Below are positions 1 through 64,000 of a DNA stretch of 64,000 nucleotides, piece after piece (position 1 is the stretch's first letter; the number at the start of each line of letters is the position of its first letter). The DNA lies in contig JABHCC010000010.1 in assembly GCA_018669475.1 (NCBI GenBank), forward strand, positions 1 to 64,000, written 5' to 3'. The notes beneath the pieces are model-generated. The model was not told where the DNA came from. It did no database searches and saw only the letters and a list, made by a program, of their open reading frames with translations. Source of the stretch: Bacteroidota bacterium. GTDB taxonomy: Bacteria > Bacteroidota > Bacteroidia > Bacteroidales > UBA12481. Made by a program: the position numbers and the translations under genes.

Positions 1-74
1 ATAAAGATATTAAAAAAAAAGGTATTTCATATTAAATATGATATCTGTTTGACGAACAGACATTAACTATTTGA

Positions 75-683
75 TCAATGGTGTAATGGAATTTTAAGAG
101 CTATAATAGCTTTATTAAGCTTATGCCAATCTTCAATCTGCTCCTCACGTGATCGAATCAATCTAACTAATCTACTAGTGCGATATAGTGGAAACAACTT
201 TCTACCATACCATTCCGTATTTTTGCCTACTGCTGAACTCATGGAATTACACCCATGATTCTCAATAATTTTAAGTGCTTTTAATGCCTGAAATCCAATG
301 GTGCATACAATCTTAGGATTAAACATATCAATCAAATGTTTAAGATTTCCTGCACAATGATTTCTTTGCAGGGTCGTAATAGGATGCTTGCTTGCAAATC
401 TTTTGGGTAGGCACAGAACACTTTTGGTAATGAACAAATCCTGAATATCACACCCCGGTACTTCTGTATACATCATGTTAAAAAACTCAATAGAAGGATC
501 AGTATCAGGATTAATGGTTAGATAACCTTTAGCGGGATCATAATTAGGTGCTTCCAACACGAACAATAATTCGGTATTTCTAGGTTTGGTTTTCTGTATA
601 ATTGGAAATGCTCCAGAATCAAGAATAGAATGATCACGGCACAAGCTGCATCGACTTATTTCGTCTATATAAGATTCCCACAT
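75..683 (-). CDS. Divergent uracil-DNA glycosylase superfamily protein
   Basis: The 202-residue product has four cysteines (C12, C15, C91, C110) spaced much like the [4Fe-4S] ligands of type 4 uracil-DNA glycosylases; the canonical family member at 30039-30632 has C16, C19, C88 and C104. The segment LFVLEAP at about 40-46 sits where family 4 has the GEGPG water-activating loop, so that motif is altered here. CTIGFQALKAL at 127-137 matches the family's core strand and helix. It probably binds DNA or uracil through an iron-sulfur UDG fold, but the changed active-site loop makes glycosylase activity uncertain. It lies on the distal side of the neighbouring recombinase and may be cargo of that element. 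Confidence 0.6.
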   Translation of the reverse strand: MWESYIDEISRCSLCRDHSILDSGAFPIIQKTKPRNTELLFVLEAPNYDPAKGYLTINPDTDPSIEFFNMMYTEVPGCDIQDLFITKSVLCLPKRFASKHPITTLQRNHCAGNLKHLIDMFNPKIVCTIGFQALKALKIIENHGCNSMSSAVGKNTEWYGRKLFPLYRTSRLVRLIRSREEQIEDWHKLNKAIIALKIPLHH

Positions 684-1223
684 TATTTTTAGGCGGTTGT
701 TCTATAAGTAAATCTATGGCTAACTACTTGAATATCTACTCTAAATGCTGATGAATGTGTGAAGAGATGAGATTTTATGTTGAATGTGTGCAGAAGAATT
801 ACAACTGGCATTCAAATATTGAAGATAGTTGGCGGTGAAACATCACCTAGCCTTATCTATCGATCATTTATCATGAGAAAAGCTTTCTATTTCTTCTATG
901 GAAGCCTTTTTCAATCTAAATCGCTTACTCTCAGTGCTTAAAAATTTCCTGAAGTTATTCCTCACATTATACTTTACCCAAATAAAGTGAAAAGTTTGAA
1001 AAAAAACAGATTAATAATAGTTTAGCTGTCTGACTAGTGTAGACACTTCAACCACAGGTCAGGATCTCAATAATCAAGTTTTGGTTTTGGTCAAATCAAT
1101 TTTCGTTTTTATGTATCAAGTCCTTGAAATTATGAGATTTTAACTTGAGGCCAGAACTTAATTCCACATTTTATATCGGGCTATTTTGAAATCCTTGGCA
1201 CTGACAGTCCATTCCTTTTATCC
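684..1223. other. AT-rich gap with one coding-like remnant
   Basis: No complete gene is visible. On the minus strand from about 1000 to a TGA at 864-866 there is an open stretch whose translation contains VRNNFRKFLSTESKRF, with coding-like composition and no obvious start. It vaguely resembles the core-binding helices of tyrosine recombinases, so it may be the tail of a decayed integrase or of another gene. The rest looks like ordinary AT-rich intergenic DNA. Confidence 0.25.
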
Positions 1224-2435
1224 TCATCCCAACAATTGATCAGTAAACATCCTCTTCACCTCATCATCAAAAGATCCTAGATAGCTCTCCGTTGTGCTCA
1301 AATTAGAATGCCCTAGTTGCTCTGAGATAAACTCCATTGATGCCCCAGATCGCTTTAAAATGGTTACATGTGAATGACGTGCTACTGATGTTGTCACCTT
1401 CTTTGTAATACCCACCTTTTCGGCAATAATCTTCATCCATTTATTTGTCACGTGGATGAATTGCCCGTAAGATTCGATTTGCACCTCCAATGTCGTATTT
1501 GGTTTTAAAATCGGAAACACAAACTCCTTAGGTTCCGCCGAACCACTCCCCCACTTTTCAATTACTTTTTGAGCATATTCATGAATTGGAACATGGACTG
1601 GCTTTTGCTGTGTTCTGCTTGTTAATTTAGTTTTTGCACGGATAAAAGTGATGAAGCCATCTTGCAAGTTCTCATTTCTCAAATAGGCAATATCCTTAAA
1701 ATTCATCCCACCACAGAGGTAACTAAAGAACCAAAAATCTTTTGCCCGGTCTTCGAATGTTTTCGGCTTTGGCTCATATAAAAACAATTTATTGATCTCC
1801 TCCATTGTAAGAGACTTCTTAATATTCTTTGAAGCGGGAATGATATACTTCCTCCGTCCAAATGGGTAGTGATCCCTAACTGCAAGGCCTTCATCAATGG
1901 CGATGTTATAAATGGATCTAAGGGATCGCATATGAATTCCAACGGTTGTCATAGATCTTCCTCGCTCTTCCATCCACGCTTCGTATTCGCGCAAGAATCC
2001 TGGATTCAAATCAGCTAACTCGGCATCACTTCTGAACTTTTTAAACGAGTTGCGAATGGATTGATAAGACAAGGCTGTCTTCACTCTTCTTTCTTTTTTC
2101 ATCTGGTCGATGTACAAAGTGAACCGATCATACAGTGACCGACTTCCTCGGGCTGGATCTCCTTGGTATTTTTTTTCAAAATCATAGAAGGAAAAACGGT
2201 CCATTTCTGAGGTGATTTCTTCGGCCCAAACCAGGGAACGAAGCAATTCCATCTGTAGATTTTTATTCTTCCCAGCTGCTGCCGGATCCATGATTCGGTC
2301 AAATTTTTCCTCCGTCATGTACTTTCCCAGTGGGTAGTACTTCTGTCGACCCTTGTGTGTAACTCTCAGTTTTACAGGGTACTTACTGTCATTTGTAATC
2401 CTTCTTTTATCACAAATTATTGCTATTTTTGCCAT
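1224..2435 (-). CDS. Tyrosine recombinase / integrase of the Bacteroidota type
   Basis: A site-specific recombinase of about 403 residues. The N-terminus (MAKIAIICDKRR) is the arm-DNA-binding domain typical of Bacteroidota integrases, followed by a SAM-like core-binding domain (around SYQSIRNSFKKF) and a C-terminal catalytic domain with ARHSHVT, LGHSNLSTTESY and the nucleophile tyrosine. The first catalytic arginine position reads GMNFKDI, so arginine I appears to be replaced, as in IntDOT-like enzymes. I chose the ATG at 2435 because it begins the conserved MAKI segment; an upstream in-frame start at 2471 would add 12 atypical residues. The gene points away from the tRNA-fragment site at 2691 and has repeated TTTGCATA sites upstream, the usual integrase-attachment arrangement. 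Confidence 0.9.
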   Translation of the reverse strand: MAKIAIICDKRRITNDSKYPVKLRVTHKGRQKYYPLGKYMTEEKFDRIMDPAAAGKNKNLQMELLRSLVWAEEITSEMDRFSFYDFEKKYQGDPARGSRSLYDRFTLYIDQMKKERRVKTALSYQSIRNSFKKFRSDAELADLNPGFLREYEAWMEERGRSMTTVGIHMRSLRSIYNIAIDEGLAVRDHYPFGRRKYIIPASKNIKKSLTMEEINKLFLYEPKPKTFEDRAKDFWFFSYLCGGMNFKDIAYLRNENLQDGFITFIRAKTKLTSRTQQKPVHVPIHEYAQKVIEKWGSGSAEPKEFVFPILKPNTTLEVQIESYGQFIHVTNKWMKIIAEKVGITKKVTTSVARHSHVTILKRSGASMEFISEQLGHSNLSTTESYLGSFDDEVKRMFTDQLLG

Positions 2436-2447
2436 AAATAGTCCTTT

Positions 2448-2682
2448 TTTGCATATATGTATGCAAATCAAATATACGGATTAATTTGCATACATTGCAA
2501 TAGTCATAGTGGTTCTAGAGGATTTCATTTGCATATAATTTGCATATTTTTGTCTGAGTAAGCAAGATTTAATGGAATAAAACAAGACGAAATTGGCAAA
2601 ATTATCAACAGCTTAACCCATTGAACCACTGCCTAATACAGGCAAATAAAACCAAATTAAATTAAATAATAATGTATGCAAA
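2448..2682. promoter_or_regulatory. Candidate recombinase arm-type binding sites
   Basis: Six copies of TTTGCATA or its complement lie at about 2448-2455, 2460-2468, 2485-2493, 2528-2535, 2539-2546 and 2674-2682, in both orientations, between the recombinase start and the tRNA-fragment core. Their placement suits integrase arm-type sites and possibly autoregulation. Two further copies, at 4843-4851 and 5069-5078, follow the second tRNA fragment. The role is inferred from position and repetition only. Confidence 0.5.
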
Positions 2683-2690
2683 AAAGGACT

Positions 2691-2730
2691 GTTAATCAGA
2701 GGGTCCCTGGTTCGAGTCCAGGATGAAGCG
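2691..2730 (+). repeat. tRNA-Asn-like 3' fragment, copy 1 (attachment-site core)
   Basis: The sequence starts in a CT-GTT-AA anticodon loop, continues with TCAGA and GGGTC, and forms an intact T-arm (CCTGG, TTCGAGT, CCAGG). Seven acceptor bases ATGAAGC and a G discriminator follow. The anticodon GTT and G73 suggest tRNA-Asn. The upstream AAGGA does not pair with TCAGA, so the 5' half is missing. This is what remains when a tyrosine recombinase crosses over in the anticodon loop of a tRNA gene. Confidence 0.75.
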
Positions 2731-2742
2731 CGCAGATTATGA

Positions 2743-2776
2743 AACACTTACCTTATAAAACGGGTAAGTGTTTTTT
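2743..2776 (+). terminator. Rho-independent terminator after tRNA fragment 1
   Basis: A perfect 10-bp stem AACACTTACC/GGTAAGTGTT (2743-2752 with 2763-2772) is followed by a run of six T. The same stem and loop recur at 6601-6634 behind tRNA fragment 3, so the terminator was copied along with the tRNA 3' end. Confidence 0.85.
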
Positions 2777-2866
2777 CGTTTTGGGTGGGAGTTGCAAAGT
2801 TTACGCAAACCATGCTAGGGTTTGTACTTCATTTTGTAGTACTTCAGTATTTCCAAAATACCCATA

Positions 2867-2962
2867 TTAAAGGTATGATCTCGAAAGAAATAATTCTATC
2901 TGCTCTTCAAGAGTTATAACCCACTCTTCATGAGGAGTATGCGGTGGATAGAATTGGCTCAT
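2867..2962 (-). CDS. Small ORF of 31 residues behind a partial leader repeat
   Basis: An ATG at 2962 opens a 31-residue frame (MSQFYPPHTPHEEW...) ending in TAA at 2867. It is preceded by the GTGCGAGCTCCATCCG core that also stands in front of five full genes in this window, which is the only reason to list it. The product is not recognised; it could be the truncated start of a lost gene. Confidence 0.25.
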   Translation of the reverse strand: MSQFYPPHTPHEEWVITLEEQIELFLSRSYL

Positions 2963-2990
2963 TTGTCGGATGGAGCTCGCACATACAAAG
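2961..2990 (-). repeat. Leader repeat, partial copy (R1)
   Basis: On the minus strand it reads CTTTGTATGTGCGAGCTCC and then ATCCGACAAAT, matching the gene-proximal core of the repeat described at 19177, 21110, 31682, 36918 and 58708. The distal part is not conserved and the start-codon arm of the hairpin is absent. Confidence 0.6.
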
Positions 2991-3010
2991 TGTATCTGTA
3001 AAATATTCAG

Positions 3011-3145
3011 TTGTCGATGAATCGTATTGCTGAGTATATTGATGGTTATGTATTTGCTGATTTCAAGAAAAACTATAAAACAGTTGGCGCAGTAATCAGA
3101 AACTTTGAGATAATCGGCGAGGCGGCAAAAAGTCTTTCAATACAA
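3011..3145 (+). pseudogene. Truncated HepT-like (DUF86) toxin remnant
   Basis: The frame reads MNRIAEYIDGYVFADF and later AVIRNFEIIGEAAKSL, the central helices of the HepT/DUF86 family of HEPN-domain toxins. The usual first 20 or so residues and everything after EAAKSLS are missing, including the C-terminal RxxxxH catalytic motif. The frame then runs antisense into the end of the beta-lactamase-like gene, so the break near 3145 is probably an insertion or deletion junction. No MntA-type nucleotidyltransferase partner is seen. It is not expected to be functional. Confidence 0.65.
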
Positions 3146-3156
3146 ACACTCAAATT

Positions 3157-4509
3157 TTATTTTATCATTCTCGCACGATTAATAATTCGTCCATCCACGT
3201 TTCTTTTCTGTATTTCTATATTATTGTCATTGTCTAAAATAAAATCATACTTTATTTCAGAATATTCTTGAAAAAATTTACCCTCTGCTTCGGGATATAA
3301 TGTAAATGTTCCTATTCCATCACCAGCTACTTTTATGGCGCCTGCTTCTTTAGAAATAGAAACAATTAGACCTCTTCCATATTGATCTTGATACTCACCT
3401 ACATATTTTTCTAAAATTTCATTCGATAGAGTTACTCTTTCGGGAATATTAGAAATCTTGTATATACAATCGAAAATTTCATCCCCAATTATTTCTTTAA
3501 TAACATTCTCCCAAATTGATCTCCCATTATCACCATTAGTAAAAACGACTACACCTCTTTTTGAGTGCGGCAGGAATATACATACGGCATTTACACCATT
3601 ATCTGTGCCTCCATGAACTAGTGCATACTCTCCACCAGGCAAATTTCTGACTATCTCCCAACTTAATCCTTGCTCAAAACTTTTTGTTGAATTATTCTCG
3701 GAGCTTATCATCTCATTTAAAATGTCTGCTGAAAGTTCTGAACCATTAATTACATCGATTCCAAATTTACAATAATCTCCAACTGTAGTCAGCAAACTTC
3801 CCGCTGCATTTAGACCATAGCTCTTTGATGTTGCTGGACTATATAAGTTCCCTTTATAGTCATGCCAGAAAGCAAATCTTGATTCATCCATATTTTTATC
3901 CCAATAATATCTGGTATCCTCCATATCGAGTGGTTTAAATAATACAGAATCAGATAATTGCATAAACGATTTTTTGAACTTGCTTTCCAAAGCCTTTCTT
4001 AAATATTCAAATCCTTCTCCTGAATATTTATAATCTGTTCCCGGCTCAAATTCAAAAGTCAATTTCCCTGATTGATTCATACGGCGCCAGTTAGTGAATC
4101 CAGTCTGATGCCTTAGTACATGGCGTGTAGTCAATTTCTTATGCAGTGGATCATTGCTAATATCTGGATCAATCCAGTAATGAAAAAGAGGTTCGTCAAG
4201 ATCCCATTGCCCATTTTCGACTAATTTTAAAGTCAACATTGCCACAACTGGTTTGGTAAGTGATGCTATATTAAATATGGCATTATCTGGTGCAGGAATG
4301 TCCTTTTTAAGTTCTCCAATTACATTTGCGTACTTGACTTTGCCGTCTTCTATTATTCCAATTCCAGCTGCTGGCACATTATTTTCGCTTAACCAATTTT
4401 GCACCTTATTATTAAAATTCAGATCTGATTTAGTATCAATTTGTGCAGTATTACAACTTGTTATTATAACAGCAGAAGCTAAAATTCCTTTTAAAAATTT
4501 CGTAGTCAT
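3157..4509 (-). CDS. Serine hydrolase, beta-lactamase (class C / PBP4-like) family lipoprotein
   Basis: A 450-residue exported protein: the signal ends in VIITSC, giving a lipidated C19. The beta-lactamase fold follows with SLTK (S83-K86) as the SxxK nucleophile motif, YSG at 162-164 in the Tyr motif position, and HGGTDNG in place of the KTG box. A C-terminal extension of about 100 residues resembles the lipocalin-like domain of such hydrolases. Members act as esterases, D-aminopeptidases or peptidases as often as true beta-lactamases, so the substrate is unknown. The gene is alone between tRNA fragments 1 and 2, and its 3' end abuts the broken HepT remnant, suggesting arrival by recombination. 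Confidence 0.85.
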   Translation of the reverse strand: MTTKFLKGILASAVIITSCNTAQIDTKSDLNFNNKVQNWLSENNVPAAGIGIIEDGKVKYANVIGELKKDIPAPDNAIFNIASLTKPVVAMLTLKLVENGQWDLDEPLFHYWIDPDISNDPLHKKLTTRHVLRHQTGFTNWRRMNQSGKLTFEFEPGTDYKYSGEGFEYLRKALESKFKKSFMQLSDSVLFKPLDMEDTRYYWDKNMDESRFAFWHDYKGNLYSPATSKSYGLNAAGSLLTTVGDYCKFGIDVINGSELSADILNEMISSENNSTKSFEQGLSWEIVRNLPGGEYALVHGGTDNGVNAVCIFLPHSKRGVVVFTNGDNGRSIWENVIKEIIGDEIFDCIYKISNIPERVTLSNEILEKYVGEYQDQYGRGLIVSISKEAGAIKVAGDGIGTFTLYPEAEGKFFQEYSEIKYDFILDNDNNIEIQKRNVDGRIINRARMIK

Positions 4510-4703
4510 ATATATTTAGGTTTTAGTTTTTTGAATTTAATACAAAGACGATATAATATATCAAGTGCTACACTTACACTCATGATATCATAAGCGTTGC
4601 GTCTTAGTTAAAAGATTTTCAATTGATTATATTCAGTGGACACTAGTGCTATCGAATAATGAAATTTTCTATGGGCACAGTGAAGTATCTAGGTTGTCGT
4701 ATT

Positions 4704-4792
4704 ATTAATCAGAGGATCCCTGGTTCGAGCTTAGGGAGAAGCGAAGCGAACGATCTCATGAGGTCGAAGACCGGATAGTCTAGGATGAAGCG
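4704..4792 (+). repeat. tRNA-Asn-like 3' fragment, copy 2, with 49-bp T-arm insertion
   Basis: TTAATCAGAGGATCCCTGGTT matches copy 1 up to TTCGAG. The next 49 bases (4730-4778) are an insertion, after which TCTAGGATGAAGCG resumes the tRNA 3' end. The insertion contains CGATCTCATGAGGTCG, which can pair over 7 bp, and AAGCGAAGCGAA. It destroys the T-arm, so this is not a working tRNA end. The upstream half of the tRNA is missing. Confidence 0.7.
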
Positions 4793-4804
4793 CACAGAGA
4801 ATCA

Positions 4805-4840
4805 AACCGTTACGAAGGTCAAACTTGGTAGCGGTTTTTT
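4805..4840 (+). terminator. Rho-independent terminator after tRNA fragment 2
   Basis: Stem AACCGTTAC/GTAGCGGTT (4805-4813 with 4828-4836, one G-T pair), then six T. The stem sequence differs from the terminator behind copies 1 and 3. Confidence 0.7.
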
Positions 4841-5179
4841 CATTTGCATACCTCTGAAAAGTCAGCTAAATTGCCAAAATCATTCATTATTCTCTGTGTT
4901 ACAGATTATTGCATAGCGCATGAAGCCCGACCGCAAAACTGCAATAGCCAGGCTTCATTTCAGGCAAAATTTGCTCCTATATCCCTATGAATAAACTCAA
5001 TACTCAATCCGGCCAAGTGCCTGATCAAGCTCATAACGCTTATAGTAAACTGCTCACTTACCTGTTCTGTATGCAAATATGTACCCGGATTTTGTCCAAC
5101 TATGTAGTAGAAATTCCGACTCCTCAGAGCACCTCATGCTGGAAGTTAAAGCAATAATGCTATGTTGTTGATAAAGTTC
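4841..5179. other. Intergenic gap with arm-site matches and a degenerate direct repeat
   Basis: It contains TTTGCATAC at 4843-4851 and GTATGCAAAT at 5069-5078, the same motif as upstream of the recombinase. It also has a repeat at 5110-5160 that is roughly 70 percent identical by eye to 6237-6287. No gene is visible. Confidence 0.4.
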
Positions 5180-6172
5180 TCAATTTCGCTTATTGATAAG
5201 ATTGACCACCACCTTGGTCATTGTTTCCTTTTCTTCTGGTTTGCTCACGGCAATCATTAATGTGATGGCTACCAAGGCATTGTCAGGAATCCGTTTTCGT
5301 CCGTCTTCATCCCTTAAGGCCCCATTTCTTTCAAGAAAATACAAAAATAGAAATGCGGCAATTCGTTTATTCCCATCGGAAAACGAATGATTCTTTGTTA
5401 TGAAATAGAGAAGGTTTGCTGCTTTTTCTTCAATGCTTGGATAAAGTTCCTTGCCTCCAAAAGTTTGATAGATAGTGGCGATTGAGCTCTGAAACGACTG
5501 ATCCTTTTCATGTCCAAACAAATCACTATTCCCATGAGTCTTTTTTGCCATCAGGATTTGGCTTATTGCTTCATCGTATGTTAATTGGTAAGTCTCCTTT
5601 TCAGATGTATCCTGGATTTCAAGTTTCTGATAATCGTATTGATCCAGGATGTCTAAGGCGTAGGCATAATCTGAAATGATTTTGAGTAGGCCTGTGCTCT
5701 CATCTCCCGTAAGGTTTTTGTATTCTAAAACGTTTCCCAGAATTTTTACAGCTTCTTTTAATTGGCTTAACTCTTTGTTCTGGAGGGATAATCTCTTCTT
5801 ATCAATTGCATATCCTTGTATCAAGTACTCTTTTAAGATTCTATTTGCCCATTTCCTGAATTCGGTACCTCGCTTGGAATTGACCCGGTATCCAACAGCA
5901 ATAATAACATCAAGATTGTAATAATTAACTTTTCTGTGAATTTCTCTTGATCCTTCTTGTTGAACTTGTGCAATTTTTGCACAAGTTGATTCTTTCTCTA
6001 ATTCATCTGACCTGTAAATATTAGAAATATGTTTAGTAATGGAGCTTCGATTAGTGTCAAATAATTCCTCGAGCTGATACTGATTTAACCAAACCGTCTC
6101 ATCTTCAAGTTTCACTTGGATTTCAGTTAAGCCATCAACTGAACTAAATATTTCGATCTTACTGTTTTTCAT
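5180..6172 (-). CDS. RhuM-Fic/DOC fusion protein
   Basis: The 330-residue product has an N-terminal RhuM-type domain (about 8-135), with VWLNQYQLEELFDTNRSSIT and the later FRKWANRILKEYLIQGY signature. The C-terminal Fic/DOC domain carries HSFSDGNKR (H262-R270), which fits the HxFx(D/E)GNxR AMP-transfer loop with lysine in the variable position. Fic domains modify hydroxyl side chains with nucleotides or phosphate; RhuM domains are found in toxins and mobile elements. No separate antitoxin gene is visible; the RhuM half may control the Fic half. It is the only gene between tRNA fragments 2 and 3. Confidence 0.9.
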   Translation of the reverse strand: MKNSKIEIFSSVDGLTEIQVKLEDETVWLNQYQLEELFDTNRSSITKHISNIYRSDELEKESTCAKIAQVQQEGSREIHRKVNYYNLDVIIAVGYRVNSKRGTEFRKWANRILKEYLIQGYAIDKKRLSLQNKELSQLKEAVKILGNVLEYKNLTGDESTGLLKIISDYAYALDILDQYDYQKLEIQDTSEKETYQLTYDEAISQILMAKKTHGNSDLFGHEKDQSFQSSIATIYQTFGGKELYPSIEEKAANLLYFITKNHSFSDGNKRIAAFLFLYFLERNGALRDEDGRKRIPDNALVAITLMIAVSKPEEKETMTKVVVNLINKRN

Positions 6173-6236
6173 GATTTTAATTCAACATAAAGATACAGAA
6201 AGTGATAATTATTATTAGTAAAAAGGAGTCATTAGA

Positions 6237-6287
6237 CATTCCGGAGTCTCTGAGCACCTAATGCCGAAAGCTAAAACAATATTAGGA
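6237..6287. repeat. Degenerate direct repeat (D2) upstream of RhuM-Fic
   Basis: ACATTCCGGAGTCTCTGAGC and the following bases resemble 5110-5160 (D1) on the other side of the RhuM-Fic gene and, more weakly, 8228-8262 (D3). All three contain TGAGCA or AGAGCA followed by CCTAAT-like bases. Their origin is unknown; they could be ends of a decayed element. Confidence 0.4.
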
Positions 6288-6503
6288 TTCTGCTGACATA
6301 CAGGTATTTATATCCAGAATACATTGTTCAATAGATTCCGGAAATAACTGTCCTTTTGAATCATATTGTCCACGTCTAATTGGAGACGACCGGAATCGGT
6401 ATTTTCTTGGATGATTTAGCCCCGATAATCTCTACTTTCAGCAAAGAAGAGAACTAGTTGATGACAAAAACACTCATTACGGGCAAGAAGGTGTTTATGA
6501 TTT

Positions 6504-6588
6504 GTAATCAGAGGGTCCCTAGTTCGAACTTAGGGAGCGAAGAGAACGATCTCATGAGGTCGAAGACCAAATAATCCAGGATGAAGCG
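6504..6588 (+). repeat. tRNA-Asn-like 3' fragment, copy 3, with 46-bp T-arm insertion
   Basis: GTAATCAGAGGGTCCCTAGTT begins the copy. A 46-bp insertion (6529-6574) occupies the same T-loop position as in copy 2 and shares CGATCTCATGAGGTCGAAGA with it. TCCAGGATGAAGCG then completes the tRNA 3' end. As in copies 1 and 2 there is no 5' tRNA half. Confidence 0.7.
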
Positions 6589-6600
6589 CACAGAGAATGA

Positions 6601-6634
6601 AACACTTACCTTATAAAACGGGTAAGTGTTTTTT
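6601..6634 (+). terminator. Rho-independent terminator after tRNA fragment 3
   Basis: The stem AACACTTACC/GGTAAGTGTT and T run are identical to 2743-2776. The following GTTGCAAAGTT also resembles the flank of copy 1, so the duplicated block extends beyond the terminator. Confidence 0.85.
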
Positions 6635-6838
6635 CATTTTAATGGGGTGTTGCAAAGTTCTTGCAAGGTTTTGGGTTGATTTTGTGTGTAGAAAAGACTT
6701 TCTCCGTGCTACAGGAAGTTCTCATCAACAAAACGGAACATCCATCCACAATACCCCCATCTTCAAACAATGCCAACCTAACCATTTCATAATCAAAGAA
6801 TCTATTCCTATATTCAGACCAACCTTAACACCGGAACT

Positions 6839-8086
6839 ATGCATTTAAAGAAGACCTTTTCTCGATTTGGAGTGATTCTAACACTCCTTCTTTCAATTTA
6901 TTCGTGCAATACAACTCAAGATTCATCAACAGATTTGATTACGATTGATGTTGAGAAGGCGTATAATGAGCCCCAGAGGGGCATCAAGTTGAGTGAGGTT
7001 GTTGAGGACATTGAGTATGTGAAGCTTGAAACCAACCCAGAATGCTTGATTGGAAGAGTGTTTGGAGTTGCAATTTCTGACAACTTCATTGCTGTTTATG
7101 GTTTTACTACAAAATCAATATTACTTTTTTCACGATCAGGCGAATTCCTTCATAAAATTGGTAGCGTAGGAAATGGTCCGGGAGAGTATAATTATATTGA
7201 AGGAAAGTCTCTTGATATTATTTCCAATGAACAATACATCATGTTTAAAGATCCCAGTAATACAATCTATTTATACAATATTGACGGATCATTTCATAAG
7301 AAAACTAAAACTCCGGCCAAAAGATTAGACGGATTCGGATACAAAGGAGATGGGCAAATCCTTGCCTATCAGCAAATGCTTTTTTTACCTGAAGGTGGTG
7401 GAAACCAACTTATAACTTATGATTTGAATTTGGATATTATTGATAGCACCTTTTTTTCTACACGAGATACAATATGGGTTCGATTTATGCAATACGCGAA
7501 AGACAACTTCACTATAAATAATGGAGATATTTATTTGCGTTCAAAATTGAATGATACAATCTATAAAGTCCATGAAGATTATTCTACTGAACGATATCTA
7601 TATTTTAAAATGGGATCATTGAAGTCTCCATCTTTACTTGTACCAGGTGAGGAATGGGAGGCAAAATACCTTACTCTTAGTGACATTGCGCTAACTGATA
7701 ACCATGTCTACCTTACTTTTGCAGGTAGGCCAAGAGTTCCACGACCAGATGTATTTGGAATCGAATACTTAGTTTATGACAAAGGAAGTGGTAATTATTA
7801 TTTTCTGGATGATCATCCTAATCTTTATGCTGGTGAGGATAATACGACTTCGGCTCCAATAAATAACCTTGATGGGCTTGATCAAACATCAGAATTTATT
7901 TATCATATCCGAAATGACATTACCTGGGATGTATTAGAAATTGTTAACGCCAAAGAATACCTTGAATCCGACGATTTCGACCCCAGCAAACTCTCAACCG
8001 ACAAATATTACAAAAAGGTTAAGAAATTGCTTGAAGAATCCGACATTGAAGACAACCCGATCATCAGAATCTGTTTTTTGAAGTAG
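6839..8086 (+). CDS. 6-bladed beta-propeller lipoprotein 1
   Basis: A 415-residue lipoprotein with lipobox SIYSC (C23). It shows the family pattern shared by all six paralogs here: an opening strand with YVKLETNPECLIG, a blade with FSRSGEFLHKIG, the loop GNGPGEY, and a C-terminal EDNPIIRICFLK ending. Its role is unknown; such proteins are abundant surface or periplasmic lipoproteins in Bacteroidota. It lies directly after the third tRNA fragment, separated from the other five paralogs by the GH2-GH53, GH172 and yefM-yoeB genes. The ATG at 6839 leads straight into the signal peptide. Confidence 0.85.
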   Translation: MHLKKTFSRFGVILTLLLSIYSCNTTQDSSTDLITIDVEKAYNEPQRGIKLSEVVEDIEYVKLETNPECLIGRVFGVAISDNFIAVYGFTTKSILLFSRSGEFLHKIGSVGNGPGEYNYIEGKSLDIISNEQYIMFKDPSNTIYLYNIDGSFHKKTKTPAKRLDGFGYKGDGQILAYQQMLFLPEGGGNQLITYDLNLDIIDSTFFSTRDTIWVRFMQYAKDNFTINNGDIYLRSKLNDTIYKVHEDYSTERYLYFKMGSLKSPSLLVPGEEWEAKYLTLSDIALTDNHVYLTFAGRPRVPRPDVFGIEYLVYDKGSGNYYFLDDHPNLYAGEDNTTSAPINNLDGLDQTSEFIYHIRNDITWDVLEIVNAKEYLESDDFDPSKLSTDKYYKKVKKLLEESDIEDNPIIRICFLK

Positions 8087-8375
8087 GTATCGATTCTATT
8101 CGGCAGGTGATTTTTTGTTTCTGCACTGTTTCTGACCTGTTTTGGGTGGGCGAAAGTTAAATTTCATTTTTCTATAGTTCATTATCTTCGATGTCACCCA
8201 CAAAAGGTAGTACTTGAATCACCAGATAGACATTCTGGACCAGGTGAGCATCTAATTCCGTAGACCGAGGCAATGTCGGTATTCCTTAGCGATACAGAGG
8301 ATTACCATCCGGAAAGCATTATTCTATTCATATATAAACTTTAATCCCTCCAAAACTCCACCAGCCGGAACATGA
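8087..8375. other. Intergenic gap with degenerate repeat D3
   Basis: Nothing coding is recognisable. Positions 8228-8262 (AGACATTCTGG, then GTGAGCATCTAATTCCG) resemble the repeat at 6237-6287. No clear terminator follows the propeller gene. Confidence 0.3.
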
Positions 8376-8495
8376 TCTTTGTCTTTTAAAGGTGCATGGC
8401 CAAATCGACCTACTTATTACCAGGCTGATGAAGCAAAAGGCTTTGCCGAAAAGTTTTTCCGTATCTTAGAAACAACAAAACAAACTTCAACATGA
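8376..8495 (+). pseudogene. Possible hydrolase C-terminal remnant
   Basis: Between an in-frame stop at 8373 and a TGA at 8493-8495, the plus-strand frame reads FKGAWPNRPTYYQADEAKGF and then AEKFFRILETTKQTST. This resembles the last helix region of esterase-like alpha/beta hydrolases. Its TGA overlaps the ATG of the next gene as ATGA, the arrangement expected of translationally coupled genes whose upstream member has been lost. The family is guessed from a short stretch. Confidence 0.3.
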
Positions 8496-11400
8496 GGACA
8501 TCCATCAGAATAATTTGTGCAATGTGTTTCGTGCTCATTTCTTGCAGTGAAAAGATAGAAGAATCGCAACATCAACGGATCAGGGAGAATATTGACAAGA
8601 GCTGGAGATTTAGCTTCGGACATGCGGGTGATCCGGCCCGGGATTTCAATTTTGGTACGGATCTCCTCTTTGCCAAATCCGGCAGGACCAATAACTCAGC
8701 TATTAACCCTCGCTTTGATGACAGTGAGTGGCGCAAGCTCGATTTGCCCCACGACTGGGCCGTAGAATTACCCTTCGTGGAAGATGATGATAAATACCAT
8801 ACAGCGCATGGATCAAAACCGGTGGGCGGTATGTTTCCTGAGACATCCATTGGCTGGTATCGCAAGCATTTTGATATCCCGGTCAGCGATTCGGGCAAGC
8901 AGTTGTCACTGAGCTTCGACGGGGTGTTCAGAGATGCAAAATTCTGGCTCAATGGGTTTTACCTGGGCACCAATGAGAGCGGTTATATTGGAGTCACCTA
9001 TCCCATTAGTGATTATGTGAACTTCCATGGCGACAATGTGTTGGTTGTCAGGGTCGATGCGACACAGTTCGAGGGGTGGTTTTATGAGGGAGCAGGAATT
9101 TATCGGCATGTGTGGTTGAATATCCGGAATAATGTTCACCTGCCGGATGGGGGAGTTTTTATTAGCACTGATATATCAAAAGGCAGAGGAAAGAGGGCAG
9201 AAATTGCTTCCCGGGCCGAAGTGAAAAGTGAAATTAGTGTTGCTAACTCAGGACTTGAGGATGCATCGGTTCGGGTGAAGTCAATCGTGACGGATAGAAG
9301 CGGCAAAGTGATAGCGCAAGCTATCAGTGGAAAGATGCAAAGCAAGGCTCGTCAAAGACCCATTGTCATCCCCGCAAAGACCGGCTCCAGCCAACCACCA
9401 ATGGCAACATTCACCCACAAAATAAAAACACCCCGCCTGTGGTCACTCGAAGACCCCTACCTCTATCGTATCACCCACATTGTACTGGTGAAAGGCAAAG
9501 AAGTCGATCGGCTTACCACAAAATTTGGCATTCGCGATATTGAGATTGATCCCGATAAGGGATTCTTCTTGAATGGCAAGCACATAAAGATTCAAGGCAC
9601 AAACAACCATCAGGATCACGCTGGCGTAGGATCTGCCCTGCCTGATTATTTACAGTATTACCGGATTCAGCACTTAAAGAATTTTGGTGTGAATGCCTAC
9701 AGGGCGAGCCACAATCCACCTACACCTGAGTTGTTGGAGGCCTGTGATAGTCTGGGTATGTTGGTGATGGATGAAACCCGCTTGATGAATACCAGTCCGG
9801 AGTACATGGACCAGTTTGATCGCCTGATTCTGCGTGATCGCAATCATCCATCGATTTTCATGTGGTGCATTGGCAATGAAGAACAGGATATTCAAACGAA
9901 CTCGCATGGCAAACGCATTGCGCTGACCATGATGCAGCGTCTGAAGCAGCTCGATCCAACCCGCACTTGCACCTATGCGGCTGATTTGGAGAACTACTTC
10001 CCTGGCATCAATGAAGTGATCCCGGTACGGGGTTTCAATTACCGCCATTATGCCCGGGCCGATTATCACCGCGATCATCCTGACCAAGCAGTCATTGGCA
10101 CTGAGATGGGTAGTACAGTCACAACCCGGGGAATATACGAGATAGATTCTGTCAGGGCTTACCTGCCGGATCAGGATCTGAACGCACCCTGGTGGGCAAG
10201 TCTGGCTGAAGCATGGTGGCCCGAAACGGCTGAAAATGATTGGGATCTGGGCGGATTTATCTGGACAGGATTCGATTATCGCGGTGAGCCTACCCCATTT
10301 AAATGGCCGAATATCTCTTCTCACTTTGGGATTCTGGATGTATGCGGATTTCCTAAGAACGTGGCCTATTATTACAAATCCTGGTGGAGCAAGGAAGATG
10401 TGCTGCACATCTCACCGCATTGGAATTGGCCAGACAAAGAAGGGGAAATGATCAAGGTATGGGTGAATTCTAACGCTGATGAAGTAGAGCTGTTTCTCAA
10501 CGGACACAGCTTTGGTAAAAAAACCATGCCCTGCAACAGTCACCTTAATTGGGATGTTGTTTATGAACCGGGTACCCTCGAAGCCATTGGCTGGCGTGAT
10601 GGTCGCGAAATCAGGGCTAAAGTTGAAACTACTGGTCCGGCAGTCAATGTAGCCTGTCTGGTTCACAAAACCACCATGGTAGCCGATGGACAAGATGCAA
10701 CTGTCATCAATGTGCGTCTGGTCGATCAACATGGACGCACCATTCCGGATGCGAATAATCTGATCAAATTCTCACTGGATGGTCCTGGTCGCATATTGGG
10801 CGTAGGCAATGGCGATCCCAGCAGTCATGAACCGGATGTATGTCTGGATGGCAACTGGCAGCGTCACCTCTTCAATGGTTACTGCCAGGTAATCGTTCAG
10901 GCAGGTACCGAACCCGGACCACTAAGCTTCACAGCCACTTCAGAAGGTCTATGGCCTGAATCCAATGGCATTCATCTGGTATCACCCGACTCTTTACTGA
11001 GCTACAATCCGCCTGTCTTCCATCCGGATTCGGTTAAGGTCACCGGACAAGCCAAGATCCTGGGAGCCGACATCTCCTTCCTGCCCCAACTCGAAGCCCA
11101 GGGGATGACCTTCTCTGATAATGGGAAACCTGGTGATCCCCTCGCCATCATGAAGGCACATGGCTTCAATTGGATCCGCTTGCGGATTTTCAACAATCCA
11201 GAAAATGAAAAGGGTTATGCCCCGGGTGAAGGATGGTGTGATCTGGGAAATACACTGAAGATGGCCAAACGCATTAAGGCACAGGGAATGAAATTTCTGC
11301 TTGATTTCCACTACTCCGATTTCTGGGCTGATCCGGGTAAGCAATACAAACCCAAGAGCTGGGAAGGCTTGGAATACCCGGCATTGCGAGAGGCTTTGAA

Positions 11401-11947
11401 ACAGTATACCCAACGGGTAGTCGCTGCCTTAGATGAACAGGGCACCCTGCCGGATATGGTCCAGATCGGCAACGAGATCAACCATGGCATGGTCTGGCCT
11501 GATGGACATGTATGGCATATGGATCAGCTGGCTGGCTTAATCCAGGCAGGCATTGACGGGGTATATGCCGTCGATTCAACGGTTCAGATTATGCTCCACA
11601 TGGCCCTGGGCGGACAGCATGATGAAACTGTCATGTGGTTCGACCAGATGCTGGCACGGGAGATCCAATTTGATATACTGGGATTATCATTTTACCCAAG
11701 GTGGCATGGCGAGCTTGCCGACCTGAAGCACAACATCAGCAAACTGATCACCCGCTATCCCTACCCGATCAATATCGTGGAATACTCGCACATGAAAGAG
11801 GAAGTCAATGATATAGCTTTCAAAGAATTCACAGATCGCGTAAACGGCACCTTCATTTGGGAACCACTCAGCACCTGGGAGAAAATCTTTGATCGGGATG
11901 GGAAAAGTAATCGGTTTATGGAGATCTATGATCAGTACCTGCAATGA
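8492..11947 (+). CDS. GH2 beta-galactosidase-like / GH53 endo-beta-1,4-galactanase fusion lipoprotein
   Basis: A 1151-residue lipoprotein (lipobox VLISC, C18). Residues about 30-330 are the GH2 jelly-roll and Ig-like domains. The TIM barrel follows with WCIGNEE (acid/base E463) and IGTEMG (nucleophile E538), then DUF4982-like and Ig-like domains to about 850. Residues 855-1151 form a complete GH53 domain opening with GADISFLPQLE, with QIGNEIN (E995) and NIVEYSH (E1097) as the two catalytic glutamates. GH53 cuts beta-1,4-galactan internally and GH2 members often remove terminal galactose, so one chain could cut and trim arabinogalactan or pectic galactan. The exact GH2 specificity is not certain. 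The next gene is a GH172-type enzyme. Confidence 0.9.
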   Translation: MRTSIRIICAMCFVLISCSEKIEESQHQRIRENIDKSWRFSFGHAGDPARDFNFGTDLLFAKSGRTNNSAINPRFDDSEWRKLDLPHDWAVELPFVEDDDKYHTAHGSKPVGGMFPETSIGWYRKHFDIPVSDSGKQLSLSFDGVFRDAKFWLNGFYLGTNESGYIGVTYPISDYVNFHGDNVLVVRVDATQFEGWFYEGAGIYRHVWLNIRNNVHLPDGGVFISTDISKGRGKRAEIASRAEVKSEISVANSGLEDASVRVKSIVTDRSGKVIAQAISGKMQSKARQRPIVIPAKTGSSQPPMATFTHKIKTPRLWSLEDPYLYRITHIVLVKGKEVDRLTTKFGIRDIEIDPDKGFFLNGKHIKIQGTNNHQDHAGVGSALPDYLQYYRIQHLKNFGVNAYRASHNPPTPELLEACDSLGMLVMDETRLMNTSPEYMDQFDRLILRDRNHPSIFMWCIGNEEQDIQTNSHGKRIALTMMQRLKQLDPTRTCTYAADLENYFPGINEVIPVRGFNYRHYARADYHRDHPDQAVIGTEMGSTVTTRGIYEIDSVRAYLPDQDLNAPWWASLAEAWWPETAENDWDLGGFIWTGFDYRGEPTPFKWPNISSHFGILDVCGFPKNVAYYYKSWWSKEDVLHISPHWNWPDKEGEMIKVWVNSNADEVELFLNGHSFGKKTMPCNSHLNWDVVYEPGTLEAIGWRDGREIRAKVETTGPAVNVACLVHKTTMVADGQDATVINVRLVDQHGRTIPDANNLIKFSLDGPGRILGVGNGDPSSHEPDVCLDGNWQRHLFNGYCQVIVQAGTEPGPLSFTATSEGLWPESNGIHLVSPDSLLSYNPPVFHPDSVKVTGQAKILGADISFLPQLEAQGMTFSDNGKPGDPLAIMKAHGFNWIRLRIFNNPENEKGYAPGEGWCDLGNTLKMAKRIKAQGMKFLLDFHYSDFWADPGKQYKPKSWEGLEYPALREALKQYTQRVVAALDEQGTLPDMVQIGNEINHGMVWPDGHVWHMDQLAGLIQAGIDGVYAVDSTVQIMLHMALGGQHDETVMWFDQMLAREIQFDILGLSFYPRWHGELADLKHNISKLITRYPYPINIVEYSHMKEEVNDIAFKEFTDRVNGTFIWEPLSTWEKIFDRDGKSNRFMEIYDQYLQ

Positions 11948-12064
11948 AATGACGAGATCGAATTAAAGGCGCTGGTTTGGAATTATCCTGTCACATGGGC
12001 CGGACTGAAGGCACGGCCCTTTTTGTAATTTTCATATACCTTTGTGTGAAATCTATTCTTTTCC

Positions 12065-13348
12065 ATGAAAACCATGAAAACAATACACCTGGTCACAATC
12101 ATAAGCCTTTTCTCACTGCTAAGTTGCCAGAACAATCGGGAAGCCGATTCCTGGAAAATCGGCCAGGAAAAAGAATGGTATAAAGCACCCCCAACCGGTG
12201 TGCATACCCGCTGGGCCAGCCCTGAGAATCCGAATGGAGAACCGGGGAAAGGAGGTACCATCAATAAAGGTGCAAAAGGAAACGCTTTTTATACCATTGC
12301 ACCCGGTGCCAAAAAGGTTTTGCTTGACTATGCAGGTGCAGGAATGATCACCCGAATGTGGATGTCGGGAACCATTGGTCGCAGTGAAGAACAAAGACGA
12401 ATGGTGCGAATTGATATGTTTTGGGATGGGGCCGACAAGCCCGCGGTATCAGCACCAATTGGCGATTTTTTCGGTACCGGACTTGGTCATTTAACCCCTT
12501 TTGACAGTGAACTATTCGCCAGTCCCGAGGGTCGATCTTTCAATTTCACTATCCCCATGCCCTTCAGAGAATCAGCCAAAGTGGTGGTGACCAATGAATC
12601 ACCCTATTACGTGTTGTTCTGGTACGACATAAATTTCATCACAGTCGATCAGCATGCTGATGATGTTATGTATTTTCACAGCTACTGGAGTCGTGATATG
12701 CATACAAAAGTAGGGGAAGACTTCGAGATCCTACCGAAAGTTGAAGGCACAGGCAGGTACCTGGGCACCAATATCGGCGTGATTGGAGATGAGGCCTACA
12801 GAGCTACCTGGTTCGGCGAAGGGGAAGTCAAAGGCTACATCGATGGAGACACTGACCTACCAAGCCTCGTGGGAACAGGTACAGAAGATTACATTGGTTC
12901 AGGTTGGGGTCAAGGTCGATATTTCGGTCGGTATTTCGGATCCTTAGTTTCTGATAATCAAAGAGATTTATACGCCTTTTATCGATATCACCTGGATGAC
13001 CCGGTCTATTTTCATCAAAGCTGTCGCATCACGATTCAACAGATGGGTAACTGTGGGGTGAACCGTTTCATGGAGATAGAAAAATCAGGTGCACCGATTC
13101 AGCTGATTGCCCTCCTCGACACCAAAGGCAATAACATACTGGCCGCCACTGGTCCGAAGCCTGAGTATTTGTGCCTCCTGGATATAGATTCCCTACCGGA
13201 TGTAGCCAGTAAGGATGGAGCCTACTTCTACAGAAGCGATGATGTATCAGCAACGGCTTATTTTTATCTTGATAAACCAGAGAATGATCTGCCTCCCCTA
13301 CCGGATGTGGACATCAGAATAAAAGGAATGAAAGAAAAAGCATGGTAG
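12065..13348 (+). CDS. DUF2961 / GH172-family lipoprotein
   Basis: A 427-residue lipoprotein (LLSC, C21). It has the DUF2961 pattern: a start with THTRW-like GVHTRWASPENP, GAGMITRMWMS, and the highly conserved GTEDYIGSGWGQG that holds an acidic catalytic residue. DUF2961 proteins are assigned to glycoside hydrolase family 172, which includes enzymes acting on alpha-D-fructofuranosyl or D-arabinofuranosyl linkages. Lying 117 bp downstream of the GH2-GH53 enzyme, it may remove furanosyl side chains from the same polysaccharide; that pairing is inference. A second ATG three codons in is an alternative start. Confidence 0.85.
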   Translation: MKTMKTIHLVTIISLFSLLSCQNNREADSWKIGQEKEWYKAPPTGVHTRWASPENPNGEPGKGGTINKGAKGNAFYTIAPGAKKVLLDYAGAGMITRMWMSGTIGRSEEQRRMVRIDMFWDGADKPAVSAPIGDFFGTGLGHLTPFDSELFASPEGRSFNFTIPMPFRESAKVVVTNESPYYVLFWYDINFITVDQHADDVMYFHSYWSRDMHTKVGEDFEILPKVEGTGRYLGTNIGVIGDEAYRATWFGEGEVKGYIDGDTDLPSLVGTGTEDYIGSGWGQGRYFGRYFGSLVSDNQRDLYAFYRYHLDDPVYFHQSCRITIQQMGNCGVNRFMEIEKSGAPIQLIALLDTKGNNILAATGPKPEYLCLLDIDSLPDVASKDGAYFYRSDDVSATAYFYLDKPENDLPPLPDVDIRIKGMKEKAW

Positions 13349-13376
13349 TTTTAAATAAAACTAAAACTTTGCAAAC

Positions 13377-13634
13377 TTATTCATAATGAAATCTGCATTT
13401 GGCAATGTGAATTTCATTGTCTTTGACCTTATAGATGATTCGGTGTTCCTGATCAATTCTTCGAGACCAAAAACCCTGGTATTTGTGCTTAAGGGGCTCG
13501 GGTTTCCCTAACCCAGTATAGGGATTTCTTGAGATGTCTTTAAGTAACTTGTTGATTCTCTTCAACATTTTTGGATTGGTCTTTTGCCAATAGAGATAGT
13601 CCTCCCAAGACTCTTCAACAAAAACATATTTCAT
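13377..13634 (-). CDS. yoeB: YoeB-family toxin (ribosome-dependent mRNA endonuclease)
   Basis: An 85-residue protein of standard YoeB length. E46, R65, H83 and Y84 fall at the positions of the E. coli YoeB catalytic residues, with the ending CRFHYE. YoeB binds the ribosomal A site and cuts mRNA there. The start codon overlaps the last base of the upstream antitoxin, so the two are translated together. The copy looks intact. Confidence 0.95.
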   Translation of the reverse strand: MKYVFVEESWEDYLYWQKTNPKMLKRINKLLKDISRNPYTGLGKPEPLKHKYQGFWSRRIDQEHRIIYKVKDNEIHIAKCRFHYE

Positions 13635-13885
13635 TACTCAATGAGATCTTTGGTAAATGATTCGCCCTTCTTCAATTTGACAATTGCAGAATCCAGCCTT
13701 TCTTCGTTTTTCGCCGAGGATAGCTCATGTCGTGTGGTACACAATGAGTTATACTCATCCAAGGAAATGACAACCACACCATTATCTTTGCCTCGATTAA
13801 TAATAAGCGTTTCAAAATCCTTTGCTACCTGATCTAAATACTTTTTAATATCTTTTCGGAAATCCGAAATTGAAGTAGTTAACAT
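13634..13885 (-). CDS. yefM: YefM/Phd-family antitoxin
   Basis: An 83-residue antitoxin with the Phd/YefM fold: DFRKDIKKYLDQV near the N-terminus for DNA binding, VVVISLDEYNSL in the middle, and an acidic and basic C-terminal tail that would wrap the toxin. It precedes yoeB in the usual antitoxin-toxin order. Two TGTACA sites just upstream suggest autorepression. In the E. coli system YefM and the YefM-YoeB complex bind such TGTACA palindromes. Confidence 0.93.
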   Translation of the reverse strand: MLTTSISDFRKDIKKYLDQVAKDFETLIINRGKDNGVVVISLDEYNSLCTTRHELSSAKNEERLDSAIVKLKKGESFTKDLIE

Positions 13886-13897
13886 AATATATCATTT

Positions 13898-13927
13898 TGT
13901 ACGTTATCTTGTACAAAGATATGTACA
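13898..13927 (-). promoter_or_regulatory. YefM operator: paired TGTACA palindromes
   Basis: TGTACA occurs at 13910-13915 and 13922-13927, 12 bp apart, and a half-matching TGTAC at 13898-13902 lies nearer the gene. E. coli yefM has TGTACA-core palindromes with the same centre-to-centre spacing. The cluster lies 13-42 bp upstream of the antitoxin start. Confidence 0.75.
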
Positions 13928-13993
13928 ATTTAGGCATTATCAAAATCAAACATCAAAAACCCATAACTCATCACATCCACTTCATCACGCATC

Positions 13994-14113
13994 TTAGTTC
14001 TTCAAATAAACTATCCTGACAATCGGATAGTCCTCCACCGATCCAGCTTTATGCAATTCAGCCAACTCTTTACCATGCGGTGTATTCAGCATCCTCTTGC
14101 TAGTTAAAAAGAC
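13994..14113 (-). pseudogene. Orphan C-terminal tail of a 6-bladed propeller gene
   Basis: The minus strand encodes NTPHGKELAELHKAGSVEDY and then PIVRIVYLKN before TAA at 13994-13996. This matches the end of the propeller gene at 15533-16765 (ATPHGKELGELVETSSIEDN, PIVRIVYLKN) in protein and at the DNA level. Only about 39 codons remain and there is no start. It is the 3' scar of a lost paralog. Confidence 0.8.
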
Positions 14114-14351
14114 CTACATCATAAATACAACTCACATACATTTATTAATATCCAGTAATTTATGTGTTTAGTCATTTTGCTTTGATCTGTTTTTTCAATC
14201 TTTGAGGCTAAACTGAATCAGATTATGGCCACCCTCAAAATCATGTTAGACCCCAGGATCCCAAAAAAAAGGACGGAACATGATTGTATATGACAGTTTG
14301 TTTTGGTAGCTTACCTCGCCCCCACGATTATAAAACCTATATCCATTTACT
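14114..14351. other. Gap with a small integrase scrap
   Basis: Besides the integrase N-terminal fragment at 14225-14280, nothing is recognised. The region precedes the propeller gene at 14352 and probably holds its promoter; no convincing TAnnTTTG/TTG pair was found. Confidence 0.3.
14225..14280 (+). pseudogene. Integrase N-terminal remnant with frameshift
   Basis: ATG at 14225 starts MATLKIMLDPRIPKK, the arm-binding N-terminus typical of Bacteroidota tyrosine recombinases. A run of eight A at about 14263-14270 shifts the frame: reading across it in the other frame gives KKKDGT, the expected continuation. Nothing further of the integrase remains, so this is the decayed start of a second mobile element. 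Confidence 0.55.
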
Positions 14352-15506
14352 ATGAAATGCTATTTCTATATCATTTGCTCTCTGTTTCTAATTTCGGGGT
14401 TTGAGTCTTTACACGGTCAAAAAGAACTAATACCATTTGATCTGTCAAGTCAACTTGATAAAAAGGAAACAGTTTTCCTTTCACAGTTTGTATCCGCGAT
14501 TTCGTATGTGCCTTTGGAAACTTCAACCGAGGCATTGGTAGGCAATATACAACAAATCATACCTGCTGGTGACAAAATAATTATTGCCACCACGGACAAC
14601 TCGATTAAAGTGTTTGACTTAAAAGGAAAATTCCTTAACAATGTTGGTAGAATTGGAAAGGGGCCTGGTGAATTTCCAGCTTTTAGAAATGTATTTTGGG
14701 ATACTGATGCCCGTAGAGTTATTGTTCATAACATGGCAGGATCATATCTTCTTTTTTATACTATTAATGGAACCTTTGTAAAAAGATTTAAAATACCATT
14801 TAATACTTTTGATGTCTTCAGAATGCGTGATGGTGTTTTTCTTGGAATTAATAATTTTCCAATTCCAATAGGTTCGGTTTATTCTCAGTTTTTATTATTC
14901 GATCTTAATAACATGGTTAAGCCATTATTGGCTAAGTCATCTGCAAAAGAAATTGTTAGGCCAATGATAACTCATCCCCATTATCATAACAGCTTTGGGG
15001 ATATTGACTATATTGTACAGCCCAGATCAGATACTCTTATTGTATACAGGAATAAAGACATCAGACCATTTGCATCATTCAATTTGCACGATTTGATTGT
15101 CCCCGACAATGTGTATTATAATCACAACATCAGACCACAAGACCTCTATGAATATGTAAGGTTTGGTGGAATAATGCCTATTGATGAAAATAGATTCATT
15201 TATCGTATTAATTATAAAAGGAAAAGTTATTTCATCCTATGCAATATCAAAACAAGAAGCTCTATACCTATCAAAATGGATGAGCAGGTTAAGTTTGGTG
15301 TAACAAACGACATCGATGGTGGCTATCCGTTCCCGTTAACCCAGAATCTGTATGAGAATTCTTACTATGCAGCATTACTTCCATACCGCCTGCTTTCTTT
15401 GCAGGAAAAAGGAGTATTTAATATGGCTGATCCAATTTTTATTAAAATGCTTAAGGGGTTAGAAGATGGTGACAATCCTGTTATCGCAATATATCATTTG
15501 AAATAG
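14352..15506 (+). CDS. 6-bladed beta-propeller exported protein 2
   Basis: A 384-residue paralog. Unlike the other five it has a signal peptide (ending near SLHGQ) without a lipobox cysteine, so it is probably soluble in the periplasm or secreted. YVPLETSTEALVG, the blade VFDLKGKFLNNVG and GKGPGEF mark the family, and it ends GDNPVIAIYHLK. It is convergent with the four-gene minus-strand block that starts at 15533, 26 bp away. Function unknown. Confidence 0.85.
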   Translation: MKCYFYIICSLFLISGFESLHGQKELIPFDLSSQLDKKETVFLSQFVSAISYVPLETSTEALVGNIQQIIPAGDKIIIATTDNSIKVFDLKGKFLNNVGRIGKGPGEFPAFRNVFWDTDARRVIVHNMAGSYLLFYTINGTFVKRFKIPFNTFDVFRMRDGVFLGINNFPIPIGSVYSQFLLFDLNNMVKPLLAKSSAKEIVRPMITHPHYHNSFGDIDYIVQPRSDTLIVYRNKDIRPFASFNLHDLIVPDNVYYNHNIRPQDLYEYVRFGGIMPIDENRFIYRINYKRKSYFILCNIKTRSSIPIKMDEQVKFGVTNDIDGGYPFPLTQNLYENSYYAALLPYRLLSLQEKGVFNMADPIFIKMLKGLEDGDNPVIAIYHLK

Positions 15507-15532
15507 AAAACATCTGTATTATAGCAAACATC

Positions 15533-16765
15533 TTAGTTCTTCAAATAAACTATCCTGACAATCGGATTATCTTCAATAGAACTGGTTTCTACCAATTCAC
15601 CCAGCTCCTTCCCATGCGGTGTAGCCAGCACTTCTTCTTTTTCGAAAAAGCCAGTCTCTTCGAGCTCTTTTAGATCGGTCATTTGATGGATTGAAGTAAG
15701 GGAGCCTTGATCCTGATCGATTTTTGACCAGGGGTAGTTGAAACCATCCAGGTCGTTGTTGAGATCAGCGATATGATCTTTTCTTCCGTATGGTACGTAA
15801 ACATCCGGTAGGGAAAATAGCTCATCTTTCTTTTTGTCATAATATAGCAGTGTAAACTTCTTTTTATACCAAACGGTGAAGGTGAGGTAATTATCGGTTT
15901 CCCAAAAACTATTCAATCGGTAATAATTGTTGATATCGTTTGCGAAAAGAGCATCCTGGGTGATGAGTTTGCCGTGGGTGTTGAAGACCACTCTAGGAAT
16001 CAGGCCCTCATCCAGGGATACCTGAAATAGAGTGTCGTTGGCCTGTTCTCTGATGAATAACTGATCGTTGTATTGATAACTCAGGATCGGAACGCCCGGA
16101 AAAGGCATGTCACGTGCATCAACGCCGTGCCAGGTTCTGGTTATCAATGTGTCGATTTGCTTCAGTTGGTCGGAATAATTTAAAACGAGCGGATAGTTGG
16201 GTCGATTCAACATCTGGACAGTAGTCACGCTTAAGTTTATTTCATCGTTAAGGAAGAAGCCTGAATTCCATTGCAGAAGCGGTTTGCCTTTATTGACAAA
16301 CTCACCCTCGGCTGTAAAGAGATATAATTCGACATAAACCAGATCGGTGAAGGCAATATGCGATCCGGATGGGTTGATCGACCATTGAAACATGCCCATG
16401 TATTCACCCGGGCCTTTCCCTTGTTTGTCGATCTTATAAAGAAATTCTCCTTGCAGATTAAACACGTGGATCACCGGTGGTTGAACTTCCATCACGAATA
16501 CTTTATCACCCCTGACCAGGACACGCCCATGGCCGATCAGGCATTCTGGGCTGGTTTCTAGTTTGACGTAAGAGATGCGATCGGCGATCTCGCTGAGTAC
16601 CATTTTCTTCTGGTTGGCAAAACCCGCTTCGATATCCAGGGTGAGAAACTCAGACGGTTGTTGCGTGGTGCAGGCAGATAGGATAAGGGCGAAGGCGAAG
16701 ACCAGGGCCGCCAGATTAGTGGCCTTACGACATGTGATTTGTATCGTGTATTGTGCCTCTCTCAT
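15533..16765 (-). CDS. 6-bladed beta-propeller lipoprotein 3
   Basis: A 410-residue lipoprotein with LILSAC (C32) after a longer N-terminal tail. It has YVKLETSPECLIG, FNLQGEFLYKID, GKGPGEY and the ending EDNPIVRIVYLKN, closest to paralog 1 at 6839-8086. Its start ATG overlaps the TGA of the upstream gene by 4 bp, so it is coupled to it. The orphan tail at 13994-14113 closely matches this gene's end. Function unknown. Confidence 0.85.
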   Translation of the reverse strand: MREAQYTIQITCRKATNLAALVFAFALILSACTTQQPSEFLTLDIEAGFANQKKMVLSEIADRISYVKLETSPECLIGHGRVLVRGDKVFVMEVQPPVIHVFNLQGEFLYKIDKQGKGPGEYMGMFQWSINPSGSHIAFTDLVYVELYLFTAEGEFVNKGKPLLQWNSGFFLNDEINLSVTTVQMLNRPNYPLVLNYSDQLKQIDTLITRTWHGVDARDMPFPGVPILSYQYNDQLFIREQANDTLFQVSLDEGLIPRVVFNTHGKLITQDALFANDINNYYRLNSFWETDNYLTFTVWYKKKFTLLYYDKKKDELFSLPDVYVPYGRKDHIADLNNDLDGFNYPWSKIDQDQGSLTSIHQMTDLKELEETGFFEKEEVLATPHGKELGELVETSSIEDNPIVRIVYLKN

Positions 16766-17898
16766 TTTCCTATTTTCGCTATGATGAGTACAGGATTACT
16801 ATTCTCATTCAGGTCTTTGGCCAAAGCCATTACATGTTGATCGGCTCCTGCCTCAGCAGCCATTTCCATGAAATCAATGGCATGAATTTCAAAGCACAAT
16901 AATGGTGCTTCTTCAATACACAAGCTAAGCGGAGAAAGCTTGAGTCCAAATTCCCTTATGTCAAACTTTTCAAAGAAATAACTTTCACCGGCAACCCTGT
17001 TTACATAGAAGTAGTGCGGAAAACTCATCCTGATTTTCCCGGGCTGAATGCTGATCGTTCTCTTGATGGCCAGCAAAAATGCTGAATTATAACTCATTGT
17101 GTTCAATTGAATGGCCCGATCGTGTCCTTTGCTATCGGCTTGTACATCAGGTAATTCGAATTTGAAATCCAATTCAGGCTTTGAGCCTTCAACATTCATG
17201 ATGGAATCCCCCTGTGAGTTAACCATGTACAAAGTCTCTTGAGTTTGGAGGAAATTATATGGCCCCAAATGAACCCTGTTGTTTATGGCCCTGCTACTTA
17301 AAAAGTCTTCCCTGAGTAGCTCTCCATTTGAGTTTTGCTGGTACAAGAACCTGATATACCGCTCTTCTTTCACAGAATCAGCCACCGTTGTCAAGCCCTT
17401 ATCCGATAGGGTATAATCATTTAAACGTCCACTCGGTACCGCCAATTCAACAGCCACACTTTCTCCAGTCTTGAGATTGATCCCCTGCAACTCATTACCA
17501 GGTTTTCCTGCATCGGTATAATATAACATCTGCTCATAGATCTTCATCAAACGGATGTACACGTACTCTCCAGGTCCTTTGCCCTGTTTGGATAGTAAAC
17601 GATTGAAAGATCCATCACGATTATACAATAACAATGTTTTATTCGTCTCGATTACAATGAAGTCTTCACTAATTGCATAGGTATTGTGTCCGCCCCCTAC
17701 CAATGCTTCATGCGTTTTTGCGAGCGGAATAATCTCAACCTTTTCGCTGATAAATGAAACATCGAGATCCAAGGTGTCAGAAACTGAACTGATATCCAAG
17801 CTGTTCACGACAGATGGATCACCATTGCCATATCTATCTGACGAATTTTGGCATGACCAGACAAACAATATGATGAGTAGAAAAACTAATTTCCTCAT
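16762..17898 (-). CDS. 6-bladed beta-propeller lipoprotein 4
   Basis: A 378-residue lipoprotein (FVWSC, C16). Family signs are IIPLAKTHEALVGG, YNRDGSFNRLLS, GKGPGEY and the ending NSNPVLIIAKIGK. It forms a 4-bp start-stop overlap with gene 3 downstream, and its own ATG overlaps the TGA of an orphan propeller tail just upstream (17895-17972). The tandem order 5-(tail)-4-3 on one strand suggests an operon grown by duplication. Confidence 0.85.
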   Translation of the reverse strand: MRKLVFLLIILFVWSCQNSSDRYGNGDPSVVNSLDISSVSDTLDLDVSFISEKVEIIPLAKTHEALVGGGHNTYAISEDFIVIETNKTLLLYNRDGSFNRLLSKQGKGPGEYVYIRLMKIYEQMLYYTDAGKPGNELQGINLKTGESVAVELAVPSGRLNDYTLSDKGLTTVADSVKEERYIRFLYQQNSNGELLREDFLSSRAINNRVHLGPYNFLQTQETLYMVNSQGDSIMNVEGSKPELDFKFELPDVQADSKGHDRAIQLNTMSYNSAFLLAIKRTISIQPGKIRMSFPHYFYVNRVAGESYFFEKFDIREFGLKLSPLSLCIEEAPLLCFEIHAIDFMEMAAEAGADQHVMALAKDLNENSNPVLIIAKIGK

Positions 17899-17972
17899 GC
17901 TGTGTTAAGATTATGTTTTAACTCACCGACAAGTAAGTAGGGATTATCATTTTCGTAAACTTCCCGGATGAT
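17895..17972 (-). pseudogene. Orphan C-terminal tail of another propeller gene
   Basis: Just past the stop of gene 5 (TAA at 17977-17979), in another frame, the minus strand encodes TIIREVYENDNPYLLVGELK and then HNLNTA before TGA. It resembles the end of gene 5 itself (ILETLDENDN, LLVGELKKGL). The TGA overlaps the start ATG of gene 4. It is the 3' end of a lost paralog kept in the operon. Confidence 0.75.
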
Positions 17973-17976
17973 CGTT

Positions 17977-19179
17977 TTACAGCCCCTTCTTCAACTCCCC
18001 AACCAGCAACCAGTGATTGTCATTTTCATCCAGGGTCTCCAGGATGGTTCCCAGTCTGGATTTTAGATTCTTGGCTATATCCGGCAGGTGATACATGGAA
18101 TCAACTTTTTCGTAAAAATCGACAGCCTCGTACCGGGCTACTCCTTTTCGGTTAGGCAAAATCTGAAGGTAGAATGGATCATTGAAGCCCAGATAATCAT
18201 TCTTTATACTCCCAATCTTATGAACCTGGCCAGTCTTTTGATTGAAAACAATCTCTTCCGAATCCGAAATGGTGGGGCGGGCCCTACCAGAGCGTTCATC
18301 TACTACCACATCAGTGATGCGGGAGATGCCTCCCTTAAACAGATTCTTTGTCATTAGATACAGACCTGTATATACACTTCCTATCTCCTGTTTTTCATAG
18401 GCACTCGGATGGTCACTCCATGAGGTAATCACCGGCAGCAATTCATCCTCTTCTAAGCGAAATATGGTATCGCCTCCAAACAAATATCTGAAATAGATCT
18501 CGCCATCCACTAAACGAATTTGACCATTAGTGATGCCCTTGGGGTGGGTTTTATTCATTTCCCACAATAGCCTGCCGGATGTGGTTTGACAGAAAACCGG
18601 GCAAGTCGATGGACTTCCCCTAACCTGCATGGTAGTGCAGTACATCAGACTGTCATTCAGTACGATAATGTCTCTTACATGTGATTCACCACCTGTATTC
18701 CGGAATGGTATGTAAGTAATCTCTCCAGAATTGATTCCAACACAAAGTGCTTTATCCCTGTGTAATTGTCCATCTGTGGTATACAACTTATCGTTTTTTT
18801 CATCCACAAAAATGTTTCGATTAGCATCCATTACCTCTCCGGGCCCTCCGCCCTGTGCAGCCAGGACCCGAACAAACTTCCCGCTGGCTGAAAATTGTAA
18901 AATACCATGATCAGCGGTAGAAACAATAATGTATTCTTCACCTACATACGTTCGCATCAGGTGTCGCATCAGGCTATTCTCAGTGGTCTCCAATTCAATC
19001 ATCCGGATGTTCTCAAACCAATCAGTGAACTTGACTTCTGCTTCATCTTCAATCAGATCAAGCATAATCTTTGGGATGGTTTCTCCGTTGGCATCCACAT
19101 ACTCCACAGCTGTGCTTCCTGGTTTCTGGCAGCTTAAACAAACAAGTAGCAGAACACTTGTAATGGCAATGTTTTTCAT
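17977..19179 (-). CDS. 6-bladed beta-propeller lipoprotein 5
   Basis: A 400-residue lipoprotein (VCLSC, C17). It has MIELETTENSLM, FSASGKFVRVLA, the variant loop GGGPGEV and the ending DNHWLLVGELKKGL. It is the first gene of the 5-4-3 block. The roughly 100-bp leader repeat R2 ends at its start codon and probably supplies the promoter. Function unknown. Confidence 0.85.
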   Translation of the reverse strand: MKNIAITSVLLLVCLSCQKPGSTAVEYVDANGETIPKIMLDLIEDEAEVKFTDWFENIRMIELETTENSLMRHLMRTYVGEEYIIVSTADHGILQFSASGKFVRVLAAQGGGPGEVMDANRNIFVDEKNDKLYTTDGQLHRDKALCVGINSGEITYIPFRNTGGESHVRDIIVLNDSLMYCTTMQVRGSPSTCPVFCQTTSGRLLWEMNKTHPKGITNGQIRLVDGEIYFRYLFGGDTIFRLEEDELLPVITSWSDHPSAYEKQEIGSVYTGLYLMTKNLFKGGISRITDVVVDERSGRARPTISDSEEIVFNQKTGQVHKIGSIKNDYLGFNDPFYLQILPNRKGVARYEAVDFYEKVDSMYHLPDIAKNLKSRLGTILETLDENDNHWLLVGELKKGL

Positions 19180-19278
19180 CCGTTTATACTTTTTTTTTAT
19201 TTGTCGGATGGAGCTCGCATAACAAAAACAATCATCCGTGTGTGTTAAAATATTTTCCTTTTGTCATGCTCGGTTCAT
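19177..19278 (-). repeat. Leader repeat R2 (promoter-like core and start-codon hairpin)
   Basis: In gene direction it runs GAACCGAGCATGACAAAAGG, an AT segment, ACACACACGGATGATTG, TTTTTGTTATGCGAGCTC and CATCCG, then an A/T-rich loop and CGGATG, where ATG is the start codon. CATCCG and CGGATG can pair over 6 bp around a 22-nt A-rich loop. The same element precedes propeller 6, queA, neuB and guaD. Confidence 0.85.
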
Positions 19279-19399
19279 AGTAAAATAATGAATTCGTTTG
19301 GGGGGGACGGTTCAAGCCTAAAGATAGGATTTTTGAAATTGCAATCCTATAGATGAAAGACGAGAATTTTTATCGGAATTCGGTATTCATTGCAGCTTT

Positions 19400-19440
19400 C
19401 GAAATGTCGAATGTCGAATCATGATTGAAGAATGTCGAAG
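19400..19440. repeat. 7-bp periodic array (AATGTCG type)
   Basis: AATGTCG, AATGTCG, AATCATG, ATTGAAG, AATGTCG follow one another in register. It lies downstream of the truncated ATPase gene. Confidence 0.6.
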
Positions 19441-19462
19441 TTATTTATTCTATCCCATGGAA

Positions 19463-19669
19463 TTACTTTAACCCCCGTGCTGCGCGTATAGTGTTGATCT
19501 CCTGAATAGACAATCGCTCCTTCCGATTTTCAAAGCTAACATATTCCTTTTCAGTAAAAACAGCCCTTGCTAATGTGGTTTTACCAGATTGACGTGGTCC
19601 CACCAGGGCAACAGCTTTGAATTGTTGGAATAATGTGAATAATTCTATACCTGCATCTCGATTAATCAT
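19463..19669 (-). pseudogene. Truncated AAA_14/DUF4143-type ATPase
   Basis: A 68-residue frame starting MINRDAG with the Walker A motif VALVGPRQSGKTTLARAVF, as in the ATPases with AAA_14 and DUF4143 domains (normally about 400 residues). It diverges soon after YVSFENRKERL and ends, so Walker B and the C-terminal domain are missing. It is flanked on both sides by 7-bp periodic arrays. It is probably an inactive 5' fragment. Confidence 0.65.
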
Positions 19670-19737
19670 AAAGTGAATTTACAATATCGGAATTCAATTC
19701 CCAAATTGTAAGCATTTGTTTAATAAAAAGGTTTCCC

Positions 19738-19824
19738 TTCATTATTCATCATTCATTAATCGATATTCGTTATTCTATTCAACATTCTGAATGTCGAATG
19801 TCGAACATCGAACTCCGAATGTAG
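19738..19824. repeat. 7-bp periodic array (TTCATTA to TCGAATG type)
   Basis: Units TTCATTA, TTCATCA, TTCATTA, ATCGATA, TTCGTTA, then TCGAATG, TCGAACA, TCGAACT, CCGAATG keep a 7-bp step although the unit sequence drifts. It separates the truncated ATPase from propeller 6. Confidence 0.65.
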
Positions 19825-19831
19825 AGGTATT

Positions 19832-21112
19832 TCAAATTTTGTATTCCTTTCGTTCTTTAAACAAAAACAACACCGGATTACTCTCCTCGTCAATCTTATC
19901 CCTGAGCGCCTTCACTTTGGCCAGTTTTTTCTCAGCTATACTTCCTTCTTCCAGCCCTTTATCAATCCATTCAACCACATCAAGGGCCTGGTAAATCCGG
20001 TAGGTTTGTCCCAATGGATCGAACTTAATACCCTCGGATGAATAATCATCTGGAACAAAGCCCAGTAAATCATCTGTTAATTTAACATTGTATACTGCAC
20101 CATTAGTCTTATCTACAATCAGATTGAAATAATCGGCTCCATATTCTCCACCCCATTGCCCGGGACGATATTCATTCATCTTTTGCTTCGTAATCACCCT
20201 CTTTTCCAAAATCCAATACGCTTCTCTTTCACCAATAATTTCAACACTATAAGTACCAACCCAAGCCTGCGGATCAATAATTTTATTGATCGGGGTATGC
20301 TTCTCACCATACTTAAAAATGGCCTGCGGGATCAAATTCAAGCCTTCCAATTGATACACCGTATCGTCTCCGGGATTGTGAAAATGCCAGTTGTCATCAT
20401 ACTGATACAATGCAGCTCTTCCTCCCCATGGTGTATAGCCACTTGAGTTTTTAGGCGGATAGTCTACCCGCTCTAGTGTTTTGATAATCTCACCTGTTTT
20501 ATTAAACCAGAACAAACTGGCAGAATCTCTTAAATACTCTGGTCGCCCAGCAAGGGCACCAGCCACAACATAAATGTCATCCTCAAGTCTGGCCACATCC
20601 TGGACCAATTCTACCGGACAGTCGATCTCCTCAAACAGCTGTCCTACATCATTAAAATATTGAATATGCGGATAAATCCCGTTGAACTGAACCTTTAATA
20701 GTTTCTCGTTGGGATGATAGGTTGCATCCTCCATGAAATATCCAGTGTGTTCCCCCGGTCCTTTTCCAGTTCCTCCAATTTCACGAATAAAACGCCCGTC
20801 CATGCCAAATTCATATACTCTACAGGGATCTCCCATACCAATCTGGGTCGACAAAATCAGGGAATGATCAGTGAAAGTTGTCTGACTGTTCATGATCATG
20901 CATTCCTCACTGGTTTCGAGGGGAATCATTTCCACATCCTCAAACAGCGCCGACCAGCCGACAGTTGTGGCCGAATCGGGGGCGAGGTCAACACGGAGGA
21001 GTGAAATTTTTTGTCCATTGATAGTAGTGAATATTTCAGAATCATTTTGACTTTTAGGCCCGCAAGCAAAGAGTAAGCCGGCAATAGAAAGCAGAGCAAT
21101 AGTTTTTTTCAT
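19832..21112 (-). CDS. 6-bladed beta-propeller lipoprotein 6
   Basis: A 426-residue lipoprotein starting MKKTIALLSI with GLLFAC (C17). MIPLETSEECMIM, FGMDGRFIREIG, GKGPGEH and the ending ESNPVLFLFKERKEYKI mark the family. I chose the ATG at 21112: a longer frame starting at 21160 only translates leader repeat R3. R3 ends exactly at this start codon, as R2 does at gene 5. It is separated from the 5-4-3 block by the broken ATPase and the heptad arrays. Function unknown. Confidence 0.85.
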   Translation of the reverse strand: MKKTIALLSIAGLLFACGPKSQNDSEIFTTINGQKISLLRVDLAPDSATTVGWSALFEDVEMIPLETSEECMIMNSQTTFTDHSLILSTQIGMGDPCRVYEFGMDGRFIREIGGTGKGPGEHTGYFMEDATYHPNEKLLKVQFNGIYPHIQYFNDVGQLFEEIDCPVELVQDVARLEDDIYVVAGALAGRPEYLRDSASLFWFNKTGEIIKTLERVDYPPKNSSGYTPWGGRAALYQYDDNWHFHNPGDDTVYQLEGLNLIPQAIFKYGEKHTPINKIIDPQAWVGTYSVEIIGEREAYWILEKRVITKQKMNEYRPGQWGGEYGADYFNLIVDKTNGAVYNVKLTDDLLGFVPDDYSSEGIKFDPLGQTYRIYQALDVVEWIDKGLEEGSIAEKKLAKVKALRDKIDEESNPVLFLFKERKEYKI

Positions 21113-21210
21113 CCGTTTGTATTTAAAAAAAATCGGATGGAGCTCGCACAACAAAAACAATCATCCATGTGTGTGTTAAAATATTTTTCCTTTTGTCATG
21201 CTCGGTTCAT
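21110..21210 (-). repeat. Leader repeat R3
   Basis: Nearly identical to R2: GAACCGAGCATGACAAAAGG, then TTTTTGTTGTGCGAGCTC, CATCCG and CGGATG at the start codon, with an 18-nt A/T loop. The perfect 6-bp start-codon stem is kept although the loop sequence differs. Confidence 0.85.
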
Positions 21211-21428
21211 CATTTTAGGTTTCTAAAATCATCATTCGCTAAATTGATATTCGATTTTATATAATTCAAAAAACAAAACATCAGGTATTCAACAAATGAG
21301 AGGAATATTAAAATTAACACAAAAAGAGGGTGAAAATTGTGCCTGCTTCGTCCTATTTATAGTAAAAAAACGCCAGCAATGTTGAATGTGAAATCAGAAT
21401 TACTCTGTAACTCCTCGCTGCTTCTCGG

Positions 21429-21470
21429 AAAAAACGAAGGATTGCCCCTTTAAGTTCGGGACAATCCTTC
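21429..21470 (-). terminator. Rho-independent terminator of the methyltransferase gene
   Basis: On the minus strand GAAGGATTG-T-CCC pairs with GGG-G-CAATCCTTC, followed by GTTTTTTCC. It starts about 12 bp after the methyltransferase stop. The 218 bp between it and R3 hold only a doubtful 29-residue frame at 21296-21385. Confidence 0.85.
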
Positions 21471-21481
21471 AATATCAAAGA

Positions 21482-22255
21482 CTAAATCTTCTTCCCGATA
21501 TAAAAAACATAACCGTAAAACTTTTTGTACTTGTAATACAACTGTTCTTCATCCTGTTGGTTCGCTATAAACTCTTCAGCGGCTTGATTACCAGCATGTT
21601 TTTTAAGAAATAACTTCTGTGCAGAGACCTGGGGGGCATAAAAATGCTCTGTCCAGCAGTTTTCAGGCAGAATAAAAGAGGCCACCGGAATGTAACCAGC
21701 CTTTTGCATCTGTTCTACCTTATTAGGAATAGTATCTATCCCGTCATAAGCATCCATCCAAAAGTCAGTGATCTCTTCAGGCCTTTCTTCGGTAAACCAT
21801 GACGCTTCTGAAACAGCAATATAGCCACCGGGTTTGAGGAATTTTCGCCATTCCTTAAGTCCTTGTTCAAACCCAATATTATAAATTGCTCCTTCAGACC
21901 AGATCAGGTCTAATTCTTCATTCTGAAAATGAAGCTTATCCATCGACTCCACTGTACCTTTAACTCTTTCCTGAAGATTTAACTTGACTGCATTGGAGTT
22001 GAACAGGTCAATAAAAGCAGGAAACAGATCGATACCATTGATATGTCCCGGGGCATTCTGTGCCAGTACCATAGTCTGCCCACCTGTTCCACAACCGATA
22101 TCAGCAATTCTTGATTCGGAAGTCAGATTATCGATAAAGCTCAGGGCTTTAATAGTCACCTCAGGGCTTCCAGGCCCCTGCCTTTCAACACTTGAATAGT
22201 ATTCGCAAATTAAACCCAGGTCGAAGTCGTGGATTGATTTATTTTCGTCACTCAT
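21482..22255 (-). CDS. Class I SAM-dependent methyltransferase
   Basis: A 257-residue cytosolic protein with motif I DIGCGTGG (52-59), GIDLFPAF as motif II, and [13 protein letters not shown] followed by [11 protein letters not shown], the order of the Methyltransf_11/25 fold. There are no membrane segments or extra domains. The substrate cannot be read from sequence. It is a single-gene unit with a strong terminator of its own. Confidence 0.85.
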
Positions 22256-22530
22256 GATGATAAAGTTTTAAATCGTTGAACCAAAGTGTCGGGGTCGACA
22301 TAACCCAGACCCATGCACAACTAGTAAATATATATATATGAAAATAACCCTGGCAAGAATTTGCCAGAATATCAAATACAGGATAACCTTGGGCTATACA
22401 CCTTAGGTTATTTACCTCACCAAATCCTTCTTAAAATTAAACATACAAAGTTTCTATACCTGTCAAAGGTAGGAATATATATCTTATTAGGGATACCAGA
22501 TCAGGAAGCTTAAAGTAACTTCACAAGTAA

Positions 22531-23808
22531 TCAACCCCGCTGCCTTGGATAGTACTGCCTGCGCTTTTTGGTTCCTCCACCGCCACCTGCATTCCCTGAT
22601 CGTGATTGCTGATAAGGTTTTCGTGGTTTCGTTGTTGGTTTCGCTTTTACCTGAACAGGTTCGTCTATCTCGTAATCAAGGTAAGGATGATCTGCTATTA
22701 CAGGTATTCTCTGATTAATAAGCTTTTGGATATCACGTAAATATGCCTTTTCTTCCTCATTACAGAATGACCAGGCAATTCCACTTGCTTGTGCTCTGCC
22801 AGTACGACCAATACGGTGAATATAAGTCTCTGAAACATTTGGCAAATCATAATTTATTACGTGGGATATTTCCTCTACGTCTATTCCTCGAGCGGCTATG
22901 TCGGTAGCTACCAGAATACTTGAGCGTCCGCTTTTAAAATTGCCTAAAGCCCTTTGGCGTGCTCCTTGTGACTTATTGCCGTGGATTGCTTCTGCCTGGA
23001 TGTCTGCCCTTCTTAGCATTTTTACAATCTTGTCTGCTCCGTGCTTTGTTCTTGAAAAAATTAGAGCAGAGCTAACAGGCTTCTTTTTTAGCAGGTGGAT
23101 CAATAACTTGATCTTTCCTCTCTTGCTTACGAAATAAACAGCCTGCTCAACCTTTTCGGCTGTTGCCTGTTCAGGCTGAATAGTTACTTTTTCAGGATTC
23201 CCAAGTATTTTTCTTGATAAATCCATTATCGCAGGAGGCATAGTTGCCGAGAAGAATAGGGACTGTCGTTCTGCTGGCAATTTTTGTATCACCTTGCGAA
23301 TATCATGAATAAAACCCATGTCGAGCATATGATCGGCCTCATCCAGCACAGAGAATTTCACATCCTTTAATGTGATATAACCCTGGTCTATCAGGTCTAG
23401 CAAACGTCCAGGCGTTGCAACCAGCACGTCAACACCTCTGCTAAGAGCATCGGTTTGCTGGCCTTGTTTTACTCCACCATAGATAACTGTATTTCTTATT
23501 CCTGTAAATTTCCCGTAAGTAGAGAATCCCTCCCCTATCTGAATTGCTAATTCCCTTGTGGGTGTAACAACGAGAGCCTGAATCTTACGCCTGCCTTTGT
23601 TACGATTCCTGTTTAAAAAGAGATGCTGTAGTATTGGGATGGCAAAAGCTGCTGTCTTACCTGTCCCGGTCTGAGCACAACCCAACAGGTCTTTCCTGCG
23701 CAAAAGGATTGGAATGGATTGTTCCTGAATCGGTGTTGGGTGAGCATAGCCTTCTGCCTCAAGGGCTCGAAGGATAGGCTCTATAATTCCTAAATCTTTG
23801 AAAGTCAT
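22531..23808 (-). CDS. rhlE: DEAD-box RNA helicase, RhlE type
   Basis: A 425-residue helicase with motifs in order: Q motif (YAHPTPIQEQSIP), AQTGTGKT, PTRELA, TPGR, DEAD, SAT, then ARGIDVEEISHVINYDLP and HRIGRTGRA. The C-terminal tail is basic and Gly/Arg rich (GNAGGGGGTKKRR), as in RhlE homologs that remodel RNA in ribosome assembly or cold adaptation. A TAACTTTG promoter element lies 20-27 bp upstream of the ATG. Single gene. Confidence 0.93.
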   Translation of the reverse strand: MTFKDLGIIEPILRALEAEGYAHPTPIQEQSIPILLRRKDLLGCAQTGTGKTAAFAIPILQHLFLNRNRNKGRRKIQALVVTPTRELAIQIGEGFSTYGKFTGIRNTVIYGGVKQGQQTDALSRGVDVLVATPGRLLDLIDQGYITLKDVKFSVLDEADHMLDMGFIHDIRKVIQKLPAERQSLFFSATMPPAIMDLSRKILGNPEKVTIQPEQATAEKVEQAVYFVSKRGKIKLLIHLLKKKPVSSALIFSRTKHGADKIVKMLRRADIQAEAIHGNKSQGARQRALGNFKSGRSSILVATDIAARGIDVEEISHVINYDLPNVSETYIHRIGRTGRAQASGIAWSFCNEEEKAYLRDIQKLINQRIPVIADHPYLDYEIDEPVQVKAKPTTKPRKPYQQSRSGNAGGGGGTKKRRQYYPRQRG

Positions 23809-23827
23809 GTATTTTCAATAAGGGCGG

Positions 23828-23835
23828 CAAAGTTA
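23828..23835 (-). promoter_or_regulatory. -7 promoter element of the helicase gene
   Basis: On the minus strand TAACTTTG matches the Bacteroidota TAnnTTTG element exactly. Transcription would start near 23821, giving a short leader. No TTG was found at the -33 position. Confidence 0.5.
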
Positions 23836-23914
23836 ACATAATGTTTGTGTTATACCGTATTAGGCTCCCTCATTTTGAATTCCATGATCTGGCACATGTT
23901 TTATATCTCAAATG

Positions 23915-24550
23915 CTACATTCTAAAGGTTTGTTCATACTCGTCTGTTGCTGTCACTTTTCCTTGCTTCCATATGTATTTTCTTACCCAGGCATTATTAC
24001 TGCCAGTAAATTTTGGAAGCGTACTCGGATAATTTTCAGCGATTTTGTAATACACAAATGCCATCCTCCCTTCAATCCATACCGGCTCTTTGAAACCAGA
24101 CTGAATATAATCTGAATGATTAAGTTCACCTTTGCTTGTAAACACTTTCATTTCGCTAACTGAAGGTCCTGTTCCTCCTTCGAAAAGTAAATAGCTGTTG
24201 TGATGACAAGATCCCAGAAATGTTATATTAGGAATCAAATAATCTTTTTTGTCATTTGGATTTAACTTAATAATCCATTTCCCATCTGACATATTACATA
24301 AGCCAATATAATCAGGTGTTACGTTTGGTTCTTTGTAAAAGGCGTAGAAAAACAATCCGTGTAAAGTACTCTGGTCTATTCTGTAATCTTTGCTTGCTGA
24401 TATTTTAATCTTGTCAACTACATCCTTTTTGTTATACACTTTCAGTACACCCTTACTATAAACAGCTTTGTAATCGGCATTTCCCTGACTAACAGCAGAA
24501 TGACATCCAATGATCATTGCTAAAACGAATAATAACATAGAGTTTTTCAT
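23915..24550 (-). CDS. Exported protein of unknown function
   Basis: A 211-residue protein with a hydrophobic N-terminal signal (MKNSMLLFVLAMIIGC). C16 could be lipidated, or cleavage could follow AVSQ. The remainder is rich in beta-strand-like segments and Tyr (DYKAVYSKGVLKVYNKKDVV) with no motif I recognise. It lies between the helicase and the divergently transcribed protease pair. Function unknown. Confidence 0.7.
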   Translation of the reverse strand: MKNSMLLFVLAMIIGCHSAVSQGNADYKAVYSKGVLKVYNKKDVVDKIKISASKDYRIDQSTLHGLFFYAFYKEPNVTPDYIGLCNMSDGKWIIKLNPNDKKDYLIPNITFLGSCHHNSYLLFEGGTGPSVSEMKVFTSKGELNHSDYIQSGFKEPVWIEGRMAFVYYKIAENYPSTLPKFTGSNNAWVRKYIWKQGKVTATDEYEQTFRM

Positions 24551-24759
24551 GGGCTTAGATTTTATTTAGCATACAAGATATAAAATATCAACAGGTAAAT
24601 CTAATGCCATTCTATTTGTCTTCAATAGTTTAAGCCTGTTAATCAGATACTACATGATAAAGCATCTGAGATTTCAATCTGTTTCGTATCTTGTGCAGCC
24701 CTGACAAAACAATACATATGAATGCATTGTATTAGTAAATAGGATGAAGGAAAAAAGGG

Positions 24760-27345
24760 ATGACTAGCGGTAGATATATATTTTGTGTTATTGTTTTAAT
24801 TGGCTTATTGTCTGGCCCTTGGAGTGAGCCTGTTTTATGTCAGGAACAGAATGAAATTCAACAATTTGCATCTGACTGGGCTAAAAAATCAAATCCCCGG
24901 CTCAAAAGCAAGATGAACCTGAAGGCAATTGAAACAGTATTCATCCGGGAGGAAATACTGCATATTGCAACTTATGAGCCTGCCGGATTTCTTATTTTTT
25001 TCTATAAAAACAATACTGCAGACATTATTGGCTTTTCAGATGAGCATCTGTATCCTGAAAACCCTGACCATCCTTTCCTCACTGAATGGCTTTCTCGAAT
25101 CAGACCTGATCCCTCCACAAGCAGTTTGAAATCAACCAAAGGAATTTCGCTTATGCAGGATGCAATGGTGCATCCCCTGATTCGATCAAAATGGGGACAG
25201 GGAAATCCCTGGAACAAATTCTGTCCGGTTGATGATGATGGAAAAACTGCACTGGTGGGCTGTGTAGCGGTAGCAATGGGACAGGTAATGAAAAAATGGA
25301 ACTGGCCTGAGAAAGGTGTCGGATCAAATTCGTATACCCCAACTAATTTTCCCGAATACGGAACCGTTGAGGCCAATTTTGACACGACATATTATAATTG
25401 GGATGCGATGGATTTCTCCACACCCAATGATGCATCAGCTCTACTGCTCTTCCACTTAGGGGTGGCTACATATATGAATTATGGTCCGAATGAATCAGGT
25501 GCCAATACCTCAGTTTATGCTACTCAGGCCCTGATGGATAATTTCTCCTATTACAAAGGCATGCAAGTGCGTGAAAAAGAGCGGTTCAGTGAGAAGGATT
25601 GGTTCAAAATGCTAAGACAAGAGCTGATCAATGGTCGTCCGCTAATTTATCGTGGATCCAATCCTGACGGAGGTAGCGGACATGCCTTTAATATTGATGG
25701 CTTCCACTCCGACCTGTACTTTCATATTAACTGGGGTTGGAATGGCGCTGGGAATGGTTATTTCAGACTCGAAAACATGGTCGATGGCGGAGGTAATTTC
25801 ACCAAAGGTCAGGCTGCTATCTTCTGGATTCAGCCAGATAATATCCCCATGCATGATCGTCCAGCATCTGCTCAGGCATTACCTGGAGACGGTTTTATTC
25901 AACTCATTTGGGAAGAGCTGGTGATAAATGATTTCTCGCATTACAATATTTACAGGAACGAAGAGCTTATTGGCTCTACCTGGAAAACCCAGTTCAGAGA
26001 TGATGATGTTGTCAATGGTACCCAGTATTCCTACCATATCAAAGCAAGCTATATTGGAGCTCATCCCGGTGAATCAGTTGCTACAGATGACCTGATTGTA
26101 AGTCCATGGGGTGGCATGGATTTGCCATATACATTAAATCTTGAAGAAGATCCTCCCGGATGGGAGCTGGCACGAGCAAGTGATGGTTTCCAGTGGGGAA
26201 CAGCCGCTGATTTGCAGGTTCCGGGCAATAACGGGCGTCTTGTAAGTATCCGTTCAGATCTTGCAGATGCTGATCAGCAAGTTCGGGATTATTTCATTTC
26301 TCCAACTCTCGATATAAGGGATATGGAGCATGTAGCAATACGTTTTGACTATGTTTTCAAACAAAAAACCGGAGTTGATTATCTTTTTCTGATGTATCGT
26401 CGCTATGATAACGGACTTTGGTATCCCATTACAAAGTTAGATTCAACTGGCTCCTGGACTGATTGGCGTACTGTATATTACTACCTGCCGGATGGAGCCA
26501 AAAACACACAGATTCAGATCGGGTTTTACTACAATGATTTCAACGGACATGGATATGGAGCGGCCATTGACAATATTCACATCTGGCAAATAGGCGCACC
26601 ACCAATACCAGCCTACACTGCAAGCAAAACGGCAGCATGTGAGGAACATCCACTAATTTTTACCAGCAATTCTACGGGTAATATAACAAATTGGTATTGG
26701 GATTTCGGATCAGGAGCAGAACCCAGATACGGATATGATGAGGGGCCTCATACAGTGAAATACAGTAGTCCGGGATCCAAATCAACAACCCTGCTTCTGA
26801 ATCACCTCGACCCCCTTGAAAAGAACAATTACTTGTACATAACTGCTCAGCCCGAAGCTGGATTTAATATCAATACCAGTGGCTTATTGGCAGAGTTTAA
26901 TGATGAATCAAAAAACGGCAGCTATTACTGGTGGGATTTTGGTGATGGACATACATCTACAGAAAAAAGTCCTTCAAATAAGTATCATGAATTTGAAATT
27001 TTCAAGATTACCCAGGTCGTTTACAATGATATCTGTGAACCGGATACATCCATAATTATGCTTGATCTCAGAATTAATTCAGGCCTAAGAAACAGAGAGG
27101 TCCTTTCAGGATTAAGCCTGTATCCAAACCCGGTGAGAGATGAATTATCGTTTAAATGGGATCAAGCGGAAACAATGGAATTGAGTGTGGAGATTTTTTC
27201 GATCACCGGAGAAATGCTCTGGGAGAAAAGATCTTTCGATCCCCTGCATCACAAGATAAATCTACAATTTCTTCCTTCAGGAATATACCTTATAAAAACC
27301 TTTAACTCTTTTGGTATTAAACACTTCAGAATACTTAAAGAATAA
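24760..27345 (+). CDS. C10-family (streptopain-like) cysteine protease with T9SS sorting domain
   Basis: An 861-residue secreted protease. A signal peptide and a prodomain (to about 125) precede the C10 catalytic domain, with GCVAVAMGQVMKKW (nucleophile C168) and GSGHAFNIDG (H308). A fibronectin-like segment, a choice-of-anchor/cleaved-adhesin-like domain around 460-630 and two PKD-like modules (WYWDFGSG, YWWDFGDG) follow. The C-terminus (LYPNPVRDELSF to HFRILKE) is a type A sorting signal for type IX secretion, so the protein should cross the outer membrane and end at the surface or outside. The next protease gene begins 17 bp downstream, probably in the same operon. Confidence 0.9.
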   Translation: MTSGRYIFCVIVLIGLLSGPWSEPVLCQEQNEIQQFASDWAKKSNPRLKSKMNLKAIETVFIREEILHIATYEPAGFLIFFYKNNTADIIGFSDEHLYPENPDHPFLTEWLSRIRPDPSTSSLKSTKGISLMQDAMVHPLIRSKWGQGNPWNKFCPVDDDGKTALVGCVAVAMGQVMKKWNWPEKGVGSNSYTPTNFPEYGTVEANFDTTYYNWDAMDFSTPNDASALLLFHLGVATYMNYGPNESGANTSVYATQALMDNFSYYKGMQVREKERFSEKDWFKMLRQELINGRPLIYRGSNPDGGSGHAFNIDGFHSDLYFHINWGWNGAGNGYFRLENMVDGGGNFTKGQAAIFWIQPDNIPMHDRPASAQALPGDGFIQLIWEELVINDFSHYNIYRNEELIGSTWKTQFRDDDVVNGTQYSYHIKASYIGAHPGESVATDDLIVSPWGGMDLPYTLNLEEDPPGWELARASDGFQWGTAADLQVPGNNGRLVSIRSDLADADQQVRDYFISPTLDIRDMEHVAIRFDYVFKQKTGVDYLFLMYRRYDNGLWYPITKLDSTGSWTDWRTVYYYLPDGAKNTQIQIGFYYNDFNGHGYGAAIDNIHIWQIGAPPIPAYTASKTAACEEHPLIFTSNSTGNITNWYWDFGSGAEPRYGYDEGPHTVKYSSPGSKSTTLLLNHLDPLEKNNYLYITAQPEAGFNINTSGLLAEFNDESKNGSYYWWDFGDGHTSTEKSPSNKYHEFEIFKITQVVYNDICEPDTSIIMLDLRINSGLRNREVLSGLSLYPNPVRDELSFKWDQAETMELSVEIFSITGEMLWEKRSFDPLHHKINLQFLPSGIYLIKTFNSFGIKHFRILKE

Positions 27346-27361
27346 CTAAGCACTTGCAAAA

Positions 27362-29911
27362 ATGAAACGCCTATTATCTATTATTCTGCCTATTCTTTTT
27401 ATCAGCTTTCTTCACGCTCATGCTGATAATTTAAAAAACATCCCACAAACTGTTAAACAACCCGATGGCACTATTTTTCATTGTCTGGGAAGCGGTGATG
27501 AGTTCTACCATTATCTCCACGACGAGAATGGATTCACAATTGTTATGAATCCGGCAGATGGGTATTTCTATTACGGAATAAGAGATGGAGAAGAGGTGAT
27601 TCCATCAGTGCACAAGGTTAACAGTATTGATCCGCAAACAATCGGGCTGAAAGCCTTTGCACGAATATCCAGACGTTTATATCTGGAAAGGAAAGAAGCT
27701 TTTCTTGCTCCTCTGAGAATGAAAGGAATGACTGGTGCACCTACTACCGGCTATGTAAATCAGTTATCAGTTTACATTTCTTTTGCTGATGATAGCATCT
27801 TCAGCCGCTCAAGAGAGTCTTTTTTTGATGCTTACAGTGCCATGGGAGAACCTTCGTTGCGAGACTACTTCAATGAAGTGTCATTTGACAGGCTTTTTGT
27901 TGACACTTATCATTTCCCCGTTTCTCCTGACACTTTGAATGTCACTTATATTTCAACACATCCAAGAGCCTACTACATGCCATATTCAGCAAGTAATCCT
28001 CAGGGATACAAGGATAACGAGAGGTCATCAAGAGAGAGAACATTGTTGCGCAAAGCAATTGAGTTTATTACACCGCAAATTCCTGATACATTAGAGCTGG
28101 ATGCCAATGGAGACGGAAGAATTGACAATGTGTGTTTCACAATACGTGGTGCAACAACGGCATGGGCTACACTCCTCTGGCCTCACAGATCATCATTATC
28201 TTCGGGAACTGTGGCAATTCGGGGTCTTCAGGTGAGGGATTATCTTTTCATGTTGGAAAACACTTTCAACGTAGCTACTCTCTGTCATGAGTTTTTTCAT
28301 GTACTGGGAGCACCTGATTTGTATCACTATAATGACACTGGAGCACCAACAGCCTGTGGCCCCTGGGACATAATGGATCAGTCAGGTTCACACAATTATA
28401 TGGGTGCCTTTATGAAATATAAATACGGAAAATGGATGGCCACTCTTCCTGAAATAACTGAGTCTGGAACTTACTCTATTTATCCACTTCAGCAAGCTGA
28501 CAATAACATCTGGAAGATATCCTCACCCCTGCACCCAAGTGAATATTTTGTGCTTGAAAATCGCAAACGCGAAGGTATATATGAATCAACTATTCCGGGT
28601 GAAGGTCTGGTGGTATATCGGATTAATCCGAATGCAGGAAGAGGAAATGCAGGCGGACCTCCGGATGAAATCTATGTATACAGACCTGGAGGGACACTTA
28701 CCGAACAAGGATCTTTCAGTGATGCTCCATTGGGACCAAAGCGAACTGCAATGAACGACGGAACAAATCCATCAAGTTTTCTCTATAATAATGGTAATAG
28801 TGGAAAAGGTGGTCTGGATATTTTCAATGTGGTAAACCATGGTGATTCTATCACCTTTGACGTGAATATCACAGCCTTACATCCTCCGGTTGATCTTGTA
28901 TTCACTCTAAATGACACTATTTTGAAACTCGATTGGCTGAATCTATATACTGAAGGATTTGAAAATTATGTGGTATATAAAAATGGAGAACGATTCAGAA
29001 CAACAACGGTGTCGCGCCTAACAGATACTGATATCATTGAAGGACAAACCTATACATACTATGTAACAGCCTCTTATGTTGGTACCATTGAAGGCGAATC
29101 TGAACCCAGCAACTCAGTCAATTTCACCCCAAAAGGAATTATGAGCTTGCCTTATGCCGAAGATTTTGAATCTCTAAGTCATGGCTGGAATATTGCAGGA
29201 AATATTGATGGTTTTCAGTGGGGTCTGGCTGCGTTTCATGAAATGGACACTGATAATACCAGTCACTTCCTTGCTGCAAACTCATTTCTACCGGGTCATA
29301 GTGCCAACACTAAAGATATGGCAATCTCTCCAAGATTAGATCTCGAAGACTATAGCCAGGTCACTCTGGAGTTTGACTACACTTTAAAACGCTTGAATTC
29401 ACAAAAGTTTCTACAAGTATGGATCAGGCGGTCATCTACTGATGGTTGGATTCTATTGCGAAAACTTGGTGTTAGCGGATTCGGGCCCAAATATGTTTGG
29501 AAAAGCGTTTCAATTGATTTGCCTTCCGAATTATATTTTAATGGCGCACAGTTAGGGTTTCAATACTCTGAAAATGAAGATCTAAGTTATGGAACAGGAT
29601 TCGACAATCTGGTGGTTCATGGTATAAGAACAGGTATAGAAATATCAGAACAAACAAATGAAATTGAAGTATTTCCCAATCCGTCGAATGGAAATTTCAC
29701 TCTGCGGATGACAGGAGAACCTGGTGAATCATATACCCTGAGAATACTTACGCTAGACGGTCGCGAGCTGATGCAAAAAGAGATCATTCCTTCAGGGAGC
29801 TCTCATGTTGAAGCTCTTGACTTAAGTGATTTTGCGGATGGGATATTCCTCCTTGTTGTGGATAATAAAAACCAAGTGACAACACGAAAACTGGTCAAGA
29901 AAACCGACTAA
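27362..29911 (+). CDS. M6-family metalloprotease with T9SS sorting domain
   Basis: An 849-residue secreted protease. After a signal peptide and propeptide-like region, the catalytic domain has CHEFFHVLGAPDLYHY, a zinc HExxH (H309, E310, H313) in the M6 immune-inhibitor-A pattern. Fibronectin-like and choice-of-anchor-like segments follow (ESLSHGWNIAGNIDGFQWG closely parallels the C10 protein). A type IX sorting domain VFPNPSNGNFTLRM to RKLVKKTD ends the chain. It is probably cotranscribed with the C10 protease, giving a secreted cysteine plus metalloprotease pair for protein breakdown. Confidence 0.9.
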   Translation: MKRLLSIILPILFISFLHAHADNLKNIPQTVKQPDGTIFHCLGSGDEFYHYLHDENGFTIVMNPADGYFYYGIRDGEEVIPSVHKVNSIDPQTIGLKAFARISRRLYLERKEAFLAPLRMKGMTGAPTTGYVNQLSVYISFADDSIFSRSRESFFDAYSAMGEPSLRDYFNEVSFDRLFVDTYHFPVSPDTLNVTYISTHPRAYYMPYSASNPQGYKDNERSSRERTLLRKAIEFITPQIPDTLELDANGDGRIDNVCFTIRGATTAWATLLWPHRSSLSSGTVAIRGLQVRDYLFMLENTFNVATLCHEFFHVLGAPDLYHYNDTGAPTACGPWDIMDQSGSHNYMGAFMKYKYGKWMATLPEITESGTYSIYPLQQADNNIWKISSPLHPSEYFVLENRKREGIYESTIPGEGLVVYRINPNAGRGNAGGPPDEIYVYRPGGTLTEQGSFSDAPLGPKRTAMNDGTNPSSFLYNNGNSGKGGLDIFNVVNHGDSITFDVNITALHPPVDLVFTLNDTILKLDWLNLYTEGFENYVVYKNGERFRTTTVSRLTDTDIIEGQTYTYYVTASYVGTIEGESEPSNSVNFTPKGIMSLPYAEDFESLSHGWNIAGNIDGFQWGLAAFHEMDTDNTSHFLAANSFLPGHSANTKDMAISPRLDLEDYSQVTLEFDYTLKRLNSQKFLQVWIRRSSTDGWILLRKLGVSGFGPKYVWKSVSIDLPSELYFNGAQLGFQYSENEDLSYGTGFDNLVVHGIRTGIEISEQTNEIEVFPNPSNGNFTLRMTGEPGESYTLRILTLDGRELMQKEIIPSGSSHVEALDLSDFADGIFLLVVDNKNQVTTRKLVKKTD

Positions 29912-30038
29912 TTCTTTTTTTCGGATAGCACCATAATTTTGTCGCTTATTTCTGAAAATACTAGTATCTTGAAAGAGATAAGCATTAAGTAATTACCTCC
30001 TTTTCTTTTATTATTATCAGGGGGGTCACAACAGCAGC

Positions 30039-30632
30039 ATGCTCGAAAAGCAATTCCTTGAGATGAGTCGCGAAGTAAGCGAATGTAAGCTTTGCGAACT
30101 GCACCAGAATCGCACAAAGTCGGTATTTGGAATGGGAAATCCTTATGCTGAAATAATGCTGATTGGGGAAGGGCCCGGACATGATGAGGATATTCAGGGT
30201 TTACCCTTTGTAGGTAAATCAGGGCAATTACTGGATAAGATTCTGGCTGCCTGCGGATTCGATCGGGAGGAGTTTGTCTACATTGCCAATATTGTTAAAT
30301 GCCGGCCACCTCAGAATCGTGATCCAAAGCCAGAGGAACAAGACGCCTGCCTTGTTTATCTGCACAAACAGATTGAATTAATTTCTCCCAGCATTATCGT
30401 TCTACTTGGAGCAACAGCACTTAAAAGTCTTATCGATCCTGAGCTCAGAATCACTAAGGTAAGAGGAGAATGGTTAGAATGGAAACAGTATCAGGTTATG
30501 CCAAGCTACCATCCTTCAGCTTTACTGAGAAATCCAAGCCTCAAAAAAGACTCCTGGGAAGACTTTAAAAAAGTTGTGGTAAAATATCGTGAGCTGGTTG
30601 ACCCAGCCCACAAAGCACCAAATGATATTTAA
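30039..30632 (+). CDS. Type 4 uracil-DNA glycosylase
   Basis: A 197-residue enzyme that removes uracil from DNA. GEGPG (43-47) is the water-activating loop, C16, C19, C88 and C104 would bind the [4Fe-4S] cluster, and YHPSALLRNP is the DNA-minor-groove motif near the C-terminus. KCRPPQNRDP is the typical family-4 stretch after the third cysteine. It is convergent with queA, with 2 bp between the stop codons and no room for a separate terminator. Confidence 0.93.
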   Translation: MLEKQFLEMSREVSECKLCELHQNRTKSVFGMGNPYAEIMLIGEGPGHDEDIQGLPFVGKSGQLLDKILAACGFDREEFVYIANIVKCRPPQNRDPKPEEQDACLVYLHKQIELISPSIIVLLGATALKSLIDPELRITKVRGEWLEWKQYQVMPSYHPSALLRNPSLKKDSWEDFKKVVVKYRELVDPAHKAPNDI

Positions 30633-30634
30633 TC

Positions 30635-31684
30635 TTATAAAACTAACATAGCATCGCCATAGGTTCCAAAGCGATATTTCTCCTTAATCGCAACCTGATA
30701 AGCTTCCATCAATGTGTTATAACCGGCAAATGCGGATACCATCATTAATAATGTTGTAAGAGGCAGGTGGAAATTACTTATCATAGAATCAGCTACACTA
30801 AACTCATGCGGCGGAAAAAGAAATTTATTGGTCCATCCCTCAAAGGGCTTCAGCATGCCCTGGGTTGACACTGAACTTTCAAGTGTACGCATGGTAGTTG
30901 TTCCAACAGCACATACCTTCTTTCCAGATTCTTTAGCCGAATTAACTAATTGACAGGCTTCATCATTAATGAAAATAGGTTCTGAATCCATCTTGTGCTT
31001 GGTAAGATCCTCCACATCAACTGATCTGAAATTGCCCAGGCCCACATGCAAAGTAACATATGCAAAATCAAGACCCTTAATCTCTAGTCTCTTCAGCAGC
31101 TCTCGGCTAAAATGCATTCCGGCTGTTGGTGCAGCAACAGCTCCTTCGTGCTTGGCATAAATTGTCTGATATCGCTCCTCATCTTCAGGAACCACCTCAC
31201 GGTTAATGAACTTAGGAAGCGGAGTTTCTCCTAAAGTATACAGGGTTTTCTTAAATTCCTCATAAGGTCCGTCATATAAAAACCTGAGAGTTCTGCCACG
31301 GGAAGTAGTATTATCAATTACTTCGGCAACCAGCATGTCTTCTTCACCAAAATAAAGTTTGTTACCGATTCGAATTTTTCTGGCTGGATCAACCAGAACA
31401 TCCCACAAGCGTTGCTCCGGATTTAATTCTCTTAACAAAAACACTTCAATCTGTGCACCGGTTTTTTCCTTATTTCCCCTCAATCTTGCAGGAAACACCT
31501 TGGTATTATTAAAAACCATGATGTCCTGATCATCGAAAAATTTAATTACATCCTTAAACTGATGATGCTCAATTTTTCCAGTCTTTTTCCATAATACCAT
31601 CAACCTTGACTCATCCCTATTCGCCTGGGGATGTAAGGCAACTAATTCCTCAGGTAAATCAAATCTAAACTTTGATAATTTCAT
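30635..31684 (-). CDS. queA: S-adenosylmethionine:tRNA ribosyltransferase-isomerase
   Basis: A 349-residue enzyme of queuosine synthesis: it moves the ribosyl group of SAM onto 7-aminomethyl-7-deazaguanine in tRNA to make epoxyqueuosine. The family signatures [36 protein letters not shown] and [11 protein letters not shown] are present and the length is standard. It is last in the ftsX-DUF3098-uppP-truB-queA series, but leader repeat R4 lies directly in front of it, so it may have its own promoter and translational control. Confidence 0.97.
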
Positions 31685-31800
31685 CAGTATATTTATTTTA
31701 CTTTATTTGCTTGATTGAGCTCGCACAACAAAAAAATGATCATCCCAGTGTGTGTCAAAGTGGTCGGGTGTATCAAGATGGTCTTCTTTACATTATGCTT
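31682..31800 (-). repeat. Leader repeat R4 (diverged)
   Basis: In gene direction: CTTTGACACACACTGGGATG, TTTTTTTGTTGTGCGAGCTC, AATCA, an A/T-rich loop, CTGATG with the queA ATG. The hairpin arm ATCA pairs with TGAT, where R2 and R3 have ATCC with GGAT; this is a two-sided base change. The distal half has diverged. Confidence 0.7.
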
Positions 31801-31861
31801 AATCCAAATTGCAGATATCCTATTTGTGTAATGTGACTTGTACGTGCCGTTTTTCGAATTG

Positions 31862-32578
31862 TTACACTAATTGCAAACTTTTTTCGAAATCCTCGACTGA
31901 CTGGGCATTATCCAGGGAGTAAGATCCAATTTTTGTTCGTGATAAGCTGTACAGATGGCCTCCCGAACCCAGCGCAAGACCCATATCTCTTGCTAAAGCC
32001 CGAATATAAGTACCCTTACTACAGCTCACGCGTAATTTAACATCCGGGAGGAGAAAATCAATCACCTCAATAGACTTGATTTCAATTGCCTGCTTCTGCA
32101 TTTCAGCTGTTTCTCCATCTCTGGCATAATTGTATGCCCTTTTCCCTTCAATTCTTTTTGCTGAGAATATTGGTGGGATCTGCATTTGAGGGCCTACAAA
32201 ACCAGCTGCTACTTCCTTAATCTTATCTAAAGTAATATGGTCAACAGGAAAGGTTTTATCAATTTCCGTTTCCAGATCAAAGGAGGGAGTAGTTGCCCCA
32301 AAACGAAAACCCGCGACATACTCTTTCCCAAGGTCTTGAAATGTAAATAATTTCTTGGTTGCTTTTCCTGTGCATAAAATCATCAATCCACTAGCCAATG
32401 GATCAAGTGTACCGGCATGCCCCACTTTGATTTTTTTAATACCACAGTATTTGCGTATGGAATATCGAACCTTTCTTACCAGATCAAAGGAAGTCCAACC
32501 CAGAGGCTTTTTTAAAAGTAGAAATTGTCCGTCTAACCATTTCTGGATTTCCGGATCTGACGAAAACTGTTCAGACAT
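31862..32578 (-). CDS. truB: tRNA pseudouridine-55 synthase
   Basis: A 238-residue TruB, which makes pseudouridine 55 in the tRNA T-loop. The catalytic region GHAGTLDPLASGLM contains the active aspartate; KPLGWTSFDLV and KGTYIRALARDMG are family motifs. It starts 4 bp after the uppP stop, so the two are cotranscribed. The gene is of normal length for the bacterial core domain. Confidence 0.97.
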   Translation of the reverse strand: MSEQFSSDPEIQKWLDGQFLLLKKPLGWTSFDLVRKVRYSIRKYCGIKKIKVGHAGTLDPLASGLMILCTGKATKKLFTFQDLGKEYVAGFRFGATTPSFDLETEIDKTFPVDHITLDKIKEVAAGFVGPQMQIPPIFSAKRIEGKRAYNYARDGETAEMQKQAIEIKSIEVIDFLLPDVKLRVSCSKGTYIRALARDMGLALGSGGHLYSLSRTKIGSYSLDNAQSVEDFEKSLQLV

Positions 32579-32582
32579 TATA

Positions 32583-33383
32583 TCAGACTATAAAACCAGA
32601 TATTACTGCAATAAGACCAACAATAAGACAATAGATAGCAAACCACAGGAGTTTACCTCTTTTGACAATGCTTACCATCCATGAGCAGGCTATCCACCCT
32701 GAAATAAAAGCTGCCAGGAAACCTATTAACAATGGAATAGAGCCTACAACACTATCGATTGATACAGGGTCGTAATCCATTAAACTCATCAGGTTTGCTC
32801 CTAGAATGGGAATCAGTACCATCAAGAATGAAAACTGTGCTACTTCCTTCTTTTTGTTTCCTAAAAGAAGGCCGGTTGCAATAGTAGCTCCTGAACGTGA
32901 AATCCCTGGCAATGTTGCAAATGCCTGAGCAATACCCATGATCAAAGCTGACTTATTGTTAATGGTCTTTTCTCCAATTCGATGTGCAAAAAAGTGTGTA
33001 AGACTCAAAAGAATAGCAGTAATAATCAGCATAAGGCCAACGAACTGTATTCTGCCACCAAAAAAACCTTCGATATATTCTTCGAGAAAAAGCCCGACGA
33101 TCAGAACTGGAATCATTGAAATAATAATTTTAACCAGGTATTTAGTCTCATCATTCCATTTGAATTTCAGGCTTCCTTTCAGTATCTCCCATACCTCCTT
33201 GAAAAAAACAACAAGTGTTGACAAAACAGTAGCTCCGTGAACAACTACAGTGAAAGTAATATCTTCCTGCACATCAACATTCATCAGTACTTTTCCAAGC
33301 TCAAGATGTCCTGAACTGGATACAGGAAGAAACTCAGTTAATCCCTGAACAATTCCTAGAATTAGTGCTTCAAACCAATTCAT
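32583..33383 (-). CDS. uppP: Undecaprenyl-diphosphate phosphatase (UppP/BacA)
   Basis: A 266-residue inner-membrane enzyme that recycles undecaprenyl pyrophosphate for cell-wall and polysaccharide synthesis. It has GIVQGLTEFLPVSSSGHL and GISRSGATIATGL, the two active-site loops, in a chain of about eight membrane helices. Its ATG overlaps the DUF3098 stop (ATGA). The order with truB and queA is common in Bacteroidota. Confidence 0.96.
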   Translation of the reverse strand: MNWFEALILGIVQGLTEFLPVSSSGHLELGKVLMNVDVQEDITFTVVVHGATVLSTLVVFFKEVWEILKGSLKFKWNDETKYLVKIIISMIPVLIVGLFLEEYIEGFFGGRIQFVGLMLIITAILLSLTHFFAHRIGEKTINNKSALIMGIAQAFATLPGISRSGATIATGLLLGNKKKEVAQFSFLMVLIPILGANLMSLMDYDPVSIDSVVGSIPLLIGFLAAFISGWIACSWMVSIVKRGKLLWFAIYCLIVGLIAVISGFIV

Positions 33384-33655
33384 TTTTCAGCCTCTTTGGA
33401 TGTTTTTGGCTTCTTCATAATAGCAACTCCTTCAATCACAAAGCCTATCAAAACAACAATAGGGGCTAATGTAATCCGCCTCCAGCTAAAAATTTCAGGG
33501 TTAAAAACATTGGGGTCATCACTTTTACCACCTGACATTAAAAGAAATCCAATAACGATGACAATCAAGCCAATTATCAGTAAGCGATAATTCTGTGGCC
33601 CAAAAGCAAACCCAACCTGAGACTTTTCTGCCTCTTTCATATTTTTTTTACTCAT
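33380..33655 (-). CDS. DUF3098 small membrane protein
   Basis: A 91-residue protein with two predicted membrane helices (LLIIGLIVIVIGFLLMSGG and ITLAPIVVLIGFVIEGVAI) separated by DPNVFNPEIFSWRRI, the DUF3098 signature. It is consistently found between ftsX and uppP in Bacteroidota, which suggests an envelope role, but no function is known. It overlaps uppP by 4 bp. Confidence 0.88.
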   Translation of the reverse strand: MSKKNMKEAEKSQVGFAFGPQNYRLLIIGLIVIVIGFLLMSGGKSDDPNVFNPEIFSWRRITLAPIVVLIGFVIEGVAIMKKPKTSKEAEK

Positions 33656-33693
33656 AACAATAACTTCTACCTTATTACCATAATCAATTACAA

Positions 33694-33762
33694 ACCCTTA
33701 ATCCTTAATCCCTATTTTACACCTAAGCCCTAAGCCTTATGCCTCATGCCCTATGCCTTACC
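33694..33762. repeat. 7-bp periodic array (CCTTAAT/TATGCCT type)
   Basis: Successive units CCTTAAT, CCTTAAT, CCCTATT, TTACACC, TAAGCCC, TAAGCCT, TATGCCT, CATGCCC, TATGCCT keep a 7-bp step. It fills almost the whole gap between ftsX and the DUF3098 gene. Confidence 0.65.
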
Positions 33763-33763
33763 T

Positions 33764-34645
33764 TCACACATAAAGAGCATCCTGATCAGACCTTAAATAC
33801 TTGTTCACTGCAAAAAGTGTTGATATCCAGGCCAGCATTATGCCGATTGCAAAAATAAGTATTAATAATATACCAATTGTCTCAACGGTGGTAAAAACAA
33901 TTACATCAGGCATTTGCTTCTGTGCAAGGTAAATCACTCCTAAAAACATCAGGCTGGCAACAAATGCACCGAAAATGCCATTTGTAATTCCTTTCAACAT
34001 AAAAGGTCGCCTGATATATCCCCTTGTGGCGCCAACAAGCTGCATTGTCTTAATAATAAAGCGCTTACTATATACCAATAGTCTTATTGTATTATTAAAC
34101 AAAGCAATTGAAATGAAAAATAAAAACGCGCTGAACACCAGAATTATCAGGCTAATCTTTCTAATATTCTCATTAACCAAATGAACAAGAGATTCCTGAT
34201 AGAACACCTCCGACACCTGGGGATAGCCCAGGAAAAGTTGCTCAATCATAGCAATACTGTCGGGATTCGCATACGTGGCCACCAATTTAATATCGATTGA
34301 AGGTTTCAATGGATTTTCCCCAAGGAAGTCAAGAAAATTTTCACCAAGTGCTTCCTGCAAATCTTGTGCTGCCTGCTCGGGAGTGATGTAATTGGTCTCT
34401 TTCACAAAGCCTGTTGCATCAAAAGACCTTTGGATCTGGATGATATCAGCTTCCCTGGTATTATCCTCAAGAATTACTGAAAAACCAATGTTTTCCTTTA
34501 CGTAATTAGCCAGGTTATGAGCATTTAATACTAACAAACCCATTAGACTCAACAGAAACAATACCAATGAGATACTAACCACCGTGGTCACATATGAACT
34601 TCTCAGCTTTCGTGCTGATCGTTGGTTCTCCGCTTTTCTTGCCAT
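33764..34645 (-). CDS. ftsX: Cell-division protein FtsX
   Basis: A 293-residue permease-like protein: one N-terminal membrane helix, a periplasmic domain (about 55-170, with NYITPEQAAQDLQEALGENF), and three C-terminal helices with the FtsX signature (VYSKRFIIKTMQLVGATRGYI). With FtsE it regulates peptidoglycan hydrolases at the septum. No ftsE is in the window, which is usual for this phylum. It is divergent from the flippase gene. Confidence 0.93.
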   Translation of the reverse strand: MARKAENQRSARKLRSSYVTTVVSISLVLFLLSLMGLLVLNAHNLANYVKENIGFSVILEDNTREADIIQIQRSFDATGFVKETNYITPEQAAQDLQEALGENFLDFLGENPLKPSIDIKLVATYANPDSIAMIEQLFLGYPQVSEVFYQESLVHLVNENIRKISLIILVFSAFLFFISIALFNNTIRLLVYSKRFIIKTMQLVGATRGYIRRPFMLKGITNGIFGAFVASLMFLGVIYLAQKQMPDVIVFTTVETIGILLILIFAIGIMLAWISTLFAVNKYLRSDQDALYV

Positions 34646-34707
34646 ACCTTAACAATGATAGGCCGAAGATAGTAAGAAAAGATTGGTGGATGAACTGAAG
34701 AAGGAAA

Positions 34708-36240
34708 ATGTTACTTTTGATCAAAAGAATCCACGTGGGCGTTATCGAAAAACAAGGTCTCCAGGGTACCATATTAACCTATGTGGGTGTAGCGATTGGC
34801 TTCGTTACCGCCGGTTTAATATTACCCAATTTGTTTGATCCGGAGCTGAACGGGGTACTCGATCTTCTTAACGCATGGGCTCTGGTTTTCGCAACTTTTG
34901 CAACATTAGGAATTAACAATGTAAGCAATCGCTTATTCCCCTATTTCAGAAATAAAGCCAATCACCATAATGGATACTTAGGCATTGTCTTCATTGTATT
35001 AGCGGGGGGATTGATTCTCACGACGGGTATCTATTTCATTATGAGGCCATTCATCGTAACAAAATCGCTTGAAGAAACTGATTTATTCGCAAATTATGCT
35101 GATCTCATTATTCCACTTGCTGTTTTTATAGCACTCTTCCTGGTAATAGATATTTATTATGCAGTTCTTTTCAAAGCTGTAAAAGGCATATTCTATAAAG
35201 AATTTCTGCAGCGTATCTTTATTCTTATTGCTATTGGAATCTATTTTGTCAAATTTATTGATTTCTCCGGATTTGTTCTGGCCTACCTGATAGCTTTATC
35301 CCTGCCAGGTATTCTGATCCTGGTAAGTCTCACCAGGGATAAAGAGCTTGTTTTCCATTATCCGAAAGGATTCATAAACAAACAGTTGGCAAGCTCAATA
35401 GTCAGCGTAGCACTTTTCGGTATTGTAGTCTCTTTTTCTAATATCCTCATCCAGAATATTGATAAAATAATGATTGGTTCAATTCTGGGAGTAGCTGCTA
35501 CCGGAGTATACGGCCGCTCGTTCTTTTACGGTACCCTTGTGGCAATTCCGCTCAGAGTATTATCGAAAATTTCTGCTGTAGTAGTTGCTCAGGCATGGAA
35601 AGACAATAAAATTGAAGAGATAAATCGTATTTACACTAAAAGCACAATCGATCAGTTGATTATTGGAGTTCTGGTTTTTATTGGATTATGGGCTAATATC
35701 CATAATATTCTTCACATTCTGCCGCCTGAATATGCCGATGGAAAGTGGGTGATCTTCTTTATCGGATTATCCAATTTATTTCTAATGGCTGCAGGAGTTA
35801 ACGGTGTAATAATCAGCACAAGTAAGTTCTATAAAATACTAACAGTTTTTGTGGCAATTTTTGGTGGATTGGTCATAATAAGCAACTTTATTTTCATCCA
35901 CTTGTTTGGAATTACAGGTGCGGCCATCGGCAGTGCTATTTCTGCATTCTGTTATGGGCTAATGCGTTATGGCTTTCTATGGCAGAAATTCAAAATGCAA
36001 CCATACTCATACCGACATCTTCTGATACTGGGAATTGGTGTATTAACCTTCTTCATATCGGGACTCATCCCAGACCTGAACCATGTGGATTACAAAACAC
36101 CCAGCCTCATTCTTGATATTATTGTCCGCTCGGGAGCAATGGCTATCGTATATACAAGTCTGATCTTTCTTTTCCGCCTGTCGCCTGATCTGGAAGGCTT
36201 TATTCGTAAATATTTTTATAAGTCAGAGCGAAAAACATAG
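34708..36240 (+). CDS. Polysaccharide flippase (MATE/Wzx-like)
   Basis: A 510-residue membrane protein with about 12-14 hydrophobic helices in the Wzx/oligosaccharide-flippase pattern. The start GVIEKQGLQGTILTYVGVAIGF is typical of the Bacteroidota group. It would move lipid-linked glycan units across the inner membrane. The nonulosonate genes begin 45 bp downstream, so it likely flips glycans carrying that sugar. An internal GTG near 34738 is an alternative start. Confidence 0.88.
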   Translation: MLLLIKRIHVGVIEKQGLQGTILTYVGVAIGFVTAGLILPNLFDPELNGVLDLLNAWALVFATFATLGINNVSNRLFPYFRNKANHHNGYLGIVFIVLAGGLILTTGIYFIMRPFIVTKSLEETDLFANYADLIIPLAVFIALFLVIDIYYAVLFKAVKGIFYKEFLQRIFILIAIGIYFVKFIDFSGFVLAYLIALSLPGILILVSLTRDKELVFHYPKGFINKQLASSIVSVALFGIVVSFSNILIQNIDKIMIGSILGVAATGVYGRSFFYGTLVAIPLRVLSKISAVVVAQAWKDNKIEEINRIYTKSTIDQLIIGVLVFIGLWANIHNILHILPPEYADGKWVIFFIGLSNLFLMAAGVNGVIISTSKFYKILTVFVAIFGGLVIISNFIFIHLFGITGAAIGSAISAFCYGLMRYGFLWQKFKMQPYSYRHLLILGIGVLTFFISGLIPDLNHVDYKTPSLILDIIVRSGAMAIVYTSLIFLFRLSPDLEGFIRKYFYKSERKT

Positions 36241-36258
36241 TATAAATAAGGGTAATTG

Positions 36259-36266
36259 TATATTTG
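36259..36266 (+). promoter_or_regulatory. -7 promoter element before neuD
   Basis: TATATTTG matches TAnnTTTG exactly, 20 bp upstream of the TTG start. Transcription would start near 36273. No -33 TTG is seen at the right distance. Confidence 0.45.
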
Positions 36267-36285
36267 TATTTAAACAGAAACCAAC

Positions 36286-36921
36286 TTGAAAGAACAAATC
36301 ATATTATTGGGTGGTGGCGGACATTGTAAATCATGCATTGATGTTATCGAAGAGGAAGGTAAATACACCATTGCCGGAATTCTCGACATGCCTGAAAATG
36401 TCGGACAGAAAATATCGGGATATCCATTTATTGGAATAGATGATGATCTTGACAAACTGGTAAGTCAATACAATAACTTCTTCATTACGGTTGGTCACAT
36501 TCAGTCTCCTGCAATCAGAATTAAACTATTTGAGAGATTAAGTGATTTAAAGGTCAATCTTCCTGTCATACAATCTCCTTATGCGGTGGTATCACGGCAT
36601 GCACAAATCGGCAGGGGCAGCATCATTATGCATCAGGCTGTTGTGAATACTGAAGCCAGGATTGGGGAAAATTGTATTATTAATACTGGTGCTTTAGTTG
36701 AGCATGAAAGCAAAGTTGGTTCTAACTGTCATATCTCTACCTATGCTATCCTGAACGGCCAGTGCAAGGTAGGTAGTGAATGTTTTATTGGAAGCAGAAC
36801 CGTTTTGGCAAACAACACTGAAGTAGTAAATTCTACTCTGGTTGCAGCCGGTTCGGTAGTTCTGCGTTCTCTGGAAAAAGCCGGAACTTATATTGGAAAT
36901 CCATTGCGCAAAATCAGATGA
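36286..36921 (+). CDS. neuD: NeuD/PglD-family sugar O/N-acetyltransferase
   Basis: A 211-residue enzyme with an N-terminal nucleotide-sugar-binding region (IILLGGGGHCKSCIDVIEEE) and a left-handed beta-helix of hexapeptide repeats (IGRGSIIMHQAVV, IGENCIINTGALVEH) with the catalytic histidine region. It uses a TTG start, chosen because the family begins right there and no ATG is available. NeuD proteins acetylate sialic-acid-type sugars or precursors. Its TGA lies at the first bases of leader repeat R5, which precedes neuB. Confidence 0.9.
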   Translation: MKEQIILLGGGGHCKSCIDVIEEEGKYTIAGILDMPENVGQKISGYPFIGIDDDLDKLVSQYNNFFITVGHIQSPAIRIKLFERLSDLKVNLPVIQSPYAVVSRHAQIGRGSIIMHQAVVNTEARIGENCIINTGALVEHESKVGSNCHISTYAILNGQCKVGSECFIGSRTVLANNTEVVNSTLVAAGSVVLRSLEKAGTYIGNPLRKIR

Positions 36922-37021
36922 ACCGAACATGACAAAAGGAAAAATATTTTAACACATACCAGGATGATTGTTTTTGTTATGCGAGCTCCATCCGGCAAAT
37001 AAAATTAAAAATTAAGGGATG
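36918..37021 (+). repeat. Leader repeat R5
   Basis: ATGAACCGAACATGACAAAA, TTTTTGTTATGCGAGCTC, CATCCGG, an A/T-rich loop and GGGATG at the neuB start. Five start-codon pairs (CATCC with GGATG) are kept. It is the only full copy in plus orientation and it follows its gene's direction, as all other copies do. Confidence 0.85.
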
Positions 37022-38017
37022 AATAAAGCAGTTTTTATAATAGCTGAAGCCGGAGTAAATCATAACGGAAGCATTGAACTGGCAAAAACTCTGATTGACA
37101 AGGCAGCTCTGGCTGGTGTTGATGCAGTAAAATTTCAGACTTTCAAAGCTGAAAAGCTCCTCACCCCACAAACCCCCAAAGCAGAATATCAGAAGAAAAC
37201 CTCGGGAGCAGGAACTCAGTTTGAAATGATCAAAAAGCTGGAGCTGGATCAGAAGGCTCATGAAATATTAAAGGATCATTGCCAACAAACAGGTCTGGAG
37301 TTTATGTCCACTCCTTTTGATCTTGATAGTATTGATCAGCTTGATGATTTAGGAGTAAAAAGATACAAGGTAGGCTCTGGAGATTTAACTAACCTGCCCT
37401 TATTGAGGCATATGGCAACAAAAGGGAAACCAATCATTCTTAGTACCGGGATGGCTGATATGAGAGAGATTGAAACAGTTGTCAATGAACTTTCTTGTTC
37501 GGGTTTTCCCATGGATTCTCTGGCTCTTTTACATGCCAATACAGAATATCCCACACCATATGAGGATGTTAACCTGCAATCCATGCTGAGTATAAAAGAA
37601 AAATTTGGCCTTAGAATTGGTTATTCTGATCATACAGCTGGTATTGAAGTGCCGGTAGCTGCTGTCGCCCTGGGAGCTGAAATTATTGAAAAGCATTTTA
37701 CACTTGACAGGGATATGGAAGGGCCTGATCACAAGGCTAGTCTGGAACCCGATGAGTTAAAAAACATGGTTACAGCTATTCGCCATATTGAGCAGGCATT
37801 GGGTGATGGTATTAAAAAACCTTCACCAAGTGAAACTCACAATATTGGAATAGCCCGTAAAAGTCTTGTCGCACTGGATAGCATCCGGGAGGGAGAAATT
37901 TTTACAGAGGAAAACATGGGCGTTAAAAGACCAGGAACTGGTATCAGCCCTTTGAAATGGGATCAATATATTGGCAGTAAAGCCAGCCGTGATTACCAAA
38001 AAGATGAACTGATATAA
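37019..38017 (+). CDS. neuB: N-acetylneuraminate / nonulosonate synthase
   Basis: A 332-residue synthase that condenses phosphoenolpyruvate with a six-carbon amino sugar to make a nine-carbon sialic-type acid. The NeuB barrel has AEAGVNHNGSIELAKTLID, KVGSGDLTNLPLL and HANTEYPTPYEDVN; the C-terminal SAF antifreeze-like domain begins around ARKSLVALDSI. It could act on ManNAc (sialic acid) or a diacetamido sugar (legionaminic acid); sequence alone does not separate these. Its stop overlaps the neuC start. Confidence 0.95.
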   Translation: MNKAVFIIAEAGVNHNGSIELAKTLIDKAALAGVDAVKFQTFKAEKLLTPQTPKAEYQKKTSGAGTQFEMIKKLELDQKAHEILKDHCQQTGLEFMSTPFDLDSIDQLDDLGVKRYKVGSGDLTNLPLLRHMATKGKPIILSTGMADMREIETVVNELSCSGFPMDSLALLHANTEYPTPYEDVNLQSMLSIKEKFGLRIGYSDHTAGIEVPVAAVALGAEIIEKHFTLDRDMEGPDHKASLEPDELKNMVTAIRHIEQALGDGIKKPSPSETHNIGIARKSLVALDSIREGEIFTEENMGVKRPGTGISPLKWDQYIGSKASRDYQKDELI

Positions 38018-39171
38018 TGAGGAAAATTTGTGTTATAACCACTACAAGGGCCGAATACGGACTTCTGTTCTGGCTGATGAAGGGCCTTTCAGCTGATCAG
38101 GAAGTGGGTTTTCAATTAGTCGTAACCGGGACACATTTGTCGGCTGATTTCGGATCAACAATTGACCAGATCAGGGAAGATGGCTTTCATATCGACAGGA
38201 GTTTTAATCTGGAAATGACTGACGATAGCCCTATTGGTATATCGCATAGTTTATCAGTTGCCCTTAAAGGTTTCTCAACAGCATTTTCTACTCTCAGTCC
38301 TGATATTATTGTGCTTCTCGGGGACCGTTTTGAACTATTAGGGGCTGCCTCTGCTGCACTCATCGCCAATATTCCTGTGGCTCATATTCATGGTGGAGAG
38401 TTGACTATGGGAGCAATTGATGATGCTGTTCGGCATTCAATCACAAAAATGTCGATGTGGCATTTTGTTTCTACAGAAGTATACAGACAAAGAGTGATAC
38501 AGCTGGGAGAAGAGCCTTCTCGTGTTTTTCATGTTGGAGGTATGGGCCAGGACAATATAAGGAAGCTCGATTTGATGACAAAAACAGAGATCCAGGATAA
38601 TCTGGGATTCAAATTTGCGCGTCACAATCTCCTGATCACTTACCATCCTGAAACTCTTGATCCTGAGGCAGGATTGAAACATTTTGAGGATCTGCTGTTT
38701 GCCCTCAATGAACTAACTGAAACCTTTCTTATTTTCACCCGGCCCAATGCAGATACTGGTCATCATGCTCTGAACACACTATTAGAAAACTTTGTTGATC
38801 AACATCCGGAGAATTCACGCTTATTTTCTTCTCTGGGCCAACTCCGCTATTTATCCGTGATGAAGCAGGTAGATGCAGTTGTAGGCAATTCCTCAAGTGG
38901 GATTATTGAAGCCCCCAGTCTCAAAACAGCAACAGTAAATGTTGGAGACCGGCAACTGGGTAGAATTGCTGCCGAATCAGTAATCCATGTTAAGGCCGAC
39001 AGAAATTCTTTGCAAAAAGCATTTAAGATATTATATTCCCCCTCGTTTCAGAAAAAATTACCGAAGATTATAAATCCATATGGAAACGGAGGCGCATCAG
39101 AGAAAATCCTAAAAATCCTCAAGAACATTAACTTTACAAACAAAAATCAAAAAAAATTCCACGATAATTAG
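38017..39171 (+). CDS. neuC: UDP-GlcNAc 2-epimerase, hydrolysing (NeuC/LegG type)
   Basis: A 384-residue enzyme of the UDP-GlcNAc 2-epimerase family. RAEYGLLFWLMKGL, LLGDRFELLGAASAAL, HIHGGELTMGAIDD and GNSSSGIIEAPS are NeuC signatures. It makes the ManNAc-type precursor for NeuB and releases UDP. The start overlaps the neuB stop by 1 bp. The C-terminal extension is Lys/Asn rich. Confidence 0.95.
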   Translation: MRKICVITTTRAEYGLLFWLMKGLSADQEVGFQLVVTGTHLSADFGSTIDQIREDGFHIDRSFNLEMTDDSPIGISHSLSVALKGFSTAFSTLSPDIIVLLGDRFELLGAASAALIANIPVAHIHGGELTMGAIDDAVRHSITKMSMWHFVSTEVYRQRVIQLGEEPSRVFHVGGMGQDNIRKLDLMTKTEIQDNLGFKFARHNLLITYHPETLDPEAGLKHFEDLLFALNELTETFLIFTRPNADTGHHALNTLLENFVDQHPENSRLFSSLGQLRYLSVMKQVDAVVGNSSSGIIEAPSLKTATVNVGDRQLGRIAAESVIHVKADRNSLQKAFKILYSPSFQKKLPKIINPYGNGGASEKILKILKNINFTNKNQKKFHDN

Positions 39172-39180
39172 GAAAAAGAG

Positions 39181-39293
39181 TCCATAGTCCGTGGTCGTTG
39201 GTCGTTGGTCAAAAAAAGAAATCTTACCTTATGCCCTATACCCTAATACTTAACCCTTAGTCATAAGCCCTAACCCTTACGCCCTTATCAAGC
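39181..39293. repeat. Two 7-bp periodic arrays (TCGTTGG and CCCTAAT types)
   Basis: At 39181-39210 the units TCCATAG, TCCGTGG, TCGTTGG, TCGTTGG follow in register. At 39227-39293 CCTTATG, CCCTATA, CCCTAAT, ACTTAAC, CCTTAGT, CATAAGC, CCTAACC, CTTACGC, CCTTATC keep the same 7-bp step. The array ends directly before the next ATG. Confidence 0.65.
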
Positions 39294-39294
39294 C

Positions 39295-40347
39295 ATGTAT
39301 AAAGTAAATGAAATAAAAATAAGCCCTGACACCAGCATCCGAAAAGCGCTCGAAATCATCGACTGGGGGGCAATGAAAATTGCCCTGATAACTGATGAAA
39401 ATGACAAGCTGATCGGAACGCTGACAGATGGAGATATCAGACGTGGCTTACTGCAGGGCATGGGCATGGAAGATCAAATAATAACAATATATAATCGTAC
39501 ACCTATAGTTTGTAGGATAACTGATCCCAAAGAGAAAGTAATTCAGACAGCTATCTCTCGCCGCATTTATCAGATTCCTCTAGTTAATGACAAAGGGCAG
39601 GTTGTTAAACTAGCTGAAATTGATCATCTTATCCGCAAGGAAAAACATCCTAACACCATTGTATTAATGGCTGGCGGAATGGGCAGGAGACTGTTGCCTC
39701 TAACTGAAAATACTCCCAAGCCGATGCTTCAGGTAGGTGGACGACCAATTCTTGAAACTTTGATCTCTCGCCTTCAGCAGCAAGGATTTTCAAATATTAT
39801 TATCTCAATAAATTATAAGGGAGAACAGATCAAAGAGTATTTTGAGGATGGAAGAAAATTTGGTGTTAGCATAACTTATCTTGAAGAGCATCAAAAAATG
39901 GGCACTGCCGGATCACTGGGATTATTGAAAACAACTCCAGGCGATCCGGTCATGGTTATGAATGGTGATATTCTAACGAATGTGAACTTTGAAAACCTTT
40001 TAGATTTTCATAATCAGGCTGGTGCAGCTGCAACTATGTGTATACGGGAATATGGTCTGGAAGTGCCGTATGGTGTTGTTCGCTTAAATCAGGATAATAT
40101 TATTGCAATCGAAGAAAAGCCTGTTCAGCAATTCTATGTTAATGCAGGAATCTACGTGCTAAATCCCTCTGTTATTAGTAACATCCCTAAAGATCAGCCT
40201 ATTGACATGACTCAAGTCTTCGAAAAACTGGTCAAATCGAATGCAATAACAGTATCTTTCCCAATACGTGAGTTCTGGATGGATATTGGAAAACTTGAAG
40301 ATTATAACAGGGCTAACAATGAATACTACAGAATTTTCAATGAGTAA
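39295..40347 (+). CDS. CBS-domain sugar nucleotidyltransferase (PtmE-like)
   Basis: A 350-residue protein. Residues 1-115 are a CBS pair (TLTDGDIRRGLLQG), and 120-350 are a nucleotidyltransferase with VLMAGGMGRRLLPLTENTPKPM and a late WMDIGKLEDY. The same domain order occurs in PtmE-type glucosamine-1-phosphate guanylyltransferases that start the GDP-sugar route to legionaminic acid. Its place between neuC and neuA supports such a role but the nucleotide used is not shown. The CBS pair may sense a nucleotide. Confidence 0.85.
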   Translation: MYKVNEIKISPDTSIRKALEIIDWGAMKIALITDENDKLIGTLTDGDIRRGLLQGMGMEDQIITIYNRTPIVCRITDPKEKVIQTAISRRIYQIPLVNDKGQVVKLAEIDHLIRKEKHPNTIVLMAGGMGRRLLPLTENTPKPMLQVGGRPILETLISRLQQQGFSNIIISINYKGEQIKEYFEDGRKFGVSITYLEEHQKMGTAGSLGLLKTTPGDPVMVMNGDILTNVNFENLLDFHNQAGAAATMCIREYGLEVPYGVVRLNQDNIIAIEEKPVQQFYVNAGIYVLNPSVISNIPKDQPIDMTQVFEKLVKSNAITVSFPIREFWMDIGKLEDYNRANNEYYRIFNE

Positions 40348-41056
40348 GCAAAACAGCTATATAGCCATCATTCCGGCCAGGGGTGGATCAAAGCGTTTAC
40401 CCGGTAAGAACCTTTTGAAAATTGCTGGTAAACCTTTAATTGCATGGACAATTGAAGCCGCTTTAAAATCTGATATGTTCGAGCAGGTTTATGTAAATAC
40501 CGACAGTGAAGACATTGTAAGAATAGCGAAACAATATGGTGCAGTTGTTCCTTTTTTACGTCCGCCTGAATTGGCTCAAGATCAAACGACCACGGTATCT
40601 GTTCTTGAAGACATGATACTCAGGTTAAGAGAGACCGGGGATTCAGAGCTAAGCCACTTAACTTTACTACAAGCAACTTCCCCTTTGCGTTCAGCTCAGG
40701 ACATCATAAAAGCCACAAATTTTCTCGAAAGCAATAAGGCTGATGCAGTTGTTTCGATTTGTCGAACCGAGCATTCCCCTCTTTGGAGCAATACTCTTCC
40801 CGAAAATGGCTCATTAGATAATTTTATCCCTGATAGCATTCTTAAAACCCGCTCCCAGGAATTACCTTCTTATTACAGACTCAACGGTGCAATATACATT
40901 TGCTCTATCCAGCGAATGATGGAAGAGAAAACTCTTTTCCTGTCATCGAACTGTTTTGGCTACATCATGAGTCGCAAAAACTCAATAGATATTGATGATG
41001 AAATTGATTTTGAACTGGCAGATATTTACTTACGTCGTTCAAAGGCATCGATGTAA
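40340..41056 (+). CDS. neuA: CMP-nonulosonate cytidylyltransferase
   Basis: A 238-residue enzyme that activates a sialic-type acid with CTP. IIPARGGSKRLPGKNLLKIAGKPLI is the NTP loop (given in parts: IIPARGGSKRLPGKN, then KIAGKPLI), with LLQATSPLR and DIDDEIDFELA. I chose the ATG at 40340, which overlaps the preceding stop by 8 bp; ATG 40319 would add seven residues. Its end overlaps the convergent transferase gene by 31 bp. Confidence 0.93.
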   Translation: MSKQNSYIAIIPARGGSKRLPGKNLLKIAGKPLIAWTIEAALKSDMFEQVYVNTDSEDIVRIAKQYGAVVPFLRPPELAQDQTTTVSVLEDMILRLRETGDSELSHLTLLQATSPLRSAQDIIKATNFLESNKADAVVSICRTEHSPLWSNTLPENGSLDNFIPDSILKTRSQELPSYYRLNGAIYICSIQRMMEEKTLFLSSNCFGYIMSRKNSIDIDDEIDFELADIYLRRSKASM

Positions 41057-41907
41057 GTTACTTTACTTGCATTAATAATCCGGCTTCCAATAGAATCAGC
41101 AAAATCACGAATCAGATGGTAAGACGAGAATGTTCTTGCCAGATCAAATATGTATTCATGTAATTTCGACTGAGTTAACAATTCAGGATGCTCCCTAAGA
41201 GTAGGAATTCCTTTCTTGTCTTTATCATAAAAATGTTTCTCAACGCTAATCAAACGATTCTCATCATCGATTCGGATGTTCTCAAGCCATGTATGGTCGG
41301 CTCCATAAATCTCGATGGTTTCTATTCTCATAACAAGAGCCAGGATCAGGCATCCAACAAGAACATTCTGAGGCTTAGGCATCCCCAGGTTATTTCGATA
41401 GGCCCAATGTCTGAAACCACGCAATCCCTCAACATTGGTGCGATTGAAAAAAACAAATTCAAAAGCTTTTCCCGATTCCACTAATGCCCGATGCATGGCA
41501 CTTCCTTTTCCTTCTCTCGGAAAATACAATGTCAAGGGCCAGGCAGTCTTCTCAATGAAACTGGCAATCAGATTATTCCGTATATCCAAAACTCTGGGAA
41601 TAGTCTTATCCATAAAAAAACCAATATCCAATAAAACATAATGTGAAGGTTTCAGCCTGGCATATTGATCTGATAGTACAAACTGGTTAACGGCCATAAG
41701 TTGTTTACCAATAAATTCCTCCGGATGGGAGTGCAGGCTATCATTCAGTGATGGGCCATTAGCCAGAATAAGCAAATGAGAACTCTTACTCTTACTGCGA
41801 GGAACCTGATTCCTGAATCGGAATCGGAACAGAATTCGCATAAGGCTGATACAAGTCTGGTATAAGGCTTCAAAAAAACGCTGAATCTTCAAAAGCGTAT
41901 AGAACAT
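41026..41907 (-). CDS. Candidate sialyltransferase (GT42/Cst-like) or DUF115-like protein
   Basis: A 293-residue protein. LLILANGPSLNDS (NGPSL at 50-54) and AVNQFVLSD (N74) match the order of the CMP-sialic-acid-binding motifs of Campylobacter Cst-type GT42 enzymes. NVLVGCLILALVMRIETIEIYGAD matches their second half (given in parts: NVLVGCLILAL, IETIEIYGAD). DUF115-type proteins share the NGPSL motif, so this is not decided. A basic, hydrophobic N-terminus may attach it to the membrane. Its position, convergent with and overlapping neuA, supports transfer of the activated nonulosonate. Confidence 0.5.
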   Translation of the reverse strand: MFYTLLKIQRFFEALYQTCISLMRILFRFRFRNQVPRSKSKSSHLLILANGPSLNDSLHSHPEEFIGKQLMAVNQFVLSDQYARLKPSHYVLLDIGFFMDKTIPRVLDIRNNLIASFIEKTAWPLTLYFPREGKGSAMHRALVESGKAFEFVFFNRTNVEGLRGFRHWAYRNNLGMPKPQNVLVGCLILALVMRIETIEIYGADHTWLENIRIDDENRLISVEKHFYDKDKKGIPTLREHPELLTQSKLHEYIFDLARTFSSYHLIRDFADSIGSRIINASKVTYIDAFERRK

Positions 41908-42002
41908 ATCCCGGATTTTTTACGAAAATAAACATTTGCTTTTGCAATACCACTCAAGCCAATAACTTTGCATACCAGAAATAGAAGATAAAATCTGTGA
42001 TC

Positions 42003-42758
42003 ATGAACCAGGAATACCCAAAAGTTTCAATTATTACTGTGGTTTATAATGCCGGGGCATTGTTAGAAAAAACAATTGCGAACGTTCTGGCTCAAAGCTA
42101 TGCCAATATTGAATATCTCATTATTGACGGAGCTTCAACTGACACCACGCTTGAAATCATCAGAAAATACGAAGACAAGATAGATTTCTGGAGCTCTGAA
42201 CCTGATACGGGACTTTATGATGCCATGAATAAGGGAATCAAAGCTGCAACAGGTGACTATGTTTGGTTTATAAATGCAGGTGATACAATTTATAAAACCA
42301 ATACATGTGAAAACATCTTTAAACCCTCACACAAATGGTCAGATATCTATTATGGAGATACGATGATTGTTGATGAGGCTTATCAGGAAATCGGATTGCG
42401 CCGCTTACGGCCACCTGGGCAGCTCACCTGGAAATCCTTTCAAAAAGGCATGCTGGTGTGCCATCAGTCAATACTTGTAAAACTTGAAATTGCTGACCTC
42501 TTTGATCTGAAATATAAGCATTCGGCTGATTTTGACTGGGTTATTAAGGCACTAAAAAAGACAAAAAGCATACGCAATACCCAACAAGTTCTATCGGCTT
42601 TTCTTGATGGCGGACAATCCAAACACAATATTAAAACCAGCCTGAAAGAGCGATTTGATTCCATGAAAAACCATTATGGCTTAATCATTTCAATTCTACA
42701 CCACATCCCAATCGCATTCAAATTCTTCTGGTTCTACCTTAGAAAGGGATGGTTTTGA
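42003..42758 (+). CDS. Glycosyltransferase family 2
   Basis: A 251-residue GT-A enzyme: VSIITVVYNAGALLEKTI at the start, YLIIDGASTDTTLEII, and WFINAGDTIY in the place of the DXD motif. A single C-terminal hydrophobic stretch may touch the membrane. It is the type of transferase used for cell-surface glycan side chains. I chose ATG 42003; an upstream GTG at 41997 is possible. It ends the polysaccharide cluster, before a heptad array. Confidence 0.88.
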   Translation: MNQEYPKVSIITVVYNAGALLEKTIANVLAQSYANIEYLIIDGASTDTTLEIIRKYEDKIDFWSSEPDTGLYDAMNKGIKAATGDYVWFINAGDTIYKTNTCENIFKPSHKWSDIYYGDTMIVDEAYQEIGLRRLRPPGQLTWKSFQKGMLVCHQSILVKLEIADLFDLKYKHSADFDWVIKALKKTKSIRNTQQVLSAFLDGGQSKHNIKTSLKERFDSMKNHYGLIISILHHIPIAFKFFWFYLRKGWF

Positions 42759-42784
42759 GAGGCGGGAGTCGGGGACAGGAAAGC

Positions 42785-42890
42785 GTGACGCCGTGGTGAC
42801 GCCTACCGTGACGCCGGAAAACGTGACGCCAGACTCTGGACTTTGGACCAATGACCAGGGACCAACGACCATTGACCCCGGACCATCGTC
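42785..42890. repeat. GTGACGCC copies followed by a 7-bp GACnnnn array
   Basis: GTGACGCC or its variants recur at 42785-42830 with 11-15 bp steps. From 42832 the units GACTCTG, GACTTTG, GACCAAT, GACCAGG, GACCAAC, GACCATT, GACCCCG, GACCATC run in perfect 7-bp register. The open frame through it (from 42793) is probably not translated; the lipoprotein starts at 42943. Confidence 0.7.
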
Positions 42891-42942
42891 CAATCTTTCC
42901 CATTTTAATTTATATATTTGGCTGAACAAAACTAAATCCGGT

Positions 42943-43968
42943 ATGAAGCTTTTTCGTCTTTCCCTGATTACCTTGGTTTTTGCTCTTGCATTGGCATCGT
43001 GCGAGGCAGAATTTGATCCTACAAACCCTGCCGGATCAACCCCTTATGTAATTGCAATTCTAAGTCCCAAAGACAGTGTACAATACGTTAGGATTCAGCG
43101 CAGTTATATTGCCAGGGAGAATGCATATAATCTTTCCAAAAATGCTGATTCTCTTTATTATAAACCTGAGGATTTACAAGTGTATTTTACCCGTTTTGAT
43201 ACACTTGATGGCAGCATCATGGATGTCATTGAACTGGAGCCAACTTATGAGATTCTTAAAGATACAGGCTCTTTTTCATCCAACGGACATTATTTATTCA
43301 AAACCAGTGAACCGATTTATGCTGAATTTGATTATGAGTTAAGTGTGAATTTCCCCGAGGAGGATAAAAGAATTACATCCCGGATCAATCCTTTGGGTGC
43401 CTGGAATTTAAAACATGCTTTTCATGGAGAAATAAGAAAAACCAAATACAACTGGTATCATCCGGAGGACATAAATTATTTCACTGATCTCACCCCAACC
43501 AAACACCAGCAGCTATCTCGCTTCTTATATACAGAAATGAGTGAAACTGATACAACAGAAAAGTACATTGAGTATATCCATGAGTACAATACTTTTGAAG
43601 AGTTAAATGAAAATTTTGAAGAGCAGAATTTTCTGGGTGATGATTTTCTTCTTCGATTTATTAACAGGGAAATTCCAGAAAAGGAAAACGTAAGACGAAT
43701 TGCCGTTGGAGTTGATTTCATGATTCATTTACCTGATTCTAACCTTCTTATGTATCAAACTGTTGGAGATCCTCAATCTTCATTCATGTATACTCCTGAG
43801 TATGATAACATCAGTAGGGGTGGTGTTGGATTATTTGCCAGCCGGTATAAACTAACACTTTTTGGTAAGGCCTTAAAACCAGATGAAATAGATTCTATCT
43901 CCCTGGGAAAATATACAAAGCATTTAAACTTTGCCGATTCGTGGGGTCATTTTCACGATGGACGTTAA
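42943..43968 (+). CDS. Lipoprotein of unknown function
   Basis: A 341-residue lipoprotein with LALASC (C20). I chose the ATG at 42943, right at the signal peptide; the longer frame would translate the heptad array. The body is rich in Tyr, Asp and Glu with ILSPKDSVQYVRIQRSY and alternating strand-like segments. It resembles the DUF4249-type surface lipoproteins in general layout, but I cannot confirm that. The FISUMP lipoprotein follows 33 bp downstream and may be cotranscribed. Confidence 0.75.
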   Translation: MKLFRLSLITLVFALALASCEAEFDPTNPAGSTPYVIAILSPKDSVQYVRIQRSYIARENAYNLSKNADSLYYKPEDLQVYFTRFDTLDGSIMDVIELEPTYEILKDTGSFSSNGHYLFKTSEPIYAEFDYELSVNFPEEDKRITSRINPLGAWNLKHAFHGEIRKTKYNWYHPEDINYFTDLTPTKHQQLSRFLYTEMSETDTTEKYIEYIHEYNTFEELNENFEEQNFLGDDFLLRFINREIPEKENVRRIAVGVDFMIHLPDSNLLMYQTVGDPQSSFMYTPEYDNISRGGVGLFASRYKLTLFGKALKPDEIDSISLGKYTKHLNFADSWGHFHDGR

Positions 43969-44001
43969 TTAGAATTTTATCTTTCATTAATACTTTCAGA
44001 T

Positions 44002-45495
44002 ATGTCCCACAGAATAACAAGTCTGTTGTCTTCATTGATTCTCCTGATTGTAGTTTTTGGTCTGTCATCTTGTGAGAAAAACTATGCACCCAGAATATTT
44101 AATACAGAATTTGCAAGGTTACCTGGTTTATCAAGCACCTCTTTCATTGTAAGTGTTGAAGCATCAGATGCCAATCATGATCCACTAACATATTTATGGG
44201 AAGCCTCCAATGGTAGTTTCATAGAAAGTCAGGAGAAAAGTGAGACCACGTGGGAAGGACCACAAGTCACAGCTGATACTGAGTTTGAACTCACGGTTAC
44301 TGTTTCTGATGGCAAGCTATCAGCAAGTGAATCGGTTTTCATCAGTCTGGCAGCTCCTAGTTTTGGGAAAGTAATTGGCACTGCGTTTTTCACAGGTACT
44401 ACTGTCCCAATATATGAAGCAGTTATTTCACTGGATGGTAAAACCGATACAACAGATATTAATGGAGAATATGAAATTGATGGTGTTCGATCTGGTCGGC
44501 AAACTGTCAAGGGAAGAAAGCCTGACTTTACAACAGGAAGTACAGATGTAATTGTCACTCAGGGCATTACTGAGGCTTTGGTTTATATGTCGTCACCTGT
44601 CAACTCCACTCGTTTGTATGGACGATGTGTAGGGAATATGACAGGTGATCCGAAAGCCAATCTTGAAATAATCGTTCTTAATACCAACAAGAAGGAAAGT
44701 GATCTCAGAACACGTTCGGATGCTGGTGGATATTATGAAATTCCTTTAGTACCACATGGCCTGAGATATCTGATTGTTAAGGAGGATGAACGCATTCGTG
44801 GAGAAACACTTGTTTTCCTTGAGGTGGAGAGCTACCTATTTAATGTTCCTATTCGTGAGCCTTTCGAATTCAGTGATTCTCGTGACGATAGAACATATGG
44901 TGGAGTCAGGATTGGCGGTCAACTTTGGATGGCTGAAAACCTGGCATACATTCCGCATGTTTCACCCCCTGAAATACAGGGTGGGATTTGGGTTTTTGAT
45001 TATTCAGGAAGCAATGTGTCGGAGGCTAAACAGCATGAAAATTATGGATTATACGGCTGTTTATATGACTGGCATACCGCTATGGCTGATGATCATGGTA
45101 ATGGAAAAGACATTTGTCCTCCAGGCTGGCACTTGCCAACTGATGCTGAATGGAAAAGTCTCGAGTTAACTTTAGGATTGGATTATATTGAGCTTGACTC
45201 AGTGGGATGGCGACTATCTGGCGATGTAGGAAGAAAACTTAAGGCCAGTTCAGGATGGGAAAACGAGGGCAATGGTTCAAATTCAGGTAGTTTCTCAGCA
45301 CTTCCAGGAGGAAATCGTAGTTCAACCGGAAGCTTTCTGGGCGTACCAGGATATGCCAATTTTTGGATGGCTACGGCTTGGAAAGAGGATGAATTATACG
45401 CCTGGCGCAGATATTTATACCATAACCGTGATGCAATTGGCAGATACAGTGATTTTAAAACCACTGGTTCATCAGTTCGCTGTGTGAAGGATTAA
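44002..45495 (+). CDS. FISUMP-domain lipoprotein with regulatory-like Ig domains
   Basis: A 497-residue lipoprotein (GLSSC, C24). An Ig/PKD-like domain (about 35-115) and a carboxypeptidase-regulatory-like domain (GEYEIDGVRSGRQTV) precede the C-terminal FISUMP domain, with WMAENLAY, YGLYGCLYDWHTAM, CPPGWHLPTDAEWKSLE and a final SVRCVKD. FISUMP proteins are exported and often numerous in Bacteroidota and Fibrobacteres; the function is unknown. Probably an operon with the preceding lipoprotein gene. Confidence 0.85.
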   Translation: MSHRITSLLSSLILLIVVFGLSSCEKNYAPRIFNTEFARLPGLSSTSFIVSVEASDANHDPLTYLWEASNGSFIESQEKSETTWEGPQVTADTEFELTVTVSDGKLSASESVFISLAAPSFGKVIGTAFFTGTTVPIYEAVISLDGKTDTTDINGEYEIDGVRSGRQTVKGRKPDFTTGSTDVIVTQGITEALVYMSSPVNSTRLYGRCVGNMTGDPKANLEIIVLNTNKKESDLRTRSDAGGYYEIPLVPHGLRYLIVKEDERIRGETLVFLEVESYLFNVPIREPFEFSDSRDDRTYGGVRIGGQLWMAENLAYIPHVSPPEIQGGIWVFDYSGSNVSEAKQHENYGLYGCLYDWHTAMADDHGNGKDICPPGWHLPTDAEWKSLELTLGLDYIELDSVGWRLSGDVGRKLKASSGWENEGNGSNSGSFSALPGGNRSSTGSFLGVPGYANFWMATAWKEDELYAWRRYLYHNRDAIGRYSDFKTTGSSVRCVKD

Positions 45496-45521
45496 GACCG
45501 TTAAAAACTGAAGTTGTTTTT

Positions 45522-47996
45522 CTAGAATTGTATCTTTTTTCGGTACAATAAGAATGCAAATCCAAAAACCAGCATAATTACAAAAATACTACTGATCAGG
45601 GCAATCATTTGTCCGGTTTTGAGCGAGCTTGGTTCAAATCTGAACTCGATTTTATGCTCCCCTGCAGGTACTACCATTGCTCTCAACACATAGTTGGCCC
45701 TGATATAATCGGATTCCTTACCATCAATAAAAGCTTTCCATCCGTGAGGATACCATATCTCAGAGAAAACCGCCAGACGATCCTGAGCTGTTACTGACTC
45801 ATAACTCAAATAGTTTGGTTTGATCTCAGTTAATCGAATTCGGTCTTCAGTAATGGCCGGACTAATATCCGGCAGGCCATTAATTAAATCACCAAACTCA
45901 CTATGTACAATTGCTTCAACTTGTAAGTCATGATCATTCAAAGCCTCGATTTCTTCATTGGCAGTATTAACCTGTACAATCTGATCGGCGAACCAGGCAT
46001 TTCCAAAGGCATCTGAATTAGGTATTGGCCCAGACTGAAGGTTGTGCAATACATACTTGGTGTTGAGCATATGGTGAATCTTCATACTATCAACAGCTGC
46101 TAAAACAGATTCTTGTGTTGGATTATTCTGAAGTGAGTTTAATATTCCTTGAATTTCAGCCATCATATAGCGATCACCCAGATCCTGATAACGGCCCAGC
46201 TTTGCTCCGTGATAGCCTCCAATGGATTGATGAAATCGTGAGGCTCTTGAATATTTGAAAGGCACATTATATGTGACATCAAGCACCCTGAAGCTAAGGT
46301 CATTGTCCTGCAAAACTGCCTGATCAGCAGGTGAGGGTTGTACCATCTGGGTCATCTGACGCTTACTTTCGAAACGATCATTATTGAGATAGCGCTTGTC
46401 TACTGTCCACAAATCAACAAGTATCAGAAGGGCCAAACCAGCATACAGATACACAGGCTTGGTCTTTGTTTTGATGGTGGCCCACAAAATGCCAGCTCCC
46501 AGCAGCACAAAAATCAATGTTCTGAAAGCATCACCACGAGCAAGAACAATACGATCAGCATGAAGTGCTCGTTGGAGCCAATCCGGGAAATTCACCTCAT
46601 CCGCAGCCTGAAAACTAAAAAGTAGTCCGGGAACAAGGATAACAAGCAGACTGAAACCTCCGGCAATACCAGTGGCTATGTATAATTTTTTCAGCTTTTC
46701 AGCAACATTACGCTTTTCATCATATACCCATGAGCGAATTGCTAAAAACGACAGTAAAGGCAAAGCAAACTGGGCTATGATCAGGGCATTTGTAGCATCC
46801 CTGAATTTTCCATACAGTGGGATATTATTTACAAAAAACTCAGTTAGAGGCATGAAATTGCGCCCCCAGGCAAGCATTATTGACAAAGCAATAATTATCA
46901 GAAGCCACCATTTCTTTGGACCTCTGACGAGGAAAAGTCCAAGAATTGCTAAGAGAACAGTTATTGCACCAATATAGTGTGGCCCTGCTGTAAAAGGCTG
47001 ACTTCCCCAGTAATTCTTCCTGAGTAACTGCTGAGCAAGTTGTGGATCTAATTGCTGTTGTCGCAGAGCCTTCAAAGTTTCTGAATCCTCACCAAAGTTA
47101 GTTGTTCCTCCTCCTCCGTACAGATTCGGAATAAACATATTAAAGGTTTCTCCCACACCATAACTCCACTGTGTGATGTAATCAACTTTCAATCCTGAAT
47201 TACTGCTTTCTTCGGTATTGAGTACCGTTTTACCTCGTGTTGTCTCTTGTGTATATTCGTAGGTAGTCATCAGCATTGTCATGTTTGGCAATACTGCTAA
47301 AACCAAAGCAGCCAGCATGACCAGCCCGGATTTCACTATATGATCGAAGTATTTTTGTTTGAGGGCGTAAACTAATTCTACCAGCAAATAAATAAGCACC
47401 ATCATACCCAGGTAATATGTCACCTGTACATGGTTAGTTGAAATCTGAATTCCCAGTCCAATTGCCATTAGTAATCCACCTGCCAGATATTTTCTTTTAA
47501 ACACCAGAAACATTCCGGCAATAACAGGAGCCATGTATGCAATTGCATACACCTTATTCACATGTCCGGCCAGAATTAGCTGAACATGATGTGATCCCAA
47601 TCCGAAAGCAAGAGCACCTGCCAAAGCAAGCCAGCGATTTAGCTTTAAAGTACGAAGCAAAAAGAAAAATCCCAGTAAAACGACAAAAAGAATTGCCACC
47701 GTATATCCGGGTAGATATAATTTAAATACCCTGAAAAGCCAATTGTAAACATTACGTGATGGAGGGCTCTTTAGTTGATATGTTGGCATACCAGAAAAAG
47801 CTGAATTTGTCCATCCGGGGTACTCCCCGGTCTCCTCCTGAAATTTAGTCACTTCAGCCGTTTGATCCTGAGCATGAATTACATCACCCTGTGGAAGAGT
47901 TTTACCTTCAAATACAGGACTCATATAGATTAATGCCACTGCAGCCAGAATAGCTACCATTAATAATTCAGGGAGAAGAGGGCGCAAATATTTCAT
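45522..47996 (-). CDS. YfhO-family membrane protein
   Basis: An 824-residue inner-membrane protein with about a dozen hydrophobic helices and a large extracytoplasmic C-terminal domain. ERG-like SGMPTYQLKSPPSRNV, YIGAITVLLAILGLF and the late YPHGWKAFIDGK, PAGEHKIEFRFEP fit the YfhO/GT-C-like family. Family members in Firmicutes help modify teichoic acids; the role in this phylum is not known but probably concerns surface glycans. It is a single gene, convergent with the FISUMP gene. Confidence 0.88.
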   Translation of the reverse strand: MKYLRPLLPELLMVAILAAVALIYMSPVFEGKTLPQGDVIHAQDQTAEVTKFQEETGEYPGWTNSAFSGMPTYQLKSPPSRNVYNWLFRVFKLYLPGYTVAILFVVLLGFFFLLRTLKLNRWLALAGALAFGLGSHHVQLILAGHVNKVYAIAYMAPVIAGMFLVFKRKYLAGGLLMAIGLGIQISTNHVQVTYYLGMMVLIYLLVELVYALKQKYFDHIVKSGLVMLAALVLAVLPNMTMLMTTYEYTQETTRGKTVLNTEESSNSGLKVDYITQWSYGVGETFNMFIPNLYGGGGTTNFGEDSETLKALRQQQLDPQLAQQLLRKNYWGSQPFTAGPHYIGAITVLLAILGLFLVRGPKKWWLLIIIALSIMLAWGRNFMPLTEFFVNNIPLYGKFRDATNALIIAQFALPLLSFLAIRSWVYDEKRNVAEKLKKLYIATGIAGGFSLLVILVPGLLFSFQAADEVNFPDWLQRALHADRIVLARGDAFRTLIFVLLGAGILWATIKTKTKPVYLYAGLALLILVDLWTVDKRYLNNDRFESKRQMTQMVQPSPADQAVLQDNDLSFRVLDVTYNVPFKYSRASRFHQSIGGYHGAKLGRYQDLGDRYMMAEIQGILNSLQNNPTQESVLAAVDSMKIHHMLNTKYVLHNLQSGPIPNSDAFGNAWFADQIVQVNTANEEIEALNDHDLQVEAIVHSEFGDLINGLPDISPAITEDRIRLTEIKPNYLSYESVTAQDRLAVFSEIWYPHGWKAFIDGKESDYIRANYVLRAMVVPAGEHKIEFRFEPSSLKTGQMIALISSIFVIMLVFGFAFLLYRKKIQF

Positions 47997-48114
47997 AATT
48001 GCAGATTTGGGTTTTCAGTTTGAGCAGCAGTAAATTTAGAAATAATGTTCTTCATTATTATACATGAATAAGCCCGGACACTTTTATTTCTTTGGGAGCT
48101 TTAAGTACCAGGTG

Positions 48115-49665
48115 CTAAAGAGACCTCAGGGCTTTTTCATAACTTACATTCTCGCCTATTATTCTCTTCAGGTCTTCGATTTTTACCCTTTCTTGTTCCA
48201 TGGTATCGCGATGACGAATAGTAACCGTTCTGTCAGTAGCAGTTTGATGATCAACTGTAACACAGAATGGTGTACCGATAGCATCATGCCTGCGATATCT
48301 TTTTCCAATGGAGTCCTTCTCGTCGTACTGACAATAGAAATCAAATTTCAGCTCATTAATAATCTCACGGGCAATATCCGGTAGGCCATCTTTTTTAATA
48401 AGAGGGAATACTGCAAGTTTAACCGGAGCCAGGAAGGCCGGCAAACTCAAAACAACACGAGAATCGGTTTTTCCATTCTCTTTTTTAATCTCCTCCTCAG
48501 TATAAGAAGCTGAAATGACCTGAAGGAACATTCGATCGACACCGATAGATGTTTCCACCACGTATGGGGTATATGACTCATTCAGTTCAGGGTCAAAGAA
48601 TTGAAATTTTTTGCCCGAATATTCCTGATGCTGTTTCAAATCATAATCGGTTCGTGAATGAATTCCTTCCACCTCTTTAAATCCAAAAGGGTATTTGAAT
48701 TCAATATCAGTTGCAGCATTCGCGTAATGGGCCAGTTTATCATGATCATGAAAACGATAATTTTCTGAACCAAAACCTAATGACTGATGCCATTTCATTC
48801 TGAATTGCTTCCAATGCTTGAACCATTTCATCTCTTCACCCGGACGAACGAAGTATTGCATTTCCATTTGTTCGAATTCCCGCATTCTGAAAATAAACTG
48901 ACGGGCTACAATTTCATTTCTGAAAGCTTTTCCTATTTGTGCAATTCCAAAAGGTAGCTTCATCCGGCCTGTTTTCTGAACATTCAGGTAATTCACAAAT
49001 ATTCCCTGAGCGGTTTCAGGTCTCAGATATATTTTAGACGCACCTTCAGCCGTTGAACCCATCTCGGTTGAAAACATAAGGTTGAACTGACGAACATCTG
49101 TCCAGTTTTTTGTTCCTGAAACCGGGCAGCTGATCTCGTAATCCAGAATTATCTGCTTAAGTCCCTCAAGATCATTGTCATTCATGGCCTTTGCAAAACG
49201 TGCTGTGAGCTCATCAATTTTTCCCTGATTGGCCAGAACCCGCGGATTAGTTTCTTTGAACTGATCCTCATTAAAAGCCTCACCAAATCGTTTTTTTGCT
49301 TTGGTAATTTCTTTTTCAATTTTCCCTTCGAATTTGGCTCTCTGATCTTCGATCAAAACATCTGCCCTGTACCTTTTCTTTGAATCTTTATTATCAACCA
49401 AAGGATCGTTAAATGCATCAACATGACCAGAAGCTTTCCAGATAGTTGGATGCATAAAAATGGCCGAATCCAGTCCGACAACATTTTCATACAATAGCAC
49501 CATGGAGTCCCACCAATACTTTTTAATGTTGTTTTTGAGCTCTACCCCATATTGCCCATAATCATATACTGCACTTAATCCGTCGTAAACCTCTGAGGAT
49601 TGAAAAACGTATCCATATTCTTTACAGTGTGAAACCAGTTTTTTAAAAAGATCTTCCTGAGCCAT
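48115..49665 (-). CDS. glyS: Glycyl-tRNA synthetase (class II, alpha2 type)
   Basis: A 516-residue class II synthetase that charges tRNA-Gly. It has the eukaryote/archaea-like single-chain form: YDYGQYGVELKNNIKKYWW, FMHPTIWKASGHVDAF, motif 2 FRNEIVARQFIFRMREFEQME and an anticodon-binding C-terminal domain. The chain is of family length. A TATTTTTG promoter element lies about 28-35 bp upstream of the ATG. Confidence 0.96.
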   Translation of the reverse strand: MAQEDLFKKLVSHCKEYGYVFQSSEVYDGLSAVYDYGQYGVELKNNIKKYWWDSMVLLYENVVGLDSAIFMHPTIWKASGHVDAFNDPLVDNKDSKKRYRADVLIEDQRAKFEGKIEKEITKAKKRFGEAFNEDQFKETNPRVLANQGKIDELTARFAKAMNDNDLEGLKQIILDYEISCPVSGTKNWTDVRQFNLMFSTEMGSTAEGASKIYLRPETAQGIFVNYLNVQKTGRMKLPFGIAQIGKAFRNEIVARQFIFRMREFEQMEMQYFVRPGEEMKWFKHWKQFRMKWHQSLGFGSENYRFHDHDKLAHYANAATDIEFKYPFGFKEVEGIHSRTDYDLKQHQEYSGKKFQFFDPELNESYTPYVVETSIGVDRMFLQVISASYTEEEIKKENGKTDSRVVLSLPAFLAPVKLAVFPLIKKDGLPDIAREIINELKFDFYCQYDEKDSIGKRYRRHDAIGTPFCVTVDHQTATDRTVTIRHRDTMEQERVKIEDLKRIIGENVSYEKALRSL

Positions 49666-49692
49666 ATAATGATGTGTTTCTAATTAGGCCTG

Positions 49693-49700
49693 CAAAAATA
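49693..49700 (-). promoter_or_regulatory. -7 promoter element of glyS
   Basis: TATTTTTG on the minus strand fits TAnnTTTG. The start would lie near 49686, leaving a leader of about 20 bases. Confidence 0.45.
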
Positions 49701-49774
49701 AGGCAAAATCTTGTTTATTCATATTCTTTAAGGAATTGAGATTTCTCATTTTTAATTTCGATAGCTTTGAATAT

Positions 49775-51328
49775 CTATTTGCGCAATTTCGCAATTGGAT
49801 TTCCTTCAAGTCCAGCTGAAACCAACCATGCAACAAATTCAGCAAATGGCTTTATATCCTGATCTACACTAGCACTTTCTAAAGCATTCATGTAATTGTC
49901 TCTTTCTTCAACTGGTATAACTGTCCAGGGATATCCACCCGAAGCCAACATTGCATTCATAAGAAATCGACCAATTCGTCCATTACCGTCCATGTATGGA
50001 TGTATATAAACAAATATAAAATGGCCTAAAACTGCTCGTGCACCAGGATGACTTTCATCTTCCAAAAGTTGAAATAGTAATGGCATTAAGTCTCGTACAC
50101 TATCTTTATTGATAGGCGTGTGTTTGGATCCTCCAATAAACACCTGACTATTCCGATATCCTGCCAAATCAGATGGCCTTAATAATCCAACAGAAACGCT
50201 TGATCCAAATAGCTCTCTGTACCAATCACCGTGATCTGCATCAGCCACCTTGCCGGCATTCTTTCCATCCAAAATTTTGCTAACGCTCTTTTTTACAGCT
50301 TGAAATGATTGCCAATATCCACGTGCTGCTATGGCATCTCTTTGCTTTTGATCCTCTTCATTGCCATCTACATCCCATTTGCCAGTTCGTACACGTTCAA
50401 TCAGTTCTGGGGTAACTGTATATTTTTCAATTGATAAAGAATGATATGCATCTGTAGTATAGAGTTCTTCAATACTCTCCAGGAATGTTTCTTTATTTAA
50501 GGGAACACCAGGTGCTTTTGGGAAAACTTCGATGATGATATTCCTCATTTCATGCCACATGAGCTTTACTCGATTAACATATGGTGATTTTTCCCGAAAG
50601 TTGAATTTAATTGGTGTTGGTTCCACGAAAGGATCTTTTTCTCTAACATCATACCCAGCAGACTTCATTGTCTTTAGTATATCATCTGCAATCATATTTT
50701 GTCCGATATTTCTATAGGCTCCGGCAAGTCTTCCAGCAATTTTAGAATGTCCTCCATCCAAAAGTATGTTAAGCAATTCAGAAGCATCTTTAATCATCAT
50801 GAGGGCAGTGCGTGCATCAGTTGATTGGCTAGCAAAAAATGATGGTGCACAATGTACTACTGATGAAGGTAGATTCACCACTTGCAAACCCTTCCACTTT
50901 TCAATTTCTGCTTTCTCAGGAAGAGACGATTTCATGACAAAAATGGACGTGCCAAAAAGAAACTCTGTTCGAAAATTATTTCCAGAAGTACTTCTCACTA
51001 TCAGTTGCCTTGGTACTGTATTATTGCCAGCATGCAACATTAACGATTGTTCTGCAGATATACAGTAGTCCTCTCCGTAACGATCTTCAAGGAATTGTCC
51101 ACAGAATCCCCAAAATGAAACATACCAGGAAGTACTATCCCCTTGTCCCTCTTCATTGGACGTAGATATATACCAACCCTTTATGACTTCACTTATAAAG
51201 CCATTTTCAACAAGTCGTTCTCTATGCACTCTGGACAGATCACTGGCCTTGATGCCTATAATCCGATTATCATGAAGTTCTATCAGTTTCTCTAAGGATT
51301 CTGCCAATTTTTCTCCTGGTGTTGCCAT
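49775..51328 (-). CDS. Fic-family protein with N-terminal AbiEi-like region
   Basis: A 517-residue protein. The C-terminal Fic core has HPYMDGNGRIGRF (H443), the full HxFx(D/E)GNxR-type motif, so it can probably transfer AMP or another nucleotide part. The first 150 residues (GIKASDLSRVHRERLVENGF) look like an AbiEi-type winged-helix transcription or antitoxin domain, which may keep the protein in check. There is no separate antitoxin gene. A 24-bp tandem repeat lies just upstream. It is not next to the island; the target is unknown. Confidence 0.85.
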   Translation of the reverse strand: MATPGEKLAESLEKLIELHDNRIIGIKASDLSRVHRERLVENGFISEVIKGWYISTSNEEGQGDSTSWYVSFWGFCGQFLEDRYGEDYCISAEQSLMLHAGNNTVPRQLIVRSTSGNNFRTEFLFGTSIFVMKSSLPEKAEIEKWKGLQVVNLPSSVVHCAPSFFASQSTDARTALMMIKDASELLNILLDGGHSKIAGRLAGAYRNIGQNMIADDILKTMKSAGYDVREKDPFVEPTPIKFNFREKSPYVNRVKLMWHEMRNIIIEVFPKAPGVPLNKETFLESIEELYTTDAYHSLSIEKYTVTPELIERVRTGKWDVDGNEEDQKQRDAIAARGYWQSFQAVKKSVSKILDGKNAGKVADADHGDWYRELFGSSVSVGLLRPSDLAGYRNSQVFIGGSKHTPINKDSVRDLMPLLFQLLEDESHPGARAVLGHFIFVYIHPYMDGNGRIGRFLMNAMLASGGYPWTVIPVEERDNYMNALESASVDQDIKPFAEFVAWLVSAGLEGNPIAKLRK

Positions 51329-51360
51329 TTGCTATTTTCCCTATTACTCGACACCGTACT

Positions 51361-51432
51361 ATTGTTATAATCCTGCGCTGTGCGATTGTTATAATTCGGC
51401 GATGTGCGATTGTTATAATTTAGTGCAAGTAA
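51361..51432. repeat. 24-bp tandem repeat upstream of the Fic gene
   Basis: ATTGTTATAATCCTGCGCTG and ATTGTTATAATTCGGCGATG open two 24-bp units at 51361 and 51385; a third begins ATTGTTATAATTTAGTGC at 51409. It starts 33 bp upstream of the Fic ATG, so it may be an operator. It also lies inside a 64-codon frame (51292-51486) that I do not consider a gene. Confidence 0.6.
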
Positions 51433-51754
51433 CGCTAAATTAAATTGATTACCAAAGGACTCATTTAGAAAAGCTTGGCTTGACATTTAGGCGGCTAATA
51501 CAGACTATCTGGTGTAATTGAGCAAATGGAACAAGCCTATAATCAGGCATTTGAAAGGAAATAGTCACATTAAAAATGAAATGAATGGCTATAATAGATT
51601 GAAATTATAATTGTCTGACAATAAATCCTTTAAAGTCATTTATTGGTGCCAATTATTTTTACACACGCGGATTGGCCGGAGATATTTCTCGTTTCCGTCC
51701 ATATACCAGCGATTCCGCTTGAAATTGGTTAATTTTGTCTAAAATCAGTTTTCA
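51433..51754. other. Gap upstream of nadB
   Basis: Apart from TAATTTTG at 51730-51737, a -7 element 18 bp before the nadB ATG, nothing is recognised. The DNA is AT rich. Confidence 0.35.
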
Positions 51755-53326
51755 ATGAAACACATTTGTGATTATCTGGTTGTAGGCAGCGGCATGGCCG
51801 GTCTCAGTTATGCGCTCAAAGTCGCAAAAAAGGGAAAAGTCATCATTTTAGCCAAGGCAGAGATCGAAGAAACCAACACCCGTTATGCCCAGGGAGGCAT
51901 TGCCTCAGTCACTTATGCCCCTGACAATATTAATAAGCATATTCAAGACACCATTAACGCAGGAGATGGCCTTAATGATGAAGATATCGTAAGAATGGTG
52001 GTTTCAGAGGCTCCAGAACAGATACAGGAATTAATCAAATGGGGTGCCCGTTTTGATAAGAACAATGACGGAACATATGATCTGAACCGAGAAGGAGGTC
52101 ATTCAGAGAAACGTATTTTGCACCATAAGGACAATACCGGCTATGAGATCATGCGTGCTCTGATAGACAAGGTCAGAAATAATGATAACATTGAAATTTT
52201 AGAGAAATTTTTTGCCCTTGACCTGATCACTCAGCACCAACTTGGAGTACCGGTTTTCAGGGGTAAACAGAATATTAAATGCTTTGGTATTTATGCTCTG
52301 AATACACGCACAAACTCCATTGAAACCATTTTATCAAAAACCACTATGCTTGCCACAGGTGGAAATGGCTTTATTTACCAAACCACAACAAATCCGCAAA
52401 TTGCAACAGGAGATGGTATTGCCATGGCATATCGTGCGAAAGCATACGTTGAACAAACAGAATTTGTTCAGTTTCATCCTACAAGTTTATTTAACCCGGG
52501 TGAACGTCCGTCCTTCCTGATTACTGAGGCTATCAGGGGTTTTGGTGCTGTTTTAAAAACTGTTGACGGTGAGGAATTCATGCACAAATATGACAGGCGC
52601 GGATCCCTGGCTCCCAGAGATATAGTTGCCCGTGCAATTGATGCCGAGATGAAAACCCGAGGCGATGATTATGTGCTTCTTGACTGTTCTCATCTGGATA
52701 CAAAAAAGCTTTTTGAAAGTTTTCCGAATATCACCAAAAAATGCAAATCCATTGGCATTGACATCAGCAAAAAGCCCATTCCGGTAATTCCTGCTGCCCA
52801 TTATATTTGCGGAGGTGTCCAAACCGATTCTGATGGACAAACCACTATCGAGTACCTTTTTGCTGCCGGTGAAGTGGCATGCACAGGCCTTCATGGAGCC
52901 AATCGCCTGGCTTCCAATTCGCTGCTTGAAGGAGCTGTCTTTGCAAACCGCGCAGCAACAAAGGCTATTGAATTGGCCCGAACAGCAATTATCCGGGAGG
53001 GTGTTCCTCAATGGAACGACGAGGGTACATCCCTGCCCGAAGAAATGGTGCTGATCACTCAGAGCCGGAAAGAATTGCAGCAAATAATGTCGAATTATGT
53101 TGGAATTGTTCGCTCAAATCTGCGTTTGAAACGAGCACTTGACCGATTGGAAATTCTTTATCGGGAAACTGAAAATCTCTATAACCGATCAACTCTCTCA
53201 GTGGAATTATGTGAATTGCGCAATGCAATCAACGTTGCTTATCTGGTGATCAAACAGGCCATGCAAAGGAAAGAAAGTCGCGGATTACATTTTAACCTCG
53301 ATTATCCTTCCAAAAATCCACTTTAG
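51755..53326 (+). CDS. nadB: L-aspartate oxidase
   Basis: A 523-residue flavoenzyme that oxidises L-aspartate to iminoaspartate, the first step of de novo NAD synthesis. The FAD loop VVGSGMAGLSYALKVAKKG opens the chain; TRYAQGGIASV, the active-site HPTSLF and LITEAIRGFGAVL, and GEVACTGLHGANRLASNSLLEG are family motifs. No nadA or nadC is in the window. A TAATTTTG element lies just upstream. Confidence 0.96.
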   Translation: MKHICDYLVVGSGMAGLSYALKVAKKGKVIILAKAEIEETNTRYAQGGIASVTYAPDNINKHIQDTINAGDGLNDEDIVRMVVSEAPEQIQELIKWGARFDKNNDGTYDLNREGGHSEKRILHHKDNTGYEIMRALIDKVRNNDNIEILEKFFALDLITQHQLGVPVFRGKQNIKCFGIYALNTRTNSIETILSKTTMLATGGNGFIYQTTTNPQIATGDGIAMAYRAKAYVEQTEFVQFHPTSLFNPGERPSFLITEAIRGFGAVLKTVDGEEFMHKYDRRGSLAPRDIVARAIDAEMKTRGDDYVLLDCSHLDTKKLFESFPNITKKCKSIGIDISKKPIPVIPAAHYICGGVQTDSDGQTTIEYLFAAGEVACTGLHGANRLASNSLLEGAVFANRAATKAIELARTAIIREGVPQWNDEGTSLPEEMVLITQSRKELQQIMSNYVGIVRSNLRLKRALDRLEILYRETENLYNRSTLSVELCELRNAINVAYLVIKQAMQRKESRGLHFNLDYPSKNPL

Positions 53327-53347
53327 AGTAACAAGTATCTGAAAATA

Positions 53348-54340
53348 TTAAAAGGATTTATAACCAATAATTTTTCTAACCTCCCGGATGGAAGCTGAGG
53401 CGCTCTCCCTCGCTTTTTCGGCTCCTTTTTTTACTACTGACCTTAAATAATCATCATTAGCAGATATCTCCAGAATCCGCTCACGGATCGGAGCATTGAA
53501 TTTAATAATATCCTCAGCAAGCTGCTTTTTCAAATCACCATAACGAATGCTGCATTTAGCGTAGCTATCCTTAAAATGGGTCAGGGTTTCAGGCTCGCTG
53601 ACTACCTCCATCAAGGAAAAAAGATTTGCAATTGGCTCAGTTGGTTCCTGGTCTGGCTCTTGCGGACCACTATCTGTAACCGCTCGCATAACTTTTTTGC
53701 GAATGACCTTTTCTTCATCGATCAGGTTGATAGCATTCCCTTCTGATTTACCCATCTTTCCCGAGCCATCAAGACCTGGAATTTTTATCAGCTCATTTGA
53801 AAAACTGAAAGCTTTGGGCTCAGGAAAAAAATCAACCTTATACATATGATTAAATCGTCGTGCAAATTTTCGTGCCATCTCAAGGTTTTGCTCTTGATCT
53901 TTTCCAACAGGTACTTTATTAGCACGATGAATAATAATGTCAGCAGCCATAAGAACAGGGTAGGTTAACAAGCCAGCGTTTACATTTTCTGGTTGCTTCC
54001 TTACCTTATCTTTAAATGATGTGGTTCTCTCCAGCTCACCAACATATGCATTCATGTTCAGCAGAAGATAAAGCTCAGGTATCTCTGGCACATCACTTTG
54101 AACATACAATGTAGCTACATCAGGATCAATGCCACAGGCCAGATATTCAGATAATACTGACCTTATATTAGTATGAAGATTCTCTGGTGTAGGATGAGTG
54201 GTAAGACTATGCCAGTCGGCCACAAAAAAGTAACAGTTATGCTGGTGCTGCATCTTTACAAAATTCCGAATAGCGCCAAAATAATTCCCGAGATGCAAAT
54301 TCCCCGTTGATCGTATTCCACTGACTACAGTTTCCTTCAT
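53348..54340 (-). CDS. trpS: Tryptophanyl-tRNA synthetase
   Basis: A 330-residue class I synthetase with the HIGH-like TGNLHLGNYFGAI near the N-terminus and KMGKSEGNAI as the KMSKS loop. Length and motifs are standard for bacterial TrpS. It is divergent from rbfA; the two promoters lie in the 94 bp between them. It is convergent with nadB, 21 bp away. Confidence 0.96.
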   Translation of the reverse strand: MKETVVSGIRSTGNLHLGNYFGAIRNFVKMQHQHNCYFFVADWHSLTTHPTPENLHTNIRSVLSEYLACGIDPDVATLYVQSDVPEIPELYLLLNMNAYVGELERTTSFKDKVRKQPENVNAGLLTYPVLMAADIIIHRANKVPVGKDQEQNLEMARKFARRFNHMYKVDFFPEPKAFSFSNELIKIPGLDGSGKMGKSEGNAINLIDEEKVIRKKVMRAVTDSGPQEPDQEPTEPIANLFSLMEVVSEPETLTHFKDSYAKCSIRYGDLKKQLAEDIIKFNAPIRERILEISANDDYLRSVVKKGAEKARESASASIREVRKIIGYKSF

Positions 54341-54368
54341 GGCTCTGATTTATTTTTTACATTTGCGG

Positions 54369-54404
54369 CAAAGATAGAAATATCCCCCCAAATCCGTACA
54401 TTTG
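54369..54404. promoter_or_regulatory. Divergent -7 elements for trpS and rbfA
   Basis: TATCTTTG on the minus strand (54369-54376) would give trpS a leader of about 22 bases. TACATTTG on the plus strand (54397-54404; a second copy at 54358-54365) would give rbfA a leader of about 24 bases. All match TAnnTTTG; -33 TTG motifs were not found. Confidence 0.5.
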
Positions 54405-54434
54405 AGTGGATCAGGAATAATAATTTTTAAAGTC

Positions 54435-54770
54435 ATGGAAAGCACAAGACAACAAAAAGTTGCAAGATTATTGCAAAGAGACCTGGCCGAAATCATGCGC
54501 TTGAAGTCCAGAATCTTTGGATCAGGTGTCATGGTTTCAGTTACCGTAGTAAGAATGACTCCTGATTTGGGACTAGCCAAGGTGTATCTGAGTATTTTCC
54601 CATCTGACAATAGTGAAGAAGTACTCAAAGCTGTTGAAAAGGCCTCCAGAAATATCAGATACGAATTAGGGACCCTGGTCGGAAAACAATTAAGAGTGGT
54701 TCCTGAGCTAAAATTCTATTTGGATGATTCCTTTGATTATGCAAAAAGAATTGATGACCTGCTGGATTAA
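54435..54770 (+). CDS. rbfA: 30S ribosome-binding factor A
   Basis: A 111-residue RbfA, which matures 16S rRNA and 30S subunits. It has the type II KH fold, with QKVARLLQRDLAEIMR, VSVTVVRMTPDLGLAKVYLS and the late FYLDDSFDYAKRIDDLL. I chose the ATG at 54435, which begins the conserved domain, over one 33 bp earlier. Its stop overlaps the start of the next gene (TAATG). Confidence 0.95.
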   Translation: MESTRQQKVARLLQRDLAEIMRLKSRIFGSGVMVSVTVVRMTPDLGLAKVYLSIFPSDNSEEVLKAVEKASRNIRYELGTLVGKQLRVVPELKFYLDDSFDYAKRIDDLLD

Positions 54771-56011
54771 TGAATCTCCCATTCTATATCGCCCGACGTT
54801 ATTTGATTTCCAAAAAATCACGTAATATTATAAATCTGATTTCCGGCATTTCAGTTGCGGGTATTACAATCGGGACCCTGGCCCTCATCCTGGTACTGTC
54901 TTTTTTCAATGGTCTTGAATCTCTGATTAAATCCCTTTTTAATGCCTTTGATCCGGAGTTAAAAATTACCATGGTTGAGGGTAAAACATTTGATGTTGAC
55001 CCCGAAATATTTGACCCCGTTCGGAATGATCCCTCGCTTGCAGTATTCTGCGAAGTGCTTGAAGAAAACGCCTTGCTTCGCTATCGTGACAGACAGGTTG
55101 TTGCCACAATCAAAGGGGTAACAGATAATTTTTCTGAACTTACAGGGATAGATAGTCTGCTGACGGATGGAAAGTTCAAATTACATGATAATGACAGACC
55201 CATGGGGGTAATCGGATACGACCTGGCATACAGACTATCAATTGGCTTATCTTTTTTTGATCCCCTATATATATTTGTGCCTAAAAGAAATTCTGGCTCA
55301 CTATTAAATTACGCAAATGCTTTCAGGCAGGAGTTTCTCTTTCCATCCGCAGTTTTTTCTGTACAACAGGAGTATGACTCGCAATATCTTATTGTGCCAT
55401 TAGATTTTGCCCGGGAGATACTAAATTATGAAAACAGCGTATCGGCAATTGAGCTGAAATCAAAGCCAGGAGAAGATGTCAATAAAATAAAAAAACGTTT
55501 AGTCTCCCAACTCGGACCTGATTATAAAATTCAGAACCAATTTGAACAGCATGAAGCTTTTTACCGGGTCATGGCAGGAGAGAAGTGGGCAATTTTTCTC
55601 ATTTTAGGATTCATTCTGATCATAGCCTCTTTCAATACCATATCTTCACTCACCTTGCTGGTACTGGAAAAAAAGAAAGATATGCACATACTTCAAAGTT
55701 TAGGTGCAGTACCAAAAACTATTCAGAAAGTGTTTTTATATGAAGGTTTGCTAATCACAGGCCTTGGTATTGTTTTCGGACTATCCCTGGGTGCTTTATT
55801 AGCCTGGATTCAGATACAATGGGGAATTATTCGTTTCCCATCGAGCGGGGCATTTATTGTGGATGTTTATCCTATAAAAATGATTCTTTCAGACTTCTTT
55901 TTGGTTACCGGTATGGTAAGCCTGATTGGTTTGCTAGCCTCAGCAATTCCGGTACGAATACTTGGTAAACGTTATTTTTCTTCTTTTGACGGCACTGGAA
56001 TTAACAGCTGA
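54770..56011 (+). CDS. LolC/LolE-family lipoprotein transporter permease
   Basis: A 413-residue protein with the MacB/FtsX-like layout: an N-terminal helix (SGISVAGITIGTLALILVLSFF), a large periplasmic domain, and three C-terminal helices around FILIIASFNTISSLTLLVLEKKKDM. LolC/E permeases extract lipoproteins from the inner membrane with LolD. No LolD is in the window. It is coupled to rbfA, and its last 40 bp overlap the convergent dus gene. Confidence 0.85.
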   Translation: MNLPFYIARRYLISKKSRNIINLISGISVAGITIGTLALILVLSFFNGLESLIKSLFNAFDPELKITMVEGKTFDVDPEIFDPVRNDPSLAVFCEVLEENALLRYRDRQVVATIKGVTDNFSELTGIDSLLTDGKFKLHDNDRPMGVIGYDLAYRLSIGLSFFDPLYIFVPKRNSGSLLNYANAFRQEFLFPSAVFSVQQEYDSQYLIVPLDFAREILNYENSVSAIELKSKPGEDVNKIKKRLVSQLGPDYKIQNQFEQHEAFYRVMAGEKWAIFLILGFILIIASFNTISSLTLLVLEKKKDMHILQSLGAVPKTIQKVFLYEGLLITGLGIVFGLSLGALLAWIQIQWGIIRFPSSGAFIVDVYPIKMILSDFFLVTGMVSLIGLLASAIPVRILGKRYFSSFDGTGINS

Positions 56012-56985
56012 TCACCCCATTTTTCGCGTATTTCTTCCAGGATTTGATAAACCAATTCCTTCCCTTCAGCCTGAAGCAATCGTATACGTGTTTCTTTAAA
56101 ATTTGAAAGTCCTTTAAATGAAACAGCAAAAAACCTTCGCATAGAAACAACCCCTCGTCTGTCGTCTTTGAAGCTAAATCCCAATTCTAAATGTTCTTTG
56201 ATCAGATCAATTTGGTCGCCCACAGTCATTGGAGGCAATATTTCGCCGGTTTTAAGATAATGTTTCACATCTCTGAAAATCCATGGGCGCCCAATTGCTG
56301 CTCTCCCTATCATTATACCATCGACCCCATATCTGTCAAAAGCTTTTTTTGTTTCTACCGGATCTGTAATATCTCCATTTCCAATAATGGGTATTTTAAT
56401 ACGTGGATGATTTTTTACTTCTCCAATTAGTGTCCAGTCGGCCTCGCCACGGTACATTTGAGCCCTTGTTCGTCCATGAATTGTAAGAGCCATAATTCCT
56501 GTATCCTGCAACATTTCAGCAATTTCCACAATATTTTTACTGTTGTCATCCCATCCCAGGCGGGTTTTTACTGTTACTGGCAGTTTGGTAGCCCTCACAA
56601 TCTCCCGAGTCATTTTTATCATTTTAGGTACATCTACCAACATACCTGCACCAGCACCTTTCATTGCCACCTTTTTAACCGGACAGCCAAAGTTTATATC
56701 AATAAGATCAGGTCCCCATGTCTCAGTTATTTTTGCAGATTCAACCATAGCTACGATGTTTTTTCCATATAGTTGTATTCCATATGGATGCTCATAGGCT
56801 TGAATCTCCATCTTTTCCAGAGTGCGATTAACATTTCTTATTAAAGCATCGGAGGAAACAAATTCTGAGAACATCAGGTCAGCCCCAAATTTTTTACACA
56901 TATATCTGAAGGGCGGATCTGTTACGTCCTCCATTGGTGCCAATATCACAGGCTGATCAGGTAATTGAAGTGTGCCAATTTTCAT
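55972..56985 (-). CDS. dus: tRNA-dihydrouridine synthase (DusB-like)
   Basis: A 337-residue flavin enzyme that reduces uridines in the tRNA D-loop. APMEDVTDPPFRYMCKKFGA, INFGCPVKKVAMKGAGAG with the catalytic cysteine, and VKTRLGWDD are typical of the family. I chose the ATG at 56985 (MKIGTLQLPD), which begins the conserved strand; a start at 57006 is possible. Exact Dus subtype is not resolved. Confidence 0.93.
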   Translation of the reverse strand: MKIGTLQLPDQPVILAPMEDVTDPPFRYMCKKFGADLMFSEFVSSDALIRNVNRTLEKMEIQAYEHPYGIQLYGKNIVAMVESAKITETWGPDLIDINFGCPVKKVAMKGAGAGMLVDVPKMIKMTREIVRATKLPVTVKTRLGWDDNSKNIVEIAEMLQDTGIMALTIHGRTRAQMYRGEADWTLIGEVKNHPRIKIPIIGNGDITDPVETKKAFDRYGVDGIMIGRAAIGRPWIFRDVKHYLKTGEILPPMTVGDQIDLIKEHLELGFSFKDDRRGVVSMRRFFAVSFKGLSNFKETRIRLLQAEGKELVYQILEEIREKWGDQLLIPVPSKEEK

Positions 56986-57044
56986 GCGGCTGTAAAAATA
57001 CAACAATAAACATTGGAAGCAGAAAATTCTTATCTTGAAACCTT

Positions 57045-58193
57045 ATGTTTTTTCGGATTCTGATAACAGGATTACTCACGTTCTGTACCTGCACAATAAG
57101 CGGGTACGGGCAAATAAATGAATTCAGAAAATGGAAGCACTATGCTTTGTTTCAGGAAGATTTTAGCATTGATACCCTCCGGAAGGATCAAATATTTGTA
57201 CATATAAATAACCTCAATTTTCTCAAAAACAATGAGTACAAAAACGATTATATAATCGGTCAAACTCTTGTTGGCATGTTCCTTGAACCTTCTGTTGATT
57301 ACTATCCCGATAAGAAAACAAGAATACGGGCGGGAGTTCATTTGCTGAAATATCATGGAAGAAACAGTTTTGACAAGATCGCGCCAATTATTTCGGTGCA
57401 GCATCATGCCAATGAACATATTGACCTGATTGTCGGAACCATTCAGGGGGCAGCCAATCATGGTCTGCTTGAGCCCATAATGAGTTTTGAAAAGAATCTC
57501 ATCAATCACAATGAAAACGGTCTTCAGTTTCTCCTGTCTTACCCCTGGATCCAGGCAGATGTGTGGCTGAATTGGGAGCAATTTATCAAAACAGATGATC
57601 CTTTCCAGGAGAAATTTACTGCTGGCGCAAATGCATATATCAAAATTCATGAGGAGGATCAGTGGCATTTTGGTCTGCCCGTTCAATTGCTTTTCCGTCA
57701 CAGTGGAGGGCAAATAGATGCATCAAACCTGCCTGCCGACACTCAGAATAATTCGTCTTTTGGTTTGTTTCTAGAATGGATTCCTGATTTGCCCTATCTG
57801 AAGTCAGTAAGCCTTGAACATCAATTATTGCTTTTCCAGGAAGTAAATCCGGGAGTACATAAACAGATTATTAATGGTCAGGGAATGTACAGTCTTTTGG
57901 ATGCTGATACTAAATACGGTCAATTCCAGCTCGGTTTATGGCAGGGTTACAATTATTTCTCGCCACATGGTGAGCCACTGTTTTTATCAAGTTCACTCAT
58001 TTCAGATGACAACTATTCAGCTGAACGCAGCATGTTGACAATAAAATATCAATATCAGAAAAAGCTAAATGATTTTCTTGATATTGCTCTTCGGATTGAA
58101 CCATATTATCATTTCAACACCAGAAGAATGGATCACAGCTGGAGTGTGTATTTGCTTCTGAGCAAGGATTTTTTTCTACGGGGAGTGCGGTGA
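57045..58193 (+). CDS. Outer-membrane beta-barrel-like protein of unknown function
   Basis: A 382-residue exported protein with signal MFFRILITGLLTF. The body alternates polar and aromatic residues as in transmembrane strands (YLKSVSLEHQLLLFQEV, LNDFLDIALRIEPYYHF), and it ends with an aromatic strand (SWSVYLLLSKDFFLRGVR). I recognise no family. It is a single gene; an octamer-type repeat follows it. Confidence 0.7.
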   Translation: MFFRILITGLLTFCTCTISGYGQINEFRKWKHYALFQEDFSIDTLRKDQIFVHINNLNFLKNNEYKNDYIIGQTLVGMFLEPSVDYYPDKKTRIRAGVHLLKYHGRNSFDKIAPIISVQHHANEHIDLIVGTIQGAANHGLLEPIMSFEKNLINHNENGLQFLLSYPWIQADVWLNWEQFIKTDDPFQEKFTAGANAYIKIHEEDQWHFGLPVQLLFRHSGGQIDASNLPADTQNNSSFGLFLEWIPDLPYLKSVSLEHQLLLFQEVNPGVHKQIINGQGMYSLLDADTKYGQFQLGLWQGYNYFSPHGEPLFLSSSLISDDNYSAERSMLTIKYQYQKKLNDFLDIALRIEPYYHFNTRRMDHSWSVYLLLSKDFFLRGVR

Positions 58194-58199
58194 ATCGGG

Positions 58200-58228
58200 G
58201 TAACCCAGTAACCGAGTAACCGAGCTAA
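58200..58228. repeat. 8-bp repeat (GTAACCGA)
   Basis: GTAACCCA, GTAACCGA, GTAACCGA, then GCTAATAC follow in register. It lies between the barrel protein and guaD. It has an 8-bp step, unlike the 7-bp arrays elsewhere. Confidence 0.5.
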
Positions 58229-58710
58229 TACTCCTCTCTGTCAAGCTGTTCATGCCATGCTATGAACTCTGCTCCTGCTTGTGGAATTGTAATTTGCTCG
58301 GTTTTCAGAGATCTCTCCTCAACAGGTAAGTGAATTTCTTCATAGATCATTGCATCACTGAATCCGGCTTCACGAGCGTTATGACGGTCGCTGGCAAAAA
58401 CCAATCTCTTAATTCGGGCCCAATAGACTGCACCCAGGCACATCGGACAAGGTTCACATGAAGAAAACAGGGTGCAGCCCTCAAGTTCATGGTTTCCCAA
58501 CAGACGACTGGCTTCCCGTATGGCCATCACCTCGGCATGTGCAGTTGGATCATGTTTATCAGTGACCCGGTTAACTCCTGTTGCAATTATTTTTCCATCC
58601 TTAACAACCAGGGCTCCAAATGGTCCTCCTCCATTTTGCACATTGGATTGGGCTAATTCAATCGTTTTTAAGATAAATTCCTGATCTGGTATATTATATG
58701 TCTTTTTCAT
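58225..58710 (-). CDS. guaD: Guanine deaminase
   Basis: A 161-residue cytidine-deaminase-fold enzyme. H58 and E60 in HAEVMAIREA and C85, C88 in SSCEPCPMCLGAVYWAR bind zinc and perform catalysis. The late segment AREAGFSDAMIYEEI and the final DREEY match the B. subtilis GuaD pattern better than tRNA-adenosine deaminases. It would turn guanine into xanthine. Leader repeat R6 ends at its ATG. Confidence 0.88.
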   Translation of the reverse strand: MKKTYNIPDQEFILKTIELAQSNVQNGGGPFGALVVKDGKIIATGVNRVTDKHDPTAHAEVMAIREASRLLGNHELEGCTLFSSCEPCPMCLGAVYWARIKRLVFASDRHNAREAGFSDAMIYEEIHLPVEERSLKTEQITIPQAGAEFIAWHEQLDREEY

Positions 58711-58811
58711 CCGTTTATATTTATTTTAATTACCGTATGGAGCTCGCATAACAAAAAATAATCATCGTTGTGTGTGTCAAAAGGGTTTTGTTTTTGTCAT
58801 GCTCGGTTCAT
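58708..58811 (-). repeat. Leader repeat R6
   Basis: GAACCGAGCATGACAAAAAC, then TTTTGACACACAC, TTTTTTGTTATGCGAGCTC, CATACGG, an A/T loop and CGGATG at the guaD start. Five of the six hairpin pairs are kept, with one A-G mismatch. Its distal part codes for the last residues of the O-antigen ligase gene. Confidence 0.85.
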
Positions 58812-60381
58812 TTGGAACTGAAAATAAAAATAAGGGATAGAAAAATGCAATAAATGCTACCCCGGCCTGAGTTTCCAAAGTATCTTCATTAAACATTGAA
58901 ATGAAAGCCACCAGGAAGAATAGAAGAAATAAATATTGTTTGAAACGGCCCATCAGAATACCCGGTCCAAAAAATGCCACTATGGCAACTATCAGACCAA
59001 TACTCCCCAGGGCTATTGCAAAAGTTAACCACTGATTATGAGCTCTGAGTTGCCAAACAGGTTCAAGACAGGTGTTTATCTCCTTATATTTTGCTGAGAA
59101 TGCATCTGCCACATCACCTGTCCCTACTCCAAATACAGGATTATCAAGAAAAATTGAAAATCCGGTTTTCAGGTACTCTATTCGTTGGGTTAAAGAGTGC
59201 CCACTCGGATTTCCACCCTTTTTATATACGTCGAGCTGCCATATTAACTGATAGATTCTGGTCTGAAAAGCTTTTGGGTCTTTGTAAATCACATTGGCAT
59301 ACCCTTTTTCGATCAGTTTTATATCCTCATTTGTCAAACTTGAAACACCAACATAGTCTTTTCGCAGTCCTTTTGAAGTAAGGTAACGGATCAAAGTATT
59401 TTTCACTGCGTGACCTTTTTCATCCCTACCCCGATATGGAATTTTACTAAGCTTATTCCAACCCGCCTCCAATTCTGGTTCACAAAGGTATACTCCAACA
59501 TGATATCCATTCTCCAGAAAATGGTTATCGCTGTCATGCCAGTAGGGATTACCTGCTGATGTAGTAAGCTCCAGGTTTTCTATATCATCCCTGATAAAAT
59601 AAAAATCATTTATCTGAGACCTGATATATAAAGAAACCAAAATTGGTAGAGCAACAATACCAGCCAGAGCTATCCATTTACTATATCTTCCTGAATGAAT
59701 AATTAGCCATCTGAAAGATAATAATAGCCCTACAATCAATCCAATTACCAGGCCTGTCATGGATTTTGAGAGGAGAAGAAAAAGAATAAAGTACCCAATA
59801 CCTCCGTAGTATAACAGTCTCTCCCATCTTTTCAGGCCCTGACGCAGAGCAAAAAAGCTCAAAATAAATATTGACAGATCAACCAGCAAGGCGAAACGTA
59901 TATGCGAGATTACCAGTGAGGCCTCTCTGAAATCTTGTATTTGAATTCTAAGTAATTCATTTAATCCGGCAATAGTTACCAGGCTTGAAGAGAATACTGC
60001 TGTAACAAAAAAGAGCAATATAAGTTTCATCTCGATTTTATTAAGCTTTTCTGAGCTTGCTATAACCACAGGTAATATTAAAAGGGGGATTTTGATTTTT
60101 ATATCATGCCAGCCATAGGCCATGTTTTTAGAATAGATCAAACCCGCCAAATGCCACAAAAAAAGCAGGAGAAAAATCCATACAGCCTTATTTTCTTTCA
60201 GTCGCTTCAGTTTATATTGAAAATCAGCTCTTAAGGCCCAATGTATTGCTATTAAAAATTGCAATACACTCGTCATATATTTGGACGTTGGCAGGAAAAT
60301 AACAAATGCAATTAGCAAGAAAACATATATCAAGTGATGAATGTCTCGTGTGTTTTTTAGCAATTGTCTGATTTGTATCAT
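58777..60381 (-). CDS. O-antigen ligase / polymerase-like membrane protein
   Basis: A 534-residue membrane protein with about ten helices and a large central soluble loop (about 240-420). The region ILFLLLSKSMTGLVIGLIVG and the later NPVFGVGTGDVADAF, HNQWLTFAIALGSIGLI match the Wzy_C/WaaL O-antigen ligase family (given in parts here). It would join or polymerise surface polysaccharide. The last residues (NEPSMTKTKPF) are encoded by repeat R6. It is divergent from the gene at 60510. Confidence 0.82.
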   Translation of the reverse strand: MIQIRQLLKNTRDIHHLIYVFLLIAFVIFLPTSKYMTSVLQFLIAIHWALRADFQYKLKRLKENKAVWIFLLLFLWHLAGLIYSKNMAYGWHDIKIKIPLLILPVVIASSEKLNKIEMKLILLFFVTAVFSSSLVTIAGLNELLRIQIQDFREASLVISHIRFALLVDLSIFILSFFALRQGLKRWERLLYYGGIGYFILFLLLSKSMTGLVIGLIVGLLLSFRWLIIHSGRYSKWIALAGIVALPILVSLYIRSQINDFYFIRDDIENLELTTSAGNPYWHDSDNHFLENGYHVGVYLCEPELEAGWNKLSKIPYRGRDEKGHAVKNTLIRYLTSKGLRKDYVGVSSLTNEDIKLIEKGYANVIYKDPKAFQTRIYQLIWQLDVYKKGGNPSGHSLTQRIEYLKTGFSIFLDNPVFGVGTGDVADAFSAKYKEINTCLEPVWQLRAHNQWLTFAIALGSIGLIVAIVAFFGPGILMGRFKQYLFLLFFLVAFISMFNEDTLETQAGVAFIAFFYPLFLFSVPNEPSMTKTKPF

Positions 60382-60466
60382 TAATCTGATATTGGCCTTC
60401 CGGATAAAAATCTGTCATCAAAGGTAGGTTTTCCACAGCTACCTATTGAAAAGTTCTAACAGATAT

Positions 60467-60501
60467 GTGCAAAACGGTATAATAAACCGCTTATTTTGCA
60501 C
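60467..60501. promoter_or_regulatory. Long dyad in a divergent promoter region
   Basis: GTGCAAAA at 60467-60474 pairs with TTTTGCAC at 60494-60501, and inside it CGGT pairs with ACCG. It ends 9 bp before the ATG of the gene at 60510 and lies 86 bp upstream of the ligase gene. It may be a regulator's operator or a leader hairpin. Confidence 0.45.
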
Positions 60502-60509
60502 TAATTACT

Positions 60510-61424
60510 ATGTTAAACGTAGGAATATTGGCAAACAATCCTGTATGGGAAGAATACCTATCGGCATTCTCCCGGGGTGCTCCTTTTCGCATCATAGGAA
60601 GTCATACCCCTGAAATTTCTGACTCTCATGGGGGTATTGCTAACCTGAACGATGCGGATGTGGTATGGATTCCACAAAAAACTCCTGAAAGTATTCCGGA
60701 AGCTATACTTTCCCTACGTGAATCAAGACATGTATTATTAGGCTTTCCGGTAGTTGAATTCCAGCGGGAGGCATCCCAAATGGTACATCTGGCCCGTGAA
60801 GCACATGTGGATGTGCAAGTAGGTCATCATGACCGTTATCATCCGGCCTTTCGGGCTGTTCAGGATATTTTGGTAAAACCTCAATATATAAGACTCGATC
60901 ATTGGACCAGGATCATTGAAGGACCTGATGCTGAAAAGCTTTTTATGCAAAATCTTCTGCATGATGTTGACGCCATTCTTGCTCTTATATCGGAGCCATT
61001 AAAAAAAGTGCAGGCGCATCTTTCACATGCATCGGTCACTTTTGGCAGGGTATTAAACGTAAGACTTGAATTCCACAATGGAACTGTGGCAGCACTTTGC
61101 CTCAACAATCTGGGGTTTGAAGAAAAACGTCATCTCGAAGTTATAGGGATGAATACATTATACTCTATTGATCTTTCAAAAGGGGAATCACAGGTGACTT
61201 TTTGCCAAAAAGACAATAAAACAACTAAAAAACTCTGGCCAACTAATGGGCTATTGGGTGTTGATACGGGCTCGATCGATGAAGAAACTCTAACCCGGGA
61301 ATGTGTTTCTTTCTTTTATCAAAAAGACAAAAACCTGAAACCTCTTGCCAGTATTGAGGATGGATTTGAGGCTCTCCAGATCACAAGAACAATCTATCAT
61401 AAGATTGGCATGGCCCTTCTTTAG
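60510..61424 (+). CDS. Gfo/Idh/MocA-like oxidoreductase family protein
   Basis: A 304-residue protein with the domain order of Gfo/Idh/MocA dehydrogenases: VGHHDRYHPAFRAVQDIL resembles the substrate-domain motif, and LLHDVDAILALI the later catalytic-helix region. The N-terminus (MLNVGILANNPVWEEYLSAF) lacks a clear GxGxxG loop, so NAD binding is doubtful. In Bacteroidota such proteins are found near lipid A and cell-envelope genes. Substrate unknown. Confidence 0.7.
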   Translation: MLNVGILANNPVWEEYLSAFSRGAPFRIIGSHTPEISDSHGGIANLNDADVVWIPQKTPESIPEAILSLRESRHVLLGFPVVEFQREASQMVHLAREAHVDVQVGHHDRYHPAFRAVQDILVKPQYIRLDHWTRIIEGPDAEKLFMQNLLHDVDAILALISEPLKKVQAHLSHASVTFGRVLNVRLEFHNGTVAALCLNNLGFEEKRHLEVIGMNTLYSIDLSKGESQVTFCQKDNKTTKKLWPTNGLLGVDTGSIDEETLTRECVSFFYQKDKNLKPLASIEDGFEALQITRTIYHKIGMALL

Positions 61425-61475
61425 GCGTCTTTGTGAATTTTCAACAGCTTATCAACAAAATCACAAGGCATTACC

Positions 61476-61505
61476 TTGGGATATAAAAAATTAATTGTAT
61501 TTTTG
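61476..61505 (+). promoter_or_regulatory. Promoter of the rplM operon
   Basis: TTG at 61476-61478 and TATTTTTG at 61498-61505 are separated by 19 bp, the best match in the window to the Bacteroidota -33/-7 promoter. Transcription would start near 61512, about 80 bases before rplM. Confidence 0.7.
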
Positions 61506-61520
61506 CACTCCAATTTAGTA

Positions 61521-61561
61521 AAGGCAAGCTTTAAGCTTTGCTTTCAAGGATTTAGAAATCC
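61521..61561 (+). promoter_or_regulatory. Candidate rplM leader hairpins
   Basis: AAGGCAAGCTT pairs with AAGCTTTGCTTT (61521-61544, one bulge), and GGATTT with AAATCC (61548-61561). Both lie in the leader between the promoter and rplM and could be a uL13 autoregulatory site; that function is inferred from position. Confidence 0.4.
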
Positions 61562-61591
61562 AAATAGTAAAAATTAGTTAAACAGGTTAAA

Positions 61592-62044
61592 GTGGATACA
61601 TTAAGCTACAAAACCGTATCAGCAAACAAGGCAACAGTAAATAAAGAGTGGGTGGTTGTTGATGCAACTGACGCACCTTTAGGGCGCCTGGGTTCAGAAG
61701 TTGCCAAAATGCTGAGAGGTAAACTCAAGCCGAACTTCACTCCTCATGTTGATTGTGGGGATAACGTCATCGTATTAAATGCTGACAAAGTAAAACTCAC
61801 TGGCAAAAAGTGGACTGATCGAGAGTATTTTACTCACTCCGGATATCCGGGAGGACAAAAAATAACAACGCCTGAGCAGATGTTTGCTAAGGATCCCAGA
61901 CGTTTGGTTGAACATGCTATCAGAGGTATGTTACCTAAAAGCAGACTGGGTCGTGAGATGTTCAGAAATCTACATGTATATGTTGGTGGAGAGCATGATC
62001 ATGAAGCTCAGAAACCGAAAGAAGTAATAATTAATCACAAATAA
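61592..62044 (+). CDS. rplM: 50S ribosomal protein L13 (uL13)
   Basis: A 150-residue ribosomal protein. WVVVDATDAPLGRLGSEVAKML, KVKLTGKKW and LPKSRLGREMFRNLHVY are the L13 motifs. The start is GTG, chosen because the family begins there and no ATG is available. It is the first gene of rplM-rpsI-rpsB-tsf, 5 bp before rpsI. Confidence 0.98.
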   Translation: MDTLSYKTVSANKATVNKEWVVVDATDAPLGRLGSEVAKMLRGKLKPNFTPHVDCGDNVIVLNADKVKLTGKKWTDREYFTHSGYPGGQKITTPEQMFAKDPRRLVEHAIRGMLPKSRLGREMFRNLHVYVGGEHDHEAQKPKEVIINHK

Positions 62045-62049
62045 ATCGC

Positions 62050-62436
62050 ATGGAAGTAGTAAATGCCATTGGGAGAAGGAAGGCAGCGATTGCCCGTATT
62101 TTTGTATCTGAAGGAAAAGGGCAGATCACCATCAACAAGAAAGATTACCAAGTGTACTTTCCGTTGGATCAGCTCCAATACATCGTGATGCAACCCCTAA
62201 ATCTCCTGGAATTAGCAGACCGTTATGACATCAAGGTCAATTTGACCGGTGGTGGAATAAAAGGTCAGGCTGAGGCTCTTCGCTTAGCCATTTCTCGCGC
62301 TATGGTTCAGATTGATCCTGAATCTAAAAAAGTATTGCGTGCAAATGGTTTTATGACAAGAGATCCCAGGGTGGTTGAGCGGAAAAAACCGGGTCGTCCA
62401 AAAGCTCGTAAACGTTTCCAATTCTCAAAACGTTAG
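62050..62436 (+). CDS. rpsI: 30S ribosomal protein S9 (uS9)
   Basis: A 128-residue ribosomal protein: NAIGRRKAAIARIFV near the N-terminus, GGGIKGQAEALRLAISRA, and the C-terminal KKPGRPKARKRFQFSKR tail that reaches the tRNA in the P site. It is standard length and cotranscribed with rplM. Confidence 0.98.
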   Translation: MEVVNAIGRRKAAIARIFVSEGKGQITINKKDYQVYFPLDQLQYIVMQPLNLLELADRYDIKVNLTGGGIKGQAEALRLAISRAMVQIDPESKKVLRANGFMTRDPRVVERKKPGRPKARKRFQFSKR

Positions 62437-62472
62437 AAAATTTTACTGTTAAACAGCTTAGTTTAGGATCTA

Positions 62473-62507
62473 AACCATCAGGACTTCATGTGAACTACCT
62501 GTTGGTT
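62473..62507 (+). promoter_or_regulatory. Candidate rpsB leader hairpin
   Basis: AACCA and CAGG (62473-62482) pair with CCTG and TGGTT (62498-62507), with a T-T mismatch between them, and TTCA pairs with TGAA in the loop region. It lies 28 bp before rpsB. It fits a ribosomal-protein leader, but no S2-binding feature is proven. Confidence 0.45.
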
Positions 62508-62535
62508 GCTTAAACAGAAGGTAAACTAAAAAATT

Positions 62536-63375
62536 ATGCCAAGAACGAATTTCAAAGAATTACTGGATGCCGGAGTACATTTTGGCCACTTAAAAAGAAA
62601 GTGGAATCCTCAGATGGCTCCATACATTTTCATGGAAAGAAACGGGATTCATATCATTGACCTCCACAAGACGGTGGTAAAAATTGATGAATCAGCAGAA
62701 GCCTTGAAAAGAATTGCCAAATCAGGAAGAAAAATCCTGTTTGTTGCTACAAAAAAGCAGGCAAAAGAAATTGTAGCTGAAAATGTTGCTGCAATTGGTA
62801 TGCCTTATATTACTGAACGATGGTCAGGTGGTATGTTAACGAATTTCCCCACCATCCGGAAGGCCATTAAAAAAATGTCATCTATTGATAAGATGTCATC
62901 AGACGGAACCTTTGACCACATGTCGAAAAGAGAACGTCTGCAGGTTACTCGCCAACGTGCCAAGTTGGAAAAACTTTTAGGAAGTATTAAAGATCTGACA
63001 CGTCTGCCTGCTGCCTTGTTTGTTGTTGATGTATCGAAAGAAAACATCGCGGTAAATGAAGCCAAAAAACTCAATATTCCGATTTTTGGGATGGTTGATA
63101 CTAATTCTGATCCCGGTGTAGTTGATTTTGCAATTCCTGCAAATGATGATGCTTCAAAATCTATTGCTCTGATTACTTCAATTATTTGTAAAGCTATTGA
63201 AGAAGGATTGGGCGAAAGGAAAGCAGAGAAGGAAAAAGAAGCTGTAACACAGAAAGCAGCCAAAGCCAAAGCGGCTGATCAGGATGAGAATAAACCTGCG
63301 AAAAAAACTCCTTCAAGAAAGACCCATGCTAAGAAAGTTGACATAAAAGAAGTGACTTCTGGCCAAAAGGAGTAA
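62536..63375 (+). CDS. rpsB: 30S ribosomal protein S2 (uS2)
   Basis: A 279-residue S2: LLDAGVHFGHLKRKWNPQM, ILFVATKKQAKEIV and WSGGMLTNFPTIRKAI are family motifs. A Lys/Ala/Glu-rich C-terminal extension of about 45 residues goes beyond the usual length. The gene follows rpsI by 99 bp, with a candidate leader hairpin between them. Confidence 0.98.
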   Translation: MPRTNFKELLDAGVHFGHLKRKWNPQMAPYIFMERNGIHIIDLHKTVVKIDESAEALKRIAKSGRKILFVATKKQAKEIVAENVAAIGMPYITERWSGGMLTNFPTIRKAIKKMSSIDKMSSDGTFDHMSKRERLQVTRQRAKLEKLLGSIKDLTRLPAALFVVDVSKENIAVNEAKKLNIPIFGMVDTNSDPGVVDFAIPANDDASKSIALITSIICKAIEEGLGERKAEKEKEAVTQKAAKAKAADQDENKPAKKTPSRKTHAKKVDIKEVTSGQKE

Positions 63376-63406
63376 ATCATTTTTAACTCAAATAATACTA
63401 GAGAAA

Positions 63407-64000
63407 ATGGCTGAAATAAAAGCTGCCGAAGTTGCTAAACTTCGGAAAATGACTGGTGCCGGAATGATGGATTGCAAAAAAGCTCTTGGTGAAACCAATG
63501 GTAATTTTGAAGAGGCAATAGATCTATTACGTAAAACAGGGCAGAAAATTGCTTCAAAACGTGCTGATCGTGAGGCTACTGAAGGTGCAGTAATTGCTGT
63601 AACTGCAGAAGATCATTCAAAAGGAGCATTGATCGCATTGAATTGTGAAACTGATTTTGTGGCTAAAAATGATTCTTTTGTAAAATTTGCAACAGATATC
63701 GCAACTACAGCACTTAATCAAGCACCTGCTGACCTTGATGCTCTTAAGGATATTGAGCTTGATGGTAAGAAAATCGGAGATGAAGTAATCAATCAAACTG
63801 GTGTAATCGGTGAGAAAATAGATTTAAGTTACTTCGGCAAACTTTCTGATCCCTATGTTATCAGTTATATTCATCCAGGTAATAAACTTGCTACTTTGGT
63901 TGGTTTTAATAAACCTGTTAAAGACCATCAGGTTGCACGAGATGTTGCAATGCAAGTAGCTGCCATGAGTCCTGTATCTGTTAATAAAGACTCTGTTCCT
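63407..64000 (+). CDS. tsf: Translation elongation factor Ts, 5' part
   Basis: The first 198 codons of EF-Ts, cut by the window end. MAEIKAAEVAKLRKMTGAGM and MDCKKALGETNGNFEEAIDL are the N-terminal domain (given in parts). KGALIALNCETDFVAKND is the core motif that exchanges GDP on EF-Tu. It starts 31 bp after rpsB, the common rpsB-tsf order. Confidence 0.96.
   Translation, partial: MAEIKAAEVAKLRKMTGAGMMDCKKALGETNGNFEEAIDLLRKTGQKIASKRADREATEGAVIAVTAEDHSKGALIALNCETDFVAKNDSFVKFATDIATTALNQAPADLDALKDIELDGKKIGDEVINQTGVIGEKIDLSYFGKLSDPYVISYIHPGNKLATLVGFNKPVKDHQVARDVAMQVAAMSPVSVNKDSVP

Follow-up and report, generated by a model that had tools for sequence, protein, structure and literature searches.

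Probable accretion of mobile elements at a tRNA-Asn gene in a Bacteroidota genome

tRNA-Asn 3' halves, segments and an integrase at the start of a contig

The window, i.e. the whole stretch of DNA that was analysed, comprises bases 1–64000 of a 248-kb contig (C214) from a draft genome of 5.56 Mb in 215 contigs; C214 begins at window base 1. The features at the locus are as follows:

1–2688: element 1, of which the right-hand part alone is present; copy 1 is adjoined by the integrase gene and the P arm, and the contig begins at base 1
1224–2471, minus strand: tyrosine integrase, with Phage_int_SAM_5, Phage_integrase and Arm-DNA-bind_5 domains and with relatives
2448–2682: P arm, six TTTGCATAY arm-type sites of the integrase between its gene and copy 1
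2689–2731, plus strand: copy 1, a tRNA-Asn 3' half from anticodon loop to discriminator
2689–4704: segment A, ~2.0 kb, integrase-less, bounded by copies 1 and 2
2742–2810, plus strand: tail of copy 1, with terminator AAACACTTACC..GGTAAGTGTTTTTT and P'-like repeats TTGCAAAGTTT/ACGCAAACC
3011–3271, plus strand: truncated HepT-like relic in segment A (PF01934, E 2.1e-8; 43% identical over 44 aa to the HepT in a segment of G010)
3157–4509, minus strand: lipoprotein-type serine hydrolase in segment A (beta-lactamase family PF00144, E 2.3e-38)
4705–4793, plus strand: copy 2, a tRNA-Asn 3' half with a 49-nt T-arm insert (4730–4778), then a second acceptor end
4705–6503: segment B, ~1.8 kb, integrase-less, bounded by copies 2 and 3
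4843–5077: P'-arm sites TTTGCATAC after copy 2 (4843–4851, plus; 5069–5077, minus), the same sequence as in the P arm beside the integrase gene
5180–6172, minus strand: RhuM-Fic protein in segment B (RhuM and Fic; full-length match to the PADLOC candidate defence family PDC-S23)
6504–6589, plus strand: copy 3, a tRNA-Asn 3' half with a 46-nt T-arm insert (6529–6574), then a second acceptor end
6590–24700: region C, additional DNA that separates copy 3 from the native neighbours, with beta-propeller lipoproteins, GH2/GH53 and others
6600–6670, plus strand: tail of copy 3, with a terminator and P'-like repeats TTGCAAAGTTC/TTGCAAGG at an 11-bp period
24760–31684: native tRNA-Asn neighbours (large secreted protein, peptidase-like protein, UDG-like gene, queA-like gene)

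The three tRNA-Asn(GTT) 3' halves are direct repeats in the same direction, as an earlier note on this DNA had recognized, and their exact spans are those listed. Its description of each as a plain 3' end, from anticodon loop to discriminator, stands for copy 1; in copies 2 and 3 it had missed the T-arm insert and the second acceptor end. The note was also right that no copy has a 5' half: ARAGORN found no tRNA in the window, Rfam found no family in 1–16000, and the two TAGCTCAG-type matches in the window both lie far from the tRNA halves. A 25-nt core, with ≤3 mismatches allowed, occurs at exactly three places in the 64 kb (0 expected, from 100 shuffles). Across the ~5.6-Mb draft the long copies are confined to this array, the sole other match being the 3' part of an intact tRNA-Phe. 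The earlier note had considered fragments scattered through the genome away from any recombinase; the long copies are instead found only here, beside the integrase.

Copies 2 and 3 are 88% identical over ~100 nt, insert included. So unusual an insert, common to both, looks as if one had been copied from the other, and could suggest a segmental duplication or a dispersed repeat unrelated to the integrase. We regard this as highly improbable: the genome's only copies form one array beside an integrase, the sequence outside the tails differs, and junctions of the same kind stand beside integrases in other genomes. A diverged version of the insert (~54 nt, again followed by a second acceptor end) is present in another genus, in G004 (L073, 5930–5983). 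Simple accretion of elements does not account for this T-arm insert common to copies 2, 3 and G004.

The earlier note had placed a tyrosine recombinase with arm-like sites beside copy 1, and both are there. The integrase gene, for which a likely ATG start gives 1224–2435, carries the expected domains, and the window has 10 TTTGCATAY sites where 2.4 are expected, six of them between the gene and copy 1 (the P arm, at position −183) and two just after copy 2. Arm-like repeats and a transcription terminator are found in the tail of each copy. After copy 2 the first TTTGCATAC site lies at ~+72 from the T-loop, not counting the 49-nt insert. The tails of copies 1 and 3 have TTGCAAAG-type repeats, unlike the arm sequence of copy 2; position and spacing suggest that these are arm sites as well, and we call them P'-like. 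The left end of element 1 and, presumably, the intact tRNA-Asn lie off the contig.

The segments have the lengths given in the earlier note, about 2.0 and 1.8 kb, and the opposite-strand main genes that it named, a beta-lactamase-like hydrolase and a RhuM-Fic protein, were confirmed by domain matches. To its count of one main gene per segment we add the truncated HepT-like open reading frame in segment A. None of the sizeable genes of A and B is a transfer gene. On its PADLOC match, the RhuM-Fic protein is a candidate anti-phage protein; a 64-nt direct repeat (72% identity; 5108–5171 and 6233–6296) flanks its gene within segment B. Searching A, B and C with tblastn gave no integrase remnant in A or B, and only matches with E of 0.7 or worse, all in C. 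No P arm or arm repeats were found in the 300 nt to the left of copies 2 and 3.

Relatives of the integrase and the native tRNA-Asn neighbourhood

Relatives of the integrase (31–45% identity, E ≤ 1e-50) are encoded in 52 of 393 genomes of the order, this genome counted, and 62 relatives were taken from named genomes, almost all of them Bacteroidota. At ~60 of 91 related loci, many with flanks of 1.5 kb, a displaced tRNA 3' half adjoins the integrase gene on the opposite strand; these halves start in the anticodon arm, ~200 nt from the integrase start. The targets include tRNA Asn, Val, Ala, Met/CAT, Pro and others. Loci that show both ends reveal simple elements, in which an intact tRNA is followed by 5 to 8 kb, the integrase gene and the displaced half; they are found at tRNA-Val, -Ala, -Asn and others. 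Further genes in several of these elements are of the HTH_17, AAA/DnaB-like and DUF6371 kinds; a terminase small subunit, a cytosine methylase and a Rep_1 protein are each encoded in single elements.

The arm blocks of the relatives are paired repeats at ~11-bp spacing (TTTGCATAC, TTTGCACAC and similar). After the intact tRNA they lie at +62 to +71 from the T-loop, beyond the terminator, to which the first TTTGCATAC site of the window comes close; beside the integrase gene they lie mostly at −157 to −172, a position similar to the −183 of the P arm in the window. A DNA pattern for the left end, composed of a tRNA half and a P' arm, found 28 left ends in the 393 genomes, and the reversed pattern, used as a control, gave one match. 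Intact tRNAs account for 19 of the 28, junctions without a 5' half for seven, a pseudo-tRNA with a hairpin for one, and the last is cut by a contig end. An integrase gene stands directly to the left at five of the seven junctions, including one in contig C80 of this genome. In C80 (G000, ~18400–19901, L317) the integrase is followed by a tRNA-Val 3' half and then by the P' arm pair TTTGCATAC, near the contig end. A pattern for displaced Asn halves (non-A before CTGTTAATC) matched in 3 of the 393 genomes, which is not an estimate of prevalence since many family members keep the A.

In the taxonomic family of the host, tRNA-Asn stands beside genes for a secreted protein, a peptidase-like protein, a UDG-like protein and a queA-like protein, and its direction relative to these neighbours varies between genera. 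The earlier note had proposed looking in relatives for the tRNA-Asn without the segments. Such a site exists in G003: the secreted-protein gene and the tRNA-Asn are 200 nt apart and no element separates them, so that the site is empty. In the window, a 62% homologue of the G001 copy of the secreted-protein gene lies at 24.8 kb. With the native neighbours at 24.8–31.7 kb, the DNA at 6.6–24.7 kb is therefore extra, inserted between copy 3 and those neighbours; this region C probably represents an older element that shows no recognizable right end. A 102-nt direct repeat (80%; 13990–14091 and 15529–15630) lies near its beta-propeller genes.

An intact tRNA-Asn was found nowhere in the draft assembly. 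This absence, in a metagenome-derived draft of 215 contigs, might be taken to mean that unrelated repeat ends had been joined during assembly. We consider such an artefact extremely unlikely, as the array shares a single 248-kb contig with the conserved tRNA-Asn neighbours, whose direction is as expected, and arrays of the same kind are seen in independent assemblies.

Probable serial integration and the possibility of mobile cassettes

Integrases directed at tRNA genes restore the tRNA and displace the old 3' half, giving islands with anticodon-centred att sites (PMC4383910). By accretion, decayed elements that keep their att sites can be found in tandem with elements that arrived later (PMC5704250). 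We conclude that the region very probably arose in this manner, as an accretion of mobile elements by serial site-specific integration at one tRNA-Asn gene. Each tRNA fragment is a junction between tandem elements. The repeats, the arm sites, the anatomy of the integrase family and the synteny support this directly. The earlier note had called successive integration the safer reading, and it is strengthened by the integrases beside tRNA halves in many genomes, the left-end arm blocks, the native neighbours within the window and the empty site of G003.

In such a process the tyrosine integrase would act on the tRNA 3' half of an element in circular form and on the anticodon-loop region of the tRNA in the chromosome, recombining the two. 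The incoming element would bring its own 3' half and terminator, restoring the tRNA, and the old 3' half would be pushed to the far end of the element; every new insertion would thus leave one more displaced half. Copy 1 would be the right boundary of the integrase-bearing element, with the restored tRNA and the left part off the contig, and copies 2 and 3 would be older junctions. Segments A and B would be integrase-less, CIME-like remnants that have kept both core sites and the left-end P' sites. Since the left-end arms in the tails mark the left end of the element to the right, separate insertions gave rise to A, to B and probably to C. The arm type after copies 1 and 3 is not that after copy 2, and more than one element lineage is therefore present. 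We infer this order of events, and likewise recombination, whether active now or formerly. Because P arms are missing to the left of copies 2 and 3, and neither A nor B gave an integrase remnant, the former autonomy of these segments is something that we infer: presumably both once had an integrase, or they could have arrived without one.

The other suggestion of the earlier note was that the tRNA fragment works as a repeated site for gene cassettes. A resident integrase would then act in trans to move small integrase-less units, each with a tRNA tail, a P' arm and one gene; the tRNA half would be the recombination site common to them, somewhat as in an integron. A and B do each have one main gene and no integrase, and the arm sites at the left end of B match those of the neighbouring integrase. 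The arm sequences after copies 1 and 3, however, differ from that after copy 2, and the right ends of both segments lack a P arm.

Other genomes provide observations on both sides. Further members of the host's taxonomic family have arrays of their own, on contig 86 of G004 and on contig 341 of G010, the latter with an intact tRNA-Asn followed by partial tails. In G010 one tail with a nucleotidyltransferase gene stands behind two different left neighbours, as a cassette might; this is consistent with recombination at the core or in the tail, and a mixture of strains in the draft is possible. Short integrase-less segments recur in G397, where a 0.86-kb ORF6N segment with a P' arm lies between two tRNA-Asn halves, and in G227, where a 1.4-kb segment lies between an intact tRNA-Asn and a half. 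The arms of the G397 segment, however, do not match the adjacent integrase, and relatives of the RhuM-Fic protein (56–77% identity; loci L220–L248) have no tRNA halves within ~1.5 kb. Moreover, decay of ordinary elements yields the same picture. A cassette system at this locus is thus unlikely in our judgement: we found no positive support specific to it, and individual segments might still be of that kind. The wider proposal is equally doubtful, namely that integrases of this Bacteroidota family move true mobile cassettes in trans, each made up of one cargo gene with a tRNA 3' tail, a terminator and P'-arm repeats, and that these cassettes are stored in tRNA-gene arrays, often with toxin-antitoxin or candidate defence genes. 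Separately, we considered whether the ORF6N segment of G397 is a simple deletion of the element in G177; gene order and direction differ, and this was not supported.

The related loci showed several further features. A second repeat in the arrays of the family matches the 3' end of a serine-recombinase-like gene without the rest of it (L073 at 7914 and 9974; L076 at 2419, 5473, 6342 and 7411; L077 at ~600; L080 at 3264; L085 at 6454); a longer open reading frame is found in L079 (8492–9238, minus strand). Small genes that by eye resemble GIY-YIG nucleases (L258, ~4567–4945; L122, 2998–3286; L184, 1450–1750; reverse-complement coordinates) have a tRNA-like copy or displaced half on one side and, downstream, a pseudo-tRNA in which a palindromic hairpin replaces the anticodon arm. 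The D-arm of the pseudo-tRNA appears to contain the end of the gene in L184 and L258. Among the papers listed by a literature search, none was relevant to GIY-YIG genes next to tRNA genes in Bacteroidota. tRNA copies in which a palindromic hairpin replaces the anticodon arm or the T-loop were also seen in L156, L167, L120, L160 and L296; they are in tandem in L156 and L167, and in L296 a P' arm follows the hairpin-bearing copy.

Comparison with known elements

Probable serial integration at the tRNA-Asn gene brings the locus close to the tRNA-gene islands catalogued by Islander (PMC4383910), with which it shares a tyrosine integrase, an anticodon-centred crossover, a displaced 3' half and tandem arrays at one tRNA gene. 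The integrase gene lies next to the att site, here beside copy 1 and likewise in the relatives, and copy 1 is the displaced half at the far end of the element. The intact target tRNA at the other end is present in the relatives; in the window the contig starts inside element 1. Unlike these islands, the locus shows no intact tRNA, which presumably lies off the contig; segments A and B are without an integrase, and B falls short of 2 kb. Consequently, both segments would fail the Islander integrase filter, and B the length filter too (PMC4383910).

The resemblance to CIMEs, which form by accretion with ICEs and IMEs (PMC5704250), lies in the loss of integration genes, the retention of att sites and the tandem arrangement with an integrase-bearing element. 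A and B are flanked by att sites, stand between copies 1–3 in tandem with such an element, and have neither an integrase nor transfer genes of their own. Unlike CIMEs, the window holds very short remnants only, conjugation or mobilization genes were not seen in it, and right-hand arm sites of A and B were not found. Integron cassettes are similar in that a recurring recombination site separates short segments of one gene each. They differ in the site, attC in integrons but here a tRNA half accompanied by a terminator and arm sites, and in the integrase, which here has an arm-binding domain; judged from the anatomy of repeat and integrase, the locus appears to have neither attC sites nor an integron integrase. 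Tycheposons are tyrosine-recombinase islands at tRNA genes with variable cargo, described from other phyla. By description only, they are alike in recombinase, tRNA gene and cargo, and unlike in phylum. The name appears in PMC10872708 and others.

The pile-up of islands at tRNA genes is already known; here it is seen in an integrase family with unusually clear binding-site anatomy. Ordinary accretion of islands can thus account for an array that looks like cassettes. The Islander filters do not admit short integrase-less segments, which are therefore uncounted there (PMC4383910). The att anatomy of this widespread Bacteroidota integrase family is now documented well enough for left ends to be found by DNA pattern, and some of the short integrase-less segments, segment B for example, carry candidate anti-phage genes.

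Follow-up and report, generated by a model that had tools for sequence, protein, structure and literature searches.

RtT-like elements at tRNA genes of Bacteroidales, with half of their cap in the T-loop of two tRNA-Asn remnants

Introduction

What is known of RtT RNA (Rfam RF00391) so far comes mostly from one E. coli tRNA operon, of which it is a by-product, and from relatives in Gammaproteobacteria; the E. coli RtT repeats lie in tandem. According to the available extracts of the literature, rtT, a by-product of tyrT, has been proposed to take part in the stringent response and resembles BIMEs (PMC2965389), a tandem GA motif is reported for RtT (PMC7657543), RtT-family sRNAs occur near Asn- and Lys-tRNA genes in Pasteurellaceae (PMC4986893), RtT is raised in the cold in Thioalkalivibrio (PMC8092127), and RtT is listed for Pectobacterium (PMC4710047). 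Our literature search returned nothing on T-loop insertions in bacterial tRNAs or on RtT outside Gammaproteobacteria.

Here we describe elements of RtT-like build at tRNA genes of Bacteroidales. The starting point was a preliminary description of two tRNA-Asn remnants, in which a palindrome-containing insertion of 46-49 bp was suggested as a possible tiny mobile or attachment-associated element that targets the T-loop. We consider it likely that this insert is not free-standing but forms the right half, from the T-loop-like GTTCGAAC up to GAATAAT, of a larger structured RNA that is a small relative of RtT from E. coli, and that the two copies were stranded by integration.

Results and discussion

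Three tRNA-Asn remnants in the window

The window, which means the whole stretch of 64,000 nucleotides analysed, lies on contig C214 of a genome of 215 contigs and 5.56 Mb (G, C and L numbers denote genomes, contigs and loci). It carries three 3' remnants of tRNA-Asn(GTT), at about 2689-2730, 4703-4792 and 6503-6588, which are called copies 1 to 3. The features are as follows, with the basis of the assignment in brackets.

1224-2471, minus strand: tyrosine recombinase gene (domains Arm-DNA-bind_5, Phage_int_SAM_5, Phage_integrase), beside copy 1
2689-2730, plus strand: copy 1, 3' remnant of tRNA-Asn next to the integrase gene, free of the insert and probably left from an attachment site
4703-4729, plus strand: copy 2, tRNA-Asn remnant from the anticodon loop to the T-loop, ending in TTCGAG (sequence; intact tRNA-Asn of relatives)
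4730-4778, plus strand: copy 2, T-loop insert of 49 bp, right half of the RtT-like cap
4762-4772, plus strand: copy 2, stem B hairpin GGTC-GAA-GACC (stem B test on 24 elements, 0 of 2000 shuffles)
4779-4792, plus strand: copy 2, tRNA-Asn 3' part, T-stem 3' strand and acceptor 3' strand (sequence)
4807-4841, plus strand: terminator-like hairpin and T run, 3' of the copy 2 remnant (sequence)
6503-6528, plus strand: copy 3, tRNA-Asn remnant from the anticodon loop to the T-loop, ending in TTCGAA
6529-6574, plus strand: copy 3, T-loop insert of 46 bp, right half of the RtT-like cap
6558-6568, plus strand: copy 3, stem B hairpin GGTC-GAA-GACC (stem B test)
6575-6588, plus strand: copy 3, tRNA-Asn 3' part (sequence)
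6600-6634, plus strand: terminator-like hairpin at copy 3, common to copy 1 and the tRNA-Asn of relatives

Read directly, copy 2 runs ...CCCTGGTTCGAG, then 49 bp (4730-4778), then TCTAGGATGAAGCG, and copy 3 runs ...CCCTAGTTCGAA, then 46 bp (6529-6574), then TCCAGGATGAAGCG. The insert thus stands between TTCGAG or TTCGAA and TCTAGG or TCCAGG in both, at the same point of the T-loop, and copy 1 is without it, as had been described. Both inserts hold the 20-mer CGATCTCATGAGGTCGAAGA (4751-4770 and 6547-6566). When up to 3 mismatches were allowed, shuffled sequences gave 0.01 matches on average, and two matches were reached in none of 100 shuffles. The palindrome pointed out earlier (CTCATGAG) is present, but it makes up a small part of the element, and the hairpin supported by comparison is the adjoining GGTC-GAA-GACC. 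Nor is the T-stem simply replaced by other pairings, as had been thought: both inserts open with a TTAGGG strand, which is able to pair with the 5' T-stem strand of the tRNA.

ARAGORN found no tRNA in the window, as expected for remnants, an Rfam scan of the window gave no family above its gathering score, and a pattern search for an intact tRNA-Asn in the own assembly found none. Comparison with the intact tRNA-Asn of relatives (L005, L038, L041, L042) places the start of the remnants in the anticodon loop. Their left edge CTGTTAATC is common to remnants in several relatives and is eroded in copies 2 and 3. Folded singly, the two capped copies are not more stable than their shuffles (z -0.65 and -0.56); single-sequence folding is uninformative for both, and the structural evidence for them is taken from relatives. 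At one locus of another genome (G015, L008), an intact tRNA-Asn is followed by two partial copies with a different anticodon arm (CCCGATGTATATCGGG).

Recurrence of the cap in relatives

The core 20-mer occurs at two places only in its own genome and in no further one of the 12 family genomes searched, and REP-type, integron and transposon readings were rejected on this ground. Pattern and covariance searches in genomes of the window's order found the same cap at Asn, Val, Asp-like, Ser, Pro, Arg, Tyr and Cys tRNAs. Its plan is GTTCGAAC, stem A, CTCATGA, stem B and GAATAAT, followed by the tRNA 3' end.

Similar inserts lie in a tRNA-Asn remnant (G004, L036), in a complete tRNA-Val (G009, L045/L133), in a degenerate Val copy (G010), in Val remnants of G006, G001 and the own genome (C33:28045-28080) and, within a record named Chlorobiota M_MetaBat.158 (L088), in a tRNA-Arg 3' copy directly behind an intact tRNA-Arg. 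The last genome falls in the window's order and has the same contig as G613, so that the spread observed is one order plus Gammaproteobacteria. G492 and G613 also share a contig, appear to be one genome and were counted once. A looser pattern (TTCGARC, CTCATGAG, ATARTC) was found at 17 places in 13 of 393 genomes of the order; 15 of these places are in tRNA context, the exceptions being in G833 and G927. Several relatives were retrieved with patterns or models that contain the motif, so that circularity enters in part into their likeness to the window copies, but not into their tRNA context, for which the searches did not ask. Likewise, the pattern that retrieved G613 comprised 15 bases of the core, and part of the similarity of G613 therefore arises by selection, but its tRNA tail and upstream tRNA do not.

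Two covariance models, R1 and R2, were also used, the latter built from the elements of six relatives only. The model search of 39 chosen genomes gave matches at E <=0.1 in 16 of them, at 46 places; the context was examined at 19 of these places and re-examined at 11 of the 19, and weak R1 or R2 matches without cap features (e.g., L127, L128, L248, L256) were dropped. Among 395 genomes of the phylum, R1 matched the own genome and two places without tRNA context, which were taken as chance. The exact full-length pattern was found in none of 316 phylum genomes, no element was among the 12 matches in 148 genomes around the Chlorobiota-named record, a plasmid search gave no match, and a phage search gave two short matches, both confined to the tRNA part. 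A phage origin was rejected, since scans of viral contigs gave no element in tRNA context. A coding origin was rejected, since by length and repetition the alphaproteobacterial matches were judged to be coding-like chance matches.

Two forms of the element

The cap occurs in two forms. In the minihelix form, the unit directly follows an intact tRNA, and its own end is copied from the 3' half of that tRNA; the 5' strand of the unit is complementary to this copied end. In the T-loop form, the right half of the cap interrupts a tRNA copy or remnant at its T-loop; this is the form of the window and the only one found in its genome. Their occurrence by tRNA is listed below.

Minihelix form, tRNA-Ser(GCT): G526 (two in tandem), G599, G867
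Minihelix form, tRNA-Pro(TGG): G867, G890, G829
Minihelix form, tRNA-Arg(TCT): G528, G829
Minihelix form, tRNA-Arg(ACG): G613
Minihelix form, tRNA-Tyr(GTA): G624, G911
Minihelix form, tRNA-Val(GAC): G873
T-loop form, tRNA-Asn: window, G004
T-loop form, tRNA-Val: G009, G006, G010, G001, G000, G568
T-loop form, Asp-like tRNA: G555
T-loop form, tRNA-Arg(CCG): G624
T-loop form, tRNA-Cys: G850
T-loop form, tRNA-Ser: G613:C44

G867 has an additional tandem pair with Ser-like tails, and a tandem pair of G624 follows an unassigned tRNA remnant. When the tails of nine elements were compared with the 3' half of the upstream tRNA, six were identical to it over 11-85 bases, counted from the 3' strand of the T-stem, two carried a small insertion (extra C bases at Ser of G867; one base after 4 nt at Pro of G890), and one had lost the tail (Pro of G829). 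Further cases of tail copying are Arg-TCT at L252, Tyr at L251 and L254, Val at L245 and E. coli Tyr. In four cases of the T-loop form (Val of G568, Arg of G624, Cys of G850, Ser of G613), an intact tRNA of matching kind is found downstream of the capped copy. At about 1501-1601 of L255, a tRNA-Ser copy upstream of an intact tRNA-Ser seemingly holds two more hairpin-like inserts besides the capped T-loop.

Cap-like sequences were also seen away from tRNAs. G850 and G911 gave 16 and 6 model matches, and those examined include dispersed cap-like units outside tRNAs. These units read GAACCGA..GAGCTCATGA..GAATAAT and are present in many copies per genome (L241, L258, L262, L260, L242). The available extract of the rtT report likens rtT to BIME repeats, which are likewise dispersed away from tRNAs (PMC2965389). 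A dispersed intergenic repeat of G492, ATGAACTGAGCGAAGCGATCTCATGAATAAAATGAATAAAATTTTAAACGTATG (L143, L147, L150, L152, L154-L157), has GCGAAGCGATCTCATGA in common with the cap and is apparently often just ahead of a start codon.

Structure and covariation

The proposed stems P1, P2, A and B were scored on six minihelix elements. Paired cells made up 84.6%, compared with 71.5% after shuffling and 25.5-45.5% after sliding, and eight pairs had changed on both sides. The covariation test with 500 shuffles gave no value as high on four of five measures, and 111 of 500 on the fifth. The P1 strand fits the tail of its own unit: the strand ahead of GATGAGAA pairs with its own tail at -16.5 kcal/mol on average and with swapped tails at -10.1 kcal/mol, and a value as low was reached in 4 of 5040 permutations (seven elements, including that of E. 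coli). At L254, by eye, the P1 end GGAT/ATCC reads GGGTT/AACCC, by which pairing is restored.

Stem B has a mean of 3.5 bp over 24 elements, both window copies included, against 1.32 bp in shuffled sequences (0 of 2000 shuffles as high). Stem A, for which only Watson-Crick and G-T pairs were counted, reached its mean in 2 of 2000 shuffles and its number of 3-bp stems in 156 of 2000. This weaker score may be due to tandem G.A pairs, which, by eye, seem to be present in several stem A strands. A hammerhead-like reading of CTCATGA, a stem and GAA was rejected by eye; the hammerhead core motif has a G at the position that is C in the cap.

Relation to RtT RNA

In a permissive scan of ten loci (32.6 kb), the RtT model of Rfam matched both tandem units of L205 over its whole length, with 24.6 and 24.5 bits and E-values of 0.98 and 1.1 (0.011 and 0.012 when 371 bases were searched); L218 and L215 gave 20.3 and 20.0 bits (E 1.1 and 1.3). 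Taken singly, none of these four matches rises above chance in the larger searches; all four agree in strand and register. No element reaches the Rfam gathering score of 45 bits, the best having 24.6, and 14 of 18 short loci, including both window copies, gave no RtT match at E <=2. Since the gathering score is not reached, the element is not filed as a member of RF00391; it is RtT-like in build.

The reverse test is stronger than this forward scan. Model R2 matches the annotated E. coli RtT (L232) with 20.2 bits (E 0.0037 in 356 kb), above all non-elements in these 356 kb; on the 1433 bases of the E. coli RtT locus itself the match has E 1.5e-5, and the next match has 9.2 bits. The E. coli RtT has the same plan, lying behind tRNA-Tyr and reading GGGGAAGGATGAGAA...GGTTCGA...GAGTAATCCTTCCCCCACC. 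Applied to the window, R2, in which copy 3 is not included, matches copy 3 (6515-6583, 17.1 bits, E 0.035) and does not match copy 2. The window copies resemble the Arg minihelix of G613 and the T-loop forms of G004 and G009, with none of 2000 shuffles as good. In a direct comparison, their inserts and E. coli RtT show no significant likeness (227 and 259 of 2000 shuffles as good). The link of the window copies to RtT runs via these intermediates.

The resemblance to the RtT RNA of E. coli tyrT extends to build and setting. The minihelix form lies behind a tRNA (Ser, Pro, Arg, Tyr or Val), its upstream strand forms P1 with the copied tRNA 3' half, eight of the nine elements compared end in such a copy (two with a small insertion), and the order is GGATGAGAA, P2, TTCGA and GARTAATCC. 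The elements can be in tandem (L205, L257), as in E. coli. The tandem GA reported for RtT in the extract available (PMC7657543) may be present here as well, to judge by eye from several stem A strands. The window copies, which do not lie downstream of a tRNA, retain only TTCGA and the end motif of this order. They are incomplete elements with the right cap half only, since the 5' half of the cap is absent. Unlike RtT RNA, the elements described here belong to another phylum and sit at eight tRNA identities, their cap is shorter and has CTCATGA and stem B, they score under the Rfam gathering line, and one form lies within tRNA copies. The RtT-family sRNAs of Pasteurellaceae also involve tRNAs other than Tyr; they are reported upstream of tRNA genes, and the available part of that report describes no T-loop form (PMC4986893). 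What appears to be new is the T-loop form, together with the range of eight tRNA identities.

That a second phylum has the same plan, with stems that covary, at tRNAs of eight identities and also inside the T-loop of tRNA copies, suggests a general tRNA-gene element, and what was supposed to be an oddity of E. coli may be widespread on tRNA genes. The relatives supply many natural variants for working out the role of RtT. They also give warning that hairpin inserts in tRNA remnants need not be random decay.

Integration setting and origin of the T-loop form

The tyrosine recombinase gene lies beside copy 1, a beta-lactamase-like gene lies between copies 1 and 2, and a RhuM/Fic protein gene (5180-6172) lies between copies 2 and 3. 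Copies 1-3 are tRNA 3' parts whose left edge is sharp, though degenerate in copies 2 and 3; an integrase gene lies next to copy 1. They start in the anticodon loop like the remnants of relatives, and in these respects they resemble what tyrosine-recombinase integration leaves behind. Unlike such remnants in general, copies 2 and 3 hold an RtT-like cap in the T-loop. The row of three would represent traces of repeated integration into tRNA-Asn, in which cutting in the anticodon loop stranded two capped 3' ends.

That the insert is instead a tiny DNA mobile element, independent of RtT RNA and placed in T-loops by site-specific recombination, as the preliminary description supposed in part, is improbable in our view. 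The exact T-loop position across tRNAs and genomes, the patchy spread (13 of 393 genomes) and the nearby tyrosine recombinase would agree with it, and to this extent the earlier idea holds: the same junction recurs in many tRNAs, and the remnants look attachment-associated. However, the complete form is larger and includes a tRNA 3'-half copy and a complementary upstream strand, its internal stems covary, no consistently linked gene and no clean target duplication were seen, and the cuts of the integrase remnants fall in the anticodon loop instead of the T-loop. That the element moves with its own recombinase or transposase is unsupported, and the core is largely what had been named as the outcome against that idea, part of a longer, RtT-like element found elsewhere. 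We give equally little credit to degenerate tRNA pseudogenes with unrelated hairpins, whose likeness to RtT would be convergence on the tRNA minihelix fold. The scores under the gathering line and the non-significant direct comparison of the window with E. coli are what this reading would predict, but GATGAGAA, TTCGA, GARTAATCC and stem P2 come in the same order in both groups, the match is obtained in both search directions, and the stems covary.

It is less probable still that the cap interrupts the T-loop of working tRNA genes in the manner of an intron and is removed from the precursor. Complete or near-complete capped tRNAs do exist (Val at L133 and L197, Arg at L259, Cys at L253). However, at L197, L259, L253 and L255 the same tRNA is present in intact form close downstream, so that the capped copy is likely dispensable, and the same cap occurs without any tRNA 5' part. 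To our knowledge, known bacterial tRNA introns are group I introns in the anticodon arm, and the insert is of 46-49 nt and in the T-loop.

On the reading that we prefer, an RtT-like RNA element, the complete form is a tRNA minihelix. Its first strand mimics the acceptor and T-stem 5' strands and is followed by a cap, which measures about 60-80 nt and consists of GATGAGAAC..GTTCGAAC, stem A (in which tandem G.A pairs seem frequent), CTCATGA, stem B and GAATAAT, and by a true copy of the 3' half of the adjacent tRNA, directly behind which the unit lies. If the unit is transcribed, RNase P and the 3' maturation enzymes may release the RNA, as the minihelix suggests, and it may then have a function. 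Because tRNA and cap have GGTTCGAA in common, the T-loop form may have come about when the two recombined or slipped at this sequence within a tandem tRNA duplication; the product would consist of the tRNA 5' part, the right half of the cap and the tRNA 3' end, which is the form of the window. The reverse order is equally possible, with the T-loop form first and the other arms lost later. A wider and rather doubtful extension is that RtT-like units are phylum-spanning hitch-hikers on tRNAs, in which the cap could move between tRNA genes via the near-universal T-loop GGTTCGAA, taking the 3' half of its host, so that each copy would be a minihelix for tRNA maturation enzymes.

Other repeats were noted in the window. 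An imperfect inverted repeat of 25 bp (88%; 2434-2458 and 2672-2696) joins the start region of the integrase gene and the left edge of copy 1, and several TTTGCATA motifs lie between 2450 and 2550; these may be arm or core sites of the recombinase. A direct repeat of 102 nt, 80% identical, is located at 13990-14091 and 15529-15630.
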